The position numbers were made by a program, and so were the translations under genes. 64,000 nucleotides of DNA from Capsulimonas corticalis (GTDB lineage Bacteria; Armatimonadota; Armatimonadia; Armatimonadales; Capsulimonadaceae), in NCBI RefSeq assembly GCF_003574315.2, contig NZ_AP025739.1, forward strand, positions 5,890,001-5,954,000, given 5' to 3'. The notes beneath the pieces were generated by a model, which was not told where the DNA came from, made no database searches, and saw only the letters and a program-made list of their open reading frames with translations. Below are positions 1-64,000 of this stretch, piece by piece; the stretch's first letter is position 1, and each line of letters starts with the position of its first letter.

Positions 1-884
1 TTGGTCACAAAATAGATGGAGCGAATGCGCTCCTCTTGAGAATCCATCGTCAGGACAGAATACGCTTTGCCATCGAGATAAAGGATAATCCCGGCTTCTC
101 CATTGATCTGGGCGATATGCGGCTCCAGGTTGGCCGGCGTGAATTTGCGAGTGCCGCCCAGGATCGCGCGGGCGACATGATCGGCGCCGTGGATGAGGTT
201 CGGCGCGGCCGCCGCCTTGCCCCCGCCGTCGGTGTGCAGAACAACATCGTGGGAAAGCACGGATACGAGACCGTCCAAATCGCCGCCGCCGACCGCCTGC
301 AAGAACCGTTCGAGCAGATCGACTTGTTTTTGCGCGGACGCCGGGAAGCGCGGCCGCTCGGCGTCGACATGCTGACGGGCGCGCCGCAAAATTTGACGGC
401 AATTGGTTTCGCTCTGCCCGAGCACATCGGCAATCTCCGAATACTCATATTCGAAGACCTCGCGCAGCAGAAACACGGCGCGCTCCGCCGGTGTGAGACG
501 CTCCAGCAGCACGAGAAACGCCATCGACAGCGACTCGTCGATCATGACGCTCGCCAAGGGATCGCTCGCCGGATCGGTCATGAGCGGCTCCGGCAGCCAC
601 TGCCCCACATACTTCTCCCGCTGCACGCGCGCGGATTGGAGATGATTGATGCACAAACGGCTGACGATCGTCACTAGAAACGCGCGCGGAGAACGAATTT
701 CCGGATCGGACGCAAGCCGCCAGCGAAGAAACGTCTCCTGGAGCATATCTTCGGCGTCAGCGACGCTGCCGAGCATCCGATAGGCGATAGAAAAGAGCAG
801 GCCTCGATATTGCTCGAACGCCGCGAAGCGTGTTTCGTCCGCATCCCCAAATTGCGCCCCGTCCAAAGCGCTATTCTTACGCAT
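1..884 (-). CDS. ECF41-type RNA polymerase sigma factor (SigJ-like), 3' end cut by window edge
   Basis: The frame reads from ATG at 884 to the window edge without a stop, giving at least 294 residues, so the gene continues to the left. Residues 20-90 carry the sigma-70 region 2 pattern (QYRGLLFSIAYRMLGS, then AEDMLQETFLRW). Residues 125-175 carry region 4 with the helix-turn-helix (LTPAERAVFLLREVF, EYSEIADVLGQSE). The rest, from about 190, is a SnoaL/NTF2-like extension (LLERFLQAVGGGDLDGLVSVL, then DGGGKAAAAPNLIHG). That layout is typical of the ECF41 family, where the extension controls activity in place of a separate anti-sigma factor. A GGGAG Shine-Dalgarno precedes the ATG. No partner gene is visible; the neighbour at 1165 is divergent. 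The target regulon cannot be read from the sequence. Confidence 0.9.
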   Translation of the reverse strand, partial: MRKNSALDGAQFGDADETRFAAFEQYRGLLFSIAYRMLGSVADAEDMLQETFLRWRLASDPEIRSPRAFLVTIVSRLCINHLQSARVQREKYVGQWLPEPLMTDPASDPLASVMIDESLSMAFLVLLERLTPAERAVFLLREVFEYEYSEIADVLGQSETNCRQILRRARQHVDAERPRFPASAQKQVDLLERFLQAVGGGDLDGLVSVLSHDVVLHTDGGGKAAAAPNLIHGADHVARAILGGTRKFTPANLEPHIAQINGEAGIILYLDGKAYSVLTMDSQEERIRSIYFVT

Positions 885-930
885 GATCTTTTCACTCCCA
901 AGCTCATCGGTCAGTGGAGGCTGTAAGAGC

Positions 931-954
931 CTTATACCATATGACCGGATATGG
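931..954 (-). promoter_or_regulatory. Candidate promoter and operator of the sigma-factor gene
   Basis: On the minus strand TATAAG (931-936) is a plausible -10. It directly abuts CCATAT-N6-ATATGG (937-954), a perfect inverted repeat lying in the -10/-35 spacer. A dimeric regulator could bind there, but no -35 is clear, so this is a candidate only. Confidence 0.35.
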
Positions 955-1164
955 GAGCGCTTTGTGACAGAGGTTCAAGGCCGAAACCAACGCCAGTGAT
1001 TAACCGTCCACAAAATCGTCAGGTGATCGGAGCGACATCTTTGCACCGAAAAATTTCTTGGGCGCTTTGTCGGATTCCGGTCCCGCCGTTCGACTATGAG
1101 TAAGGAAGGGCAAACGGCCCTCCCGAAAACCATGACAGCCGTTCCCCAGAACGCGGAGACTCAA

Positions 1165-1746
1165 ATGAGGAAGCTCAAAATCATCGAACACATCTCGCTA
1201 GACGGAGTGATCCAGCACCCCGTCGCTGGCGACGATCTCCCCTACGGCGACTGGACGGCGCCCTATCGGAGCCCCGCAGGGCGGGAGGCAATCCTCGCCG
1301 CGCAGGGCGAGAGATTCGACCTGCTGCTTGGCCGTCTTACCTACGATCTCTGGTCAGGCTACTGGCCCAAGGCTCCGAGCAGCCCGATGGCGGATCGCCT
1401 CAACGCAGCGACAAAATATGTCGCGACCCACCGTCCGGAAAGTCTTGAGTGGGGCCCGTCCGAGGGCCTCGGGCCGGACATCATCGAAGACATTTGCCGC
1501 ATCAAGTCGCAGGACGGCCGGGACCTTATCCTCTGGGGCAGCTCCACGCTGACATCGATACTGCTCGAGCAGGGGCTTGCGGACGAAGTCCTGCTGGTCG
1601 TCTATCCGGTCCTGTTGGGCGTGGGGAAGCGCTTCTTTGCGGAGGGAACCCCGCCGCGCTCATTCGAGCTCGTCAGCACGAACGCAATGCCGACCGGCAT
1701 TATCCTCAGTGCTTACAAGGCCGCCGGGCCTTTGAAGACTGGATAG
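1165..1746 (+). CDS. Dihydrofolate reductase-like protein (RibD C-terminal domain)
   Basis: The 193-aa protein starts at ATG 1165 behind a GGAG and has the fold signature of the small RibD-C/DHFR-like reductases of the YyaP/YwjB type: KIIEHISLDGVIQHP at the N-terminus, FDLLLGRLTYDLW near residue 55, ATKYVATH near 90, DLILWGSSTLTSILLEQGL near 130, and a C-terminal VYPVLLGVGKRFF. Members are predicted NADPH-dependent reductases whose substrates are mostly unknown; they need not act on folate or riboflavin. An in-frame extension to 1096 lacks a ribosome site and does not match the family, so I left it out. The gene sits alone between two divergent or convergent neighbours. Confidence 0.85.
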   Translation: MRKLKIIEHISLDGVIQHPVAGDDLPYGDWTAPYRSPAGREAILAAQGERFDLLLGRLTYDLWSGYWPKAPSSPMADRLNAATKYVATHRPESLEWGPSEGLGPDIIEDICRIKSQDGRDLILWGSSTLTSILLEQGLADEVLLVVYPVLLGVGKRFFAEGTPPRSFELVSTNAMPTGIILSAYKAAGPLKTG

Positions 1747-1798
1747 TTCGACGACGCGACATCGTCAGTGAATACCGGAACGCCGTAATGCCGACGTC

Positions 1799-3148
1799 TC
1801 ACAGGCCCAAATATCGCTTCAATTCCCAGGACGAGACGTCCTTCGCCACCATCTCGGCGTATTCGTCCCACTCTTCGCGCTTTGTCTCCAAATACGTTTG
1901 GGCGTAGGCCGAACCGAGGGCCGTGCAAAGGACGTCGTCCTTTTCGAGTTCATCCAGCGCCTCGCCGAGGTTGGCGGGGAGCAGGTCGATGCCCTGGGCC
2001 ATCGCTTCCTTGGGGGAAAGGAGGAAGAGATTGCCGGTGCGGGGATCGGCGGGGCGCAGGCCGCGTTTGACGCCGTCGAGACCGGCGGCGAGGAGGGCGG
2101 CGCTCGCGAGGTAAGGGTTGGAGGAACCGTCGGCGGTTCGGTACTCCATGCGGCCCGGCGCGGGGACGCGGACCATCATGGTGCGGTTGTTGCCGCCATA
2201 AGCGATGTAGATCGGCGCCCAGGTTGCGCCGGAGCGCGGAGAGCGGGCGCCAAACCGTTTGTAGGAGTTGACCGAGGGGGCGGTCAGCGCGCAGAGGCCT
2301 TTGGCGTGGTCGAGGATGCCGGCGAGGAAGGAAAGCGCGAGGCTGGAAAGGCCGAGCGGGTCACTTTTGTCCAGGAAGAGATTGTCCGTTCCGTCGGCGT
2401 CCCAGAGCGACAGATGCATGTGCGAGCCGTTGCCGGTGAGGTTGGCGAAGGGCTTGGGCATGAACGTCGCGCACAGGCCGCGCTCCTCGGCAAGGGCCTT
2501 CACCGCGAATTTGAAGAAAGAAACGCGATCCGCCGTGGTGAGCGCATCGGCGTAGCGCCAGTTGATCTCGAACTGGCCGTTGGCGTCCTCATGGTCGTTC
2601 TGGTAGACTCCGTAGCCGAGCTGATTCAAATAGGTAATGACGCTGGTGAGGAAATCCGCGTTGCGCAGCAGGGACAACTGGCCGTAGCAGGGCTTGGCGA
2701 GAGTATCGCCGGCGTCAGCAATGCCGATGGAGCCGTCGGTCTTCTTGTCGATGAGAAAAAACTCGGGCTCGACGCCGACTTTGAACTGGAACCCTTGCGC
2801 CTTGGCGTCGGCCATCGCGCGGCTCAGGATCGTGCGCGGGCAGTACGCCCAGTCCTCGCCGTCAAGCTTGAGGTTGCCGGCGACCCAGGCCATGCCGGGC
2901 TTCCAGGGCAGAGGGAAGACGGTAGAGTCGGCGACGGGCGTGCATGAAAGGTCGGGATCGTGCGGCCCCTGCCCCACGCCGTCCACGGCGAAGCCCGCGA
3001 ACCCGGCCGCGCCGTCGCAGACATCCTCCAGGCACTCGGCCGGCACAAGTTTGGCGCGCGGCGTGCCGTGGAGATCGACAAACGACATCAAAAAGAACTG
3101 GATGTTTTTCTCAGCGAATAGCTGCTGGGTTTCGGCGATGTTGAGCAT
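1799..3148 (-). CDS. glnT: Type III glutamine synthetase / gamma-glutamylmethylamide synthetase-like
   Basis: This is a 449-aa glutamine-synthetase-fold enzyme that would join glutamate to ammonia or to a small amine, using ATP. Visible are the metal-binding VGVEPEFFLID near 125, the NDHEDANGQFEINW segment near 185, the ATP/metal motif NGSHMHLSLWD near 245, the glutamate-binding NSYKRFG near 300, and RMEYRTADGSSNPYLA near 340. It starts at ATG 3148 behind AGGAG and is the last gene of the operon from 7346. Type III GlnT and GmaS (gamma-glutamylmethylamide synthetase of the N-methylglutamate pathway) are close relatives. The linked glutamate-synthase-like trio fits either, so ammonia versus methylamine as substrate is undecided. 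Confidence 0.85.
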   Translation of the reverse strand: MLNIAETQQLFAEKNIQFFLMSFVDLHGTPRAKLVPAECLEDVCDGAAGFAGFAVDGVGQGPHDPDLSCTPVADSTVFPLPWKPGMAWVAGNLKLDGEDWAYCPRTILSRAMADAKAQGFQFKVGVEPEFFLIDKKTDGSIGIADAGDTLAKPCYGQLSLLRNADFLTSVITYLNQLGYGVYQNDHEDANGQFEINWRYADALTTADRVSFFKFAVKALAEERGLCATFMPKPFANLTGNGSHMHLSLWDADGTDNLFLDKSDPLGLSSLALSFLAGILDHAKGLCALTAPSVNSYKRFGARSPRSGATWAPIYIAYGGNNRTMMVRVPAPGRMEYRTADGSSNPYLASAALLAAGLDGVKRGLRPADPRTGNLFLLSPKEAMAQGIDLLPANLGEALDELEKDDVLCTALGSAYAQTYLETKREEWDEYAEMVAKDVSSWELKRYLGL

Positions 3149-3219
3149 GGTGGTTCTCCTGGGAGTTTCGCATATTCGTCATCATCGACGGAATTCGTGA
3201 GCTTGAGTGAGCGGGCGGA

Positions 3220-4401
3220 TCAGCGTAAAAAGCGAGCGCGCTTGTAAGTGTAGCGAGACTTGATCGGACGGCCCGCGGCGAAGCGAGAAAGCGTGAAGAG
3301 CGAGGTGTCGAACGGCGGCACCTCGCCGAGCGCGCGGGCCGCCATGGCGTCGCCGACGACCGGCGCGAGCTTGAAGCCGTGTCCAGAGAAGCCGACGGCG
3401 GCGTGCAGCGAGGCGTCAAAGGTATCGATGATCGGCTGCCAATCGGGGGTCGTCTCATAGAGACCGCAGAAGGCCCGCTGCACTTCGGGATTCGCCATTC
3501 CTTCAAAGCGCAGCGTTGCTTTGCGCTTCGCCGCGTCGATCGCGGGCGCATCCGCCGCCTCCCGGTAATCCTCCGGCGCCGGCAGGAATTCGGCGAGGTC
3601 GGCCATGTCCGACGATCCCGCCCACATGCCGCCATTCTCTTCCTGGCGATAGTAAGCCAGATTGACCAGATCGGAGACGACGGGCATGGGGCCGCGCCCC
3701 TCTTCTGGACGATCCAGCACGACGATCTGCGCGCGCACGGGCGCGACGGGCAGCTCCAGGCCGAACAGCGCGCCGACCGGGCGGGACCAGTTGCCGGTGC
3801 AGACGACGACGCGCGCCGCCGAGATCGTATCTCCGTTTTCCAGGGTGACCCGCCACGAGTCGCTCTGGCGCTCGGCGGCGGTCACCGTGCTGTCAAATCG
3901 AAATTCCGCGCCGAGCGCCTGGGCCTGCGCGGCGTAAGAGCTGGTGGTCAACGCCGGGTTGGCGTAACCGCCCTTTGGCTCCCAGGCGACAAGCGCCACG
4001 TCGTGCAGTTTCAGCCAGGGCGCGCGCGCGCCCAAATGATCCGGCGGGATCAGAGACACATGCACCCCCAGCGCCTGATGCATGCAGACATTGGCGCGCA
4101 GCGTCTCGACATCCTCGCTGTCCACCAGCACCGAATAGCCGCAGCGGACGAAGCCGCACGGCTTCCCGACCTCGTCGGCAAATCGGGCGTAGCGCTGGTT
4201 GGCTTCCCAGGCGAGCGTCACCAGTTCCGGAACGCCGTAGTGCGCGCGAATGATGGCGCCGGAGCGCGCCGTCGTCTCACGCCCCGGCGCCTCGCGGCGT
4301 TCAACCACGGTCACGCGGACGCCGCGCTTCGCCAGATAATACGCCGTGGAGCAGCCGATCAGGCCGCCCCCGACCACAAGAACATCAGTCGTCACCGACA
4401 T
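3220..4401 (-). CDS. FAD-dependent amine/amino-acid oxidoreductase (DAO, sarcosine oxidase beta-like)
   Basis: The 393-aa protein opens with a Rossmann FAD-binding motif, VLVVGGGLIGCSTAYYLAKRG (residues 7-27), followed by ERREAPGRETTARSG. It ends with the DAO-family segment GLYETTPDWQPIID and GFSGHGFKLAPVVGD, which contacts the flavin. It resembles glycine oxidase, sarcosine oxidase beta subunits and MgdA, which oxidise secondary amines such as sarcosine or N-methylglutamate. Aligned on TPD, the residue where monomeric sarcosine oxidase has its flavin-linked Cys is Gly here, so covalent flavin is not predicted. No alpha, gamma or delta subunit gene lies nearby, so it probably works as a single polypeptide. 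It starts three bases after the FMN-domain gene ends. Confidence 0.85.
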   Translation of the reverse strand: MSVTTDVLVVGGGLIGCSTAYYLAKRGVRVTVVERREAPGRETTARSGAIIRAHYGVPELVTLAWEANQRYARFADEVGKPCGFVRCGYSVLVDSEDVETLRANVCMHQALGVHVSLIPPDHLGARAPWLKLHDVALVAWEPKGGYANPALTTSSYAAQAQALGAEFRFDSTVTAAERQSDSWRVTLENGDTISAARVVVCTGNWSRPVGALFGLELPVAPVRAQIVVLDRPEEGRGPMPVVSDLVNLAYYRQEENGGMWAGSSDMADLAEFLPAPEDYREAADAPAIDAAKRKATLRFEGMANPEVQRAFCGLYETTPDWQPIIDTFDASLHAAVGFSGHGFKLAPVVGDAMAARALGEVPPFDTSLFTLSRFAAGRPIKSRYTYKRARFLR

Positions 4402-4404
4402 CGC

Positions 4405-5730
4405 TCAGTGTCCTCCCACGGAAGCCATCGTCAGGGGATGGCGCATGCCGGCGAGCGGAAGGCCCGTCATGAGGGCCGATTCCAGCGTCAGCGCGCGCAG
4501 GTCATCGCGGTCCAGGTTCTTGACATAGGATTTGCCGCAGGCGCGCGCCATCATTTGCAGCTCCAGCGTCATCGCGCGCAGGAAGTTCTCGGCTCGCTCG
4601 GCGGCCTCCTCCACCGGGAGGCGCGCCATCAGCTCGGGGTCCTGAGTCGCCACGCCGACCGGGCAGCGGCCCGTATGGCAGTGATGGCAGGCTCCGGCCA
4701 TGGTTCCGAGCGCAATGTAATCATCCAGATAAAGCGGTGCGTTGCAGTTCAGCGCGATGATCGCCGCCGTGCCGATCGCGACGGCGTCAGCCCCCAGCGC
4801 GATCGCCTTCGCGGCGTCGACACCGCTCTTGATGCCGCCCGCGACAATCAGCTGCACTTCTCCGACCAAATCCAGATCCTCCAAAGCGCGCACGGCTTCG
4901 CAGATCGCCGCGAGCGTCGGAACCCCCGTATGGTCGAGCAGCACATCAGGAGACGCGGCCGTGCCGCCCTCCATGCCGTCCACCATCACGCAGTCGGCGC
5001 CGGCCTTCGCGGCGAGCTTCACATCTTCATACACGCGAGCGGCGCCCAGCTTCACGTAGATCGGCTTTTCCCAGTTCGTCGCCTCACGCAGTTCCTCGAT
5101 CTTGATCGCCAGATCTTCAGGCCCCATCCAGTCGGGATGGCGGCATGGGCTGCGCTGATCGACGCCGTTCGGCAGGTCGCGCATCGCCGCGATCTCCGGG
5201 CTGACCTTCTGGCCGAGCAGCAAACCGCCCGTGCCGGGCTTGGCGCCCTGCCCCACCACGATCTCAATCGCATCGGCCCGCTTCAGGTCGTGCGGATTGA
5301 AGCCGTAACGACTGGGAAGGCATTGATAGACCAGCGTCTTGGAGTACTCGCGGTCCGTCGGGTGCATCCCGCCGTCGCCGGTGCAGGTGGAGGTCCCGAC
5401 CCGCGTGGCCGCCAGTCCCAGCGCTTCTTTGGCGTTCCGAGAAAGCGCGCCGTAGGACATGCCGCTGATCGTGATCGGCGTCTCCAATTCGAGCGGCTTG
5501 GAGGCGAAGCGCGTTCCCAGCGTTACTTTGGTGGAGCAGGTCTCGCGGTAACCTTCCAGGGCGACGCGCGTCAGGCCGGCGGGCAGAAACGTCAGATCCT
5601 CCAGCGACGGCAGGCGGCGCGCCGTAGAGAACGCGCGGATCCGGTAGCGGCCCAGCCGAGCCTTTTCTTGAATATCGTGGATGGCGGCCGGATCCCATAC
5701 ATGAGAGGGGGTCGCGTCATCGATCGGCAT
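4405..5730 (-). CDS. Glutamate-synthase-like FMN/Fe-S domain protein (GlxD/MgsC type)
   Basis: The 441-aa protein corresponds to the central FMN-binding domain of glutamate synthase as a stand-alone subunit. Supporting motifs are ISGMSYGALSRNAKEALG near residue 90, the barrel strand IYVKLGAARV near 225, the flavin/phosphate loop LIVAGGIKSGVDAAKAIALGAD near 290, and a cysteine cluster CHHCHTGRCPVGVATQ near 350 that should bind a 3Fe-4S cluster. In MgsC/GlxD systems this subunit reduces an imine formed from 2-oxoglutarate and the ammonia or methylamine released by the amidotransferase subunit. It starts at ATG 5730 behind AGGAG, 21 bases after the GXGXG gene. Whether the product is glutamate or N-methylglutamate cannot be told from the sequence. 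Confidence 0.88.
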   Translation of the reverse strand: MPIDDATPSHVWDPAAIHDIQEKARLGRYRIRAFSTARRLPSLEDLTFLPAGLTRVALEGYRETCSTKVTLGTRFASKPLELETPITISGMSYGALSRNAKEALGLAATRVGTSTCTGDGGMHPTDREYSKTLVYQCLPSRYGFNPHDLKRADAIEIVVGQGAKPGTGGLLLGQKVSPEIAAMRDLPNGVDQRSPCRHPDWMGPEDLAIKIEELREATNWEKPIYVKLGAARVYEDVKLAAKAGADCVMVDGMEGGTAASPDVLLDHTGVPTLAAICEAVRALEDLDLVGEVQLIVAGGIKSGVDAAKAIALGADAVAIGTAAIIALNCNAPLYLDDYIALGTMAGACHHCHTGRCPVGVATQDPELMARLPVEEAAERAENFLRAMTLELQMMARACGKSYVKNLDRDDLRALTLESALMTGLPLAGMRHPLTMASVGGH

Positions 5731-5751
5731 CGTACTTCTCCTTGGTCCGCC

Positions 5752-6447
5752 TTAAAGCGCGGTCTTCCAGATCTCTTTCTCCTTGGTGGAGAAGTTATAA
5801 AGCTTCTTTCCGGATACGATCTTTTGGAACTCCGACGCAGCGGCGTGGATCCCGGCGTCGGCGAGCGCCGATTCCAGCATCGCGGCGTCCTCCGCCGTCT
5901 GCTCCACGATCACCGCGTCGCTGCCCAGCGAATCGATCTTGCCGCGCACATAGATCTTGCCTTCGTAGAGCGAGTCGCCCAGCCCCTCCCCGGCGTCGCC
6001 GCAGATGATCAGCACGCCCTTCTGCATCATAAATGCGGACAGCACCCCGACACTGCCGCCGATAATCAGCGCGCCGCCCTTCATGGCGATCCCGCAGCGC
6101 GCGCCGGCGTCGCCTCCGACGATCACCGTGCCGCCGCGCATCGTGGCGCCCGCCGCCGAACCGGCGGAGCCGGTAATGGCGATGCGTCCCCCCATTAAGT
6201 TCTCCGCCAACCCCCAGCCGGCGTCGCCGGTCACGCGGATATCGACGCCGTCGCACAGACCGCCGCAGTAATAACCAACATGGCCGTCGATCTGTACGGA
6301 CAGCGGCGTGGTGACGCCGACCGCCAGATTATGACGGCAATCGGGATTGCGCAAAACGACCGGCGTCTGCTCCAGCGCCGCTTCGCGCAGAGCCAGGTTG
6401 ATCTCCCGCGTCGTGCGCACTTCACAATCGATGATCGTCGTGGTCAT
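5752..6447 (-). CDS. Glutamate-synthase GXGXG-domain subunit (GlxC/MgsB type)
   Basis: The 231-aa protein has the repetitive right-handed beta-helix of the glutamate synthase C-terminal domain: successive turns VGYYCGGLCDGVDIRVTG, GWGLAENLMGGRIAITG, AAGATMRGGTVIVGG, GARCGIAMKGGALIIGG and SVGVLSAFMMQKGVLIICG, about one every 20 residues from residue 75. This domain holds the amidotransferase and FMN parts together and has no known catalysis itself. The start at 6447 is chosen because its ATG overlaps the upstream stop (ATGA) and has GGAG six bases before; a start at 6459 is possible. It is separate here but fused in ordinary GltB. Confidence 0.87.
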   Translation of the reverse strand: MTTTIIDCEVRTTREINLALREAALEQTPVVLRNPDCRHNLAVGVTTPLSVQIDGHVGYYCGGLCDGVDIRVTGDAGWGLAENLMGGRIAITGSAGSAAGATMRGGTVIVGGDAGARCGIAMKGGALIIGGSVGVLSAFMMQKGVLIICGDAGEGLGDSLYEGKIYVRGKIDSLGSDAVIVEQTAEDAAMLESALADAGIHAAASEFQKIVSGKKLYNFSTKEKEIWKTAL

Positions 6448-7346
6448 GCTCGACTCCATACACGCACCTCCCTCGCGACGATCTCGCGAACTTTCGCGCC
6501 ATTCCCCATCACCCGGTGCAGCGCCTGGTGTTCGGACGCCAGCGCCACCATATCGTCCGTCTCCACGTAAAGCAGCGGCTTGGTGGCGATGGGATCGCGC
6601 AGCACGCCGATGCCGTCGGTCGTCGCCACTAAGAACGAAAATGAGCCGTCCAGCACTTCACGTGTTTCATACAGCGCGTCTTCCAGCCCCATGCCCGCCG
6701 CGAGCTTTTCGCCGATTACCATCCCGATGATCTCGGAATCGTTCTGACTGGCGAACGAAAACCCGCGCGCCTCCATCCGTTTGCGCAGCTTGTAATAGTT
6801 GGTGATGTGCCCGTTGTGCGTCACCGCGATGTCGGGATAGGGTCGCCCCCAGAAGGGCTGCGCGTGCGCCGGGTCGATGCGGCTCTCGGTCGCCAATCGC
6901 AGATGCGCGATCCCATGCGTCCCGGTCATATCCTCGGCGTCTTCTCCCAGCTTCTCGGCCAAACCGACCGTCTTGTGGATACAAAGCGACTTCCCAAACG
7001 CGATCGCCGTCGCGCCCGGAAACTGCTGCTCTAAGCCCGCCGTCAGCGCCCCAACCGCGTCCGGCTCCATGGCGCTGACGACCGCGCGGAAGCCGCCGGT
7101 TTCGGGCTGAAGCTGGGAAAGCAGGCCGCCGCCCGCCGCCAAAATCTCGCGAGGCTCGGGCAGAGCGGCGCCGGCCGGCCAGGAAACCTGAAGCCAGGCC
7201 TGACGCTCCGCCTTTGCGTAGACCGCGATCCCGGCCGAGTCCGAACCACGATGCTGGAGGCAGGTCGCCATCGCCAGCAGCGTGTGTCCGACGGGCTGAT
7301 AGTATGCTTTCGGGGTCCGATAAAGGATTCCCGCGATGCCGCACAT
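6444..7346 (-). CDS. Class II glutamine amidotransferase (GlxB/MgsA type)
   Basis: The 300-aa protein is an N-terminal-nucleophile amidotransferase that would hydrolyse glutamine or a gamma-glutamyl amide and pass the released amine to the FMN subunit. The start at 7346 places Cys2 directly after Met (MCGIAGILYR), as the family requires for the free N-terminal nucleophile; a longer in-frame start at 7430 would bury it. A strong GGGAGGTG precedes this ATG. Other motifs are LQHRGSDSAGIAVY near residue 30, GIAHLRLATES near 145 and PYPDIAVTHNGHITNYYKLR near 165. It is the first gene of the five-gene operon and overlaps the next by four bases. Confidence 0.9.
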   Translation of the reverse strand: MCGIAGILYRTPKAYYQPVGHTLLAMATCLQHRGSDSAGIAVYAKAERQAWLQVSWPAGAALPEPREILAAGGGLLSQLQPETGGFRAVVSAMEPDAVGALTAGLEQQFPGATAIAFGKSLCIHKTVGLAEKLGEDAEDMTGTHGIAHLRLATESRIDPAHAQPFWGRPYPDIAVTHNGHITNYYKLRKRMEARGFSFASQNDSEIIGMVIGEKLAAGMGLEDALYETREVLDGSFSFLVATTDGIGVLRDPIATKPLLYVETDDMVALASEHQALHRVMGNGAKVREIVAREVRVWSRA

Positions 7347-7447
7347 AAAACACCTCCCGAGCGAGCAAACAAAAAGACGCCTTCTCCGCGCCTCCGATAT
7401 CGCCGAAACCAAAAAACGGTCACGAAGCAATATGCAGGGATGCGAGA

Positions 7448-7514
7448 GAAGACGTCTTCGCCTTACAAATTCCGATCAGCGCACAACAACGGGCTGATGT
7501 TGTATGATATCATA
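7448..7514. promoter_or_regulatory. Two 12-bp palindromes between the operon and its divergent Lrp-type regulator
   Basis: GAAGACGTCTTC (7448-7459) and TATGATATCATA (7503-7514) are perfect 12-bp palindromes in the 254-bp gap between the amidotransferase gene and the Lrp/AsnC gene. Lrp-family regulators usually bind imperfect palindromes in such gaps and control both themselves and the divergent operon. Binding here is inferred from position alone. Confidence 0.45.
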
Positions 7515-7600
7515 AGCTGCGTCTCGTGTCAACACGCATTGCAAAATATTTTTCGCGCGCACGAACAATTCGCAGCTTTCACAGTCTCAATTAAAACACA

Positions 7601-8083
7601 ATGACAACTTATTCCCTCGATGAAACTGACAAACTGTTACTCCGAGCGCTCAGCGAGGACAGCCGCGCGTCGGCCGCTTCGCTCGCGAAAGTCGTCGGAA
7701 TGACCCGCCAGGCCGTCGCCGACCGCATGGAGCGCCTGCGCGCCGACGGCGTGATACAGGCGTACACGCTCAGCGTCGATCCCGACAAGATCGGCATGAC
7801 CGTGCGCGCCTTCATCGCCATCACGCTGATGCCGGCCTGCTCGGACGCCGATGAAGCCAGCGTCATCCAATTGCTCAAAGACAACGCCTGGGTTCGGGAG
7901 TGCTATCGCGTGACGGGCGAGGACTATTTCCAGGTCCGCGTGGTCGCGCCGGACATCGACGCCATTCGCTCCGTGGTGCTCGCCCTGCGGGCGACCGGAT
8001 TCGTGCAGGGAACCCGCACGATGCTCGCGCTGCAAACGCTCTTTGAGAAGGATCCTGCGGGATTTATCGAGGCGGATGCGTAA
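7601..8083 (+). CDS. Lrp/AsnC-family transcriptional regulator
   Basis: The 160-aa protein has the usual two-part layout: an N-terminal winged helix-turn-helix (LDETDKLLLRALSEDSR, then SLAKVVGMTRQAVADRMERLRADGVIQAY, residues 6-54) and a C-terminal RAM/ligand-binding domain (residues 65-150, with ECYRVTGEDYFQVRVVA). Such proteins sense amino acids or related metabolites. Divergent placement next to the amidotransferase/FMN/glutamine-synthetase operon suggests that it controls that operon, perhaps in response to glutamine or a methylated amine. No Shine-Dalgarno is visible before ATG 7601. Confidence 0.92.
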   Translation: MTTYSLDETDKLLLRALSEDSRASAASLAKVVGMTRQAVADRMERLRADGVIQAYTLSVDPDKIGMTVRAFIAITLMPACSDADEASVIQLLKDNAWVRECYRVTGEDYFQVRVVAPDIDAIRSVVLALRATGFVQGTRTMLALQTLFEKDPAGFIEADA

Positions 8084-8085
8084 GA

Positions 8086-8241
8086 GGGCCCTCACCCCCC
8101 GGCCCCCTCTCCCAATTTTGGGAGAGGGGGAGTCAGAGTTTTTGAGTTTCTTTTGGATCAAAGATCCAAAATCCTGATCTTACTCTGAACCCTCGCCCAG
8201 ACCTTTGGGAGAGGGTGACCCGAAGGGCCGGGTGAGGGCCC
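8086..8241. repeat. REP-like GC-rich inverted repeat, copy 1
   Basis: This gap between convergent genes folds as a nested palindrome. The outer arms are CCCTCACC...CTCTCCC (about 8090-8113) and the related 34-base motif at 8207-8240 (GGGAGAGGGTGAC, then GGGCCGGGTGAGGGCC). Inside are TCAGAGT/ACTCTGA and a perfect stem TTTTGGATC-AAA-GATCCAAAA. The 34-base motif recurs at 51661-51694 with 32 of 34 identical bases, so it is a dispersed repeat. It may also terminate transcription from both sides. Confidence 0.75.
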
Positions 8242-8243
8242 GC

Positions 8244-8747
8244 TCACAACGCCGCTGAGCGCTTGGATTGCGCGGCGTAAGCGGCGCGGAAGTCGGCGAT
8301 CTGGCGGATGTGGTAGTTGTCGTGTGCGGCGATCATGACGGCTTGATCGGCGATCGTCATGCGGCCATTTTCGGTGTGGTTTCCGGCGCGCTCCCACTGC
8401 TCGGCGGACAGATCGCGCAGCAGCGCAGTGATCTTGGGGCGGCGCTCGCGCAGATAAACAAGCTGCTGGCGCCAGTCGGCGTGGGCGTAGTCACGGTCGA
8501 TGGCGACCTGGCCTTCGTCGAGCCCGACCAGCGTGGGATAATCCTCGCTGACCGTCTGATTCAAGCGCCCCAAAAAGACTTCATCCCAGTCCGCGACGTG
8601 CGTGATAGCTTCCCGGAGCGTAAACCGCTCGGGATCGGGGCGGAAATCGGCCTCGTCATCCGTCATTCCCAGCAGAAGATAGTCGAACAGGTCAGGCGTC
8701 CCAGCGACGGCGCCCATCAAATATTTGTGTACGTGGTACGGAAACAT
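8244..8747 (-). CDS. DinB/YfiT-like four-helix metalloprotein
   Basis: The 167-aa protein starts at ATG 8747 behind GGAGGCGG; upstream in-frame Met codons lack a ribosome site. The helical pattern and metal-site histidines of the DinB-like superfamily are visible: REAITHVADWDEVFLGRL near residue 45 and MIAAHDNYHIRQIADFRAAY near residue 140. The family includes thiol transferases and damage-induced proteins; most members have no known substrate. It converges on the Lrp-type gene across the REP-like repeat, with no sign of an operon partner. Confidence 0.85.
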   Translation of the reverse strand: MFPYHVHKYLMGAVAGTPDLFDYLLLGMTDDEADFRPDPERFTLREAITHVADWDEVFLGRLNQTVSEDYPTLVGLDEGQVAIDRDYAHADWRQQLVYLRERRPKITALLRDLSAEQWERAGNHTENGRMTIADQAVMIAAHDNYHIRQIADFRAAYAAQSKRSAAL

Positions 8748-8823
8748 GCAGCCGCCTCCTTGAGTCTTTGCTGAGGCGATTTTACCCGAAGCTCGCCGGA
8801 CGACGCCAGACACAGTGGACATA

Positions 8824-8856
8824 AAAAAGGCGCGGACAGTTTGTCCGCGCCTTTTT
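8824..8856. terminator. Bidirectional intrinsic terminator
   Basis: Perfect 15-bp arms (AAAAAGGCGCGGACA at 8824-8838 and its complement at 8842-8856) flank a 3-base loop, giving a U-tract on either strand. It ends the gene at 8861-9277 and separates it from the DinB-like gene. Confidence 0.9.
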
Positions 8857-8860
8857 GGGA

Positions 8861-9277
8861 TTATCGATCCTGATAAAGCAGTTTGTCCCAGATCTCGAAA
8901 TCGACATCGTGTTTCGCCACGAAGTACTGGCCTTCGCCAACAACATTCTCCTCGCCGGTCGCGCGAAGCTCGCCGCGCCGACGGTCGTGCAGATTGACAT
9001 AAGCGTCGCCGGCGGTGAGCAGCGAGCCGGCTGGCGTGATGCGCACACGGCGAAGCTCATCCTGCGTGAAGTCGTCCAGAAGGCTGTACGCTTCTTTGAC
9101 GTCCGCCGCTTCGAGCGCTTCGGAGTTTACGGGCAGCGTTCCCTGCTGGCCGGTATGGCTGTCTGCTTGCAGATAGGCGGCGTTCAGTTCTTGATCCGCA
9201 GCCTCATCCTCGCGCGCGCCCTTCGCGGCGGCGGCGGCTTGTTCGTATCGATGCTTGGCTTCTTTGTCTTGCGGCAT
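8861..9277 (-). CDS. Hypothetical hydrophilic protein, 138 aa
   Basis: I do not recognise the family. The first 50 residues are charged and alanine-rich (KEAKHRYEQAAAAAKGAREDE) and may form a helix. The C-terminal 85 residues look folded: a segment SLLDDFTQDELRRVRI near 65, then LLTAGDAYVNLHD near 86, and VAKHDVDFEIWDKLL at the end. There is no signal peptide or membrane segment, so it should be cytoplasmic. A clear GAGGG precedes ATG 9277 and a strong terminator follows, which supports a real single-gene transcript. Confidence 0.7.
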   Translation of the reverse strand: MPQDKEAKHRYEQAAAAAKGAREDEAADQELNAAYLQADSHTGQQGTLPVNSEALEAADVKEAYSLLDDFTQDELRRVRITPAGSLLTAGDAYVNLHDRRRGELRATGEENVVGEGQYFVAKHDVDFEIWDKLLYQDR

Positions 9278-9349
9278 GGTGTTCCCTCTCTGAATAGTCG
9301 TGACGCACGGGATTGCGCAGAAATCACATCGCTTCTCAAAGGCGTCCGT

Positions 9350-9751
9350 TCAAGTCGTCGGTATGTGTTTTACAAGATACGTCGAAGATCCTCCTTCTTC
9401 GGCGTCGCCCCGGCAGACAATCATCGCATCGGTCAGCGTCTCCATCAATGGAAGACCGCGGCCGCTGGTCGCGGAAAAGCTCATCGGCATCGGATACGGC
9501 GGCTTGGGCGGATCGAATCCTGGGCCGCCGTTATGCACCTTGAGGATCAAATTCCCGTTATACTTCCAGACGGCGAGACAGACCAGATCGTCCGACCCGC
9601 CGTGGCGAACCGCGTTGGCCAGCGCCTCGCCCAGGGCCAGATCGAGCTCGGCGCAGTCGTCATCGGATATTCCCGACGCGCTGCAAAGCGCGAGCGCTTC
9701 GTGGCGAGCCTGCGGAACGATACGCGCGTCCGCCGGAAACTGACGCTCCAT
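9350..9751 (-). CDS. RsbW/SpoIIAB-like serine-protein kinase (HATPase_c_2)
   Basis: The 133-aa protein has the GHKL ATP-binding fold of anti-sigma kinases: an N-box with ELDLALGEALANAVRHGG near residue 40 (Glu for catalysis, Asn for Mg), a G1 box VHNGGPGFDPP near 75, and a G2 box SATSGRGLPLMETLTD near 98. Kinases of this type phosphorylate a STAS-domain antagonist and bind a sigma factor or other target. No antagonist is adjacent; a STAS gene lies far off at 57569. The start at 9751 is chosen for its GAGG at seven bases; ATG 9829 in the same frame is less likely. Confidence 0.85.
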   Translation of the reverse strand: MERQFPADARIVPQARHEALALCSASGISDDDCAELDLALGEALANAVRHGGSDDLVCLAVWKYNGNLILKVHNGGPGFDPPKPPYPMPMSFSATSGRGLPLMETLTDAMIVCRGDAEEGGSSTYLVKHIPTT

Positions 9752-9950
9752 CAGCAATCCTCGTTGATTGAGCGGATATACTGGACCGATATTTTTGGGC
9801 GATTCGAAATTCCCCATCGCCTTCCTCATTTGCTTTCCAGGGATATGCAGCGCATTCCTTTATTCTTCGAATTTCTGGATCACGGCGCATCGACTTTCAT
9901 GAACAAGCGCCGCTTCCTCTATTCAACAGTTACCCAGCCCCCAAATGTGC

Positions 9951-9956
9951 TAAACT
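9951..9956 (+). promoter_or_regulatory. Candidate -10 element for a leaderless DUF2752 transcript
   Basis: TAAACT fits the TANNNT -10 pattern and ends six bases before ATG 9962. No Shine-Dalgarno is present. Transcription would start at or next to the start codon. There is no convincing -35. Confidence 0.35.
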
Positions 9957-9961
9957 CTGCC

Positions 9962-10441
9962 ATGAGCGTGGACACGGAGAGAAGCAGCAGTGCGGAGGGC
10001 GCCGCGAAGGCGAGTCACGCCTCCCAGGCGACGCAGCGCGTGAAGGCGGAATGCCTCGCCGCCTGCGCGGTGCTGGCCCTCAGTGTCCTCCTGCCGCTTC
10101 CAGACACGACGGGACGCATTTTGCATATCCCAAGCATCTGCCCCTTCTATCAGCTCACCGGCCTCCCCTGCCCCGGCTGCGGCCTCACGCGCGCCTTTGT
10201 GCTGCTCAGCCACGGAGACTGGCGGCAGTCGCTCGCCTTTCACCCGATGGGCTGGGCGGCGTACGCCGCGTTTATTCTGGTCGCCATCGACGGCGCGCCG
10301 GCGGCGCTCCAGATCCGCGACCGAGGCTGGCTGCCTCGCCGCGTAAGATCGGGCGTTCTATGGGCTTGCGTGTGCGCGACGCTCGCCGCGGGACTGATCC
10401 GGCTGATTGGGGACGCCGCCGAAGGCCGCCGACTCTTTTAG
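9962..10441 (+). CDS. DUF2752 membrane protein
   Basis: The 159-aa protein has the DUF2752 signature: CPFYQLTGLPCPGCGLTRAF (about residues 60-79), then LSHGDWRQSLAFHPMGW. Four cysteines lie in that motif. A membrane segment lies on each side (LAACAVLALSVLLPL near 32-46 and AAYAAFILVAIDG near 103), with a third near the C-terminus (GVLWACVCATLAAGLI). The role is unknown, though the conserved Cys and Arg suggest a redox or metal-linked membrane function. The frame stays open far upstream, but that part is antisense to other genes; ATG 9962 gives the family's usual length. Confidence 0.85.
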   Translation: MSVDTERSSSAEGAAKASHASQATQRVKAECLAACAVLALSVLLPLPDTTGRILHIPSICPFYQLTGLPCPGCGLTRAFVLLSHGDWRQSLAFHPMGWAAYAAFILVAIDGAPAALQIRDRGWLPRRVRSGVLWACVCATLAAGLIRLIGDAAEGRRLF

Positions 10442-10528
10442 CCGTATATATTAACTCTGAAGCAAGACCGACAATCTGCCGATATAGAGATTATAGATTT
10501 GGACCTTGAAGAAAGTCGGTCGGCAGCT

Positions 10529-12115
10529 ATGTCCGCTTCACAGCACACCCAAACCCCCAATAACGCCGAGTGGCAGTCTGAGCGCGAACATTTTTCCGCG
10601 CTGGTCTCCGCACAGCACGACCTGCTCACTGCCCAGGGCGATCCAGATCAAACCATGCAGATGGTCATCGATCGCGCGAGCGCCCTCACGGATGCGGACG
10701 GCGTCGTGGTGCTGACCAACAGCTCGGGAACGCTGTACTACAGCTACGTCAACGGCATTTTCGAGAGTCAGCTTTACCAAAGCGTCAGCGCCTCCGAGGG
10801 GCTGACCGGCGAGTGCTGCGCGAACAAGGCGCTGATATACCTTCCGGACGCGTCACAGGACGCGCGCGTCGATCAGCAATGGCGCGCGGGCCTCGATATC
10901 CGGGCGCTGGCAATGGCGCCGCTGTATAGCGGCGGCGACCTGCTGGGCGCGATTATGATCGGCTCACTCCAGGTGGACGCCTTTTCCGAAGACAACTTGC
11001 GGACGATGGAGATCGTCTCCGGATGGGCCTGCGCCGTCGCGAACAAGGCCGCCGAAGAAGAAGCGCGCCAAAGCCTCCTGACGGCGCGCACGGCGGCGCT
11101 GGAGGAGCTTCGCGAAAGCGAGAACCTGTTCCGGTCCGCCATCGGCGCCATGCAGGAAGGTCTGGTTGTCCACGACGCCTATGGCCAGCTCCAGATGAAT
11201 AATCAGCGCGCCGGCGAAATTTTGGACCTCGGCGATGAGGACCTGTTTGGGCACACGGGATCAAATCGTAAGTGCCGAACACTGCATGAAGACGGCGCGG
11301 AGTTTGACGAACCAGAGTATCCGGCGCGAATGGCGCTATCCACGGGCAAAGCGCAGCATAATATCGTCATGGGCGTGGAGTTTGGCGACGGCTCCGTCAT
11401 CTGGCTGATGGTCGGCGCGGCCCCGCTGCTGATGCCTGGGATGGATCAGCCGTACGCGGTTGTCACGACCTTCAGCGATATCACCGCGCAAAAGCAGCAC
11501 GAGCGGCAATTGAAGGCGCATGTCGGACAGATCGAAGATCTCAATGTCGTCCTCGGTTACCAAACGAGTGAACTTGAGCACGCGAATCAGCAGCTCGAAA
11601 TGCTGGCGACGACGGACGGACTGACGGGGCTCAAGAACCATCGAACGTTCCAGGACCGGCTGCGCGAGGAAGTCATGCGCTCACAGCGCCATCTCACGCC
11701 GCTCTCGATGGTGCTTCTCGATGTGGACCAGTTCAAACAGTTCAACGACAACTTCGGCCATCCCGCCGGCGACGAAGTCTTGCGCCAGGTCGCCCGCGTT
11801 CTTTCGGAGTGCGTGCGGGAACACGACCTGGTCGCGCGCTACGGCGGAGAAGAGTTTGTGCTCGTCCTGCCCAATACGGATGGTCCGGGGGCGGCGGCGA
11901 TCGCGGAACGCTGCCGGATGTCGATCGAAAGCGCGGAGTGGACCCACCGAAAAGTGACGGCGAGCTTCGGCGTTGCCTCGGTCACCGCGACGACGGTTGG
12001 TCCTCCAGATCTGATTGTCGCGGCGGACACGGCGCTCTACGACGCCAAGCACAACGGCCGCAATCGAGTGTCCATGGCTTGCGCCATCGGCGAAACCACG
12101 CTGAAAGCCGCCTAA
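10529..12115 (+). CDS. Diguanylate cyclase with GAF and PAS sensor domains
   Basis: The 528-aa cytoplasmic protein makes the second messenger c-di-GMP from GTP. A GAF domain spans about residues 35-180 (VIDRASALTDADGVVVLT to SGWACAVANKAAE), a PAS domain 195-320 (SENLFRSAIGAMQEGLVVHD), a coiled linker follows, and the GGDEF domain covers about 365-515. The active site is GGEEF, preceded by DGLTGLKNH and LLDVDQFKQFND, so it should be active. REHD lies five residues before GGEEF and matches the RxxD inhibitory site, so product feedback is expected. TTG 10499 in frame is an alternative start. Linkage to pili by c-di-GMP is plausible but not shown here. Confidence 0.92.
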   Translation: MSASQHTQTPNNAEWQSEREHFSALVSAQHDLLTAQGDPDQTMQMVIDRASALTDADGVVVLTNSSGTLYYSYVNGIFESQLYQSVSASEGLTGECCANKALIYLPDASQDARVDQQWRAGLDIRALAMAPLYSGGDLLGAIMIGSLQVDAFSEDNLRTMEIVSGWACAVANKAAEEEARQSLLTARTAALEELRESENLFRSAIGAMQEGLVVHDAYGQLQMNNQRAGEILDLGDEDLFGHTGSNRKCRTLHEDGAEFDEPEYPARMALSTGKAQHNIVMGVEFGDGSVIWLMVGAAPLLMPGMDQPYAVVTTFSDITAQKQHERQLKAHVGQIEDLNVVLGYQTSELEHANQQLEMLATTDGLTGLKNHRTFQDRLREEVMRSQRHLTPLSMVLLDVDQFKQFNDNFGHPAGDEVLRQVARVLSECVREHDLVARYGGEEFVLVLPNTDGPGAAAIAERCRMSIESAEWTHRKVTASFGVASVTATTVGPPDLIVAADTALYDAKHNGRNRVSMACAIGETTLKAA

Positions 12116-12191
12116 GCTTACTCGCTTCGTATGGCGAAGAGGGTTATCCAGCCAGGGATTCTGGGAATGATGATCATGGAGGACGATTTCC

Positions 12192-12575
12192 ATGATCTCA
12201 TTTCGGCCGCACTTTTCACTTTCTCTCCTGATCGCGGCCGCACTTCTGGGCGCGGGCTGCTCCCAAAGCACGATCAACGGCGTCGCCGGCGACACGCAGC
12301 ACAACGCCGCCGTGGTGCAGCACGAAGCCGACAAGGCGCTGAAAAACGCCAAACCCCAATTGGATAAACTCAGCCTCGGCGCGCGCGTCACCGCCGCCAT
12401 TCAGGCGAACGCCAATCTTCCCAAATCCATCCGCGTGGACGCCGGCGACGGCGGCGTAAAGCTGCGCGGCAAAGTCCAATCCTCTAAACAAAAAGCGCTC
12501 GCCGGGCATATCGCCGCCGATACGCTGCCGCCTGGGAAGACCGTGGAGAATGATCTCTCCGTCGAGCCGGACTAA
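12192..12575 (+). CDS. BON-domain lipoprotein
   Basis: The 127-aa protein starts behind GGAGG and has a signal peptide ending in a lipobox, LLIAAALLGAGC (Cys23), so it should be lipidated and exported. Residues 60-127 match a BON domain (LGARVTAAIQANANLPKSI, then GGVKLRGKVQSSKQK and ENDLSV), a fold thought to bind membranes or phospholipids in OsmY-like proteins. A hairpin at 12640-12670 follows the gene. Confidence 0.87.
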   Translation: MISFRPHFSLSLLIAAALLGAGCSQSTINGVAGDTQHNAAVVQHEADKALKNAKPQLDKLSLGARVTAAIQANANLPKSIRVDAGDGGVKLRGKVQSSKQKALAGHIAADTLPPGKTVENDLSVEPD

Positions 12576-12639
12576 AGACAATTGTCGGAACTTTCCTCTC
12601 ATATTTGCTGTTCCAAATCTTGAAAATCCAAAATGAATG

Positions 12640-12670
12640 CGGCGTACTTGACCTCACGGCAAGTGCGCCG
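12640..12670 (+). terminator. Hairpin downstream of the BON lipoprotein gene
   Basis: CGGCGTACTTG and CAAGTGCGCCG pair over 11 bases with one G-U, around a 9-base loop, followed by TGTTTG. The tail is only weakly U-rich, so it is a probable rather than certain terminator. Confidence 0.5.
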
Positions 12671-12682
12671 TGTTTGCGTCTG

Positions 12683-12723
12683 TGACCGGTCATACGTTCG
12701 ATCCCGGTCAGAGTGGGTATAAT
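12683..12723 (+). promoter_or_regulatory. Promoter region of uvrB with inverted repeat
   Basis: A perfect -10 TATAAT lies at 12718-12723. Upstream, TGACCGG (12683-12689) and CCGGTCA (12704-12710) form a 7-bp inverted repeat with 14 bases between. It covers the -35 region, where no good -35 hexamer is visible. uvrB is commonly under LexA control, so an SOS operator is possible, but the repeat matches no LexA box I know. Confidence 0.5.
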
Positions 12724-12756
12724 TTTGCGAGACGAACAGCGCGGGGAGGTTTCGGC

Positions 12757-14754
<1,998 letters not shown>

Positions 14755-14762
14755 TCCGCAGA

Positions 14763-14813
14763 CACGACAAAAAAAGGGCCGGGACGCGATTGCGTCCCGG
14801 CCCTTTTGTCGTG
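14763..14813. terminator. Bidirectional terminator between uvrB and the pilus-associated operon
   Basis: GGGCCGGGACGC and GCGTCCCGGCCC pair perfectly over a GATT loop. They extend outward through A- and T-rich arms (CACGACAAAA/TTTTGTCGTG). It serves the converging uvrB gene and the end of the 28-kb minus-strand pilus block. Confidence 0.93.
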
Positions 14814-14819
14814 CCTGCC

Positions 14820-17800
14820 TTACGGAGCATCCACCGAGAACTTCGGATTGAGCGTCGTCCAGTAGAGATCGCCAACACCATTGCGATTGCTCGTCCAGAA
14901 CATCCAGATGTCGTGAGCTTGATCCGGCGTGGAGTTAACAGGCGCGCCGCCTCCAGCTGGGATGACGCCTCCATAGACGTTCGCATATGCGGTCGGATTC
15001 AGGAACGCGGTCAGATTGCTCTCATTGACCGGGGTGTGCATCGGTACGATATGCTCGCCGGTGGTATTGGCGCCGGAAAGAGATGTCGAAGAATCCACGT
15101 TGACGGGATCCGTCGCCAGCTCTTCGTCCATCCACTGAGGGCTGGCCCGGAAAGGCGTTGCAATGCTATTGCCAATGACTGTGACATTTGAGCGTGAAGC
15201 AGAATCGTAATACGTGTAGTCCACGAAAAACGATTGGGCGTCCCAGAGCAGTCCATCATAACCAGAACTGGTCTTACTGATCACGCGCGGGAAGTATAAT
15301 CGGCCCCGCTTCCAGTCGACATCTACCGGACCGTAGCTTGTCGTATCATAGAACACTTGATTGTCCGAATCTGGACCCGCAGGCGTTTTGACGTGATACA
15401 GCTTCACGATCGGGTTTCCGCTTGTATCCAGCGCCAGACTGATTGGGCGACCATTGAGGTCTCTGAGCTGGACCGTCAGACGTTGTGTTTTGTAGTAGAG
15501 CGTCGGCGTCGTATTGCCGCCCGCGCCGCCGGATTTGCGCCAGAAGTACCACATTCGTCCGGTGGAGACTCGCTGCCCTTGCGGAGCTTCATTGGCCTTA
15601 TACGCTTCATCCAGAATAGCAACCGGCGATGTATCGGCGCGCGTATCCACGGTAATGCGACTAGCCTGCGAACTGAAGGTCGCCAGCACAGCAGGCGTCC
15701 GTGTCACTCCAGTCGCATCTTTTTGCGGAATTAGCGCTGGTCGGAATCGAATACGTCCACGCGCCGTGTCCACATACATCGTCACGTTAGACTGGACGAT
15801 GCTATTGTTGGCCCCCTGTACCGACATAGCCGTGTAAACCGTCAACCCGGAGGCTCGATCGTAACTGACCTTACCCAATGGATCCTGGATAAGCGCAAAT
15901 CCGCCTACGCTTACAGTCACCGGTCCGGTCGGCGCTGGCGCGCGCACCCAGGCGACGTCACGCGCCTGCCACCAAAGGTTGTTGGCGTCCGGCTGTAAAT
16001 ATTCCGACATGCCTGTCGGTATCAGCGCGAGCGCAATCCGGTTTGGATCCGCCAGGGTCTTCGTCGGGTCGGCGGGATCCGCCGCATACGGATGGAACGG
16101 CTGATATCTGCTGACATAAATGTCCGAGTTGCCGTCGGGCGCAATGCCGGTATATGTCACCTGGATATAGGACGGCGCCCGCGTATTTCCGGGCGTACCG
16201 GGCAGTAAGACCGGATGTGGCTCCGAAACTGCAACCAGGCCGGCAGGCACCGGCAAAGTCGCCGGGTTTGTCCAGTTGTTCGCGCTCACGGAGCGGTTGT
16301 TGGTGGTGACGCAGTTATACTGGATGCTCGAACCGCCACGCGCTCCGCTATACCAGAACGCCCAGAGGTCGTAGCTGATCGGAGCATTACTATCCGTAGG
16401 CGATAAGAACGGCGATCCGCCGGCCAGTGTCTTGCTGACCTTCAATCCCTTCACGCCATACTTGGCGCTTGTGTGGTCGTTTTGCGTGATGTCCACTGGT
16501 TGCTGAGGAACACCGCCCGCATTGTAAGGAACGCAGAGCAAGTCGGTCTGAGCGCCATTGATATTGCTGTAGAAGCCATATCGTTCGCCAGAGCTTGTGA
16601 ACGAATTGCCAACATAAACATGCGGCTCCATCGCCACCGAGTAACCGACATTAATGCCGGTTGCCGGCCCGCCGGGCAGTATCGCGGACTGCGACCACCA
16701 GCTGGCTCCGGCTGCGCTAGGCATGAACGCCGATCCCAGATACGGAAGGGTTGCCGTGTAGATGCCTGCCGTCGGTCCCGTTCCCGACGCAAGTTTAGAG
16801 CGTGTAGACGTCCACGCCAGGTCCACGTTTCCGGTTCCGGAGGGCGTTCCCCCCGCCCACCAGAAATCGCGGTAGGCCGAAGGTGAGTAATTAGCCGGAC
16901 CAAATGTGAACGCGCCGTTATCATCAATCATTGGCAGATCGCCAAAGATCTTATCGCTCGTCAGCCGCGCTTCCGTCGCTGTCACCTTGACAACCGTACC
17001 CGGTTCGCTGTAGGGCTGGACCGATTCGTACTTCACGGCGCCGGCGGTAGTTGTGTTGATCAGGCTGAACGAGTTTGCAATATCCAACGCTTGTTGCGGC
17101 GCCGTGTGTCCTGCTCGCCCAGTCTTGTGAGTACTATCGGTGATACTTCCGTATGTTGGTCCCGATAGCCAATCGTAATTGTAGTCCATGCCTTCAAACA
17201 GACGCAGGGTCTGATGATAGGTGCCGGCGGGAGTGCCAAGAGGAACCGCGACACTGACCATCGGAGGACTGGTCACCGTCACGCCATCATCCGGCGATTT
17301 ATCTGGAACGGTCAACAGCGAACCAGAACTGTCCCCCACACGCGGCTTGTGGAACGTATTCCCGGGATACAAGGGGTTACCAGCAACCGCCACGCTCTCG
17401 GTCCGCGACAGTAGATCGCGATCGAGAGAGGTGCGAACAAGATATGGAGAGAGACCTGCTGGACGCGCCCCAGTCACGCCCGTCATATCAAATCCGGGTA
17501 TCCCGGCCGAGGCGTCCAGCGAGTCCGATCCTAAATTGATCGTATGGTATGTCGTTCCGGTAGGATCTATCTTGCTAATCCGCTGATCAAACTGGGCATT
17601 TACCAGATTCGTATTGCCGTTGTTAAAGACGCTCAGGGTCTTAAAATACTTGCCGAAATTTCCTTGATATGGCGCGGCGACATTAAAAGGCAGCCCGGGG
17701 GGGACGAAGTTACCCAGAGCGCCGTAGGGATCGGTTTGGATACCGAAGCCTTGCGGGACGATGCCAACATCAGTAGTCGCCTCCGCGATGCTGGTGGACA

Positions 17801-20800
17801 TATCCACAAGGACACCCGATTGCAGGTCAACATCACGATACGCTTCACCGGCGTCGCGTACGCCGTTCTGATTGGTGTCGACAAAAATCGTCACGCGAGT
17901 ATGGTAACCGTCGGCAACCGGCGGTATGGCGAGAAGCGACTTTGTCAGATTCGCCGGCTGATACTTCGGGGCCTTGACATTGACGATAATTGGCTCAGGA
18001 GCATATTGAGTCGTGTCCGTAATTACACCCGATTGATGGGTCAGATCCGAGGATACCTTTGACGTGCTATGCGTCAGAGTATCCGTGATTCCGCGCTGCG
18101 GGATATCGGGATAGTCCACACTATGGTTCGCGCCGGCACCGTAAGAAACGGGTGACGACTCCCACGGAAGCGGGTTAATCGTCGCCGCGAAACCGTTGAT
18201 CGTTGACGGATCGTTCCACCGCAGAGGGCTTGCTTCCATCCGAACGGAAACAGCCCCACCCCGCTTCGGAGTGAAACTGCGGTCGAAGATCGTCAACAGA
18301 GATTTGTAGCCTGTTGATGCTGTGTTGGTGTTGTCACCGCTAGAGCCGTGATTGATCTCGCCTGTTGCCGTAGCAACCTCGACATACTTCGTTGGGAAAG
18401 TCGCAGCGTTGTTACGGCCGGCTCCGGGATTTGTCGGATCGCTGCCGCCAAAACTATATCCGTTCTTCGGAAGCTGAGCAGGATCGGAATAGATGGTGTT
18501 GCCATTCGCTAACGCCTCGATATTGAGGGCCGCCGTATTACCCTGATAGGTATTCGGGCCAAGGCTGCCAAGCGTCACAAGCACACTTGGATCTTTTAAC
18601 GAATTCGCTTGGCCAGTAAGGGCCAGCGGATTAAGAATACCGAATGTTGGATCAGGAGTATCGCCGGATAGCTGCGTTTGCAGTGTTACCGTTCCCAGAA
18701 TGGCGTTGGTCGTCGCATCGCGCACTTCTGCGGTCTGACGCGCAAGAGTAATCCGCCGTGTCGATCCCGGTGTGTTCAATCTGCCCGACCCATCACGGAT
18801 CGCATAGTTATACGCGCCAAACCACTGATGTGTGCCGTCGGTAAGTGGGTCAATTACCGATGCATCGCTACGGAAATACATACCATCTGAAGGCAGCGTT
18901 AGCGGACCAGGAATCTCAGCAATCGCAGGAATTAACCCGTTATCATTCGCAACCGTGGTAGACCCTACATCGCCAATTTGGAGTGTGACTGGACTACCAT
19001 TCGTGAAGTAATACAGCGATGGATTTTCGGGATCCTTTACACGCAGAGTTGCAGTCTGATCGCCTGGATTCGCGGGAACGATATTTGTGATGCGAACCGT
19101 AACGTCGTCACCCCACTCGAATACCGGCAGGTTACCATTGATTGCATACTCGGACCCGGCAATATCTCGACTAGTATTGGCCGTGCTAGGCAGGACATGG
19201 GCATGTAATGTATAGTTTGGGTTGACGAGCGCCGGAACATCGGGATTGCCGGGCTGCGGCCCCTGTCCAGGGAGAATGCCGCCGATGTCGAAGCCACCGC
19301 TTTGTTTAGCGGGCGTCAGGCCTTTCACAAGGCCAGTCGTGGTGTCGCCAACATAAAGCCAATCCGTGGTATTCACGGGTCCCAGAATAATACTGGAACT
19401 GAGAGAGGTAACGTCCGCCGCCGCAAGCGATGGAGACGAGACTGGGCCACAATTTCCGAAGATGGCGTCCACGCCGATCAGCGCATGCGTTTCGGTCGTC
19501 GATGGATTGGAAATCGGCGTAGCGCTGAACTGGTAAAGCAGGTCTCCCGCCGTGCAGTACACCATTCCACCGAAGCCGTCATAACCTGCCGGCGTGGTGA
19601 GGTTTGCGTTCGTAATCAACGCTGGCGAAGACTGAAAGACGGAGCCGTTCGGCGAAGCCAACCGGTAAATACCGCGCTCTGTGTCATTTTGACCCTCAAC
19701 ATCAATGGCGTACATCGCCGAGTCGATATCTCCGAACGTTCCCACATAAAGCATGGGAATTCGATTTCCCGAGATATCTGGATGGACGGCATCGGGATGA
19801 CTGTAAATGCCGCCGCCACTGTAGGTCACTTTTCCGGGACCAGGATATTCCACAATGCCCATCGCCGGCGTCGCATGCTTGAATCCACCAATGGGGATCG
19901 TCGGCTCTACGGCAAGCGTTGCGCTGTTCGGATCCGTAGCATCTGGATACGCCCACCGCTTCACGCCGTTTGTATCGATGCACCAGATGCGGCCATAATT
20001 CCCAGTCGTATCTCGTGTGGGAATAGTCGCCGATGTGAGGGTTGTGCCCAACGGGACTTCAGACCCCATATTTGCGGCGAAGTAAATACTCGTCCCCGCA
20101 GCAGTCCCTGACGTGGTTGGACCTGTAAATACGACGGGTGATCCTGAGATGTCTCCCAGTGCCGGGCGCGTTGTATGCGACGAATCTTCCAGCGCATTTG
20201 GGAACTGCCATTTGCTTGTTGAGGTGTTGTAACCTTTCGTTGCGGGCGTGCTGGAATTTGTCCCCACTGGCGTTGGCCCGGTGTCCGGCAACGCGTAAAC
20301 GCGGCCGTAATTACTGGTTCCGCCAAGCTCATGGCTGGAGCCAAAATAGATCATGCGCGCCGTGCGTGCGTTGTTCGTGTACTGGACGGACGGAGCGGAT
20401 TCGATTTGGGCGCCGGCACCGGCGGCGGTCCCGCTTACGCTGAACCACCACAATGGGTTACACGTATACGTGTAGTCCCGAACGGTCTTTCCAGGAGTCG
20501 TGAGATCTGGGTCCAAAAGCCTGACACTGCCCAGATAGGGAGAAACATCAATAGTGTTCCCACCGAGCAGGCCATATGCCGGGACACCGGTTGCATCCAA
20601 TGCATAAAGTACGCCGTTGCTATTACCGATGTAAATTGTCGCGTTGTCGCTGGTGTCCTTGGCGATAGTCGGCGACGCGTTGTTGAACGCAAGCGGAGCG
20701 AACATGTGTCGCGTAGGATCGAATTTATCCACGCCCGCATTTCCAGGAGTAACGGCGCCTGTATTCGCGTTGATTTGCTGGACAAGATTTTGGTCGGGCC

Positions 20801-22784
20801 GGAAGATCCAGTAAGCCTTTGTCGTACCAATATGCTTAGTGGCGGGATTGTATGGATCGAAGACGGCGGTGGGATCGATTGTCTGACCATCCGCATTGCC
20901 GACGGCGTCCAGGCAAAAAACGCGGCCTCCATCATCACAGACAACAACACATAACTTGTCTGCGGTTACTCCTGGCGTCGTGAGGATAGCCGCATCGTCA
21001 AATGATTTGGTATTTGTGAGAACATTGAACCTAGCAACCGCCGGGGTGGAGTGAATCGCGGTGTTCGTTGTGACAGCGCTATTCGCCGTATCAATCGCCG
21101 GCAGAGTATATCGCCAGACGACACCGCCGGTCAGACCGTCGACACAATAAACATAACCGGTGGATTTGATCGAGCCGTTTACAACACTACTTTCCGTGCG
21201 TCCAAAATACACTAGTTGCCGAATGAGATGATCAGGCGGTGTCGCGGGATCCGTACCACCACGTAACACCGGATCTATCGTAGCAAGCGATCCGGCAAGA
21301 ACCCCCTGATACTTCGCATTCACGATATCAGGAAAGTCCGTTGCGTTGACGGCTACGGGAGTGCCGTCCACGGTAGCCGCGTTGGTGTCCGTCAAGCTCA
21401 TTGTGTCGGCGACGACGTATGTTTGGCCGGCTAAACCGGCCGAAGCTGTGGATGTGTCGTTAGACAGGATGACATCAACTGGCTGACCAGCGGTGACGGA
21501 AAACGGTCCCGCGAGCGCTTCATCACCATTAGAGTCTGTCTGGCTCTTGCGCACATCGGCCACAGTCACGCCACCGACCTTGACGACGTAATGCGCATCT
21601 GTGACGCGATATTCCTTGCCTGGCGTGCTGATGTCGGAATTGTCCGAATTAGGAATGTGGAAGCTTAAGTTGTAGAGCCCAGTCTGGCTAGGAACGAACT
21701 CCCATTGTGCGGTCGCTGTTGATGGAGCGGCTGTCACCAAGGCACGCAAATATTCGTTGTTGGAAGCAGTCGCAGGAACGCCAGTCGTGCCTGACACTTG
21801 ATTCCACGCCCCAATCGGTGTTGGCGTAAACACCTCCGTAGGTGCGCTATTGTGGATATTATTCTCGTCAACCGTTAGTGTGGCTCCCGAGGCGCTTTGC
21901 AGAGACATCGATCCCGCGAAGATGTTCTTGCTCCCACCCCCGGCCGCCACCGCCGCAGAATAATTATCAATGGTGACAGTGACATTTTGAGAGGCGGTCA
22001 AGAAAACGGGACTCAACAGCGTAATGCTTCCGCCAGCCGCTTGCGATTTACTAACGACTACATCAACGCCATTTGGTTCATTTGCATAGTGGATTGTATA
22101 ACGTGCATCCGTGGTCATCCCCCCCGAATTCGCGGCCGATACCACCGGAATATGGGCGACAATCGAATAATTGCCGGCTTGCGTCGCACTGAGAGAGAGG
22201 GTCCATGTACCCGTTGTGGTGCCGCTCGCAGGAGCCCCAACAGTATTTCCAGTAAGGTAGAAGGGGGTTGTGGGATTCGCCGGATCATTTGCAGGTCCCC
22301 ATGCAGTTGCTCCACCCGCCGTCCAAGTCGTCGTGTTGCTAGCTGCAGCATAGGCGATAATGGCGCTCAATGCGTTCGCGTAGGCGAACGGCGCGTACCA
22401 GAACGCGATATTGCGCGTGTTGAATGTGTTCGGAATGAAGTTCCTCGGACTGGTAGTGGAGTATGTTCCCAGCAAAAAGCTAGGATATTGAGTCCATACC
22501 TGTGTTCCTGAGGGAAACGGATACCCCGTGTTCGGCGTCGGAATAGTGAATAGACCGGTCGGCGTTCCCTGAAGCTGGCCGTAGTCCGGAAAAGTACTGT
22601 TCTCCGTATCAGCGCCGCCAGAGTGGAATTGAGGCCAGCTAAACGGAGTCGGAGTATTCGGCGACGTTCCGGTGGGCGATTGGGCGAGCGCGGGAACGCT
22701 GGCGAGCGTCAGCGCTCCGAGCGTTGCGGCCGCGCGCAGCCATGAGGAACGTCGAGTTTGGTGGGCGAAATTCATTCGGTACAT
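14820..22784 (-). CDS. Giant secreted beta-propeller / golvesin-like surface protein, 2654 aa
   Basis: This is the last gene of the pilus-linked block. A signal peptide (RAAATLGALTLASVPALA, about residues 17-35) marks export. Two golvesin-like sandwich domains appear near 170-300 and 335-470 (TDAHYVVKVGGVTVADVRKSQ, then VVADTMSL). PQQ-type propeller blades follow from about 530 to 1180 (VYCVDGLTGGVVWRYTLP, VVCDDGGRVFCLDAVGN, IYIGNSNGVLYALDATG). A 12-residue EF-hand-like loop, DTNQNGVRDAGE, sits near 1635. Three related WxFW segments occur towards the end (DLWAFWYSGARGG, MWYFWRKSGG, DIWMFWTSNRNG). It has no similarity I can see to enzyme active sites, so adhesion or structure is likelier. Position after minor prepilins recalls PilY1. 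Start chosen at 22784 for the TAGG before it. Confidence 0.75.
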   Translation of the reverse strand: MYRMNFAHQTRRSSWLRAAATLGALTLASVPALAQSPTGTSPNTPTPFSWPQFHSGGADTENSTFPDYGQLQGTPTGLFTIPTPNTGYPFPSGTQVWTQYPSFLLGTYSTTSPRNFIPNTFNTRNIAFWYAPFAYANALSAIIAYAAASNTTTWTAGGATAWGPANDPANPTTPFYLTGNTVGAPASGTTTGTWTLSLSATQAGNYSIVAHIPVVSAANSGGMTTDARYTIHYANEPNGVDVVVSKSQAAGGSITLLSPVFLTASQNVTVTIDNYSAAVAAGGGSKNIFAGSMSLQSASGATLTVDENNIHNSAPTEVFTPTPIGAWNQVSGTTGVPATASNNEYLRALVTAAPSTATAQWEFVPSQTGLYNLSFHIPNSDNSDISTPGKEYRVTDAHYVVKVGGVTVADVRKSQTDSNGDEALAGPFSVTAGQPVDVILSNDTSTASAGLAGQTYVVADTMSLTDTNAATVDGTPVAVNATDFPDIVNAKYQGVLAGSLATIDPVLRGGTDPATPPDHLIRQLVYFGRTESSVVNGSIKSTGYVYCVDGLTGGVVWRYTLPAIDTANSAVTTNTAIHSTPAVARFNVLTNTKSFDDAAILTTPGVTADKLCVVVCDDGGRVFCLDAVGNADGQTIDPTAVFDPYNPATKHIGTTKAYWIFRPDQNLVQQINANTGAVTPGNAGVDKFDPTRHMFAPLAFNNASPTIAKDTSDNATIYIGNSNGVLYALDATGVPAYGLLGGNTIDVSPYLGSVRLLDPDLTTPGKTVRDYTYTCNPLWWFSVSGTAAGAGAQIESAPSVQYTNNARTARMIYFGSSHELGGTSNYGRVYALPDTGPTPVGTNSSTPATKGYNTSTSKWQFPNALEDSSHTTRPALGDISGSPVVFTGPTTSGTAAGTSIYFAANMGSEVPLGTTLTSATIPTRDTTGNYGRIWCIDTNGVKRWAYPDATDPNSATLAVEPTIPIGGFKHATPAMGIVEYPGPGKVTYSGGGIYSHPDAVHPDISGNRIPMLYVGTFGDIDSAMYAIDVEGQNDTERGIYRLASPNGSVFQSSPALITNANLTTPAGYDGFGGMVYCTAGDLLYQFSATPISNPSTTETHALIGVDAIFGNCGPVSSPSLAAADVTSLSSSIILGPVNTTDWLYVGDTTTGLVKGLTPAKQSGGFDIGGILPGQGPQPGNPDVPALVNPNYTLHAHVLPSTANTSRDIAGSEYAINGNLPVFEWGDDVTVRITNIVPANPGDQTATLRVKDPENPSLYYFTNGSPVTLQIGDVGSTTVANDNGLIPAIAEIPGPLTLPSDGMYFRSDASVIDPLTDGTHQWFGAYNYAIRDGSGRLNTPGSTRRITLARQTAEVRDATTNAILGTVTLQTQLSGDTPDPTFGILNPLALTGQANSLKDPSVLVTLGSLGPNTYQGNTAALNIEALANGNTIYSDPAQLPKNGYSFGGSDPTNPGAGRNNAATFPTKYVEVATATGEINHGSSGDNTNTASTGYKSLLTIFDRSFTPKRGGAVSVRMEASPLRWNDPSTINGFAATINPLPWESSPVSYGAGANHSVDYPDIPQRGITDTLTHSTSKVSSDLTHQSGVITDTTQYAPEPIIVNVKAPKYQPANLTKSLLAIPPVADGYHTRVTIFVDTNQNGVRDAGEAYRDVDLQSGVLVDMSTSIAEATTDVGIVPQGFGIQTDPYGALGNFVPPGLPFNVAAPYQGNFGKYFKTLSVFNNGNTNLVNAQFDQRISKIDPTGTTYHTINLGSDSLDASAGIPGFDMTGVTGARPAGLSPYLVRTSLDRDLLSRTESVAVAGNPLYPGNTFHKPRVGDSSGSLLTVPDKSPDDGVTVTSPPMVSVAVPLGTPAGTYHQTLRLFEGMDYNYDWLSGPTYGSITDSTHKTGRAGHTAPQQALDIANSFSLINTTTAGAVKYESVQPYSEPGTVVKVTATEARLTSDKIFGDLPMIDDNGAFTFGPANYSPSAYRDFWWAGGTPSGTGNVDLAWTSTRSKLASGTGPTAGIYTATLPYLGSAFMPSAAGASWWSQSAILPGGPATGINVGYSVAMEPHVYVGNSFTSSGERYGFYSNINGAQTDLLCVPYNAGGVPQQPVDITQNDHTSAKYGVKGLKVSKTLAGGSPFLSPTDSNAPISYDLWAFWYSGARGGSSIQYNCVTTNNRSVSANNWTNPATLPVPAGLVAVSEPHPVLLPGTPGNTRAPSYIQVTYTGIAPDGNSDIYVSRYQPFHPYAADPADPTKTLADPNRIALALIPTGMSEYLQPDANNLWWQARDVAWVRAPAPTGPVTVSVGGFALIQDPLGKVSYDRASGLTVYTAMSVQGANNSIVQSNVTMYVDTARGRIRFRPALIPQKDATGVTRTPAVLATFSSQASRITVDTRADTSPVAILDEAYKANEAPQGQRVSTGRMWYFWRKSGGAGGNTTPTLYYKTQRLTVQLRDLNGRPISLALDTSGNPIVKLYHVKTPAGPDSDNQVFYDTTSYGPVDVDWKRGRLYFPRVISKTSSGYDGLLWDAQSFFVDYTYYDSASRSNVTVIGNSIATPFRASPQWMDEELATDPVNVDSSTSLSGANTTGEHIVPMHTPVNESNLTAFLNPTAYANVYGGVIPAGGGAPVNSTPDQAHDIWMFWTSNRNGVGDLYWTTLNPKFSVDAP

Positions 22785-22832
22785 AGATTCAAACCTAGCC
22801 CTTAAAAGCGTGGGCGCAGCGACTATCAAGAG

Positions 22833-22867
22833 GAGGGATACGAGCGAACCAGCGGCGCGTATCCCTC
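22833..22867 (-). other. Hairpin in the gap between the two giant genes
   Basis: GAGGGATACG and CGTATCCCTC form a perfect 10-bp stem around 15 bases. It lies in the 96-bp gap and no U-tract follows on the minus strand. It may act as an mRNA end-point or stabiliser rather than a full terminator. Confidence 0.5.
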
Positions 22868-22880
22868 ACGGTGTTTCTTG

Positions 22881-25800
22881 TTATTGCGACCGAACTGCGG
22901 AGGTCGGCTGCACGAGCGGACCGGAATTGGTCGGACGGCTAATCGTTGACGACGGAGACAGATAGAAATTCCCTGCCTGATAATCACCGATTTTGGCGGT
23001 AAATACTTCGCCGCCAATTTTGGGTATAGGGCCGTTATTGAGGCCATTTTCTCCCCCAACATCCCCATCCGTGGTGGATGATGTCAGCAGATATTGACCA
23101 ATGGTGTACTGGTTGCCGCCAATCGTACCTTGATCGTAACCCACCAGCTGAATGCTAGAAGCGGCAAACTGCCGGGCTGGCCTTAAAAACGTCGTCGCCA
23201 AGCTGGTGTCAATCGGAGACTGCATTGCCCGATAGTCCACATTCGTGAATCCCCATTGCGCATATGGTTTGTAGAAGCCAAGCAGACCATCATGCGCGGC
23301 GTCTGGAGACTGAAGGCGCAAGTCGAAGGCTCCGTCATCGTCGGCAAGCAGCAGATGGATACGGGGCGTCGCCACTCCAGCCACAACGATCTGATCGACC
23401 ACGACCTTCACATATCTCGGGTTGATAAACGAGAAGGTGCTATTCGCATTCTGTCCCGTGTTCGCCAGTGCGTCGGCGGCTGCGGATGCAATATCGAATT
23501 TACCCTTGTCATTGCCCGTTGCCAATAGATACCCATTGAAGCTGGAGTAAGCACGCAGCCGTAGATTTGTGGGGAAAGTCGGGCTTTCCGCATCAATATG
23601 AATGTAGCCAGATGACGGCAGCAACGCGCCCGTGGCATAGTCTACATAATCCAGCATTACGACGCTTCCGCCCGGAGCATCCGCTGCAGCGGGGGCCTGA
23701 ACTCCCAGTTTGAGGGGTCCGACCGCCTGAGCGGGAAGATAGGGGCTAATCTTTTTATTGCTGACGAGGCCAACGATATACCTACCTTTATCCGGTCCAT
23801 CGAAGTAATCGGCGCTCACATATCGATATTGGCGGCCCAGCACATCGTAAGTATGACTGACCCAGGTGAGGTTGTGCGGGAAATTGTTACTCAAAGCGCC
23901 GCTGGGACCAAAGTTGTCCGTGATTTCGATGATACGAGAGTTCCCGCTGTCGGCAATCAAATAGTGGACGTTGGTAATTCCGGTAGTAGCGTCGTAGTGG
24001 CGCTTCGCGCGGATGCTTGTTGGTTGGTTGAGCGTGTCCGGCTGGCCAGTATTGGCGAGAAGCCCGTTGGGATCCTGGAATCGGGTTAGCTCCCAGATCA
24101 CTTTGCCAGCGCGATCAAATTCCACGCAGCGATTATTTCCGGTATCAGCCACCAGATATGTATTCGAATCGAGTTGAGAGACATCCGAAGGATGCTTGAA
24201 GTCCATATGCGCGATTGCAACTTTGCCCGTGGGATTTACGGTCGCGAAGGGTCCACCGGCGACGGTTGCTTTCGTCGTCGCGTCCACGGACCAAATCGCA
24301 TCCCCATCAGCGTCGAGCTCCAAAATACGATCGCTGTCCGCAACGAGCGTTTTAACGTTCTGCAATATGGAAATCGCGGGAAACGTATTGCCGCCGCTCG
24401 TGACGACGCCGCTCAGCCCAATCGAACCGCTTCCTGTCACTGGGATCGAATCCGCCGCAGTCAGCCCCGTCGCGACGGACGCCAGGACCTTTTTGCCAAA
24501 AATGTCGAGCGCCGTCAATGGAGTGGTAACGAACTTTGGATATGGAGCAACGCTCAAGCTTGCCGCTGAGGGGTGAACGCTGACCCGATATAGATTGCCG
24601 CCTGTATCCCCGAAGAAGGCGTAATTTCCGACCAGCGTAAGCCCCGCCGTCACCGGCGACGCGACTCCGGCCAGAATACACCAGTTCATGTTGCTGCTGA
24701 GCTGAACGGTGACCGGACCTTCCGGTGTATTGTTTGTCCCATCATAACGAGTGTAACTAACCTGAATGGGAGCCGGCTCGCACAAATTGGGGATCAGCGT
24801 CCCCTGCCCCATCGCTCCAATTGCTCCAAAGTTGGTAAACTCCAGAAGACCATCGCCGCCGCCGGTAAACTGCACGCCCTGAATCAAAGGGATGGGCGTG
24901 ACGCCAAATTCCGAATATGCCTGAAATTGCCCATTGTAAATCGGCTGAGACACCGAAAAGTTCGCGACCGTCCCCGTAGGCGTATTCGCTCCAAAAACAT
25001 TGGCCGTAATCGCTTTGTTCGTGTCGAATGAGAGAACCGCCGCCTTCGTTCCAGTAAGATCGGCCGCAAGCGCATAAACGGTCCCGCTCTCGTCAATTAC
25101 GGGCGCGCCAATAAAGTTGAAATCCTGCAGTTTTGAATAGTCAACTCCAGACGAGTCCGTAAATGCGCCGTCCTTGGAAGTCGGAAGACGGAAGCGCCAG
25201 CGAATACTGCGGTTGCCAGGCAGTACGCCATCTTGAATACATTCGATCACGCTGTCTTTGTTGTTTGGATCCGGGTTCGTGACGGTCAGGTACGCAAATC
25301 CGTTCTTATCGATTGCAGGCGCGGATGTATATGTTGTCAATGTGCTCGCTTGATAATTTGACGCATCCGACAATGCAATCGCCGTTCGTGTCGCTCCCGC
25401 TCCCGCAGCACCGGTGAGTGATGTGAGATAGTCAGCATAGAACGGAGGAGCATAAGGCGCCCCTGTGGGGCTGGTGAACGATTGAGGGGAGACGCCTCCC
25501 GAAGCCGAACTTAAATAGCCTGTATTTAAGCCATACAGCGTCGGCGCATGAGGCGCCGATGTGATCATCGACGAATTGGGGAAATTGTTAAACAGCTTTG
25601 TAACAACATCACTTCCATTTGCGGTCAACAGCTCTCCATATGATCCAACAAAAACGGAGTAAACCATCCGGTTCGTTGTAATATATAGGACAACGTCATT
25701 ATTGTACGATTGCCCATTCAGACCATATTGCCATTGAAGGGAAACCGACGGCGGCGCCGTGACAAATTCCGGTCCGGTGGCGTAACCTGGCGCTAAAGAA

Positions 25801-27557
25801 TTTGGCTGAGGCGCGAACTGGGTCTGCGCGCCACCATTCAGGAAATCGACCGTCATTACGCTCCCGTCTGGCTGCCCGGCATACAGGAAGTTTCCGTACA
25901 CGGTAGGAGCAGGCGCGTAGATATTCTTCGTGGCCGTAGCCGGATCGCCGTACTGTTTACCACCACTCGACGGAGTATATGCAGATCCTAACAGCCCGGA
26001 GGCAAGGTCATACGACTGCACCTTGCCGTCTTTCTCCTCCACGTAGATGACGGGCGCCGATGCAGGGCCGGGAATCGCGATGGTAGGAGAGGACGAGAAA
26101 AGGCCGGGTTTGCCGGTGCCTGTTGTATGCCAGATTTCGTCGTATCCCGCTCCAAGGCTGTAATCAGCGTCGCCATCATCGGCCTTCGTGTCCGCGTCTA
26201 AGTCTTCTCCCGGAATAAGATCGAATACGTGCAGCACTCCGCCTCGGTCCACTACGGCCAGATAATGACCGTAAATCGCGGAACCGGCGGAACCAGCCAC
26301 ATACAGCGGCGGCGCTGGCGGCGTATAGCCTGAAATCGCGTTTGAGGACACATAGTGCCAGGCCGGCGCGACGGCGGCGGACAGAGCGCTCGTCGTAGCG
26401 GAATTCTGGTGCGAATTACCGTACTCTGAATTGTGAATACCGGTCCAGCTCATCACGTTGACAAGAAACTTGAGATCCGCAATCGGCGCGCGCGCCAGCG
26501 TCGCAGGCCCGGTGGCGATATTTGAGCCAACATCTCCCGTGCAGAACGGACCGGAGTTGGGAGCGTTCTGCGGGATTGTATTGGAGCTGTCATACCCGCC
26601 AAGGAAATCGTTAATCGCATTACAGCTAGCGGTCGTATCCACTACAACCTCACCAGCGCCAACTTGCGCGGCGGCGACGACCGGTGTTGTGGAGTTAACC
26701 GCGTTCAGCAAAACGGACGACAAAGTGTCCGTAGGATCTAAGGGCAGGTTGATATTGCTAGTTACTAACCCATAATCGGCCGCCGCCAGATCTTGAGAAT
26801 GCCCTAAACTGTTAAGATCGGTGGGCGACAGAAAGTTCGGCTCCGAGATAATAGGATGGCGAAAAAACGCTCCACTAGGGGTCGCTGGAAGCACGCCGAC
26901 GGTATAGGATCCTGGTGTGAACTGCAGCTTGAAGAATAGGGGGCCATCAGAAGCAATGTCAAACGGATTTTTGACCGCTGTCGTATCCACCCCAGTGTTT
27001 TCAATGAGAAGCTGACCGCCGCCGTCCACATATTGCCGAAGCATCTCGCGTTCAGCTAACGTGAAGGAAATATTCGAGCGCATATTGAGCAGCAGGATAT
27101 TGAACTGGCGAAGATCATCCACATTCTTGATATTGGCTAAGTTAACTTCCCAGTAAGCGCCCATATTCGGCGTGACCTGGGCTCCAATCGTATAGGCATG
27201 TCCGCTTGCGGCAATTCCGTAAGGATCCGTGGGAATATTGGATGCGACACCATCCCAGTGCTGCTGGAGCGCCACAGTGACGACCTTTGGCGCAAGCGGG
27301 TTGACAATCGTCCAACCGGCCGGCTTAACATCCGCGCGCTGACTCAAAATGTAGAATGGGTACGGATCCGTATTTGGCAGCGTATTCGGAGTATTATTCC
27401 TGTCCTGAAGGACGATTACGCCGGCGTTAATCGTCTTCTGCTGGGAGTTATAGCTGTACGCCGCCGCCTGCGCGGCGCGTGGGGTGACGGCCGCCGCGCT
27501 CACCAAAGTGAGCGCGGCGGCGATGGAGGCCTGACCTAAGCGGAATTTTCGAAACAT
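22881..27557 (-). CDS. Giant secreted protein with PQQ-like and NHL-like propellers, 1558 aa
   Basis: The N-terminus has a signal peptide (ASIAAALTLVSAAAVTPRAAQA, residues about 10-32), behind AGGA at 27557. Residues about 110-220 look like a flavodoxin/amidotransferase-like fold without a catalytic triad (FNILLLNMRSNISFTLAERE, then LRQYVDGGGQLLIENTG). Propeller-like strands run from about 430 to 1050 (YLAVVDRGGVLHVFDLIPGED, VIYVEEKDGKVQSYDLASG). NHL-like repeats follow near 1150-1300 (ILELDADGDAIWSVD, YLVADTGNNRCVEFDRAGKVIWE, LIADSGNSRIIEI). A DLDADTKADDGD loop near 450 fits calcium binding. It sits between the PilX-like gene and the 2654-aa protein and probably joins the same surface complex. 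Confidence 0.75.
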   Translation of the reverse strand: MFRKFRLGQASIAAALTLVSAAAVTPRAAQAAAYSYNSQQKTINAGVIVLQDRNNTPNTLPNTDPYPFYILSQRADVKPAGWTIVNPLAPKVVTVALQQHWDGVASNIPTDPYGIAASGHAYTIGAQVTPNMGAYWEVNLANIKNVDDLRQFNILLLNMRSNISFTLAEREMLRQYVDGGGQLLIENTGVDTTAVKNPFDIASDGPLFFKLQFTPGSYTVGVLPATPSGAFFRHPIISEPNFLSPTDLNSLGHSQDLAAADYGLVTSNINLPLDPTDTLSSVLLNAVNSTTPVVAAAQVGAGEVVVDTTASCNAINDFLGGYDSSNTIPQNAPNSGPFCTGDVGSNIATGPATLARAPIADLKFLVNVMSWTGIHNSEYGNSHQNSATTSALSAAVAPAWHYVSSNAISGYTPPAPPLYVAGSAGSAIYGHYLAVVDRGGVLHVFDLIPGEDLDADTKADDGDADYSLGAGYDEIWHTTGTGKPGLFSSSPTIAIPGPASAPVIYVEEKDGKVQSYDLASGLLGSAYTPSSGGKQYGDPATATKNIYAPAPTVYGNFLYAGQPDGSVMTVDFLNGGAQTQFAPQPNSLAPGYATGPEFVTAPPSVSLQWQYGLNGQSYNNDVVLYITTNRMVYSVFVGSYGELLTANGSDVVTKLFNNFPNSSMITSAPHAPTLYGLNTGYLSSASGGVSPQSFTSPTGAPYAPPFYADYLTSLTGAAGAGATRTAIALSDASNYQASTLTTYTSAPAIDKNGFAYLTVTNPDPNNKDSVIECIQDGVLPGNRSIRWRFRLPTSKDGAFTDSSGVDYSKLQDFNFIGAPVIDESGTVYALAADLTGTKAAVLSFDTNKAITANVFGANTPTGTVANFSVSQPIYNGQFQAYSEFGVTPIPLIQGVQFTGGGDGLLEFTNFGAIGAMGQGTLIPNLCEPAPIQVSYTRYDGTNNTPEGPVTVQLSSNMNWCILAGVASPVTAGLTLVGNYAFFGDTGGNLYRVSVHPSAASLSVAPYPKFVTTPLTALDIFGKKVLASVATGLTAADSIPVTGSGSIGLSGVVTSGGNTFPAISILQNVKTLVADSDRILELDADGDAIWSVDATTKATVAGGPFATVNPTGKVAIAHMDFKHPSDVSQLDSNTYLVADTGNNRCVEFDRAGKVIWELTRFQDPNGLLANTGQPDTLNQPTSIRAKRHYDATTGITNVHYLIADSGNSRIIEITDNFGPSGALSNNFPHNLTWVSHTYDVLGRQYRYVSADYFDGPDKGRYIVGLVSNKKISPYLPAQAVGPLKLGVQAPAAADAPGGSVVMLDYVDYATGALLPSSGYIHIDAESPTFPTNLRLRAYSSFNGYLLATGNDKGKFDIASAAADALANTGQNANSTFSFINPRYVKVVVDQIVVAGVATPRIHLLLADDDGAFDLRLQSPDAAHDGLLGFYKPYAQWGFTNVDYRAMQSPIDTSLATTFLRPARQFAASSIQLVGYDQGTIGGNQYTIGQYLLTSSTTDGDVGGENGLNNGPIPKIGGEVFTAKIGDYQAGNFYLSPSSTISRPTNSGPLVQPTSAVRSQ

Positions 27558-27613
27558 AGAATTATCCTACCGAATCGTCGGCTTCGGAGTTAATGAGCGG
27601 CTCTCATCCAACG

Positions 27614-30600
27614 TTAAGGGCGGTCGTCGGCGGCTTGGCCGGCGTATAACAGTCCATCACAAACGGGCAATCGCGGCGCGAAGGGCAGCGGATTGCCATA
27701 ACTGTCGCAGCGCAGGACGGTCGCCAAATGCGTCGTGGTGTCGTAAGTATATGGGAACGCGCACTGCGGATTGTAAATGATCGTCAGGCCATCTCCCGGA
27801 TGGTCGTTGGAGACATTGTAGGGAGCGTTCGGAAGAACGTGTCCAATCCCAGCCCTCTCTTCAGCAATCGTCTGCTCGCCGCGCGCCGAGGGGATACCGC
27901 CGATCATGCTGCCATGGTATTGCGGAATCCAGCCCCACTTCTGCATCCATGCGTTCTGCGCGCTGATGTCCGCTGGATGGGCCTCCGACACTGCGCCGCT
28001 AATAATGATCTTCATATCGATCGGCTGCCCATTGAATGGATAGCGTGATTGATCGGGAAGAGTGTTATCCAGCAGCGTGCCGCGGTCAATATAAAACCCA
28101 TTCGGAGTTGCTTTTCTCGCATCCGTGACGGCGTAATTTTTCACCGTGTCGCCGCCATCACTGTTGAACCACTGTCCCGGAATGACAAAGAACGATTTGT
28201 TCTGAGCATACAAGATCGCTTCAATCCGAATATCCATCGGAAGCACGGCGGCGCGCTCCAGCAGCAGTTGACTGGTGTTATTGGCGGCCTGAATTCCATT
28301 CAAACGGCTCGTCCAGAGTTGCAGCGGCTCGTCTTCCAGAATGTTCAGTAGAGTCTTGCCTGTCGAGTCGATCTGCAAGGTGGACATATCCACGGTCATA
28401 TGCACGGCCGGATTGAGCATCGTATTCTTGTAAAATGCGGAGGCGTCATCCTGCGGATTCGTCAAACCTGGCGTGAACGACGCAACCAAATTGGTGCGTG
28501 GGTTATACAGCGAGAACTTGATGTCCGTATTTCCTGCCGTGCTCGAATCTGGACCAGCGCTATAGTATAGTGCAAGTGTTTGATACTGGGACGGCTTACC
28601 GCCATTGGGCAGTCCGAAGTTGAACTCCTGAACCAGAGACGGCAGCAAACCATCTTTGGGCGTGAAATCGAGTTTCGTGATATCTCCCGAGTTCGTTGAG
28701 GGCGGAAGCACTCCCAAGACAGGATTGGAGACCATCGGCCCCGCCGTGAACTGTGTGGTGTTCACGCAGACATAATCGCGGGCAAGCACGGCAATACTGG
28801 AATTAGGATTGCCTTTCAGCAAATTCCCTTCAACATAAGCCGTCGCGTTCGTGACAATTGTGATATGGCGCGCCAATGGATCGTCGTTATCGGTCGGCAC
28901 CGGCGAATCGTTCGGATCGGCGCTAATAATCCCATGCACCCGCACATTGCCTTCCGCGACAATGACGATATCCCGGTTGATGTTGCCGCTCGCGACGCCT
29001 GAATAAAAGTCACGGAACGGAATATACATCACCGAACTGCCGCTATTCTTGTCGGTCGGATCTAACCATTGAAAAATCGTATTGTTCGCCGTCTGATCGT
29101 GGCGGATCAGCGTGATTCCGTATTGACCTTGCAGCGTTCCTGCCGCGAAGGGAAGCCGGCCGAACACAATCTCCACGCCCGGCGGGACATAAATGTCGCC
29201 GACCCATCCGCCCTTGGATGTAAGAGGATTATCATTGGCGTGGTTCCGGTTAAGCCATTGATCCACCAGGGTCCCGCCGCCGGTGACGCCAATACTCTCA
29301 CTCTGAACATCACTGCTGTTATTGATATAGACCGTTTGCCCATATCCATTTTGCGACGCGTCAGGCATCGGGTTTGTCACACCGTCGCGGATCGGCGAGT
29401 TGATTGCCATGGATCGATAACGAGACATGCTCGTCACGCTATCGACGTTATCGATCTTGGGCGGATCAAGTCGCTTGATCTGCCGCGCAAATCCATTGGC
29501 GTCATTCCCGGAGGATCCCGACCGGCCATCGCGAACGGCGCCGCCGAACGTCTGGAAGCTCGGATCGCTGCTCGGGTAAACGGGCACGGAGCTGACTGCC
29601 GGATCAGATGAATAAGCAAACGCCAAATTCGACGGCTGCTTTGTCAAATCCGAAAGACCGCCGGTCTGGACGGAAGGATCGAAGTGATCCAGAATTAAGT
29701 CTCCGTTGATCTCAATCTGGTCGCTCAAGCTTGGCGTGGCGGTGTTGGCGGTGTCCGGCCGATTGAGATAGATAGTATTCTTGCCATAAAAGCGCACAGA
29801 GCTATTGGACCGGAACGCTCCCCCACCCGCTGCAATGTTCGTTCCATTCGCCGGAGAGGCTCCGGAGCCGGCGTTGGGATTTGGCAGTAAAAAGGTAAAG
29901 CTAGTGGACGGATCCGGCTGCGCGATATAAGCATCGGATGCTCCCAGAGTCGTTGCAACCCCAAACGAACGGATCTGCGCGGACCGCGACTCCGATGTTT
30001 TGCCATAAAAATCAAACACCCCGGGTGTCGTGATATCATTCAAGTTCGCATCATAGATGCTGGGAACTCCGATACTCGCGATGTCCGAGCGGCGATCAAC
30101 ATCCGTTATAAAACGCGCATAGTCCGTGATGCCGATCGGCTTATACGCCACCAGCTTCGCAATTTGCGTTCCTCGCGCCGCTCGTGGAAACGTGGTTGGG
30201 TCTTTCGGATCGATATTTCCCTCTCGCCCCACGGCCTCGATTTTGATGTAACGCGCCAGCGGATCCGTCGCCACGGGGGCTCCAGGATTTTTGGGGTCAA
30301 AAACCGCAGGTTGCGTATTTTTCGGGTTAAACTGGCTGCCCAGGGGGTCGTAGGTCACCCGGATCAAGAAGCGGCCATTACCGGTATTGTAACGAGCATA
30401 TCGCTGCGACAAATAGTCATAATCCGGATCTTTGCGAAGCGCAGCAGTCTGAGCTGGCGTCAAATTGGCCATGATCGCAATCGGCGGACGCCAGTCGGCG
30501 CCTTCCACGCTCGTGCGAAGCTGGTCATCGGCGAACCGAAGCCCCGACTGCGCGTAATCATCCGCAGTCTGCACCGTTCCCGCCGTATGAGCATTGACCA

Positions 30601-30748
30601 GGTTGCGCGCGACGATAGTAACGAACAAACCTCCCACAAAAGCGAGCAGCAACAGAACGAGCAGCGCGATGACAATCGTCTGGCCCTGCCGCGCCTTGCG
30701 GCGAAATGGAGATTTACTGACAACAAGAATACTGGATTTGCTCTTCAT
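27614..30748 (-). CDS. Oversized PilX-like pilus assembly protein, 1044 aa
   Basis: After a short basic leader (SPFRRKARQG) comes one hydrophobic helix, QTIVIALLVLLLLAFVGG (about residues 23-40), then LFVTIVARNL and a hydrophilic helix with ADDYAQSGLRFADDQLR. This is the pattern of PilX N-terminal segments, in which the usual FTLxE is replaced by Gly-Gln-Thr. The remaining 970 residues are beta-rich and exported, including stacked strands such as IVIVAEGNVRVHGIIS and ITIVTNATAYVEGNLL near 640. Classical PilX has under 200 residues. Position between PilW-like and propeller genes matches the fimT-pilVWX-pilY1 order. The ribosome site before ATG 30748 is weak. Confidence 0.75.
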   Translation of the reverse strand: MKSKSSILVVSKSPFRRKARQGQTIVIALLVLLLLAFVGGLFVTIVARNLVNAHTAGTVQTADDYAQSGLRFADDQLRTSVEGADWRPPIAIMANLTPAQTAALRKDPDYDYLSQRYARYNTGNGRFLIRVTYDPLGSQFNPKNTQPAVFDPKNPGAPVATDPLARYIKIEAVGREGNIDPKDPTTFPRAARGTQIAKLVAYKPIGITDYARFITDVDRRSDIASIGVPSIYDANLNDITTPGVFDFYGKTSESRSAQIRSFGVATTLGASDAYIAQPDPSTSFTFLLPNPNAGSGASPANGTNIAAGGGAFRSNSSVRFYGKNTIYLNRPDTANTATPSLSDQIEINGDLILDHFDPSVQTGGLSDLTKQPSNLAFAYSSDPAVSSVPVYPSSDPSFQTFGGAVRDGRSGSSGNDANGFARQIKRLDPPKIDNVDSVTSMSRYRSMAINSPIRDGVTNPMPDASQNGYGQTVYINNSSDVQSESIGVTGGGTLVDQWLNRNHANDNPLTSKGGWVGDIYVPPGVEIVFGRLPFAAGTLQGQYGITLIRHDQTANNTIFQWLDPTDKNSGSSVMYIPFRDFYSGVASGNINRDIVIVAEGNVRVHGIISADPNDSPVPTDNDDPLARHITIVTNATAYVEGNLLKGNPNSSIAVLARDYVCVNTTQFTAGPMVSNPVLGVLPPSTNSGDITKLDFTPKDGLLPSLVQEFNFGLPNGGKPSQYQTLALYYSAGPDSSTAGNTDIKFSLYNPRTNLVASFTPGLTNPQDDASAFYKNTMLNPAVHMTVDMSTLQIDSTGKTLLNILEDEPLQLWTSRLNGIQAANNTSQLLLERAAVLPMDIRIEAILYAQNKSFFVIPGQWFNSDGGDTVKNYAVTDARKATPNGFYIDRGTLLDNTLPDQSRYPFNGQPIDMKIIISGAVSEAHPADISAQNAWMQKWGWIPQYHGSMIGGIPSARGEQTIAEERAGIGHVLPNAPYNVSNDHPGDGLTIIYNPQCAFPYTYDTTTHLATVLRCDSYGNPLPFAPRLPVCDGLLYAGQAADDRP

Positions 30749-30771
30749 CGAAACCGTGCCTATACTGCCGC

Positions 30772-32850
30772 TTAGCGGTTGCTGTTGCCAACTTTGACAT
30801 TGCTGCTGGCGCTGACGATTTGCGCCAGGCTACCGGAGGTGGGATAAAGCCTGACTCCAATGGTCACACCGATCAAATCGCGGCTCTGATAATCAACACG
30901 CACGCTCATAGGCGCCGCCGGGTTGCTCAAATCTCTCGGCTTAGTCTGGTCGACAACTGTAAGGTTCGACTGATACTGCCAGACAATAGAGACGGGCAGC
31001 CCATTAGCCGAAGGATTGAACAAGATCGTTCCCTGCTCATAGTCCACGAGATATTCATTGTCGCCAGGGGACTCACCCGGTCCTACCGGCGTATATAAAA
31101 TCGTCTCCGCCACTCCTGGGTTCGCTGTTGGAATTGCCTCTCGCTTTGGCCCATAAACCCGGACCGATCCAGGCGTCACGATCGCGTTCGTCACCGTAAC
31201 GAGTGGCGATTTTGGTAATACTTTAAGATCAACAGAATTCGCCGCGCTCGGAGCCAGACCAACCGTCGTGTCCCACGAAGTATTGGCTCGCTTCGTTCGA
31301 ATTTCGAGATCTGTTCCTGTGTATAAGTCTGGATCAGGCAATGCATTGACGGCAAACGAGATCGTTCCGCTATCCGGATTAACGACAGCTGGCACATAAT
31401 CCGGAGTCGCAATTCCCTTAACCGGAGCTCCATATGTCACATTATAGACAGCCGCTGGCGTCGCCGACAGGAAATATTCAACCAAGTCACCAGCCGCAAT
31501 GCCGAGACTAGTATTATCAATCGGGGAACGCTCAATGCGATACTTCGCTCCGGCAGGCAGAGCATTCGGATCAGCCGCAGCTCCATTGATCGCCGAGTAA
31601 AAGTTGATCGTGAAAGGTTGATTCCAAGCCTGACCCTCCGTGCGATAGACAGACGGAATGAATGGCAGACCATTATTGTCCGCCGCCTTCTCTGGCACGC
31701 CGGCCCCAACATAATCCGTATTTGTCGCCGGGGTTGCATCATTGGTAATAGTTGGCTTGAACGTCACGCTCGTATTGACGACTGGATATGCGGAGGTAGG
31801 GATAACAGAATCCTGCATTGCGCCGTAATGGGCAATCCCTTTGAAAGTCCCCGAGGCGTCATAAGCAATCGAGCCGTCCGAATTGTGCGGAAGCATCAAC
31901 AAATCAACTTTAGGGGCGCCGATCACATGCTGAGCAATTTTTTCCCACTGCACGAGCCGATTATTATGAGCTGTTACCTGGGCGGCAGTATAGGGATTGT
32001 GCCCGGCGTCCAGCCAATTGACATCTGACGTCGAGACTTTCCGGAAGAAGTCCGGATCATCAAAAATCGGCGACTGCTGATTATCCGGTGTGGCGCCCGA
32101 CTCATCTGGCACATCAAACAAAAGATATTTACCCGTTTGTGGGTCTGTCGCCTGGGGTCTGAACTGTGCGCGATATAACACGTAAGTATTGTCATCGCCA
32201 TTGGAGGCGCCCGATCCCTCATGCACGTTTCGATAAGGCTTTTCCGGGTTTTGGAGGCCAACAAAGTAACGCACCATCGTCGTTCCAGGCGCGATCGGCA
32301 GCAATAGACCGGTTGGACGCACGACTTGAACTCCATTGACTGTTTCGATGACAATTGGCTCGTTGTCTAATGTCGGGTCCGCATAACGTCCTGACTGCTT
32401 TCGCGGAAGCACAAAGTCCAGTTTGGCGTTGAAGGCGTGTCCAAAAGTAGTTTGCCCAACATTAAAGTTGGGAATCTCCAGATTCAGGAAGTTGCTAAAA
32501 CGCTCATAAGGATATCCGGTGTTAGGATCGACAGACGCTGCGGATGCTCCGACAAAAGGATGGCTGGCGTTGTCGTAAACATAGGCCGCACTTCCAAGCT
32601 CACGAGTTACAACCTCCATCGTCTTACGGGCAGAGTCCTGAGCGGCGGCGGTCGCCTGCGCTTGCTGCGTGAGTGAGAGCGAATCCACAAGTGGCTTAAG
32701 CAGGAGGCCAAAAAGCAGCACCGAGATCGCGATCACGACGAGCAGCTCGACGAGCGTAAACCCAGCCCTCGCGTCAGCGCGAGCGGTCGTGTTTCCTGAT
32801 TTTTCAGAATGGACGTTAGTGTGTCGCATAAATCTCTTCAATGTGTGCAT
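30772..32850 (-). CDS. PilW-like prepilin with large C-terminal domain, 692 aa
   Basis: A type IV prepilin signal is clear: ADARAG cut before FTLVELLVVIAISVLLFGLLL, with Glu at mature position 5. After the helix, SLTQQAQATAAAQDSARKTMEVVTRELGSAAYVYDN resembles PilW N-terminal regions. The remaining 600 residues are beta-rich and unusually long (PilW is usually near 300). ATG 32850 shares a base with the stop of the gene before (TAATG), which suggests coupled translation. ATG 32829 would give a shorter leader and is an alternative. It should be processed by PilD and sit at the pilus tip or initiation complex. Confidence 0.82.
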   Translation of the reverse strand: MHTLKRFMRHTNVHSEKSGNTTARADARAGFTLVELLVVIAISVLLFGLLLKPLVDSLSLTQQAQATAAAQDSARKTMEVVTRELGSAAYVYDNASHPFVGASAASVDPNTGYPYERFSNFLNLEIPNFNVGQTTFGHAFNAKLDFVLPRKQSGRYADPTLDNEPIVIETVNGVQVVRPTGLLLPIAPGTTMVRYFVGLQNPEKPYRNVHEGSGASNGDDNTYVLYRAQFRPQATDPQTGKYLLFDVPDESGATPDNQQSPIFDDPDFFRKVSTSDVNWLDAGHNPYTAAQVTAHNNRLVQWEKIAQHVIGAPKVDLLMLPHNSDGSIAYDASGTFKGIAHYGAMQDSVIPTSAYPVVNTSVTFKPTITNDATPATNTDYVGAGVPEKAADNNGLPFIPSVYRTEGQAWNQPFTINFYSAINGAAADPNALPAGAKYRIERSPIDNTSLGIAAGDLVEYFLSATPAAVYNVTYGAPVKGIATPDYVPAVVNPDSGTISFAVNALPDPDLYTGTDLEIRTKRANTSWDTTVGLAPSAANSVDLKVLPKSPLVTVTNAIVTPGSVRVYGPKREAIPTANPGVAETILYTPVGPGESPGDNEYLVDYEQGTILFNPSANGLPVSIVWQYQSNLTVVDQTKPRDLSNPAAPMSVRVDYQSRDLIGVTIGVRLYPTSGSLAQIVSASSNVKVGNSNR

Positions 32851-34772
32851 TATTGAGTGCGTGGCAGCAACGTGTCGATCACACGATGCTTCCACTGGTC
32901 GTTCTCACGCCAGACCACAATCGCGTTCGCGGAGACTCCGCGAACGGAGGTAATGGTCACTGGTTTCGTACTATCGTAATTCGCTAACTGCGCTATACCC
33001 GCCAAGGGAATAAAGCCAACGGATTTCCCATTCAAAATAACCGGCTGATTGATTGCCGAACTCGTGGTCGGCAGGGGAACCCTGTATCCATTGCCGCTCG
33101 AGTCATAATAGTTGACTGTGCCGGAAATCGAAACCGTCTTTCCAAAATCGCAGAACGGAAAGTCAACGCCTTGAACGTTGCCGCTCGCATCCACATTCAC
33201 GCCGTAGAGATTGACGGGCCCAAGGTAACCTGGACGAGGCGCTGTTAAATCACTAGACTTCGTAGCGGCGGTATAGTAAGCCGGCGCCTTTTGTATCGCG
33301 ACGCCCCAATCCGCCTGTCCCATATAATAGATTCGCAGGTGCAGGCCGTTTGAGTTGGGTGTCGCAGCCGGATCGTTATAAACGGTGTCGACTGGCGCCG
33401 CTCCCGCCTTAGGAAACGTCACTCGGCCATTCTTATAGCTGATCCCGACTTTTGTCTTATCCGTGGCGTCCCCATCTAAGTCAACGGCATTGGCGGAGCT
33501 GCTGAAAAGCTCACTATCTCCGTTTTCCAGATTGCAAATGATCAGATCCGCCGGAGCCAATGGGCCAAAGATCCCCGAGAAGAGTGTTTGATCGTACTGC
33601 GCGTCACCGATTTTTTTCAAATTGTCGATCGCGAGCCTTATCGTCCGATCCTCACTGACAACAGGTAAATCGCGATCTTCATGCAGAAGATGCCAGTCGT
33701 AAACATTGTAAGAGATGCGAGCTTTCAACGGCTGAGCGCCGTTACCGCCTGCGCCCAGAGGGTTAAAATCCAGAACTCCCATATTGACGCTTGGACCGAC
33801 ATTCCCTTTGCGAAGCTGGAACTCGTAAGGATCCGCAGACCATTTACTCGTGATAGTATCGTTGGGGGTAGTCGGAGCATCGCCGCCATCCAGCAGCGTA
33901 AAGGGTCGGTATAAGACTGCCGAGCCTTTGATCCAATTGACAGTTAATGGAAGCGCCGCTCCGTTTACGACGCTAACAACCGGCATCGCATCCCAGGTAT
34001 CGCCCAATCCTGCAGGAACCAAATACTCGCAAATACCTACGCCCGCGTCCGTCATTACCGAAAATTCAAATCTCTGGGCATAGGACGCACTTGGGACGGC
34101 AATCAAATGCCGATCATAATCGATCAGATACTCAGAATTCCCGCTTGTGAGCAGTCCTTTAGGATCGTCCACGGCAGCGGTTCCATCTTGCGACGTGATC
34201 GAATTGTCCGTTGTCGACCCTGAGGGAAGGCTGCTTGCTATGCGCGCGGTCCACGGCGCGCTAGTGACGGTGATGCTGTTACCGGGGTCGATAACTCGAG
34301 GCATCATATGATTGACGACGGCGGGACCGTAATTCAAGACATGGACGCTTGCCCAGCTATATTGACCATTCGCCGGCGTGACGGCGCGGGCAGGCGGTAC
34401 GGTAATCGTCTCATTGACGACGCGGCGCGCTTTGTTGATATCCATGTAAGCCGGATCTTTGGGATCCAGCTTCCATTTACCGGTATCGTCAGGCGCCGTT
34501 GTCGGATCGTAGCCGATATCGTCGCGGTAGATATAGATGCCGTCGGCAATGGCGCTGTTGTCCTTGCTGACGCTTTCCAAAAGCGATCCGCCCATGCGCT
34601 GCGCGACTCCATTGTTTTGCGCGGCGCGGAAGACGAGAAAGCCTGCCGGGAAGAGACGAATCACGCTAAGGATCCCGAAAACCAGGATCACGAGCACGAC
34701 CAGGATCTCAATCAGCGATGTTCCTCGCCGGGCGGCGTTACGGTTAGTAGTTTGTGCGTACACAGAATTCAT
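32850..34772 (-). CDS. PilV-like prepilin with large C-terminal domain, 640 aa
   Basis: The prepilin cleavage motif AARRG|TSLIEILVVLVILVFG is followed by ILSVIRLFPAGFLVFRAAQNN, the pattern of PilV minor pilins, with Thr at mature position 1 and Glu at 5. The tail of about 600 residues is beta-rich and has no motif I recognise; PilV proteins usually have under 200 residues. The gene follows the two short prepilins and overlaps the PilW-like gene by one base, so the three are co-transcribed. ATG 34772 lacks a strong ribosome site. Confidence 0.82.
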   Translation of the reverse strand: MNSVYAQTTNRNAARRGTSLIEILVVLVILVFGILSVIRLFPAGFLVFRAAQNNGVAQRMGGSLLESVSKDNSAIADGIYIYRDDIGYDPTTAPDDTGKWKLDPKDPAYMDINKARRVVNETITVPPARAVTPANGQYSWASVHVLNYGPAVVNHMMPRVIDPGNSITVTSAPWTARIASSLPSGSTTDNSITSQDGTAAVDDPKGLLTSGNSEYLIDYDRHLIAVPSASYAQRFEFSVMTDAGVGICEYLVPAGLGDTWDAMPVVSVVNGAALPLTVNWIKGSAVLYRPFTLLDGGDAPTTPNDTITSKWSADPYEFQLRKGNVGPSVNMGVLDFNPLGAGGNGAQPLKARISYNVYDWHLLHEDRDLPVVSEDRTIRLAIDNLKKIGDAQYDQTLFSGIFGPLAPADLIICNLENGDSELFSSSANAVDLDGDATDKTKVGISYKNGRVTFPKAGAAPVDTVYNDPAATPNSNGLHLRIYYMGQADWGVAIQKAPAYYTAATKSSDLTAPRPGYLGPVNLYGVNVDASGNVQGVDFPFCDFGKTVSISGTVNYYDSSGNGYRVPLPTTSSAINQPVILNGKSVGFIPLAGIAQLANYDSTKPVTITSVRGVSANAIVVWRENDQWKHRVIDTLLPRTQ

Positions 34773-34805
34773 AAGCGCTCACACGAGCCGTCGGCGGCTG
34801 TATCC

Positions 34806-35717
34806 TTACGGCTTGATTTGCCAAAAATTCGCGGCGCTCACTGCACCGGTCGGCGTCGCCACGGAATCCGAGCCGCCAGCAGCGTTCAAAAACACCGAGG
34901 CGTCAACGGCCTTTGCGGAGCCACTTTCCCACAGCACCAGGACCTTGTTAGCATATGGGACATGATAACTGGTAGACGCCACATAAGTCGACGAAGGCGG
35001 GTTCTGCCACCGCAGCTGTCGTTTGTAAACATCAGCCGGCTGCTCCGAGGGACTTTTCGCCGTCAAGCCAGTAGCCGGTGAGCCATCCGAGGTAATCCCC
35101 GTCCAGGAACTGCTGTATCGTGTCACGTATGTATTTGGATCCGTCTTATTCGTCCCAAGGATTAGCGGGCTGCTGTCGTAGGCGTCCGAGGTGTAAAACG
35201 CAACGGTCTTGGTCTGAATGGAGCCATCCGTATTCAAAAAGATCGTGTCCGAACTATGCACCTTTGTGTAGTCGTTGTTTGGATTGTTGCCATCGGTAAA
35301 CGCGTTGACATCACGAATGTACTCCGGATATAGACCGTCGAAGTATTGATCGACGGCTGATTGATATCCAGGAACGGGATTCGCCACATTCGCCGCGTCC
35401 GCCGCCTGCGCCACATCGTAAGCCTTGTCCATTGCGGCATAGGTCGCTCCAATGGTCGGATACGTATCGGGCAGCGCTTCGCCGAACAAGCTGTGCGGGT
35501 ACGTCTTATGATCGAGACGATATTGCTCAAGCTTAGTGGAGATATCGTGAAGATTCGAAAGCGACGTCTTCTGACGGCCGTTTTCACGCACCGTCGCGAA
35601 CACCGGGAAGATGATGGCGGCGAGCAGCGCGATGATGGCTATCACGACGAGAAGCTCAATCAATGAGAACCCGCCGGCGGCGATATTTGACTTCGGTTTG
35701 ACTGCTGTTTGTTTCAT
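34806..35717 (-). CDS. Short type IV prepilin / pseudopilin, paralogue B
   Basis: The 303-aa protein has a prepilin signal NIAAGG|FSLIELLVVIAIIALLAAI and the class-typical FPVFATVRENGRQKTSLSNLHD after it. It is a paralogue of the gene just upstream: shared elements include GLYPEYIRDVNAFTD against GLYPRYINDVSVFTD, the YTSDAYD/YTADAYD segment, and ends of the form VDASVF...NFW. Its ATG overlaps the upstream stop as ATGA, so start 35717 is preferred over the in-frame TTG at 35732. It may be a pilin or a minor pseudopilin. Confidence 0.87.
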   Translation of the reverse strand: MKQTAVKPKSNIAAGGFSLIELLVVIAIIALLAAIIFPVFATVRENGRQKTSLSNLHDISTKLEQYRLDHKTYPHSLFGEALPDTYPTIGATYAAMDKAYDVAQAADAANVANPVPGYQSAVDQYFDGLYPEYIRDVNAFTDGNNPNNDYTKVHSSDTIFLNTDGSIQTKTVAFYTSDAYDSSPLILGTNKTDPNTYVTRYSSSWTGITSDGSPATGLTAKSPSEQPADVYKRQLRWQNPPSSTYVASTSYHVPYANKVLVLWESGSAKAVDASVFLNAAGGSDSVATPTGAVSAANFWQIKP

Positions 35718-36505
35718 CGATGGAGTTTCCAAAAGTTCCCGCCGTTGTCGTCGAAAACCGACGCATCCAAAACTTTCACGTTGCCGCTTTGGAAGAGCAC
35801 GATTACTTTATTTTGATTCTTGACGTGATAGGTCGAGCTGGTAATATAAGTGTCGCCAGGAGGCGACGGAAAAATCGGCTGCCGCGCGTAGTCTCCAGGG
35901 GACAACGCGCCAGGACCAGTTAACGGAACCCAAGCCGGCTGATACCGCACGATCAGATTTGTATCATCGGTCGCGCTGGCGCCGGTGATTTTTGGATTAA
36001 GGTCATAAGCGTCAGCAGTATAGAATGTCGCTGACTGCGGAGTCAGAGAGCCATCTGTCCCGATCAGATTCACGGTCTTTTGAGTGACAGCATCAGGAGC
36101 GGCTGTGTTGTTTGGATCCGTAAAGACGCTAACATCATTGATATAGCGTGGATACAGACCGGGAAAATATTTGTTCGACAAACCAGCCGCCTTCGCAATT
36201 CCATAAGCGGAACCCATTGGAGCAAATGGAGGGCCAGAGGCCGTTGGATTGGCGGCAGTGAGCGCGGCGGGAACGGCATAGCCAAACAGGACTGGTGGTG
36301 CGGCGGACCGGTTGGCGAGGCGATAATCGGCGATGCCTTTAGAGATTGCTTTCAGGTTCGAGATCACTGTCGCCTGACGCCCTTTCTCACGCGCGGAGTT
36401 AAACACCGGGAAGATAATGGCGGCGAGCAGCGCGATGATGGCTATCACGACGAGGAGCTCGATCAGAGAAAATGCTTGACTAGTTTGACGACACGATTTT
36501 TTCAT
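35714..36505 (-). CDS. Short type IV prepilin / pseudopilin, paralogue A
   Basis: The 263-aa protein has the leader MKKSCRQTSQA before FSLIELLVVIAIIALLAAI, so the residue at -1 of the cleavage site is Ala, not the usual Gly. PilD enzymes tolerate Ala, but often poorly. FPVFNSAREKGRQATVISNLKAISKGIADYR follows, as in GspG/DUF1559-like pilins. It is the first prepilin gene after pilD, 164 bases downstream, and the closest relative of the next gene. A promoter of its own is possible but not clear. Confidence 0.87.
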   Translation of the reverse strand: MKKSCRQTSQAFSLIELLVVIAIIALLAAIIFPVFNSAREKGRQATVISNLKAISKGIADYRLANRSAAPPVLFGYAVPAALTAANPTASGPPFAPMGSAYGIAKAAGLSNKYFPGLYPRYINDVSVFTDPNNTAAPDAVTQKTVNLIGTDGSLTPQSATFYTADAYDLNPKITGASATDDTNLIVRYQPAWVPLTGPGALSPGDYARQPIFPSPPGDTYITSSTYHVKNQNKVIVLFQSGNVKVLDASVFDDNGGNFWKLHR

Positions 36506-36669
36506 ACGTACATTCCATAGTATCTTGCGTCGTTGCAGAGAAACCGGTCGGTACTACGAACCAGAGAAACGTGCTGTCTGGGTGTAGTGACAAGATCAAC
36601 TTATGGTTGACGACGCGGGCTGCTGTTATGTTCCCGGAAAGGAGAAAGATTTTTAAAATCTTTTTCGGC
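36506..36669 (-). other. Gap between pilD and the prepilin genes, with AT-rich palindrome
   Basis: The gap holds a near-palindrome around AAAGATTTTTAAAATCTTT (about 36646-36664), right after the pilD stop on the minus strand. This is an AT-only hairpin that could slow or process the transcript. No convincing -35/-10 pair precedes the prepilin gene. No coding region is visible. Confidence 0.4.
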
Positions 36670-37719
36670 CTACCATAAAATCCCTGGAGTATGCGAAAAT
36701 GGGCTTCCAGGGAAGGTCAAAAAGTTGCGCACGTACCACGCCACCATATCAGAACCAAAGAAGAGCGCGACCAGCGCGCCTATCACCATCGCCGGACCAA
36801 ACGGGATCGCCGTTCGGCCGCCCAGTTTGCGCCGCTGCTGCACGATCGTGACGATTCCGACAATAGCGCCAATGAAAATTGCGAAGAGCGCCGATTGAAG
36901 CGCCGCCACAAGATACAGATTCGCGCCGATGGCGGCCGCGAGCTTGCCGTCGCCCCCGCCCATTCCCCCAGCCTCTTCATCGGATTCGATCTCCTCGGCG
37001 GTGAAACCTTCAGTCGGCGGCGCGGGTTCGACGAAGCGGCGAAGCGGGGGGATCACATAACTGAGATAGTGCGCGACAATCAAGATCCAGTCGAGCACAT
37101 TATCACGGAGATATTCCCAGAATGCGGCGAAAAAGCTCTTGTTCTTGTCGATCATCGCGACGATGACGACATAGGACGCCAGCCCAATCCCATAGATGAT
37201 CGCGCTGTATCCCAGAGCGCCGATGATCGACGCCGGCATACGAACGCCAAAGATCGTCCCCCACTGTCCCGGCTCATGCAGATAAATCGCCGTCGCGTTG
37301 TGCGCGAAACCGATCAGGGCTGCGAACCAGTTCAAGCCGTCGGGAATGATGAAGTGCTCCAGGTCAATGAAGAACACGCAGATCATCGCCGCTGTGAACA
37401 GACAATAGAAAATGGTTGCGGGAACGCCGCCGAACCGCCACGCCACCGCCGCGAACAGCAGACCGGTGAGTAGTTCGATCGCGGGATACCGCCATGAAAT
37501 CGGCGAGCGGCAGTATCGGCAGCGCCGGCGAAGCGCGAGGAAAGAAAATACGGGGAACAGATCCAGTGTCCCCAGGCGATTCTCGCACCGGGGACAGTAG
37601 GACCAGGTCGGCTTTGCCACGCTTCCGCCGCGCGGCAGTCTCCAAATCACGACGTTCAGAAAGGAGCCAATGGCGATACCATAAAGGAAGGCGACAGCCA
37701 CCCACAACCAGAGACTCAC
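36670..37719 (-). CDS. pilD: Prepilin peptidase (leader peptidase/N-methyltransferase)
   Basis: The 349-aa membrane enzyme removes prepilin leaders and methylates the new N-terminus. The N-terminal SFLNVVIWRLPRG is followed by a four-cysteine zinc site (Cys42, 45, 67, 70). The aspartate protease pair is Asp119 (FFIDLEHFIIPDGLN) and Asp257 (GMGGGDGKLAAAIG, the GxGD motif). Between them the loop after the mid-protein helices is long, about 190-250, with a charged PPTEGFTAEEIESDEE stretch; typical PilD has about 290 residues. It starts 12 bases after pilC and should process the prepilins encoded just downstream. Confidence 0.95.
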   Translation of the reverse strand: MSLWLWVAVAFLYGIAIGSFLNVVIWRLPRGGSVAKPTWSYCPRCENRLGTLDLFPVFSFLALRRRCRYCRSPISWRYPAIELLTGLLFAAVAWRFGGVPATIFYCLFTAAMICVFFIDLEHFIIPDGLNWFAALIGFAHNATAIYLHEPGQWGTIFGVRMPASIIGALGYSAIIYGIGLASYVVIVAMIDKNKSFFAAFWEYLRDNVLDWILIVAHYLSYVIPPLRRFVEPAPPTEGFTAEEIESDEEAGGMGGGDGKLAAAIGANLYLVAALQSALFAIFIGAIVGIVTIVQQRRKLGGRTAIPFGPAMVIGALVALFFGSDMVAWYVRNFLTFPGSPFSHTPGILW

Positions 37720-37731
37720 GCAATACTCCCT

Positions 37732-38982
37732 TTAATCGCCGCCGCCCTTGTCGTCATCGCCGCTGCCGGACAGGTTCTGGATCAGCGAGACCATCGGCAT
37801 GAACATACCCAGAACAATCAAGAGAACGGCGACGCCGAGAAAACAAATCAGCAGCGGTTCGATCGCAGCGGCAAGCGAGGCCAGCGCCGCATCGACTTCA
37901 TCTTCGTAAAAGTCGGCGATCTTCCCCAGCATGGCGTCGAGCGAACCCGATTCCTCGCCGATGGAGATCATATGGATGACCATGGGAGGGAAGAGCTTCG
38001 ACTTGACCAGCGGATCACCGATCCGGTCTCCTTCACGGATACGCGCGCGCGCTTCCATAATGGCGTCGGACATGACGACATTTGAGACCGTGCCCGAGAC
38101 CGTTTCCAGCGCCTGCAAAATCGGAACGCCGGAGACCAGAAGCGTGCCCAGCGTTCGCGCGAAGCGCGCCAGGGCGACCTTATGGTTGAGCGGACCGAAG
38201 ACCGGCATCTTGATCATCAAACGGTCGAAGGCGTAACGGCCGAATTTCGTCTTAACGAAGGCCGTAAGCGCAATCCTGGACACGACGAAGATCGCGATAC
38301 ACCAGTACCATTTTCCTGTCAGGAAGTTGGAAAACGCCATCAAGCCAAGAGTAAGGGCCGGGAATTCCTTGACGCCCAGGTCTTTGAAGAGCTGGATAAA
38401 CTTCGGAACAACGAACGTACAAAGACCGACGACGATGCCGACGGCGGCGATGACGACGATCGTGGGATATGTCAGCGCCGATTTGACCTTGCGACGCAGC
38501 TCGACGTCCTTTTCCAAGAACGTGGAGAGACGCTGCAAGGTTTCTTCCAGAACGCCTCCTACCTCTCCGGCGCGGACAAGTCCGATGAAGAGGTTGTTGA
38601 AGACATTGGGATACTTGCCCATGCTGCGCGACAGCGACTGGCCGGCTTCGACTTCCTTCTGGATCTCCAGAAGAATTCGGCGCAGGCGCGCATTCGCGGT
38701 CTGCTCGCCGAGAACCGACAGACAGCGCACCAGCGAAACGCCGGCGTCGACCATCGTCGAGAACTGGCGGCACATAATGGAGAGCTCGGTCAGCTTGATC
38801 TTCTGGAGGTTGTCCAGAAACGATCCGCCGCCGGCCCGCTTCGCCTTCGACTGCTTGATCTCGGAGATAACGAAGCCCTGCTCGCGCAGACGCCTCGCGA
38901 GGACATCGGGGTTCTCCGCCTCCGAGGTTCCGTTTCGCAGTACGCCGGCGGCGTCACGGACGGAATATGCATATGTCGGCAT
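37732..38982 (-). CDS. pilC: Type IV pilus inner-membrane platform protein
   Basis: The 416-aa GspF-family protein has two related halves, each a cytoplasmic four-helix domain followed by membrane helices: LSIMCRQFSTMVDAGVSL near residue 68 with GLVRAGEVGGVLEETLQRL near 135, and KVALARFARTLGTLLVSGVPILQAL near 270 with MISIGEESGSLDAMLGKIA near 338. It anchors the PilB and PilT motors to the pilus base. Glycine-rich DDDKGGGD ends the protein. It is separated from pilT by 185 bases and from pilD by 12. Confidence 0.95.
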   Translation of the reverse strand: MPTYAYSVRDAAGVLRNGTSEAENPDVLARRLREQGFVISEIKQSKAKRAGGGSFLDNLQKIKLTELSIMCRQFSTMVDAGVSLVRCLSVLGEQTANARLRRILLEIQKEVEAGQSLSRSMGKYPNVFNNLFIGLVRAGEVGGVLEETLQRLSTFLEKDVELRRKVKSALTYPTIVVIAAVGIVVGLCTFVVPKFIQLFKDLGVKEFPALTLGLMAFSNFLTGKWYWCIAIFVVSRIALTAFVKTKFGRYAFDRLMIKMPVFGPLNHKVALARFARTLGTLLVSGVPILQALETVSGTVSNVVMSDAIMEARARIREGDRIGDPLVKSKLFPPMVIHMISIGEESGSLDAMLGKIADFYEDEVDAALASLAAAIEPLLICFLGVAVLLIVLGMFMPMVSLIQNLSGSGDDDKGGGD

Positions 38983-39102
38983 TTCTCAATCGCTCCCTTC
39001 ACAGCTGGGGCACGGATGCTTCGCCTGCTACTTATGAGCAGTCCGCTTGCTTTCGCCTTCAATTATGCCAGCAAGCGGCGCGAATTTCCTCTAATATTTT
39101 CG

Positions 39103-39141
39103 GTTATTATTTTTGGCCGATCCCAATTTTACAATAATAAC
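39103..39141 (-). other. AT-rich inverted repeat between pilT and pilC
   Basis: GTTATTATT (39103-39111) and AATAATAAC (39133-39141) form a perfect 9-bp inverted repeat in the 185-bp gap. The stem is AT only, so it is at most a weak RNA structure or a protein site. Confidence 0.35.
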
Positions 39142-39167
39142 GGAGTTTCGCTCCAAAACGGTTCGCG

Positions 39168-40541
39168 TTAACGCTGAGGGCGCTGATATCCCGCAGGACC
39201 GCTTCCGCCAGAACCGCTTTCACTCGCATCGATCGCCAGCATCTTCTTCAGTTCTTCGAGGTTGTGCGCGCGCGAAGTCGCCGACTCGTAAGAGATGTTG
39301 CCGCGCATATAGTGATCGCGCAGCGCCTGGTCCGTGGTGATCATGCCGACGTTGCCCGACGTTTGGATCGCCGAGGTAATCTGGTGCGCCTTCGCCTCGC
39401 GGATCAGGTTCCGGATCGCGGGAGTGGCGATCATGATCTCCTGGACGGCGACGCGTCCCTGGCCGTTGGCGCGCGGGATCAGCTGCTGGGCGATGATCGC
39501 CTGAATGTTGTTCGAGAGCTGCAAGCGCACCTGACTCTGCTGTCCCGGAGGGAAGCCGTCGACGATACGGTCGACGGAGGTCGCGGCGGAGTTGGTGTGC
39601 AGGGTCGCGAAGACAAGGTGACCGGTTTCCGCGGCGGAGATCGCGAGCTGCATCGTGTCGAGGTCTCGCATTTCACCGACGAGGATGATATCGGGATCTT
39701 CACGAAGACAGGCGCGCAGCGCGTTCGGGAAGCTCTTGGTGTCCGACCCCAGCTCACGCTGATTGATGACTGACATCTTATGAGAATGCAGGTACTCGAT
39801 CGGGTCCTCGATTGTGATGACGTGCTCGGACCGGCTCGTGTTGATATGGTTGATCATCGCCGCCAGCGTCGTCGACTTACCAGAACCGGTCGGGCCGGTC
39901 ACCAGGATCAAGCCGCGCTTGGTGTGGGTGAGCTTCTCGACGATCGCCGGAAGCTGCAAGTCTTGCAGGGACGGGATTTTGGTCGGGATCAAACGCAGGG
40001 AAGCGGCCACGGCGCCCTTATCCTTGTAGATATTGACGCGGAAGCGGGCCCGCTTTTGGAGCGCGTAGGAGAAGTCCAGCTCCCAGGTGCTTTCGAACTT
40101 CTGGATCTGTTCGTCGGTCAGGATCGCGTACATCATCTGCTGCACGTCCATGGGCGTGCAGTTCTCGTACATCGTCGGCACGAGCGCGCCGTTGGCGCGG
40201 ACAACGGGCGGAATGCCGGCGGCGATATGAAGGTCGGAGCCGCCCATGTCGATGATGATTTCCAGCAGTTCGTCCAGGTGGATCTGATCGATCGGCTTTT
40301 TCTTCACCTGCGGAGCGGCCATCTGCTCCATGCCGGGCACGCCCTGGCTGTATCCTGGCTGCGTGGGCGGGGCGTAACCACCCTGCTGCGGGGGCTGCTG
40401 CCCCGGCGGCGGCGCGTAGCCTCCCCCCCCATTCTGCGGCTGAGGCGCATAGCCTCCACGCTGCTGCGCTCCGGGCTGAGGAACGCCGGGCTGTCGGTTA
40501 TAGGGCGGCTGTTGTCCCTGACCACCGATCGTCTCAGACAT
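39168..40541 (-). CDS. pilT: Type IV pilus retraction ATPase
   Basis: The 457-aa protein is the motor that pulls pili back by removing pilin subunits. The catalytic part starts near residue 82 (PIDQIHLDELLEIIIDMGGSDLH) with Walker A GPTGSGKS at 216-223, Walker B region IILVGEMRDLDT near 287, and the C-terminal AIRNLIREAKAHQI and TTDQALRDHYM motifs of PilT. The first 80 residues are an unusual Pro/Gln/Gly/Tyr-rich tail with GGYAP repeated three times; normal PilT has about 350 residues and no such tail. The gene lies between pilB and pilC. Confidence 0.95.
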   Translation of the reverse strand: MSETIGGQGQQPPYNRQPGVPQPGAQQRGGYAPQPQNGGGGYAPPPGQQPPQQGGYAPPTQPGYSQGVPGMEQMAAPQVKKKPIDQIHLDELLEIIIDMGGSDLHIAAGIPPVVRANGALVPTMYENCTPMDVQQMMYAILTDEQIQKFESTWELDFSYALQKRARFRVNIYKDKGAVAASLRLIPTKIPSLQDLQLPAIVEKLTHTKRGLILVTGPTGSGKSTTLAAMINHINTSRSEHVITIEDPIEYLHSHKMSVINQRELGSDTKSFPNALRACLREDPDIILVGEMRDLDTMQLAISAAETGHLVFATLHTNSAATSVDRIVDGFPPGQQSQVRLQLSNNIQAIIAQQLIPRANGQGRVAVQEIMIATPAIRNLIREAKAHQITSAIQTSGNVGMITTDQALRDHYMRGNISYESATSRAHNLEELKKMLAIDASESGSGGSGPAGYQRPQR

Positions 40542-40637
40542 AATCGCTTACTCCTCTAATAATGGCGTGAAAGCCCTCCCGCCGAAAATCACGCGGACAA
40601 AACCGCAGGCAGGAGGGCCCAAACATCGCAGCAGACT

Positions 40638-42530
40638 TTAGAAACCGGCGGTAAAGACAACGCGCATTACTTCATCCGGCGTCGTCAGGCCGTCCAAAAT
40701 CTTTATGAGGCCGTCTTCGCGCAGTTCCTTCATTCCATTCGCCTTGGCCGCCTCACGAAGGTCGGCGACCGGAGCGCGGCGAACCACCAGCTCAGCGATC
40801 TCCTCATTCATCTGCAGAAGCTCATAGAGACCAATTCGTCCCTTATAGCCCTTATGGCGGCACTCCTCGCATCCGGCGCCTCGGTAGAGGGTCACCATCT
40901 GGTTGGCGTTCTCGACGACCAGGCCGAATCGGACCAGTTCGCTTGCCGGCACCTGATACGGAGCCTTGCAGTTCGAACAGATCTTTCGGCAAAGGCGCTG
41001 AGCCATAATGCCTATAACGGTCGCGGCGATCAAATAGTTCTCAATGCCCATATCCGCAAGTCGCATAACGGCGGAAGGGGCGTCATTGGTGTGCAGCGTG
41101 CTCAAAACCAGGTGACCGGTCAGGGACGCTTCGACGGCGATCTGGCAGGTTTCCAGGTCGCGCATCTCTCCCACCATGATGATATCCGGGTCCTGGCGCA
41201 GGAAGGATCGCAGACCGGCGGCGAACGTCAAACCCGCCTTTTTGTTGATCTGCACCTGCGATACGCCGGCAAGCTGGTACTCAACCGGATCTTCGATGGT
41301 AATGATATTCTTCTCGGACGAGTTGATCTTGTTCAGAATGGAGTACAAGGTCGTCGTCTTACCGGATCCGGTTGGTCCCGTCGTCAGAACCATTCCATTC
41401 GGCTGTGAGACCATTTCTTCCAGCCGGGTCTGAACATCGGGCGAGAAGCCGAGCTTATTGAGGCCCAGCAAAACGCTCGTCTTGTCCAGAATACGCATAA
41501 CGATCTTTTCGCCAAAGAACGTCGGGCAGCAGGAAACGCGAAGGTCGAAGTCCTTGCCTTCATGCTTGATCGGGATACGTCCGTCCTGCGGAACGCGGCG
41601 CTCGGCGATATTCAGGTCCGCCATGATCTTGAAGCGCGCGATCAGCTGGTTCTGGATGTGCTTGGGAACCGTCATCTGTTCGTTCAAAACGCCGTCGATG
41701 CGGTACCGGATGCGGACGCCCTTTTGTCCCGGTTCGATATGGATATCCGAAGCTTTCTGCCGGATCGCCTCCTGAACGAGCGCGTGTGCGATACGGATGA
41801 TCGGAGCTTCCTCCGACATCTTTTCGACGCTGTTCTCGTCATCCGAGTCCAGCAGGTCGCCCGTCATGCTGCCCAGGTCCAGGCCGATCGCCTTCGCCAG
41901 CGCGCTTTCACCCTCGGGAACGGCGGGAACGCCGGCCGAGCCCGGCGCCGCTTCCGCCTCCGCGCCGGGAACGGCGGGCACGCTGCTGTTCTCGTTCTTA
42001 ATGATGTCCGGCAGACCGGAGATCTGCTGACCATTCCCGGTGCGCGTCGGCCCCGCGCCGTTGCCGTTCAGCGGTTTGGCGCCCTGAGAATAAGCGCGAT
42101 TGATCGCATTCTCAATGTCGCTCTTGGTCGCGAGAACAGCTTTGACCTGACAACGAGTGACCAAACGCAGGTCCTGTATGCCTGGTTCGCTCGATTGAAG
42201 ATCGCTCACCGCAACTGTCAGCTTGTTAGGCGTGGTCGTCGAATCGCGCTTGACCGGAAACAGATTGTATCGGCGGACGATATGTTCGGGCACCGCTCGC
42301 AGCGCCGCCGGATCGGCGGGCGTCCGCGAGAAATCGTAGAAATCGATGCCGATCGACGCCGCGCGGGCGCTCGTCACTTCTCGCTCCGACGCAAATCCGA
42401 GGTCTTGAATGATATTCCCAAGGTCGCCCGGCGCGCTCTTCTGTACTTCACGCGCCTGCCGGAACTGCTCCTGAGAAATCACGCCTTTTTCGACGAGCAC
42501 TTCACCTAGGCTCTTTTTTTGCATAACCAT
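40638..42530 (-). CDS. pilB: Type IV pilus extension ATPase
   Basis: The 630-aa protein drives pilus extension. An MshEN/GspE-N domain covers residues 1-150 (SLGEVLVEKGVISQEQFRQA near the start). A low-complexity Ala/Pro/Gly linker runs about 155-205. The ATPase core has SDIHIEPGQKGVRIRYRIDG near 262, Walker A GPTGSGKT at about 385, VGEMRDLETCQIA near 450, and a zinc site with CRKICSNC and CEEC near 535-575. MshEN domains in some relatives bind c-di-GMP, a possible link to the cyclase at 10529. The start at 42530 follows AGGAGGCAGG; 42524 is also possible. First gene of the pilus block. Confidence 0.95.
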   Translation of the reverse strand: MVMQKKSLGEVLVEKGVISQEQFRQAREVQKSAPGDLGNIIQDLGFASEREVTSARAASIGIDFYDFSRTPADPAALRAVPEHIVRRYNLFPVKRDSTTTPNKLTVAVSDLQSSEPGIQDLRLVTRCQVKAVLATKSDIENAINRAYSQGAKPLNGNGAGPTRTGNGQQISGLPDIIKNENSSVPAVPGAEAEAAPGSAGVPAVPEGESALAKAIGLDLGSMTGDLLDSDDENSVEKMSEEAPIIRIAHALVQEAIRQKASDIHIEPGQKGVRIRYRIDGVLNEQMTVPKHIQNQLIARFKIMADLNIAERRVPQDGRIPIKHEGKDFDLRVSCCPTFFGEKIVMRILDKTSVLLGLNKLGFSPDVQTRLEEMVSQPNGMVLTTGPTGSGKTTTLYSILNKINSSEKNIITIEDPVEYQLAGVSQVQINKKAGLTFAAGLRSFLRQDPDIIMVGEMRDLETCQIAVEASLTGHLVLSTLHTNDAPSAVMRLADMGIENYLIAATVIGIMAQRLCRKICSNCKAPYQVPASELVRFGLVVENANQMVTLYRGAGCEECRHKGYKGRIGLYELLQMNEEIAELVVRRAPVADLREAAKANGMKELREDGLIKILDGLTTPDEVMRVVFTAGF

Positions 42531-42741
42531 TTCGAAAGCCTGCCTCCTCAAACACCCGCATCCTGTCCGTCTCGCTCGGTCACTGCAAATCCTCGATAGA
42601 CACGCTTAATCAGCAATGTGACGAGAATGGGGAAAACGAAAAAAATAGAACTATTTAGAAAGAACGAAACATCCGCGCAAGACGCCGAGGCAGCTGGGAT
42701 TTGAGACACTTTCAAGATCGTGTGGTATAAATTGTGGCCTT
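42531..42741 (-). other. Long untranslated leader of pilB
   Basis: From the promoter at 42742-42770 to ATG 42530 is about 205 bases of leader. It includes an AT-rich potential hairpin AAATAGTTCTATTT followed by a T-run (about 42638-42657 on this strand). No known riboswitch core was recognised. Confidence 0.4.
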
Positions 42742-42770
42742 ATTATATCACATCGATATTACCAGCGCAA
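42742..42770 (-). promoter_or_regulatory. Sigma-70-type promoter for the pilus operon
   Basis: On the minus strand TTGCGC (42765-42770), a 17-bp spacer and a perfect TATAAT (42742-42747) read towards pilB. It lies just past the aroE stop. Confidence 0.7.
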
Positions 42771-42820
42771 GTACCCGGATTACTGAACGTCAAACACTCG
42801 ATTTCATACCAGCATAGTTA

Positions 42821-43675
42821 TTACGCTGGCGTGGTCACGGCGAGTTCCATCGCCTCCAGCGCGGACGAGGGGACCGGGCTTCCAAGCCAGATCTTCAGTG
42901 AGGCCGCGCCCTGCCGAACCAGCATGCCCAATCCGTTGGACGTCTTGCAGCCGGCTTCCCGAGCCGACGCCAAAAACCGCGTCTCCGCGGGCTTATAAAT
43001 CAAATCGTACACGTAACCCACGCCCTCGAAAGCGCTCTCGGGAAGCGCCGGCGCGGTTTCGGTATTGGGCGACATTCCCAGCGAGGTCGTGTTGACCATC
43101 AGATCGATCGGCCGCCCCGCCGCCCCGCCCCACGGCGCCACGGACGCCGACTCCGGGAAATAGCGATTGACCAGCGCCGCCAGCGCCTCGGAACGCTCCG
43201 CCGTTCGGTTGGCGATTACGACATGTCCCCCGCGCTCCGCCAGCGCATAAGCGAGCGCCCGGGCCGAACCGCCCGCGCCCAGCAACGCGACCGTCACGTT
43301 CGCGGACGGCCAGCCCAGCCGATCCAGATCGCTGATGAACCCTACCCCGTCCGTGCTGTATCCCGTCAAAACGCCGTTATCGTTATGGATCGTATTCACG
43401 GAGCCGATCCGCGCCGCCGCCTCATCGACTCGATCGAGATGCGGAAGGACCAATTCCTTCAAAGGCACGGTAACGTTTACGCCGACAAGATCCAGCGCGC
43501 GCACGGATTCCACCGCAGCGGCGACCCGGTCGGGATGCACGGTATAAGGAACGTATACCCAATCTTGGCCCAAAACGGAGAGGGCCGCGTTATGCATCTT
43601 CGGCGACAGCGAATGGGAGACAGGATGGCCCCACACGCCGACAACGCGCGTGCGGCCCGAGATCTGGGATGTCAT
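42821..43675 (-). CDS. aroE: Shikimate dehydrogenase
   Basis: The 284-aa enzyme reduces 3-dehydroshikimate to shikimate with NADPH in aromatic amino-acid synthesis. Motifs: GHPVSHSLSPKMHNAA near residue 15 for shikimate binding, NVTVPLKE (catalytic Lys) near 65, YSTDGVGF (catalytic Asp) near 105, nucleotide loop LLGAGGSARALAYALAERG near 130, NRTAERSEAL and NTTSLGMSP. The start at 43675 overlaps the upstream stop as ATGA. A longer in-frame start at 43834 would lie within the upstream gene and is rejected. Confidence 0.95.
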   Translation of the reverse strand: MTSQISGRTRVVGVWGHPVSHSLSPKMHNAALSVLGQDWVYVPYTVHPDRVAAAVESVRALDLVGVNVTVPLKELVLPHLDRVDEAAARIGSVNTIHNDNGVLTGYSTDGVGFISDLDRLGWPSANVTVALLGAGGSARALAYALAERGGHVVIANRTAERSEALAALVNRYFPESASVAPWGGAAGRPIDLMVNTTSLGMSPNTETAPALPESAFEGVGYVYDLIYKPAETRFLASAREAGCKTSNGLGMLVRQGAASLKIWLGSPVPSSALEAMELAVTTPA

Positions 43676-44346
43676 TTTTGTTTGCGCCGCCAGAGCGTGT
43701 ATGCGAACAGCGCGGCGCCGCCGAGCAGCAGCGCCGGAAGGCTGACGATGGACGCGACAATCGTGCGGCCCTGCGGCGTCGCGGGATCGGGCATATGCTC
43801 CAGCACTTCGGCGATCTTGCGCGCGGCCGGCCACTGCCCCTGCTCGCGCAGCTTGCGGATGACGTAATTCTCCACATAGCGCACCATCTGTGTCGAGAAG
43901 AACTCCTCGCGCGACAGCGGCGGACGAATCAAAATCGTTTTCAGCCCCAGGCGGTTGCCCGCGAGGACATCCGTGAAGATCTGATCGCCGAATACGGCCG
44001 TGTTACCGTAATCCGAACCCATCGCCTGCATGGAGCGCAGGAAGCCGCCGGTATGGGGCTTTCGGACGCGATCCACAAACGGGATCCCCATCGTGTCGGC
44101 AAGCTGCTTGAGGCGCTCCATATGCAGCGTGTTCGAGGCGATACAGATCTTGATGCCTTCGACCTCCAGCTTCGCCAGCCATTCGATCACGCCGGGCGCG
44201 ATATCGTAATGGCGCCAGGGGACGAGCGTGTTGTCCAAATCGGTAATAATCGCGGTGATCCCGCGCGCTTTCAGCGCCGCGGGGTCGACATCTTTCACCG
44301 ACTCCACCACCCAGGTCGGAGTCAGCAGCTGCATGAGTTTGGCCAT
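43672..44346 (-). CDS. YqeG-family HAD phosphatase with C-terminal membrane anchor
   Basis: The 224-aa protein has the HAD motifs of YqeG/PgpP-like phosphatases: TDLDNTLVPW (DxDxT) near residue 35, CIASNT near 68, RKPHTGGF (motif III Lys) near 94, and FGDQIFTDVLAGN (motif IV) near 118. Relatives remove phosphate from phosphatidylglycerophosphate or are of unknown substrate. Unlike many YqeG proteins it has a C-terminal membrane helix, TIVASIVSLPALLLGGAALFA (about 193-213), followed by basic RRKQK. It sits between mltG and aroE and overlaps aroE by four bases. Confidence 0.85.
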   Translation of the reverse strand: MAKLMQLLTPTWVVESVKDVDPAALKARGITAIITDLDNTLVPWRHYDIAPGVIEWLAKLEVEGIKICIASNTLHMERLKQLADTMGIPFVDRVRKPHTGGFLRSMQAMGSDYGNTAVFGDQIFTDVLAGNRLGLKTILIRPPLSREEFFSTQMVRYVENYVIRKLREQGQWPAARKIAEVLEHMPDPATPQGRTIVASIVSLPALLLGGAALFAYTLWRRKQK

Positions 44347-44375
44347 GTGGATCCTTGAAAAAGCCGGGGCGCTGT

Positions 44376-45419
44376 CTAAAGCTGAGATGCGCGCGCGGCG
44401 CGCATCTGCGCCACGGCGCGATTGTGGTCCGCCAATGTCGCCGTAAAAATATGACGGCCGTCGGGACGGGCGACGTAGTACAGATAGTCCGCCTGCGCCG
44501 GATGCAGGGCCGCTTCAATGCTCGAAACGCCGGGATTGGCGATGGGCGTGGGCGGTAGACCGGCGTGCAGATAAGTATTATACGGAGATTCTACCCGCAA
44601 ATCCTTGTAGAACAATCGCGTTTTGTGTCCGGGCAGCGCATATTGCACGGTGGCGTCGCACTGAAGACGCATTCCGATCTTCAGCCGATTGCTCAGCGCG
44701 GCGGCCACCAGAGGCCGATCGGAGTCCACTTCCGCCTCGCGCTCCACCAGCGACGCCATGGTAACCGTATCCTGCAATACTTTATCGGAGGGGAATTCGG
44801 CGCGGCGCGGCGCGATGACTTTCTCCGAAAACTCCTTCAGCATCATTGCGATAATATCGCGCGCGCCGGTCCCTTTCGGAATGTCGTAAGTGTCGGGGAA
44901 AAGATAACCTTCGAGATTATTGTTCGGCGGGGTGAACCCATCGACGTGAAACGAGCGCCCGTTGGTTTGCGCGAGACGCAGGAACTCATTCTCGTCCACA
45001 TCGCCGTGCGCCGCCAGCCTTTTGGCGATCTGGGCGACCGTAAAGCCCTCGGGAACGACGAGCGGAGCCGGCGCGGTCTTGCCGAGCGCGATCAGCGCGG
45101 CCATCTGCTGCGGAGTCATCGCCGACGACAATTGGTAGCGCCCGGACTTCATCTTGCCGGAAAGGCCGTCGAGACGCGCCGCGAGCACGAAGCCAAGACC
45201 GCGCCGCACGAGATGCTTCTGCTGAAGTTCGGCGCCGATCTCCTTCTCCGTCATTCCCGACCGGATGACGATGTACGCCATATGGCCGCCGCCCGCCGCC
45301 GAGCGGGCGCTTAGGAGAGAAGTTTCCACCAGAACCGCGCCAAGCACGGCGATGGCGGCCACAACGATCAACACCGCGAAAAGCGCCACACGGCTTACGC
45401 GCGAACTTCGAGATTTCAT
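44376..45419 (-). CDS. mltG: Endolytic murein transglycosylase
   Basis: The 347-aa protein has one N-terminal membrane helix (LFAVLIVVAAIAVLGAVLV, about 13-31), a LysM-like region with IRSGMTEKEIGAELQQKHLVRR, then the YceG/MltG catalytic domain: NNLEGYLFPDTYDIPKG near 165, ASLVEREAEVDSDRPLVAA with the catalytic Glu near 220, and NTYLHAGLPPTPIANPGVSS near 280. It cuts nascent glycan strands in the periplasm and is thought to set their length. The gene order ruvX-mltG is common in bacteria. Confidence 0.95.
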   Translation of the reverse strand: MKSRSSRVSRVALFAVLIVVAAIAVLGAVLVETSLLSARSAAGGGHMAYIVIRSGMTEKEIGAELQQKHLVRRGLGFVLAARLDGLSGKMKSGRYQLSSAMTPQQMAALIALGKTAPAPLVVPEGFTVAQIAKRLAAHGDVDENEFLRLAQTNGRSFHVDGFTPPNNNLEGYLFPDTYDIPKGTGARDIIAMMLKEFSEKVIAPRRAEFPSDKVLQDTVTMASLVEREAEVDSDRPLVAAALSNRLKIGMRLQCDATVQYALPGHKTRLFYKDLRVESPYNTYLHAGLPPTPIANPGVSSIEAALHPAQADYLYYVARPDGRHIFTATLADHNRAVAQMRAARASQL

Positions 45420-45464
45420 AAAGGTTGGTACAAGGGAATATGCTGCAACGTTGACCGAGAATCT

Positions 45465-45908
45465 TCAAACGATGGCGTCGCGCGGCGCCGACGTCCGCCG
45501 GCGATGCTCCAGATAGCTGTCCAGAATCAATACGGCCGCCATTTGATCGACGAGCTCGCGGCGCCGCGCGCGGGATACGCCCTGCGCGATCAGCACCTCG
45601 TGGGCGTCGACACTGGTCATGCTTTCATCCCAGTAAACGGTCTTCAGGCCGCACGCGCGCTCCAGCGCCTGCACGAATCCCTGCACACGCTGGGCCTGCG
45701 GCCCGACCTCGCCATCCAGAGAAAGCGGCAGCCCCGACACCACGGCGTCGGCCTCCTGCTCGGCGATGATCGCCGCCAGCGCGGCCACGTCCCGCTTCAG
45801 GTTCCCTACCCGGCGCAGCGTGCAGACCGGAAACGCCGCGATCTCCAGCTGATCGCAGACCGCCACGCCAATACGCACTTCCCCTACGTCGAGGGCGACA
45901 AATCGCAA
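45465..45908 (-). CDS. ruvX: RuvX/YqgF putative pre-16S rRNA nuclease
   Basis: The 147-aa RNase-H-fold protein trims 16S rRNA precursors or acts on Holliday junctions. FVALDVGEVRIGVAV carries the first catalytic Asp, VVSGLPLSLDGEVGPQAQRV the middle motif, WDESMTSVDAH the Glu, and QMAAVLILDSYLE the last Asp. TTG 45908 is chosen because GGAG lies seven bases before it and the protein then begins MRFVALDVG; the gene overlaps the upstream one by 25 bases. The much longer open frame upstream is antisense-like filler in another gene. Confidence 0.92.
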   Translation of the reverse strand: MRFVALDVGEVRIGVAVCDQLEIAAFPVCTLRRVGNLKRDVAALAAIIAEQEADAVVSGLPLSLDGEVGPQAQRVQGFVQALERACGLKTVYWDESMTSVDAHEVLIAQGVSRARRRELVDQMAAVLILDSYLEHRRRTSAPRDAIV

Positions 45909-47902
45909 CGTTCTTCTCCCAGCAGATCGTGCAGCACGGGCAGAACGATCGTGATAAACAATAAAATCGCGGCGACCACACCGGAATCGTTGACCAGCGC
46001 GCAGAACACGCAGCCCGCAACGCCCGCTTCGAGCACGGATCGGTACGCCGGGCGACGCTCTAAAAATCGCAGCAGCGGCTTCTTCAGAAGCGAGCAGCCA
46101 AGCGCGCCCAAGGTTCCCAGCGCGGCCAAGCCGAGCAGCGTTCCCGGATGCAGCGCCACGCGCAGGGCCAATCCGACTTTGCGCCAGGCGACTCCCATAA
46201 TATACCCGAACCGCTGCCCTTCCAGAGCGCCCACCGCCGTATCGATATGCGTGCGCCGCACACCGATCCAATGTCCGATCACTCCCCAGAACAGCACGAC
46301 GCCGATCCCGATCGCCAGCCCCACCAGCAAATGCTTGGCTCCAAGCGGGCGTCCCCGGCGCTTCTGCCACATCACTTTGAACGTCAGAACGGCGGTAATC
46401 GCCCCGCCCGCCTTCGCTCCAAACGCCGGAAACGACAGCACGAACACGACCAGCGCAAACCAGCGCAGCCCCCACGGCCAGCGTTTTCCCTCGGGCGCCG
46501 GCAGCACGGTCGCCGTGATCAGCGCCGCCCCCAGCAGCACGCCCATATACTCATTGCCGATTCCGTAGAAACGGATCCCCGAGAGATAATACGCGCTCAG
46601 CGCCGACTGCGAAACCAGCGCCGTTCCAAGCGCGGCGTCCAGTATCAAGAGGCCCCCGGTCACGATGGCGATGACGGCCGGCGACGGCAGCAGCGCAATC
46701 ACCGCCGTGACGCCCGCGATCACCGCCAGATACTGCGCCGGCGTCTGGATGGGAACAAGCGGCGCCATCAGCAGCGCCGCCGGCCACGCGGCAAGCATCC
46801 GCACGCCGTATTGCAGAGTACGCTGCGCCGTTGGGCGCGGCCGAGAGCGCGTCGAAACGTAAAACCAGACGGCGAAAAAGACGAGTCCCCCGCCCAGAAA
46901 GCCCAGCCCCCAAAAGAACGGCAGCTGGATCTTCTGATTGAGATAGGTAAGACGGTCCAGCCGCTCCAAATCGACGGGGGATGATGAGGCTTGCATGGGA
47001 GCGCCCGTCATCGTAAACGGAGCGATCACATTCAGCTCGGCGAGGATCGTCGGCGCGACATCGCGCGCCGCAACCAACCCCAGCGTCTGCGTCGTGTCCG
47101 ACATCAGAACCGATGCGGTCGGCGGAGTCACCGATCGGAGACAGGGAGTCAGGCGATTCCACTGCCCATGAGAATCCAATGGAGCGCTGGGAACAACGAA
47201 GTAGATCACGAGCGGATGGGTGACATCGGTGATCTCCGCGCGCCGCGATTGGATCAGCGCCATGTAACCATCCAGCGCCTGCATGGCGCGGAGGCGGTGC
47301 TGAACGTAAGCGGCCGGCAGCAAGTCTCCGGCGCGGTTTTCACGCTCCAGACGGGCGAAATCGCCGTCGTGAACGACGACCAGATCGTTCAATACAAGCG
47401 CGTTTTTTGTGAATTGAAACAGAAGAGCCGGATCGCAGCGACGGCCGCCAGGAGCAAGCGGATCGGCGACGGAGCCGCTGGCGAGATTGTGAGTTCCGGG
47501 CAGAAATATATTCAGAGGATGATATGGGCCGGTGTCGTCTCCGTCCGCGTCTCCAATCGTCGTCACGGAAACGCCGGCGGCGCTCAGCGCCTTTCCCAGA
47601 GAACCTTGAAGCACTTCCCCAACGCGAATGCTATCGCCCGCGCCCATGGTCGCGTAGACATCGGAGATGGGATCGGCCCCTTTCGCCAGTCCCGGCGACA
47701 TCATGGCGCTTTGGCCCTGCGCAAAGAATGAAGCCAGATCAGGGGCGCTTGGACTGTGAAAATCGGAAAGCGTCAGGTAATCGGCGATCACGACGAGGAT
47801 GTGTGGGCGCGAGGCAGGCGCTGCGGTCTGCTGCGCCTGGACGGGGGATGTCCAGGGCAGCAGGGTCGCGAGGAAGAGAAGGATCAAGCGGAGGCGAGTC
47901 AC
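45884..47902 (-). CDS. Exported-domain polytopic membrane protein, 672 aa
   Basis: A signal peptide (LRLILLFLATLLPWTSPVQA) leads to a periplasmic domain of about 300 residues that begins ILVVIADYLTLSDF and has the look of an alkaline-phosphatase/sulfatase fold (GDADGDDTG near 120, VVVHDGDF near 175, MSDTTQTLG near 270), though a full metal site cannot be traced. From about 330 come roughly ten membrane helices with conserved-looking YGIGNEYMGVLLGA, FGAKAGGAIT and CALVNDSGVVAAIL. I cannot assign a function. It overlaps alaS and ruvX at its two ends, so it belongs to that operon. Confidence 0.7.
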   Translation of the reverse strand: MTRLRLILLFLATLLPWTSPVQAQQTAAPASRPHILVVIADYLTLSDFHSPSAPDLASFFAQGQSAMMSPGLAKGADPISDVYATMGAGDSIRVGEVLQGSLGKALSAAGVSVTTIGDADGDDTGPYHPLNIFLPGTHNLASGSVADPLAPGGRRCDPALLFQFTKNALVLNDLVVVHDGDFARLERENRAGDLLPAAYVQHRLRAMQALDGYMALIQSRRAEITDVTHPLVIYFVVPSAPLDSHGQWNRLTPCLRSVTPPTASVLMSDTTQTLGLVAARDVAPTILAELNVIAPFTMTGAPMQASSSPVDLERLDRLTYLNQKIQLPFFWGLGFLGGGLVFFAVWFYVSTRSRPRPTAQRTLQYGVRMLAAWPAALLMAPLVPIQTPAQYLAVIAGVTAVIALLPSPAVIAIVTGGLLILDAALGTALVSQSALSAYYLSGIRFYGIGNEYMGVLLGAALITATVLPAPEGKRWPWGLRWFALVVFVLSFPAFGAKAGGAITAVLTFKVMWQKRRGRPLGAKHLLVGLAIGIGVVLFWGVIGHWIGVRRTHIDTAVGALEGQRFGYIMGVAWRKVGLALRVALHPGTLLGLAALGTLGALGCSLLKKPLLRFLERRPAYRSVLEAGVAGCVFCALVNDSGVVAAILLFITIVLPVLHDLLGEERCDLSPST

Positions 47903-50535
47903 GCGGCGGCTGCTTCCAGAGCCAGTCGCTCGGCGGTCGCGAGGGCTTCCGCGAGCTTGGAAGGATCTTTGCCGCCGGCTTGGGCGAAGTCGGGCCGGCC
48001 GCCGCCGCCGCCGCCCACGATCTTGGCGGCTTCGCGGACGATGTTGCCGGCGTGCACGCCGCGTCCGACCAGATCTTTACTAACCTTGACCGCGAGCGAG
48101 ACTTTATCGCCTTCGCCACTGCCCAGAATCACAACGCCCGATTGCAGACGGTTCAGGATCTCTTCCACCAGCGTGCGCAGCGTTTCGCCATCGGCGCCGC
48201 TGACCTGCGCGCTCACTAGCCGGAACCCGTCCACGCTCTTGGCGCCCTCGATCAAGCCGTCCACTTGATTGCCCGCCGCCGCCTTTTGCAGCACGGCCAG
48301 CTCGCGCTCGCGGTCCTTGAGCTGGGCCTGGAGCTTTTCGAGCGAGGCGATCACGTTCATCGGCTGTGTCTTGAGCAGGCTCGCCGCATCGCTCAGTAAC
48401 CGCTCTTGATCCAGCGTGCGGACCAAAGCAGACTTGCCTGTGACGGCTTCGATGCGCCGAACGCCCGCCTGGCTGCTGCTTTCGCTGACGATCTTGAACA
48501 GGCCCGCCTGCGACGTGTGCTTGAGGTGTGTGCCGCCACAGAACTCGACGCTGTAGTCGCCGGCCTGCACCACGCGCACGATATCGCCGTACTTTTCGCC
48601 GAAGAGCATCATGGCGCCCATGTTCTTGGCCTCTTCGATCGGCTTCTCGAACGTGCGCACTTCGATGTCATCCATGATCTTCTCGTTGACCAGCGCCTCG
48701 ACCTCGCGGATCTCCTCGGGCTTCATGCCCTGATCGTGCGAGAAGTCGAAACGCAGACGGTCGGGGCCGACCAGCGAGCCGCGCTGCTGGACGTGATCGC
48801 CCAGAACGACCTTGAGCGCCTTTTGCAGCAGGTGCGTCGTCGTATGGTTGCGCTCGATGTTCGCGCGGCGCCCGTCGTCGATCCGCGCGTCGAGACGCTC
48901 GCCGACCTTGATTTCGCCGTGGCTGACGACGCCGTGGTGGAACCAGTAGCTGCTGTCCTTACGGGTATCGGCAACGTCAAATGCGCCGTCCTCGCCGCGC
49001 AGCCAGCCGCTGTCGCCGATCTGGCCGCCCGATTCGGCGTAGAACGGCGTCTGATCGAGTACGATCTGCACGCTCTCGCCTTCGGAGGCCGAGGAGACAA
49101 GCGCGCCGTCCTTGACGATCGCCTGCACTACGGCCTGCGTCAGCGTTTCATTGTAGCCGACGAACAGCGTCGTCTTGTGTTCCTGCTGGCGCAGCTCGGG
49201 AATCACGCTGTCAATAAAGACCTCGCGCTCCTTGCCGCCTTCGGAGATCTTGAGATGCTGCTCCCACAGCTCCTCATAGCGCGCCTGATCCACCTGGAGT
49301 CCATGCTCGGACGCCAGCTCCGTGGTCAGTTCGACCGGGAAGCCATAGGTCGTGAAGAGGCTGAAGACGTCTTCGCCGCTCAGCGTGCGCGTCGTCTTGG
49401 TGTGCTCGCTCTCCAGCAGCGCATTCAGGCGGGCCGATCCCGATTCCAGCGTGCGCCGGAACTGCTTCTCTTCGATGGCGGCGTAGCGAAGGATCGTCTC
49501 CAGCTTCGCTTCAAGGTCAGGATAGTCGCCCTTGCGCTGTTCGGTAATCACCGGCATGATCTCGGTCAGGAACGGCTTCTCCAGACCCAGCGTCGTCCGG
49601 CCGGCCAGAACGGCGCGGCGCATGATGCGCCGCAGTACATAGCCGCGTCCGACATTCGACGGCAGCACGCCGTCGGCCAGACAGAACGCCGTCGCGCGGA
49701 CATGATCGGCGATGCGGCGGAACGCGATGTCCAGCTTGCCGTCGTCGGTCCCGCCATAGGTTTTGCCCGAGAGTTCCTCCAGCTTGCGCAGGATCGGCGC
49801 GAACAGGTCCGTTTCGAACGGCCCGCGCAGGTTGGCGATCGCCGCCGCCGTGCGCTCCAGGCCCATTCCGGTATCGATGTTCTTCTTGGGCAGCGGGGTC
49901 AGCGTCCCGCCGTCGCCGCGGTCGTACTGCGTAAAGACGAGGTTCCAGATCTCCAGCCATCGCTTGTCGTCCCAAACGCCGTCGGGCGTGGGCGGCAGGT
50001 GCGGCTGCGTGTCGAAGAAGATCTCCGAGCAGGGACCGCAGGGGCCGTTTGGACCTTTGGAAATGACGCCCGCCGGCCAGTAGTTACTGTGCTCGTCAAA
50101 GCGAAAGATCTTGTTCTCCGGCATGCCGACCTTGCGCCAGAGGTCGAACGCCTCGTCGTCAGTCTCGAACACCGTCACTCGGATCCGGCCGAGGTCCAGC
50201 TTCAGGACGTCGAAGATAAACTCCCACGCCCAGGAGATCGCCTCGGGTTTGAAGTAGTCGCCGAACGAGAAGTTGCCCAGCATCTCAAAGAAGGTGCAGT
50301 GCGAGGTATCGCCGACATCCTCAATGTCCGTCGTGCGCAGACACTTCTGCGCCGTCGCCACGCTGTTGCGCGGCGCGGTCTGCGTGCCTAAAAAGTAGGG
50401 CTTGAACTGGACCATGCCGGCCGACGTGAACAGCAGGGTCGGATCGTCCGGAACCAGCGAGTCCGATGGGAGCCGCAGCGCTCCCTTCGACTCGAAAAAT
50501 TCCAGATAAAGACGGCGTAATTCACTTCCGAGCAT
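47899..50535 (-). CDS. alaS: Alanyl-tRNA synthetase
   Basis: The 878-aa enzyme charges tRNA-Ala. The N-terminal class II core has RRLYLEFFESKGALRLPS and VQFKPYFLG, FFEMLGNFSFGDYFK (motif 2 region) near 80 and GMGLERTAAAIANLRG (motif 3) near 220. The editing domain has HTTTHLLQKAL and CGGTHLKHTSQAG with zinc ligands near 570-670, and the C-Ala domain ends with GGGGGGRPDFAQAGG. Length is normal. Start at 50535 follows GGGAG. A -10 element precedes it, so alaS heads the operon with the membrane protein and ruvX. Confidence 0.98.
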   Translation of the reverse strand: MLGSELRRLYLEFFESKGALRLPSDSLVPDDPTLLFTSAGMVQFKPYFLGTQTAPRNSVATAQKCLRTTDIEDVGDTSHCTFFEMLGNFSFGDYFKPEAISWAWEFIFDVLKLDLGRIRVTVFETDDEAFDLWRKVGMPENKIFRFDEHSNYWPAGVISKGPNGPCGPCSEIFFDTQPHLPPTPDGVWDDKRWLEIWNLVFTQYDRGDGGTLTPLPKKNIDTGMGLERTAAAIANLRGPFETDLFAPILRKLEELSGKTYGGTDDGKLDIAFRRIADHVRATAFCLADGVLPSNVGRGYVLRRIMRRAVLAGRTTLGLEKPFLTEIMPVITEQRKGDYPDLEAKLETILRYAAIEEKQFRRTLESGSARLNALLESEHTKTTRTLSGEDVFSLFTTYGFPVELTTELASEHGLQVDQARYEELWEQHLKISEGGKEREVFIDSVIPELRQQEHKTTLFVGYNETLTQAVVQAIVKDGALVSSASEGESVQIVLDQTPFYAESGGQIGDSGWLRGEDGAFDVADTRKDSSYWFHHGVVSHGEIKVGERLDARIDDGRRANIERNHTTTHLLQKALKVVLGDHVQQRGSLVGPDRLRFDFSHDQGMKPEEIREVEALVNEKIMDDIEVRTFEKPIEEAKNMGAMMLFGEKYGDIVRVVQAGDYSVEFCGGTHLKHTSQAGLFKIVSESSSQAGVRRIEAVTGKSALVRTLDQERLLSDAASLLKTQPMNVIASLEKLQAQLKDRERELAVLQKAAAGNQVDGLIEGAKSVDGFRLVSAQVSGADGETLRTLVEEILNRLQSGVVILGSGEGDKVSLAVKVSKDLVGRGVHAGNIVREAAKIVGGGGGGRPDFAQAGGKDPSKLAEALATAERLALEAAAA

Positions 50536-50569
50536 TCGTTATCTCCCAAAAAGGCGTGCTTAGCCACCC

Positions 50570-50575
50570 ATTATA
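50570..50575 (-). promoter_or_regulatory. -10 element before alaS
   Basis: A perfect TATAAT reads towards alaS about 35 bases before its start; no clear -35 is seen. No T-box specifier or antiterminator pattern was found in the short leader. Confidence 0.5.
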
Positions 50576-50601
50576 GCACACGAATTGTTGGCGAAAGCCG
50601 C

Positions 50602-50970
50602 CTAATCGCCTAAAGCGAGCAGATACGCCACTGTCGCCAGTCCCAGCAGCGAAAGAACGGCGACAAAGGTCATGACGATGCGGCTGGGCGGCCGGTAATT
50701 TCCATCGTCGATCATGGCGCGGGTTTTGGCGTAAGTGATCGCGGAAAACATCAGCGCGACCAGCCCAAAGACGGCGAAGAGCAGACCGAGCAGCGTGGCG
50801 CGGCCGTGCGAGACATGATGCGCCGGCGCGCCGACCGACGCCAGCTGCAATTCGAAATAGCGAAGCCGCACGATCAGCACGCCGAAGCCCATCAGCGCGA
50901 TCCCGGTGCGGACCCAGGCGAGAAAGGTGCGCTCGTTGGCCAAATGCTCCGTGACTTTAGGAGTGGTCAT
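50602..50970 (-). CDS. DUF202 (YidH-like) membrane protein
   Basis: The 122-aa protein begins TEHLANERTFLAWVRTGIALMGFGVLIVR, the DUF202 signature, and has three membrane segments (about 25-42, 65-83 and 97-118). Family members such as YidH are small inner-membrane proteins of unknown function. It is separated from alaS by a promoter-bearing gap and is divergent from the gene at 51142. Confidence 0.9.
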   Translation of the reverse strand: MTTPKVTEHLANERTFLAWVRTGIALMGFGVLIVRLRYFELQLASVGAPAHHVSHGRATLLGLLFAVFGLVALMFSAITYAKTRAMIDDGNYRPPSRIVMTFVAVLSLLGLATVAYLLALGD

Positions 50971-51141
50971 TTCAGAAAATCGTCCTTGTCAGCGTTGAAT
51001 GCAGTGTAGCACACCCGGACAGGACGTCGTATGAAATACCTGTTTTTTCACCGCGCTCTGGAGTCCGGCGTTCCCGTCTCCGATAATTGCAGTATCGCCG
51101 CAGGATGCGGCAAACGTAATGTAAGGCAAAGGAAGACTCAC

Positions 51142-51498
51142 ATGTTTCCCATGGATTGGTTATCTCGCGGACGCAAGCAGGGACGGGAATCACGGCGGCA
51201 GGAAGACCTCTCGCAGATCAAATTATGGCGTGAAACCAGCCAATCGCTGGCGCTGAGCATCGAACAGATCTGCACGCTCTGCGAAGACCTCGCCCTCGCG
51301 GCGGCCTCCGGCGACGCCGCCGCTCCGGAAAGCACCATGGAAAACGTGCAAGCGCAGATCGAAGCCGTGCGCCGCTACGCCGCGTGCATCGCCAACGACG
51401 CCGCCGGAAGCGCCGAGCCCACGCCGGTCATCCCCGATCCCGATCCATATTCGCTCAAAGAACTGCATCGCCTGATGACATCCGAGCCGTGTGAGTAA
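51142..51498 (+). CDS. Hypothetical protein, 118 aa
   Basis: I do not recognise this protein. It starts at ATG 51142 behind AGGAAG and opens MFPMDWLSRGRKQGRESRR, a basic stretch. A long helical middle follows (KLWRETSQSLALSIEQICTLCEDLALAAA, then NVQAQIEAVRRYAACIAND), suggesting a helical hairpin. A Pro-rich PVIPDPDPYS leads to a short end. No signal peptide. It is a single gene followed by the inverted repeat at 51509. Confidence 0.6.
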   Translation: MFPMDWLSRGRKQGRESRRQEDLSQIKLWRETSQSLALSIEQICTLCEDLALAAASGDAAAPESTMENVQAQIEAVRRYAACIANDAAGSAEPTPVIPDPDPYSLKELHRLMTSEPCE

Positions 51499-51756
51499 TC
51501 GAGTTACTGGGTGGCATGCCGGCGGCTTTGCGCAGGCATGTACTGCGATCGAGAGAAAACGCCGCGTTCTGCTTCGTACGCAATCCATGCCTGCGCAAAG
51601 CCGCCGGCATGCCACCCGGTGAAATTGGCCGAACAAAAACCTCCCCTAATGAACTTCATTGGGGGAGGGTGACTCGAAGGGCCGGGTGAGGGCCACCCCT
51701 CCTCCGACTTCAATCTCATTCACCCTCCCCTCACACATCCGCCGCATATCGTATGG
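51499..51756. repeat. Gene-free gap with a 32-bp perfect inverted repeat and REP-like copy 2
   Basis: The gap holds two structures. First, 51509-51540 and 51586-51617 are perfect 32-bp inverted repeats (GGGTGGCATGCCGGCGGC at the left end) around a 45-base loop. Second, CCTCCCCTAATGAA pairs with TTCATTGGGGGAGG just before the 34-base motif at 51661-51694, which matches the repeat at 8207-8240. No transposase gene or target-site duplication is evident. Both look like dispersed palindromic elements. Confidence 0.8.
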
Positions 51757-51786
51757 TTGCCAAATCCCGACGCTTCGTACTATAAT
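51757..51786 (+). promoter_or_regulatory. Sigma-70-type promoter of yebC
   Basis: TTGCCA (51757-51762), an 18-bp spacer and a perfect TATAAT (51781-51786) lie 53 bases before the start codon. Confidence 0.8.
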
Positions 51787-51838
51787 AGAATCACGCGAAA
51801 CTATTTGTGGCAAATCCCGTTCAAGAAGGTGACAGTGC

Positions 51839-52588
51839 ATGTCTGGACATAGTAAATGGCATAATATCCGCCTAAAGAAGGGCAAGATGGATGCCGACCG
51901 TGGGAAGATCTTCACGAAGATCGCCCGCGAAATCATCGTGGCGGCGAAAGCCGGCGGCGGCAACCCCGATACCAATATCACGCTGCGCAATGCGATCAGC
52001 AAGGCGCGCGAAGCGTCCATGCCGGCCGATAACGTCAAGCGCGCCATCCAGCGCGGCACCGGCGAAGTCGAAGGCGCGTCGTACGAAGAGATGACGTACG
52101 AAGGTTACGGCCCCGGCGGCGTCGCCGTGCTGGTCTCGTGCCTGACGGACAACAAGCAGCGCACCGTTTCCGATGTCCGCTCGTTCTTCACCAAGACCGG
52201 CGGCCGTTTGGGAGAATCCGGGAGCGTCGGCTACCTCTTCGACCCGAAGGGCGTGATCATCATCGATCCCGATGTCGCCGATGAAGAGAAGGTCACCGAA
52301 GCGGCCATCGAAGGCGGCGCCGAGGATATCCAGCCGACGGAAGACGGCGGCTTTGAGATCACGACTGATCCGGGCGACCTGAACGCGGTGCAAAAGGCGC
52401 TGGATGCGGCGAATATCAAATATTCGTCCGCCGAGCAGTCGATGATCCCGCAGACGACCGTGGAAGTCACCGGCAAGGAAGCGAACCAGGTGATTCGCCT
52501 GATGGATTATCTGGAAGATCACGACGACGTTCAAAAGGTCTATGCGAACTTCGATATCCCGGAAGGCGATCCGGCGGCGGGCGGTTAA
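51839..52588 (+). CDS. yebC: YebC/PmpR-family protein
   Basis: The 249-aa protein opens with the invariant SGHSKWHNIRLKKGKMDADRGKIFTKIAREI and continues with NPDTNITLRNAISKAREASMPADNVKRAI and YEGYGPGGVAVLVSCLTDN, all hallmarks of the family. YebC proteins act as transcription factors or, in recent work, aid translation at proline-rich stretches; which holds here is open. The usual length is 240-250. An AAGGTGA precedes ATG 51839, and a strong promoter lies upstream. Many organisms pair yebC with ruvC; here the next gene is unrelated. Confidence 0.95.
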   Translation: MSGHSKWHNIRLKKGKMDADRGKIFTKIAREIIVAAKAGGGNPDTNITLRNAISKAREASMPADNVKRAIQRGTGEVEGASYEEMTYEGYGPGGVAVLVSCLTDNKQRTVSDVRSFFTKTGGRLGESGSVGYLFDPKGVIIIDPDVADEEKVTEAAIEGGAEDIQPTEDGGFEITTDPGDLNAVQKALDAANIKYSSAEQSMIPQTTVEVTGKEANQVIRLMDYLEDHDDVQKVYANFDIPEGDPAAGG

Positions 52589-52642
52589 GCGAAATCACTT
52601 CCATCCCCACTCCGCCTGGGGAACAACGAGAGGCGGACGGCG

Positions 52643-54913
52643 ATGCCGATGATTGGCGCCACGAGACACCACCGCGAGCCCCACAGGCGTCGCCGTCCCA
52701 TAAACTATCCCGCGATCCTCGGCGTCGCCCTGCCTCTCCTGGCGGCCATGGCGGTCGTCCCGCGAGCCGGGGCGCAGGACCTTGCGCTTCACGCCGATCT
52801 TGGCGTCGGCGGCAAATACCGCGCCGGCTCGTGGATCCCGGTCACCGTCACGGCGCTGAACCACGGCGACCAAAATTACCACGGCCAGATCCAGGTGTTC
52901 GCGGACTCACTGAGCGCGCAGGGACAGTCCCCGTCTCTCGATCGTCCAACCGAGGTCTTCGCGGTCCCGGCCTCCATTCCTCCCTCGCAAAATACGCCGC
53001 AGCGATTTCAAGTTTATACCCGCGACCTGGATCCCACGCGCGATAACTTTACGGTTCAGTTCGCGGAAGGCGACCGGGGCGAGGGGCGCATTGCGGCGAA
53101 AATCGTCACTACCGCCAACTACCATGTCCGTCCGTTTTCCGGAACGGCGATCCCGGCCGGCGACCTCTTTGTCGTCGGTGTCGGCTCGGACCCGGTCGGC
53201 GCCAGTTTTCTCAGCGGACTGCGGCTCGGCCTGCGCCACACGCCGGCGGGCGTTCAGCCGGCCTTGAAGCTGGACGCGAACTCGCAGCAGGCGGTCGGAC
53301 CAGGCGCCGGACAGCTCCACACGCCGACCGTGCAGGCCGTCGCGGCGCAGCCGGGCGATCTGCCGGACAGCGCGGCGGGATATCGCGGCGTGGACGCGGT
53401 GCTGCTGGGCGCTGACGCGGCGCTCGATTCCCTTTCCGACGCGCAAATCCAGGCGCTGCAAATGTGGACCCTTTCGGGCGGGCGCCTGGTCGTCTACGGC
53501 GCGGGATCGGGCGGAGCCGTTCCGGCGGCGCTCCAGCAGTTTTTGCCGGCGCGATTCGCCGGGGACGCCGTTCCCATAAGCCTGCCCTCCGGCCCCGGAG
53601 TGGCGACGCGGATGATCCCAACTGGAGCGGCCGGCGTCGAAATCCGACAGAAGGCTCCCGACGGAACGCCGCTGATGCTGTCCGGCCGATACGGCGCCGG
53701 CTCGGTCCTGATGATCGCATACGATCCGACATCGGCGCCGTTCCGCGCCTGGACAGGCCCGGCCCAGCTCAGCTTCTGGCGCAGTGTGGTGACCGGCGGC
53801 TCGGCGCTGCTGCCTTACGCCATGCAAACCGAGGAGCGCGGCTCGCCCCGGTTTTACGGCTTTGGGTATCGCAGCCGAATCTCCGATATCGTGCTGCACG
53901 TTCCACAACTAAACGCTCCGGGCGTGCTTACCGTGGCGATTTTCCTGGGACTGTATATCATCATCCTCGTGCCGCTGAACTACTTCGTTTTGAAGAAAAT
54001 CGACCGGCGGGAGTGGGCCTGGATCACGATTCCTGTGCTCGTTCTCGTAGTGTCGGCCGGAGCTTACGGCGTGGCGTACGCCGCGAAGGGCGGATCGCTG
54101 TTCGTCAATCGCGCGACCATTGTCGAAACCAGCGCCGGAACCTCGCAGGCCGCCGCGTTCTCCGGGTGCGGTCTCTTCTCCTCGCATCGAACGACCTACG
54201 ATCTTGACCTTTCCAACCCGACCGCCATCGCAGCCGACTCCGCGCCGATCCACACCTACAATCGCTCGTGGGGAGGCGCAACGGCGTCCAGCTTCGACGG
54301 CGTCCGCTATGTGTCCAGCGGTTCCGGGTCGGCGGTGCGCGGATTTGGCGTGAATATGTGGTCGATGCGGACCTTCGATGTGCAGTCGCTGGTGGATCTG
54401 GGCGGGACCATCGACAGCTCCCTGAAAAACAATTCCCAGACCAATATGTGCGCGGGATCGATCACCAACCACACCTCGTATGCCCTGGACAACTGCGCGC
54501 TCTACTGGAACGGATCCTGGATCACGCTGGGAGATCTTGCCCCAGGCGGCTCGGCCGCCGTTACGGGTAATGAGAATCCCATTACGGGCGGCTTCGACGT
54601 CTTTCCGTTCGACGGCCGCTATCACGCGCCGTCTCCTAAGGCGAATGCGGATCGCGTCCATTCGACCGCGGGAATGAAACACGCGCTGGCGGCGTTCGCG
54701 AAATCGCTGGGACGTGAAAGCAGCGAGAGCTACGAATATTACGGCGTCGATCCGGAAGGCGTCCGAAAGCCGTTTTCGGCGGCCACGGGCGAAGCCCTGC
54801 TCGTCGGCTGGAGCACGGACAGCCATATCGCCGGCCCGCCGCTCAAGGTCGATGGACAAACACCCGCGCAGGACGACGTGACGCTCGTGGTCGTCCACAT
54901 TCCCGTTCGATAA
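52643..54913 (+). CDS. Secreted/membrane protein linked to an ABC-2 exporter, 756 aa
   Basis: A signal sequence (NYPAILGVALPLLAAMAVVPRAGA, about 21-44) leads into an Ig-like domain (SWIPVTVTALNHGDQNYHG near 62) and a flavodoxin-like/GATase-like region (VDAVLLGADAALDSLSDAQIQALQMWTLSGGRLVVYG, about 250-285). Membrane helices lie near 425-450 (VLTVAIFLGLYIIILVPLNYFV) and 460-480. A second exported domain makes up the C-terminus. The arrangement resembles large membrane proteins encoded beside ABC-2 permeases in several phyla. Its role is unknown; the permease gene begins 10 bases downstream, so it probably works with that transporter. Confidence 0.75.
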   Translation: MPMIGATRHHREPHRRRRPINYPAILGVALPLLAAMAVVPRAGAQDLALHADLGVGGKYRAGSWIPVTVTALNHGDQNYHGQIQVFADSLSAQGQSPSLDRPTEVFAVPASIPPSQNTPQRFQVYTRDLDPTRDNFTVQFAEGDRGEGRIAAKIVTTANYHVRPFSGTAIPAGDLFVVGVGSDPVGASFLSGLRLGLRHTPAGVQPALKLDANSQQAVGPGAGQLHTPTVQAVAAQPGDLPDSAAGYRGVDAVLLGADAALDSLSDAQIQALQMWTLSGGRLVVYGAGSGGAVPAALQQFLPARFAGDAVPISLPSGPGVATRMIPTGAAGVEIRQKAPDGTPLMLSGRYGAGSVLMIAYDPTSAPFRAWTGPAQLSFWRSVVTGGSALLPYAMQTEERGSPRFYGFGYRSRISDIVLHVPQLNAPGVLTVAIFLGLYIIILVPLNYFVLKKIDRREWAWITIPVLVLVVSAGAYGVAYAAKGGSLFVNRATIVETSAGTSQAAAFSGCGLFSSHRTTYDLDLSNPTAIAADSAPIHTYNRSWGGATASSFDGVRYVSSGSGSAVRGFGVNMWSMRTFDVQSLVDLGGTIDSSLKNNSQTNMCAGSITNHTSYALDNCALYWNGSWITLGDLAPGGSAAVTGNENPITGGFDVFPFDGRYHAPSPKANADRVHSTAGMKHALAAFAKSLGRESSESYEYYGVDPEGVRKPFSAATGEALLVGWSTDSHIAGPPLKVDGQTPAQDDVTLVVVHIPVR

Positions 54914-54923
54914 GCAGGAACCG

Positions 54924-55763
54924 ATGCCCCGATTGACGGAAAATCCCGTTCTGCTCCGCGAAGTGCGCAGTCGGCTGCGCTGGCGGCGGCTCCCCATGGC
55001 GACATTGCTGCGGGCCGGCGCCATTGTGACCGTGCTCGCCATAGTTTGCTACGCCCGGCTGATCACGCTCATCCATCGCGGCCGCGCCGACGACGCGACC
55101 AGCATCTGGTGGGTTATCGCCTATGTCCTGCTGTTCCTGGTCGCGCTGCTCGCCCCCGCCCTTGCGGCCACCGCGATCTCGCAGGAGCGGGAACAGCAAA
55201 CATGGGAGGGGCTGATCGTCACCCGCCTCACCCCCATGCAGATCCTGCTGGGCAAATGGACGGCGCGTCAGATGCTGCTGGGCATCGCCTTGCTCATTCT
55301 GGCGCCGCTGATGATCGCCGTCGCGGTCAAGGGAGGCGTCTCGCTGATAACGGCGGTTTTGACGCTCCTGACGCTGACGCTATCCAGCGGCTTTTACTCC
55401 GGGATCGGCATGCTCTGCTCTTTCATCGCCCGACGCACCCCGGCCGCCACCGCGTCCTCGCTGGTGATCGTCGTCTTCCTCTGCCTGGGCACGATCGTTG
55501 TCAATTCGATCATGGTTTCCCTGTTGCAGCCGATGAACTATTCGAACACGCCCAGCCAGATTTCGCCGATGCTGTGGCTCAATCCATTCATCACGATGGA
55601 CTCCGTTCAGCAAATCTACAACACACCCGACAATCGCGATCCCCAGTGGCTCGACGCATACATCACGCAGATCACGATGTATCTGTCGCTGACGGCGGTG
55701 CTGACGACGATGATCTTTGCATTCATGATCGGACGGTATCGAAAGCCCAGCCGCGAGGGCTGA
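54924..55763 (+). CDS. ABC-2 type transporter permease
   Basis: The 279-aa protein has six predicted membrane segments, starting with MATLLRAGAIVTVLAIVCY near 20-38. A characteristic EREQQTWEGLIVTRLTPMQILLGKW follows the second helix, as in the ABC-2 (gliding/Nat-type) permeases. It would pair with the ATPase that starts 22 bases downstream. Substrate cannot be inferred. Confidence 0.87.
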   Translation: MPRLTENPVLLREVRSRLRWRRLPMATLLRAGAIVTVLAIVCYARLITLIHRGRADDATSIWWVIAYVLLFLVALLAPALAATAISQEREQQTWEGLIVTRLTPMQILLGKWTARQMLLGIALLILAPLMIAVAVKGGVSLITAVLTLLTLTLSSGFYSGIGMLCSFIARRTPAATASSLVIVVFLCLGTIVVNSIMVSLLQPMNYSNTPSQISPMLWLNPFITMDSVQQIYNTPDNRDPQWLDAYITQITMYLSLTAVLTTMIFAFMIGRYRKPSREG

Positions 55764-55785
55764 GGCTTGGGAGGTTCAGGACAGC

Positions 55786-56712
55786 GTGATTCGAATCGAA
55801 AAGCTGCGCAAGGAATACAAAGGGCTGACGGCGGTCAAGGACCTGGATCTGAATCTGGAAGCCGGAGACATCTTCGGTTTTATCGGCCCCAACGGAGCCG
55901 GGAAGACGACGACCATCAAGATGCTGGCGACACTGCTCAAGCCGTCGTCCGGCAAGGCGTATATCGACAATGTCGATGTCGTGGCGAACCCGGAGGCCGT
56001 GCGCGAACGCATCGGCTACATGCCCGCCTTCTTCGGCATTTACGACGATATGCGGGTGTGGGAGTATCTCGACTTCTTCGCCAGCGCATATCGCCTGCCG
56101 CGCAATGACCGCCCGCGCATTATCGACGACGTTCTCAACTTGACGGACCTGATCGGCAAGAAGGACAATTACGTCGAAGAGCTTTCCACGGGCATGAAGC
56201 AGCGCCTTTGTCTGGCGAAAACGCTGATCCACGACCCCAAAGTCCTGCTGCTCGACGAACCCGCCTCCGGTCTCGATCCCCGCGCGCGCATCGAGATCAA
56301 GGAGCTGTTCAAAGAGCTGAAGGCGATGGGAAAGACGATCATTATCTCCTCGCACATCCTGCCGGAGCTTGCCGATTTCTGCAACAAAGTGGGGATCATC
56401 GAGCGCGGAGAAATGCTGATCTCGGGCGATGTCCAGGAGATTATGTCCCAGGTCGCCGGCGGCAAGACACTGGAGATACGAATTCTCGGCGACATCGAAA
56501 CGGCGGCGGAAGCCACCCAATCCCTTCCCGGCGTCCGCGCCGTGCGGACCGTCGATTCGCGTCTCCATGTCGACTTCAACGGCGATTTGGAAGCGCAGGC
56601 CGACCTCAATCGCCTGCTCGTCGAAAAGGGCCTGCGCATCCTCAGCTTCTCCGAACAGCAAACCGACCTGGAAGACATCTTTATGAAAGTCACACGCGGC
56701 CTCGTACAGTAA
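55786..56712 (+). CDS. ABC transporter ATP-binding protein
   Basis: The 308-aa ATPase has Walker A GFIGPNGAGKTTTIK (about 36-50), signature ELSTGMKQRLCLAKTL near 132, Walker B LLLDEPASGLDP near 152 and switch His in IIISSHILPELAD near 185. It has the CcmA/NatA-type C-terminal tail (EQQTDLEDIFMKVT). The GTG start at 55786 is preceded by CAGG and GGGAGG. With the permease at 54924 it forms an exporter, co-transcribed with the 756-aa protein. Confidence 0.93.
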   Translation: MIRIEKLRKEYKGLTAVKDLDLNLEAGDIFGFIGPNGAGKTTTIKMLATLLKPSSGKAYIDNVDVVANPEAVRERIGYMPAFFGIYDDMRVWEYLDFFASAYRLPRNDRPRIIDDVLNLTDLIGKKDNYVEELSTGMKQRLCLAKTLIHDPKVLLLDEPASGLDPRARIEIKELFKELKAMGKTIIISSHILPELADFCNKVGIIERGEMLISGDVQEIMSQVAGGKTLEIRILGDIETAAEATQSLPGVRAVRTVDSRLHVDFNGDLEAQADLNRLLVEKGLRILSFSEQQTDLEDIFMKVTRGLVQ

Positions 56713-56786
56713 CCCTCCATATTGATGACCACCCGGTAATTGTGCTAGAATCATCAGCGAACGTTCTATCGAACCGAGGGACAATA

Positions 56787-57197
56787 ATGGCTGAAGAAGA
56801 GACTTTTACATTTGTCGACAAGCGCGGCTCGGCGGCGGCCGAGGAAGCGCCGGCGGCTGCGCCCGCCGCGTCCGAACCGGAGATCGTCGATGCGGGGAAC
56901 GCCGAGGAAGAAGGCGATGAAATCCCCGATGTCTACCAGCTGCTGCAATATGTGACGTCGCTCCTCGCCACCGAAGCCTGGCACAAGCTGGGGCTGATCG
57001 CGCATCCGCAGACCGGCGAAGCCAAAGCGGATCTGCCTCAGGCGAAAGTGGCGATCGATGTCGTGGCGGACCTCGTCACGCATATGGAGAAGGCGCCCGA
57101 GACGATCTTCCCGCCGAACGGCCGCCGCGAGCTTCGCAACCTGCTCAACGACCTGCGCCTGAACTATGTCGCCCAGCGGGACAAGGACAAGGAATGA
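56787..57197 (+). CDS. DUF1844 protein
   Basis: The 136-aa protein has a disordered Ala/Glu-rich N-terminus after EEETFTFVDKRGS, then the DUF1844 core from residue 48: DVYQLLQYVTSLLATEAWHKLG, LPQAKVAIDVVADLVTHMEK and LRNLLNDLRLNYV. The family is small, soluble and of unknown function. The start at 56787 follows CGAGGG. It overlaps the next gene by four bases (ATGA), so the two are translated together. Confidence 0.87.
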   Translation: MAEEETFTFVDKRGSAAAEEAPAAAPAASEPEIVDAGNAEEEGDEIPDVYQLLQYVTSLLATEAWHKLGLIAHPQTGEAKADLPQAKVAIDVVADLVTHMEKAPETIFPPNGRRELRNLLNDLRLNYVAQRDKDKE

Positions 57198-57505
57198 CGC
57201 CGCTGGAAGAAGCGATGCTTGAGCGGTATGAACGCTTCACCAGCGCGCTTGTCATAGGCGCCATGTACGGTGTAAAGTCGTCCGAGGAACAGGTCTACGC
57301 CGAAGTGCAAGACTGGATGCGGGTGAACGACGGCGGCGTGAGCGATTTCCTGGATCGCGCGGCGATCGCGGAATCCTTTCGATCCCTCTTCCATGCGAAG
57401 ACTCTCCAGGATCTCTTGGATTCGGATGAGGGCGATTTGATTGAGACGGTCACGATCGTCAGCGACGCGCTTCATACCACGGCGGGCCTGTCGGTCCAGC
57501 CATAA
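57194..57505 (+). CDS. Hypothetical protein, 103 aa
   Basis: I do not recognise it. It is mainly helical and acidic (EEAMLERYERFTSALVIGAMYG, YAEVQDWMRVNDG, LQDLLDSDEGDLIETV), without signal peptide or membrane helix. The four-base overlap with the DUF1844 gene and the strong terminator after it show that the two form the end of a transcript. Confidence 0.65.
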   Translation: MTPLEEAMLERYERFTSALVIGAMYGVKSSEEQVYAEVQDWMRVNDGGVSDFLDRAAIAESFRSLFHAKTLQDLLDSDEGDLIETVTIVSDALHTTAGLSVQP

Positions 57506-57508
57506 CGC

Positions 57509-57551
57509 AAAAAAGCGCCTCGCCGGGAATTTCCCGGCGAGGCGCTTTTTT
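57509..57551. terminator. Bidirectional intrinsic terminator
   Basis: Perfect 21-bp arms (57509-57529 and 57531-57551; GCGCCTCGCCGGGAA core) end in A- and T-tracts, serving the plus-strand gene at 57194 and the minus-strand STAS gene. Confidence 0.95.
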
Positions 57552-57568
57552 GATCTTCACGAGAAGAA

Positions 57569-57934
57569 CTATTCCGCGACAGCTTTGTCCTTGCGGATCT
57601 CCGCCAGCGCCGAAGCTTCGTCGTCAAACAGCTGGAAGATCTTTACCAGCCGTGTAATTTCGAATGCGCGTCGTACAAATGGTGTGGTGGCGACAAGGCT
57701 GATGCTGCCGTCGTGCTCACGAACGCGACGAACAGCGTCCACAAGCACTCCCAGAGCGGCGCTGTCCAGATATGGCACGTCCGCCAGGTTGATGACGACG
57801 TCGTAACGCTTGTTTTCAATCAAATCACGAAGCGTGTCGCGAAACGCGCCGCACGTATGCAGGTCAATCTCACCCTTCAGGTGGACAACCGGGATCTGAT
57901 CCGGCGTTGGCTGTACGTCAATCTCGAGTAACAA
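57569..57934 (-). CDS. STAS-domain anti-sigma factor antagonist (RsbV/SpoIIAA-like)
   Basis: The 121-aa protein has the STAS fold with IPVVHLKGEIDLHTCGAFRDTL near residue 14 and the phosphorylation site NLADVPYLDSAALGVLVDAV (Ser near 58), the residue that RsbW-type kinases modify. Unphosphorylated, such proteins bind the kinase and free its sigma factor. TTG 57934 is the start; GAGG lies nine bases before. The kinase-like gene at 9350 could be a partner, but they are 48 kb apart. Single gene with its own promoter and terminator. Confidence 0.92.
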   Translation of the reverse strand: MLLEIDVQPTPDQIPVVHLKGEIDLHTCGAFRDTLRDLIENKRYDVVINLADVPYLDSAALGVLVDAVRRVREHDGSISLVATTPFVRRAFEITRLVKIFQLFDDEASALAEIRKDKAVAE

Positions 57935-58054
57935 TAGAGCGAACCTCCCCTACGACGCCTCGCTTGCTAAGGCCGCGATACATAGGTTTACCCAATAAAT
58001 TCAAAGGCCAAAACGCTTGCAAGCATTGGCTGCAAAGTCATATTCGACAGAGCG

Positions 58055-58083
58055 ATTATAGCATGTTTAGGGCGCTTTGTCAT
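58055..58083 (-). promoter_or_regulatory. Sigma-70-type promoter of the STAS gene
   Basis: On the minus strand ATGACA (58078-58083), a 17-bp spacer and TATAAT (58055-58060) match the consensus at 11 of 12 positions. The leader is about 110 bases and includes a 10-bp palindrome GCTTGCAAGC (58015-58024). Confidence 0.8.
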
Positions 58084-58179
58084 GCTTGCTTGTGATTTTC
58101 CATAAAAGCGATTTTTAAGGAAGCCGACAGGAAAACGCGAAGAAAAATCGAACCTAACCGCGGATTATTGGAGGAACGA

Positions 58180-59133
58180 ATGAATTATCGACATCTCGGC
58201 GGATCCGGACTGCGCGTCAGCGAAGTCTCGCTCGGATCCTGGCTGACATACGGCGGCGCCACCGAGAATAACGCGGCGCGGCTTTGCATCGAAAAGGCTT
58301 ACGATTTAGGAATCAATTTCTTCGACACGGCCAATGTGTACGCGAAGGGGAAATCCGAGGAAGTCGTCGGCTCATCGCTCGCCGCCTACCCCCGGTCGTC
58401 CTATGTGCTCGCCACCAAGGTCTACTTCCCCATGGGGGACGGCCCGAACGATCGCGGCCTGTCGCGCAAGCATATCTTCGAACAGTGCGAGGCGTCTCTG
58501 CGGCGTTTGAATACCGACTATATCGATCTCTATCAATGCCATCGTTACGATCCCGAAACGCCGCTGGCGGAAACGCTCACCGCGCTGGACGACCTGAAGC
58601 GCCAGGGCAAGATCCTGTACGCCGGCGTGTCCGAATGGAGCGCGGAGCAGATCATCGCCGCCGCGACATACAGCCGTGAAGCCGGCCTGCGCCCCCTCGT
58701 CTCCAATCAGCCCAAGTACAATCTGCTGGCGCGCGCCATTGAGGCCGAGGTCATTCCGGCCAGCGAGCGCGAGGGTCTGGGCCAGGTTGTCTGGTCGCCG
58801 CTCGCGCAGGGCGTTCTGACCGGCAAGTACAAGCCCGGCGCGCCGCCGCCGCCGGACAGCCGCGCGGTGGACCCCGCGCAGAACTTTTTCATCACCCGCG
58901 ACAATCTGCTGAACGACGAGATCCTCGCCAAAGTGCAGCGGCTGGCGCCGATCGCGGAGGGCCTCGGCATGACCATGTCCCAGCTCGCGCTCGCCTGGTG
59001 CCTGCGCCAGCCGAACGTCAGCAGCGTCATCATCGGAGCATCACGTCCGCCACAGGTCGAAGACAACGCCGCCGCTTCGGGCAAGACCATTCCCGCCGAC
59101 GCGCTGGCGGCCATTGAGGAGGCGCTCGCATAA
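58180..59133 (+). CDS. Aldo/keto reductase (YajO/Kv-beta-like)
   Basis: The 317-aa NADPH-dependent TIM-barrel reductase has the tetrad of the family: Asp and Tyr in FFDTANVYAKGKSEEVVG near 48, Lys in VLATKVYFPMG near 80, and His in DLYQCHRYDPETPL near 120. NADPH-binding elements include WSPLAQGVLTGKYKPG near 205 and SSVIIGASRPPQVEDN near 285. It would reduce aldehydes or ketones; the substrate is not known. The start at 58180 follows GGAGG at five bases; TTG 58168 overlaps that site. It is followed one base later by the lactonase gene, hinting at a sugar-related role. Confidence 0.93.
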   Translation: MNYRHLGGSGLRVSEVSLGSWLTYGGATENNAARLCIEKAYDLGINFFDTANVYAKGKSEEVVGSSLAAYPRSSYVLATKVYFPMGDGPNDRGLSRKHIFEQCEASLRRLNTDYIDLYQCHRYDPETPLAETLTALDDLKRQGKILYAGVSEWSAEQIIAAATYSREAGLRPLVSNQPKYNLLARAIEAEVIPASEREGLGQVVWSPLAQGVLTGKYKPGAPPPPDSRAVDPAQNFFITRDNLLNDEILAKVQRLAPIAEGLGMTMSQLALAWCLRQPNVSSVIIGASRPPQVEDNAAASGKTIPADALAAIEEALA

Positions 59134-59134
59134 T

Positions 59135-59878
59135 ATGCCGACAGTTATCCATTTCGACAGCAAAGAAGCCCTGAGCGCCGCCGCCGCCGATGCGATCATC
59201 GACGCCGCCGCTCAGGCCATCGCCGCCGACGGCCGTTTTCTCTTCGTGCTCGCCGGCGGCTCCACGCCCGAGCAGACCTACAAGCTCCTGGCCGCCTCTG
59301 AGCGCCGCGACCGGATCGATTGGTCGCGCACCTACGTCTTCTTCGGAGACGAGCGCCTTGTACCGCACGACGACAAGCGCAGCAATTACGGCATGGCCTG
59401 GGAATCGCTCCTGAAAGACGTTCCGCTGCCGGCCGACCATATCTTCCCGATCCATACCGATCTTCCGGGCGCCGAGGCCGCACAGCAGTACGCCGACACG
59501 CTGACCGCGTTTTTCGGCGACGGCGCCGCGCCATCGTTCCATGTGACGCTGCTGGGATTAGGGGACGACGGCCATACCGCCTCGCTCTTCCCCGGCATGC
59601 CCTCCCTGCATGAGACCAAGGCGCTCGCGGTCGCAACGCCTCCCGGCGTCCTCCCGCCGCCCGTCGACCGGATCACGCTGACATTCCCAGTCCTGAACGC
59701 CTCACGGATCGCTCTGTTCCTCATCGCCGGCGAAAGCAAAGCCGCGCCCGTCCAGGCGATCCTGGAAACGGCCGCCTCCGTGGACGCCTACCCGGCCGCC
59801 GGCGTCACCGCCCCCGGCGGCGAAGTGCGATGGATGGCGGACCGCGCCGCGACTTCGAAGTTACGGGAAGACAAGTAA
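59135..59878 (+). CDS. pgl: 6-phosphogluconolactonase
   Basis: The 247-aa enzyme hydrolyses 6-phosphogluconolactone in the oxidative pentose-phosphate pathway. Motifs: FLFVLAGGSTPEQTYKLLA near 33, WSRTYVFFGDERLVPHDDKRSNYGMAW near 65, LGLGDDGHTASLFPG near 140 and RITLTFPVLNASRIALFLIAG near 175. The start at 59135 gives the family N-terminus. No zwf or gnd gene is present in the window. Adjacent to the aldo/keto reductase on the same transcript. Confidence 0.94.
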   Translation: MPTVIHFDSKEALSAAAADAIIDAAAQAIAADGRFLFVLAGGSTPEQTYKLLAASERRDRIDWSRTYVFFGDERLVPHDDKRSNYGMAWESLLKDVPLPADHIFPIHTDLPGAEAAQQYADTLTAFFGDGAAPSFHVTLLGLGDDGHTASLFPGMPSLHETKALAVATPPGVLPPPVDRITLTFPVLNASRIALFLIAGESKAAPVQAILETAASVDAYPAAGVTAPGGEVRWMADRAATSKLREDK

Positions 59879-60158
59879 CATAAAAAGCCCCTTTAGCCTG
59901 CATGGCTAAAGGGGCGAAACTTGAGAAGCCGGCGGTTAAAACCGCGCCTCTAAGAACGCGGAAACCCACCTTCGTGGGTTACATAATCGTCCACAAAACC
60001 GCCTGATATTGAGCCGTGTAGTAGACGGTATCGTTAAGGACAATGTAGTCCCCGAAGGGGGACTTCCGCGCCCTTGAAGGCGCGGTTTTAACCGCTGGCA
60101 ATCCTATTCGAACAGGATTGCTCGAAAGAGCATGACGAAACGGCTGGGTGAAAGCCGC
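59879..60158. repeat. Gene-free gap with a structured inverted-repeat element
   Basis: GCCCCTTTAGCC pairs with GGCTAAAGGGGC at 59887-59915, a hairpin whose minus-strand side runs into TTTTTA, so it may end the minus operon. Further on, 59928-59949 and 60078-60099 are 22-bp inverted repeats with one mismatch (core CGGTTAAAACCGCGCC). Between them lie two small hairpins, AACCCAC/GTGGGTT and AGTCCCC/GGGGACT. The element looks like a non-coding mobile repeat (REP or MITE type). No reading frame worth calling. Confidence 0.7.
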
Positions 60159-60602
60159 CTACTCTTCCCGCTCCACATACTCCAGCAGCGCCGCGATTTC
60201 CCGCCGCTGCTTCTCCCGCAGTTCTGCGTCATCCTCACCCGCGTCCCGGCAATCGTCCACAAACTGCGCGGCGCCGGCGGCGTTTCCGTAGGTCGCCACG
60301 AGGATGGGATGCGGGCCGACGCGGCGCAGCCAGTACTTCGCGTTGCTGAAGTCGCCTTCGCGGCGGTGGATGATCGCGTGCCAGTAGTCCGCGCTGGAGT
60401 CGCCTTCCAGCGACTGCGCGAGCGTGTGGGCGCGCGGCAGGTCGTCGTTCAGCAGGTGCAGGCCGATCTTGACGAGCTCGGGCGCCGCCAGATATTCGAT
60501 ATCGGCGGCTGTCACAGCATCGTATGGCTGCAAGGGCGTCAGCTCAGGCGCCGGATCGCGGCCGGTCAGACGCTGCTGGATTTCATTGCGGCGGTCGTGC
60601 AT
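60159..60602 (-). CDS. Conserved protein of unknown function, 147 aa
   Basis: The 147-aa soluble protein starts at 60602 behind GGAGAGGG. The best landmark is SADYWHAIIHRREGDFSNAKYWLRRVGPHPI near residue 70, a segment I have seen in uncharacterised proteins of several phyla. Helical tetratricopeptide-like spacing before it (APELVKIGLHLLNDDLPRAHTLAQ) suggests a repeat fold. It ends in a charged helix. Last gene of a three-gene operon; role unknown. Confidence 0.75.
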   Translation of the reverse strand: MHDRRNEIQQRLTGRDPAPELTPLQPYDAVTAADIEYLAAPELVKIGLHLLNDDLPRAHTLAQSLEGDSSADYWHAIIHRREGDFSNAKYWLRRVGPHPILVATYGNAAGAAQFVDDCRDAGEDDAELREKQRREIAALLEYVEREE

Positions 60603-60618
60603 GCGCGGTCCCTCTCCA

Positions 60619-61113
60619 TTACTGCGGCGGCGCCGCGGTCTGGCCGGCGCTGGTGGTCGTGCCATCCAGATTGATGATGAAGGACGTCCGCGCAGGCGGA
60701 TTATTGCCGATCTTGATCACGATCGAGTTCTCCAGGAGCGGCGTCTTGGGCGGAGCGCCTTCGGTCGGACGATGGTACGTCCAGGAGATATGCGAGGGAT
60801 CGGGATTGGTGTCCGAGGCGTCGTGCAGGATCGTCGGGCTCGGCAGATAATCCGGCACGAGATCCGCGAGTTTCGCCGGATAGCTGCCCTTCTTGTCGTG
60901 ATAGTCGATGACGGCCCGCCGAATCTTGAGACCGTTCTGAGTGGTTCCCACGGTGGACTGGAGCACGCCTTTGAAGGTGTTGAAAATCCAGACGCTGCCC
61001 ACGACGCCCAGCAGGAGGACGACGGCGCAGCCGATGCCGCCGATTTTCCAGCAGCCGCTGGAGTTGGACTTCGACGGAGGCGGAGTGTTCTGATAGTAGG
61101 GAGGGGTGCTCAC
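60619..61113 (-). CDS. Membrane-anchored hypothetical protein, 164 aa
   Basis: A short Pro/Ser-rich N-terminus precedes one hydrophobic helix (IGGIGCAVVLLLGVVGSVWIF, about 24-44). The soluble part IRRAVIDYHDKKGSYPAKLADLVPDYLPSPT resembles the region after the helix in GspG-like pseudopilins, but no prepilin cleavage site (G|FTLxE) is present, so it should stay anchored. Function unknown. It lies 7 bases after the M42 peptidase gene. Confidence 0.65.
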   Translation of the reverse strand: MSTPPYYQNTPPPSKSNSSGCWKIGGIGCAVVLLLGVVGSVWIFNTFKGVLQSTVGTTQNGLKIRRAVIDYHDKKGSYPAKLADLVPDYLPSPTILHDASDTNPDPSHISWTYHRPTEGAPPKTPLLENSIVIKIGNNPPARTSFIINLDGTTTSAGQTAAPPQ

Positions 61114-61119
61114 GTAGCG

Positions 61120-62253
61120 TTAATCCTTCTTTTCTTCCGACTTCTTGTCGTTCTTGGATGGCGGGCGCACGCCGGAGTGGCGGTTCTGCATGGAGGGCGT
61201 AAAATCGACGTCGGGGGTCACGCGCTCAATAAACGCCGCCAAAAGCCGCGCCGTGTTCTGGACATCTTCAAGCGACACCAATTCGCACGGCGTATGCATG
61301 TAGCGCAAAGGGATCGAGATCAGACCGGTCGCCATGCCGGACTGGTTGAGCTGCATCGCGTTGGCGTCGGTCCCCGTGCCGCCTCCGGCCGAGCTGAGCT
61401 GGAACGGGATCTCCAGGTCGCGGGCGGTCTCGCACAGCATCTTGTAAACCTGCGGATTGATGTTCGCGCCCCGGCAGATCGTCGGCCCCTTGCCGATCTC
61501 CACGTCCCCCACCCGGTTCTTGTTCATGCCCGGATAATCCGTCGCGAAGCCCACGTCCACGGCGATGCCTACCGTCGCGCCGGTCAGATAGGACGACGTG
61601 CGCGCGCCGCGCAGGCCGATCTCTTCCTGTACCGTCGACACGGCGTAAACCGCCGCCGCCAGCGTCTTGCCCTTCAGCAGGCGCACGGTTTCGGCGACCG
61701 CGAAGGCGCCGACTTTGTCGTCAAACGCGTGTGAAACCGCCAGATCGCCGCTCAAAGTGGCGAAACCCGGGGCGTAGGTGATCGGATCGCCGATCTGGAC
61801 CTTTTCGGCGACCGCCGCTTTGCCGCCCAGGGCGCCGATATCGATGAACAGATCGTGCAGGATCGTCTTGCGTCCCCGCTCCTCTTCCTCCATCAGGTGG
61901 ATCGGCTTTTTGCCGATGACGCCGAGCAGAGGGCCGTGCTCGGTATGGACGAAGACGCGCTGGCCGACGGTAATGGACGCGTCGTGACCGCCAATGCTGC
62001 CGAAGTAGATGTAGCCGTCGCCATTGATATAAGTGACGAGGAAACCGATCTCGTCGCAGTGGCCGGCGAGCATGATCTTAGGATTGCCGCTCGGGTTGAC
62101 GATGGCGTACGCGTTTCCCAGGACGTCCGTATGCACCTCGTCCGCGAACGGTTCGACCGCGCGGCGGTAGACTTCCTGCGCGGGCTGTTCGAAGCCAGAC
62201 GGGCTCGGAGCGTCGATCAGATCTTTCAATACCTGCAGCTGTTCCAAAGGCAA
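61120..62253 (-). CDS. M42-family metallo-aminopeptidase
   Basis: The 377-aa zinc/cobalt aminopeptidase has the family motifs: LAGHCDEIGFLVTYI (metal His and Asp) near 63, SHAFDDKVGAFAV (bridging Asp) near 172, STVQEEIGLRGARTSS (catalytic and metal Glu pair) near 207, VDVGFATDYPG (metal Asp) near 230, and MHTPCELVSLEDVQNTARLLAAF (metal His) near 319. Such enzymes form large tetrahedral particles that trim peptides. TTG 62253 is the likely start, with GGGGTGG six bases before and a good promoter upstream. In-frame codons to 62310 lie over the promoter. Confidence 0.92.
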   Translation of the reverse strand: MPLEQLQVLKDLIDAPSPSGFEQPAQEVYRRAVEPFADEVHTDVLGNAYAIVNPSGNPKIMLAGHCDEIGFLVTYINGDGYIYFGSIGGHDASITVGQRVFVHTEHGPLLGVIGKKPIHLMEEEERGRKTILHDLFIDIGALGGKAAVAEKVQIGDPITYAPGFATLSGDLAVSHAFDDKVGAFAVAETVRLLKGKTLAAAVYAVSTVQEEIGLRGARTSSYLTGATVGIAVDVGFATDYPGMNKNRVGDVEIGKGPTICRGANINPQVYKMLCETARDLEIPFQLSSAGGGTGTDANAMQLNQSGMATGLISIPLRYMHTPCELVSLEDVQNTARLLAAFIERVTPDVDFTPSMQNRHSGVRPPSKNDKKSEEKKD

Positions 62254-62283
62254 AGCGTTCCACCCCCACTGTTTTGTGAGGTC

Positions 62284-62312
62284 ATTATAGCATGCAGGGC
62301 CGGTCCGCACAA
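62284..62312 (-). promoter_or_regulatory. Sigma-70-type promoter of the M42 peptidase operon
   Basis: On the minus strand TTGTGC (62307-62312), a 17-bp spacer and a perfect TATAAT (62284-62289) place the transcript start about 25 bases before TTG 62253. That supports the chosen start codon. Confidence 0.75.
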
Positions 62313-62428
62313 CACGGCGTTCCCCGCAGGAATACGGGGGTCTCCAGTTTTATCCAATCCGCGCCAATAATCAAATCGGTAATATTTTACGGGCGGGCGG
62401 CGCCAGCGCCTTGGAAGGATTGCTTGAA

Positions 62429-63634
62429 ATGCTCGGACTCTCGCAACTATTCGGCAAAGAAACCATCGTCGGTCTCGACATCGGCTGCCGCATGATCAAG
62501 ATCGCGCTGGCGGAGGCGGCGGGGACGCAGTGGCGGATCCTCAAGGCGGCGTCGTGTCCGACTCCGGCGGATGCGATCCGCGACGGCATCGTGGTGGATG
62601 GTCCCGCGGTCTCGCAGGCGATCCGCGACCTGATGCGTCTGAACAACATTGAAGCCAACGGCGCGATCGCCGCGATCAGCGGCGCCAGCGTCATCGTCCG
62701 GCATGTGAAGATGCCCCGGATGTCCGAAACGCTGCTGCGCAAAGGCGTGCGCTACGAGGCGTCCAAGTATATCTCCTCCGCGAACGAAGACAGCATGATC
62801 GAGTTCGAAATCACGGGAGATATCCCCGGCGAAGACGACAAGATGGGAGTTATGCTCGTCGCGGTTCCCAAGGAAATGGTCGAAAGCCGCCTGAACGCGC
62901 TTTCCGGCGCAGGTCTGGAGCCGGTCGCCATCGATATCGAGACGTTCGCGATGCAGCGCTCCTTGATCGATCTGGACGAAACGGCGGCGGTCGGCGCGTG
63001 CACGCTCGCGCTGCTCGACATCGGCGCGACTTCCACGGATGTCTGTATCGTCACCGAAGGCAAGTTCGCGCTGACGCGCAGCATCGCCATCGCAGGCGAC
63101 AACTTCACGGGGGCGATCAAATCGATCTCCCGCGCCACCGAATGGAGCGACCTGGAAGCGCTCAAGTATCGGGTCGATATGGGCGCGATGATGGCGCCGG
63201 ACGCGGATCCCGAAGCGCTCGCCCTGGCGCAGGCGATGCAGCCGGCGATCGACGAACTGCTGCGCGAAGTGCGCCGGTCGATCAACTACTACCAGTCGCA
63301 GCTTTCGGACCCGACCAACTCCAACCTGCCGCTGGGCATCTCCGCCGAAGCCGAAGAAAGCTCGGTGGCCAAGATCATCATCAGCGGCGGCGGCGCGAAG
63401 ATGCAGGGATTGGCGCAGTACATGACGGCCCGCCTCGGCGTTCCGACCGAAGTCTGGAGTCCGTTCCGAAATCCCAGCATCCACTCCGAGGCCCTGACGG
63501 CCGATGTGCTGGAGCACGACGGCCCCATGTTCTCGACATGCATCGGACTGGCGCTCAAGGAGCTGTCCGAATCGGCGTCCAAACCCGCCGCCAGAGCAAC
63601 GTCGAAACCAACAGTCAAAGCAAAAGCCGCATAA
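62429..63634 (+). CDS. pilM: Type IV pilus assembly protein PilM
   Basis: The 401-aa actin-like ATP-binding protein has the N-terminal phosphate motif GKETIVGLDIGCRMIKIALAE, and VEISRL-type membrane-partner region VPKEMVESRLNALSGAGLEPVAIDIE near 155, a second phosphate loop LALLDIGATSTDVCIV near 200, and the adenosine motif IIISGGGAKMQGLAQYM near 320. PilM sits inside the membrane and binds the N-terminus of PilN. The start at 62429 is preceded by GGAAGG. It begins the second pilus operon, 20 kb from pilBTCD. Confidence 0.93.
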   Translation: MLGLSQLFGKETIVGLDIGCRMIKIALAEAAGTQWRILKAASCPTPADAIRDGIVVDGPAVSQAIRDLMRLNNIEANGAIAAISGASVIVRHVKMPRMSETLLRKGVRYEASKYISSANEDSMIEFEITGDIPGEDDKMGVMLVAVPKEMVESRLNALSGAGLEPVAIDIETFAMQRSLIDLDETAAVGACTLALLDIGATSTDVCIVTEGKFALTRSIAIAGDNFTGAIKSISRATEWSDLEALKYRVDMGAMMAPDADPEALALAQAMQPAIDELLREVRRSINYYQSQLSDPTNSNLPLGISAEAEESSVAKIIISGGGAKMQGLAQYMTARLGVPTEVWSPFRNPSIHSEALTADVLEHDGPMFSTCIGLALKELSESASKPAARATSKPTVKAKAA

Positions 63635-63684
63635 GTCGCGGCGACATTCCATTACTACTCGCGAGCTTCTGAAGGAGCAATGAG

Positions 63685-64000
63685 ATGCCTTCAATCAATA
63701 TGGTGGCCCTCCGACGCGCGGAAAAGCGGCGTCAGGAAAACAATATCCGAAAGATCGTCTACGCCATTCTTGGCGAAATCGGCGTCTTCGTTCTGCTGCT
63801 CACGTTTATGAGCGCCCGTATGTTCAGCATCAACGGGCACATCGGCGATATGGACGGCAAGCTGCAAAAGCTGCAATCGAAGGTGACCCAGATCCAGGGC
63901 TTACAGCAGGAAACCTCCAAGCTGCTGCCCAAAGTCACCACCCTCGCCTCCGCGAAGTCCGATACGCTCTTCTGGTACGACAGCATCTACGCGGTGACGC
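63685..64000 (+). CDS. pilN: Type IV pilus assembly protein PilN, cut by window edge
   Basis: The frame runs from ATG 63685 to the edge without a stop, at least 105 residues. The start MPSINMVALRRAEKRRQEN matches the PilN N-terminus that binds PilM. One membrane helix follows (YAILGEIGVFVLLLTFMSA, about 25-43), then a coiled coil (MDGKLQKLQSKVTQIQGLQQETSKLL). A GAAGGAG precedes the ATG by seven bases. PilO and further subunits should lie to the right. Confidence 0.9.
   Translation, partial: MPSINMVALRRAEKRRQENNIRKIVYAILGEIGVFVLLLTFMSARMFSINGHIGDMDGKLQKLQSKVTQIQGLQQETSKLLPKVTTLASAKSDTLFWYDSIYAVT

Follow-up and report, generated by a model that had tools for sequence, protein, structure and literature searches.

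The window, i.e., the whole stretch of 64,000 nucleotides that was analysed, belongs to a genome consisting of a single contig of 7.6 Mb, and contains on its minus strand a series of pilus-related genes in the order PilB, PilT, PilC, PilD, A1, A2, V, W, X, Y and Z. This work is mainly concerned with three of them, V, W and X. The features are the following, with window coordinates used throughout:

62411..63634, plus strand: PilM (TIGR01175, 227 bits, cut-off 133)
40638..42551, minus strand: PilB extension ATPase (best match TIGR02538, the type IVa PilB model, with 624 bits, below its cut-off of 676)
39168..40541, minus strand: PilT retraction ATPase (TIGR01420, 491 bits, cut-off 319)
37732..38982, minus strand: PilC platform protein
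36670..37719, minus strand: PilD prepilin peptidase
35714..36505, minus strand: A1, pilin of 263 aa with a GspG/PilA-type N-terminus
34806..35732, minus strand: A2, pilin with a GspG/PilA-type N-terminus, in a frame of 308 aa
32850..34772, minus strand: V, PilV/GspI-type minor pilin of 640 aa; Gly-1 is precursor residue 17 and Glu5 is present; predicted structure with helices at 16-70 and a beta-rich tail up to 640
30772..32850, minus strand: W, PilW/GspJ-type minor pilin of 692 aa; cleavage before FTLVE, Glu5 present, tail of about 600 residues
27614..30748, minus strand: X, PilX/GspK/ComZ-type minor pilin of 1044 aa; helix at 23-79, without Glu5; predicted ComZ-like pilin and beta-solenoid body, with a low-confidence CBM-like beta-sandwich at about 668-837
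22881..27557, minus strand: Y, 1558 aa, Sec-type signal peptide by inspection; next to X, conserved, and candidate counterpart of PilY1
14820..22829, minus strand: Z, 2669 aa, Sec-type signal peptide by inspection; Golvesin_C match at 340-480 and PQQ-like blade motifs by inspection

A secretin gene follows beyond the window edge, at genome position 5957554. A PilT well above its cut-off, the match to the PilB model, PilM and the nearby secretin gene together indicate that the locus encodes a type IVa-like pilus. Some of these components have peculiarities of their own. For instance, the Peptidase_A24 match of PilD spreads 184 residues over 104 profile positions, which implies an insertion of about 80 residues in the catalytic domain, and the conserved part of PilT is preceded by some 85 additional N-terminal residues in which Pro, Gln and Gly abound. 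Additionally, the genome has at least 150 prepilin N-methylation motif sites in frames of 143-439 residues, so that its pilin-headed proteins form a very large family, and eight secretin matches, with three secretin genes in tandem at genome positions 2922646-2926669.

The original prediction described three consecutive genes of 640, 692 and 1044 residues, each with a pilin N-terminus, and both the open reading frames and the prepilin leaders were verified. The stop codon of V overlaps the start of W, for which the ATG gives 692 aa, while a mechanical open reading frame from a GTG 15 codons upstream (32895) gives 707 aa. The class III (prepilin) N-termini read RRG/TSLIEILVV in V, RAG/FTLVELLVV in W and RQG/QTIVIALL in X. 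The traits of the type IV pilin superfamily (a short basic leader, Gly or Ala at position -1 and a hydrophobic N-terminal helix) were found in every aligned V, W and X, the residue before the cleavage site being Gly in all of them except for Ala in some V and W sequences.

Among the aligned sequences, all 57 of V and all 62 of W have Glu at position 5 of the mature protein (Glu5), and none of the 69 of X does, this position being mostly Ile or Val in X. Consequently, the helix of X is normal, as had been stated, in the sense of a PilX/GspK-type helix, i.e., one that lacks this residue. Glu5 is likewise missing in the PilX of Pseudomonas, Neisseria and Myxococcus and in GspK, and pilins of the PilX/GspK type have been assigned to the pilus tip, with PilX beneath PilY1 (PMC7541494). 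The locus thus shows the signature of a PilV/PilW/PilX tip set: V and W have Glu5 and X does not, and the three genes are consecutive and followed by one for a large secreted protein. From this Glu5 pattern and the gene order, V, W and X are likely to be functional counterparts of PilV-PilW-PilX and GspI-GspJ-GspK. The assignment to PilV, PilW and PilX that had been proposed from the sequence is therefore supported in three ways: the order of the genes, the distribution of Glu5 and weak matches of the N-termini to these families. None of the three proteins reaches a curated PilV, PilW or PilX family cut-off (V scores 28.1 bits, E 2.4e-6, against the PilV equivalog TIGR02523, whose curated cut-off is 52.2) and, consequently, they were not assigned to these equivalogs. 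In Pfam and NCBIfam, only N-terminal pilin motifs are matched by V and W, and X has no match at all, two members of the X family matching GspK weakly. The N-terminus of W also matches HpsC and Verru_Chthon C weakly. The HpsA and Verru_Chthon A models have no match in the X of this genome, and one of 29 relatives matches Verru_Chthon A (E 0.0065).

Profile searches in 151 sampled Armatimonadota genomes gave matches to V in 126, to W in 146 and to X in 139 of them, and the gene order in the clusters of 40 genomes is largely the same as at this locus. In public contigs, V-W-X-Y is complete in 52 of 80 loci, where the gaps have a median of 9 bases; in the remaining 28 it is interrupted only by the ends of the locus or contig. 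The lengths of the mature proteins are conserved as well, with medians of 601 for V (533-683), 633 for W (549-808) and 954 for X (800-1095) in 56-69 complete open reading frames. The dN/dS of the tails between close pairs is 0.030-0.102 for V, 0.027-0.101 for W and 0.014-0.101 for X. Such low values mean that strong purifying selection acts on the tails, which are thus maintained proteins and not run-on frames. Long frames arising by chance are ruled out, since frames of such sizes recur at the same site throughout the phylum, and a frame artefact or a strain-specific fusion is ruled out by the intact frames across the phylum and by dN/dS values well below 1. Broken frames in relatives, which had been named beforehand as a finding that would speak against the prediction, were looked for; the frames turned out to be intact in nearly all relatives, with tails under strong purifying selection, the exceptions being an X split into two overlapping frames in one relative (L093), fragments in another (L086) and a split Y (L123).

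The enlargement of V, W and X is thus the norm in Armatimonadota and not an oddity of one strain. The “three to five times normal” size of the original prediction holds against proteobacterial PilV, PilW and PilX and fails within Armatimonadota, where this size is the rule. Two draft genomes depart from this pattern. One, from the same genus (69% complete), has no match to V, W or X, and another, from the same family (94% complete), has no match to V or X and a weak one to W; either incomplete assembly or genuine loss may account for these gaps. No X match was found among 72,556 plasmids. In the scan of public contigs, the sole named lineage outside Armatimonadota among the best 80 of 152 relatives was one Propionibacteriaceae, the others bearing Armatimonadota names or no lineage name, and distant relatives may exist in other groups. 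The metagenome-assembled genome concerned, named Propionibacteriaceae bacterium UBA6122, has a complete V-W-X-Y cluster and is probably a mislabelled Armatimonadota genome.

An AlphaFold model of X, built from a 69-sequence alignment, has a mean pLDDT of 76 and a pTM of 0.85 and shows the helix at 23-79 followed by a beta-rich body, so that X is predicted to be one rigid body. When this model was compared with the PDB (VIA-align), the best match was ComZ of Thermus thermophilus (6qvi_B; Z 12.6, 258 aligned residues, 4.5 A, model residues 134-1034), followed by a second match at Z 9.0. By Foldseek alone, ComZ is not among the first 50 matches listed, and GspK is not among the structural matches listed for X. 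Neither ComZ nor any other PDB chain was matched by sequence in a profile search at E values up to 10 and, consequently, the link between X and ComZ is a structural one only. ComZ has a beta-solenoid inserted within a GspK-like pilin fold and binds DNA, and it has been argued that such a rigid protein fits nowhere but at the pilus tip (PMC6561018). The prediction for X is likewise a pilin domain joined to a ComZ-like beta-solenoid. Additionally, residues 668-837 or thereabouts resemble CBM36/CBM6-type and similar beta-sandwiches (CBM36 1w0n, Z 8.2, over 113 of 120 residues), and relatives have this stretch too, its median length among them being 172. As a Z of 8.2 is borderline for common arrangements such as this one and the model is weak there (pLDDT about 40-80), the CBM-like part is to be taken as a lead.

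The tail of V is less easily related to known folds. All matches of the AlphaFold model of V (pLDDT 80, pTM 0.82) stayed below Z 8, the best being Z 6.0, and long stretches of V were barely covered. The original prediction had asked whether the tails share domains; profile-profile comparison revealed no clear one, with a weak element of 57 columns between V and W (probability 25%), while neither of these two had any element in common with X or Y.

The gene set does not end with X, where the original prediction had left it, but runs on into two even larger secreted proteins, Y and Z. The family profile of Y matches propeller proteins of the PQQ/BamB and NHL types, with a PQQ-like region at about 460-990 and an NHL-like region at about 1059-1160 (profile positions), and some members of the family match DUF4159 near the N-terminus. 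In proteobacteria, the PilY1 gene lies downstream of PilX, and Y occupies the equivalent place. Y also resembles PilY1 proteins in being a secreted protein, judged by its signal peptide on inspection, with a beta-propeller and encoded after a PilX-type gene. The PilY1 domain PF05567 is absent from Y and six relatives (hmmscan), and a genome-wide search for PilY1 in the phylum gave no match, the controls being all equally silent. Of the 53 loci that leave room beyond Y, 44 have a giant frame there, and a profile built from these frames matches Z (E 8e-132).

We consider it probable that V, W and X form an enlarged tip and priming complex of the type IVa pilus that is used in binding and is found throughout the phylum. 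This reading starts from the gene content of the locus, its conservation, the Glu5 pattern and the selection on the tails, together with the predicted ComZ-like fold of X; the tip position, the formation of a complex, the partnership of Y and the class of ligand are what we infer from them. V, W and X would be cleaved by the neighbouring PilD, and X would then cap the filament, with W and V beneath it, so that the large beta-rich tails would stand at or around the tip. The V-W-X complex would prime pilus extension and, most likely, Y would dock on X as PilY1 does. Solenoid, sandwich and propellers would then constitute a large adhesive tip that PilB extends and PilT retracts. The “unusually big tip structure” that had been suggested from the size of the tails fits this reading, as the model of X resembles the tip pilin ComZ (Z 12.6) and Glu5-less pilins of the PilX/GspK type have been assigned to the tip (PMC7541494). 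That the tails bind a surface or a substrate, as had also been suggested, is plausible by analogy, considering the CBM-like domain and the ComZ precedent; adhesion to surfaces or polysaccharides would be the most likely use, followed by DNA capture. A bolder version, which we find doubtful, is that V, W, X, Y and Z, with about 6,600 residues, build one giant type IVa tip peculiar to Armatimonadota, in which propellers unrelated in sequence to PilY1 sit on a ComZ-like cap. Such a tip would be too large for the usual exit through the secretin and, therefore, might be completed outside the cell or pass through a modified channel.

Other functions may be envisaged for the same set of genes. As the nearest solved structure to X is a competence pilin that binds DNA (PMC6561018), and the genome encodes a ComEC-type Competence protein (PF03772, E 6.6e-56), the enlarged tip could be a ComZ-type receptor that catches DNA, which the pilus then draws in. 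However, 10 of 14 control genomes also have the Competence family, so that finding it here is not very informative, and the net charge of X is slightly negative in most segments after the leader, which lends no support to binding of DNA. Furthermore, a pilus with PilT resembles a general type IVa pilus and not a dedicated competence set, and we regard this reading as unlikely. About equally unlikely, in our opinion, is a type II-like secretion system whose pseudopilus tip (GspI-J-K) expels exoproteins, with Y and Z as its substrates and not as partners of the tip. V, W and X fit the I-J-K scheme, GspK is weakly matched by two X family members as mentioned above, PilB scores nearly as well against GspE (602 bits) as against the PilB model (624 bits) and a T2SS has been reported from Armatimonadetes (PMC6668835). 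Nonetheless, the PilT in the operon, a retraction ATPase and as such not expected in a type II system, is well above its cut-off (491 vs. 319) and recurs in the clusters of relatives, and the nearby PilM is of the pilus type. It is less probable still that the large pilins decorate the filament shaft or the cell surface instead of capping the tip: modular pilins could sit in the filament body if their linker is flexible enough (PMC8179133), but X lacks Glu5 in 69 of 69 sequences, it is predicted to be a single body (pTM 0.85), as has been argued for rigid ComZ, and the three proteins are encoded as single conserved copies beside Y.

We found no papers on proteins of the V, W or X type from Armatimonadota in the open-licence literature. 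Large and modular pilins are already known (PMC8179133; ComZ); what is new is the enlargement of a whole tip set together as a trait of a phylum and the presence of propeller proteins in the position of PilY1, as well as the predicted relationship of X with ComZ, including the added sandwich. How pilus tips recognise their targets has yet to be settled, and most of what is known about tips comes from proteobacteria, Thermus and streptococci. A whole phylum in which the tip set is enlarged and yet conserved provides a natural series in which to ask what size a tip can reach without becoming too large for the secretin, and whether other propeller proteins can fill the PilY1 position. The predicted link between X and ComZ suggests, in turn, that solenoid-bearing tip pilins without Glu5 are commoner than the Thermus case alone would indicate.

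Several known systems share characteristics with this one. The Verru_Chthon cassette (TIGR02596-02600) and cyanobacterial HpsA-C are also clusters of pilin-headed proteins, some of which are long, although the matches to them are far below cut-off and confined to the region of the N-terminal helix. In the modular pilins PilB and PilC of Streptococcus sanguinis, a pilin head likewise presents a large functional module, and over 1,200 modular pilins have been reported (PMC8179133). By contrast, the modules described here contain no Pfam domain, and three neighbouring pilins are enlarged jointly. GspI-GspJ-GspK of type II secretion agree with V-W-X in the Glu5 pattern and in having a GspK-like pilin with a large extra domain; this domain is predicted to be a beta-solenoid in X and not helical, PilT is present and the tails are far larger. 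PilV-PilW-PilX-PilY1 of Pseudomonas and Myxococcus share with V-W-X-Y the gene order (known from Pseudomonas), the Glu5 pattern and the large secreted protein after PilX. Here, however, all three pilins are several-fold larger and reach no curated cut-off, Y has propeller regions of the PQQ/NHL type without a recognisable PilY1 domain, and FimU has no clear counterpart. Finally, ComZ of Thermus thermophilus (PDB 6qvi) is, like X, a large pilin without Glu5 in which a beta-solenoid is joined to the pilin domain, as predicted for X. The latter is about twice as long and has an additional predicted beta-sandwich, with no sequence similarity between the two up to E 10, and it belongs to a V-W-X-Y set encoded beside PilB, PilT, PilC and PilD.
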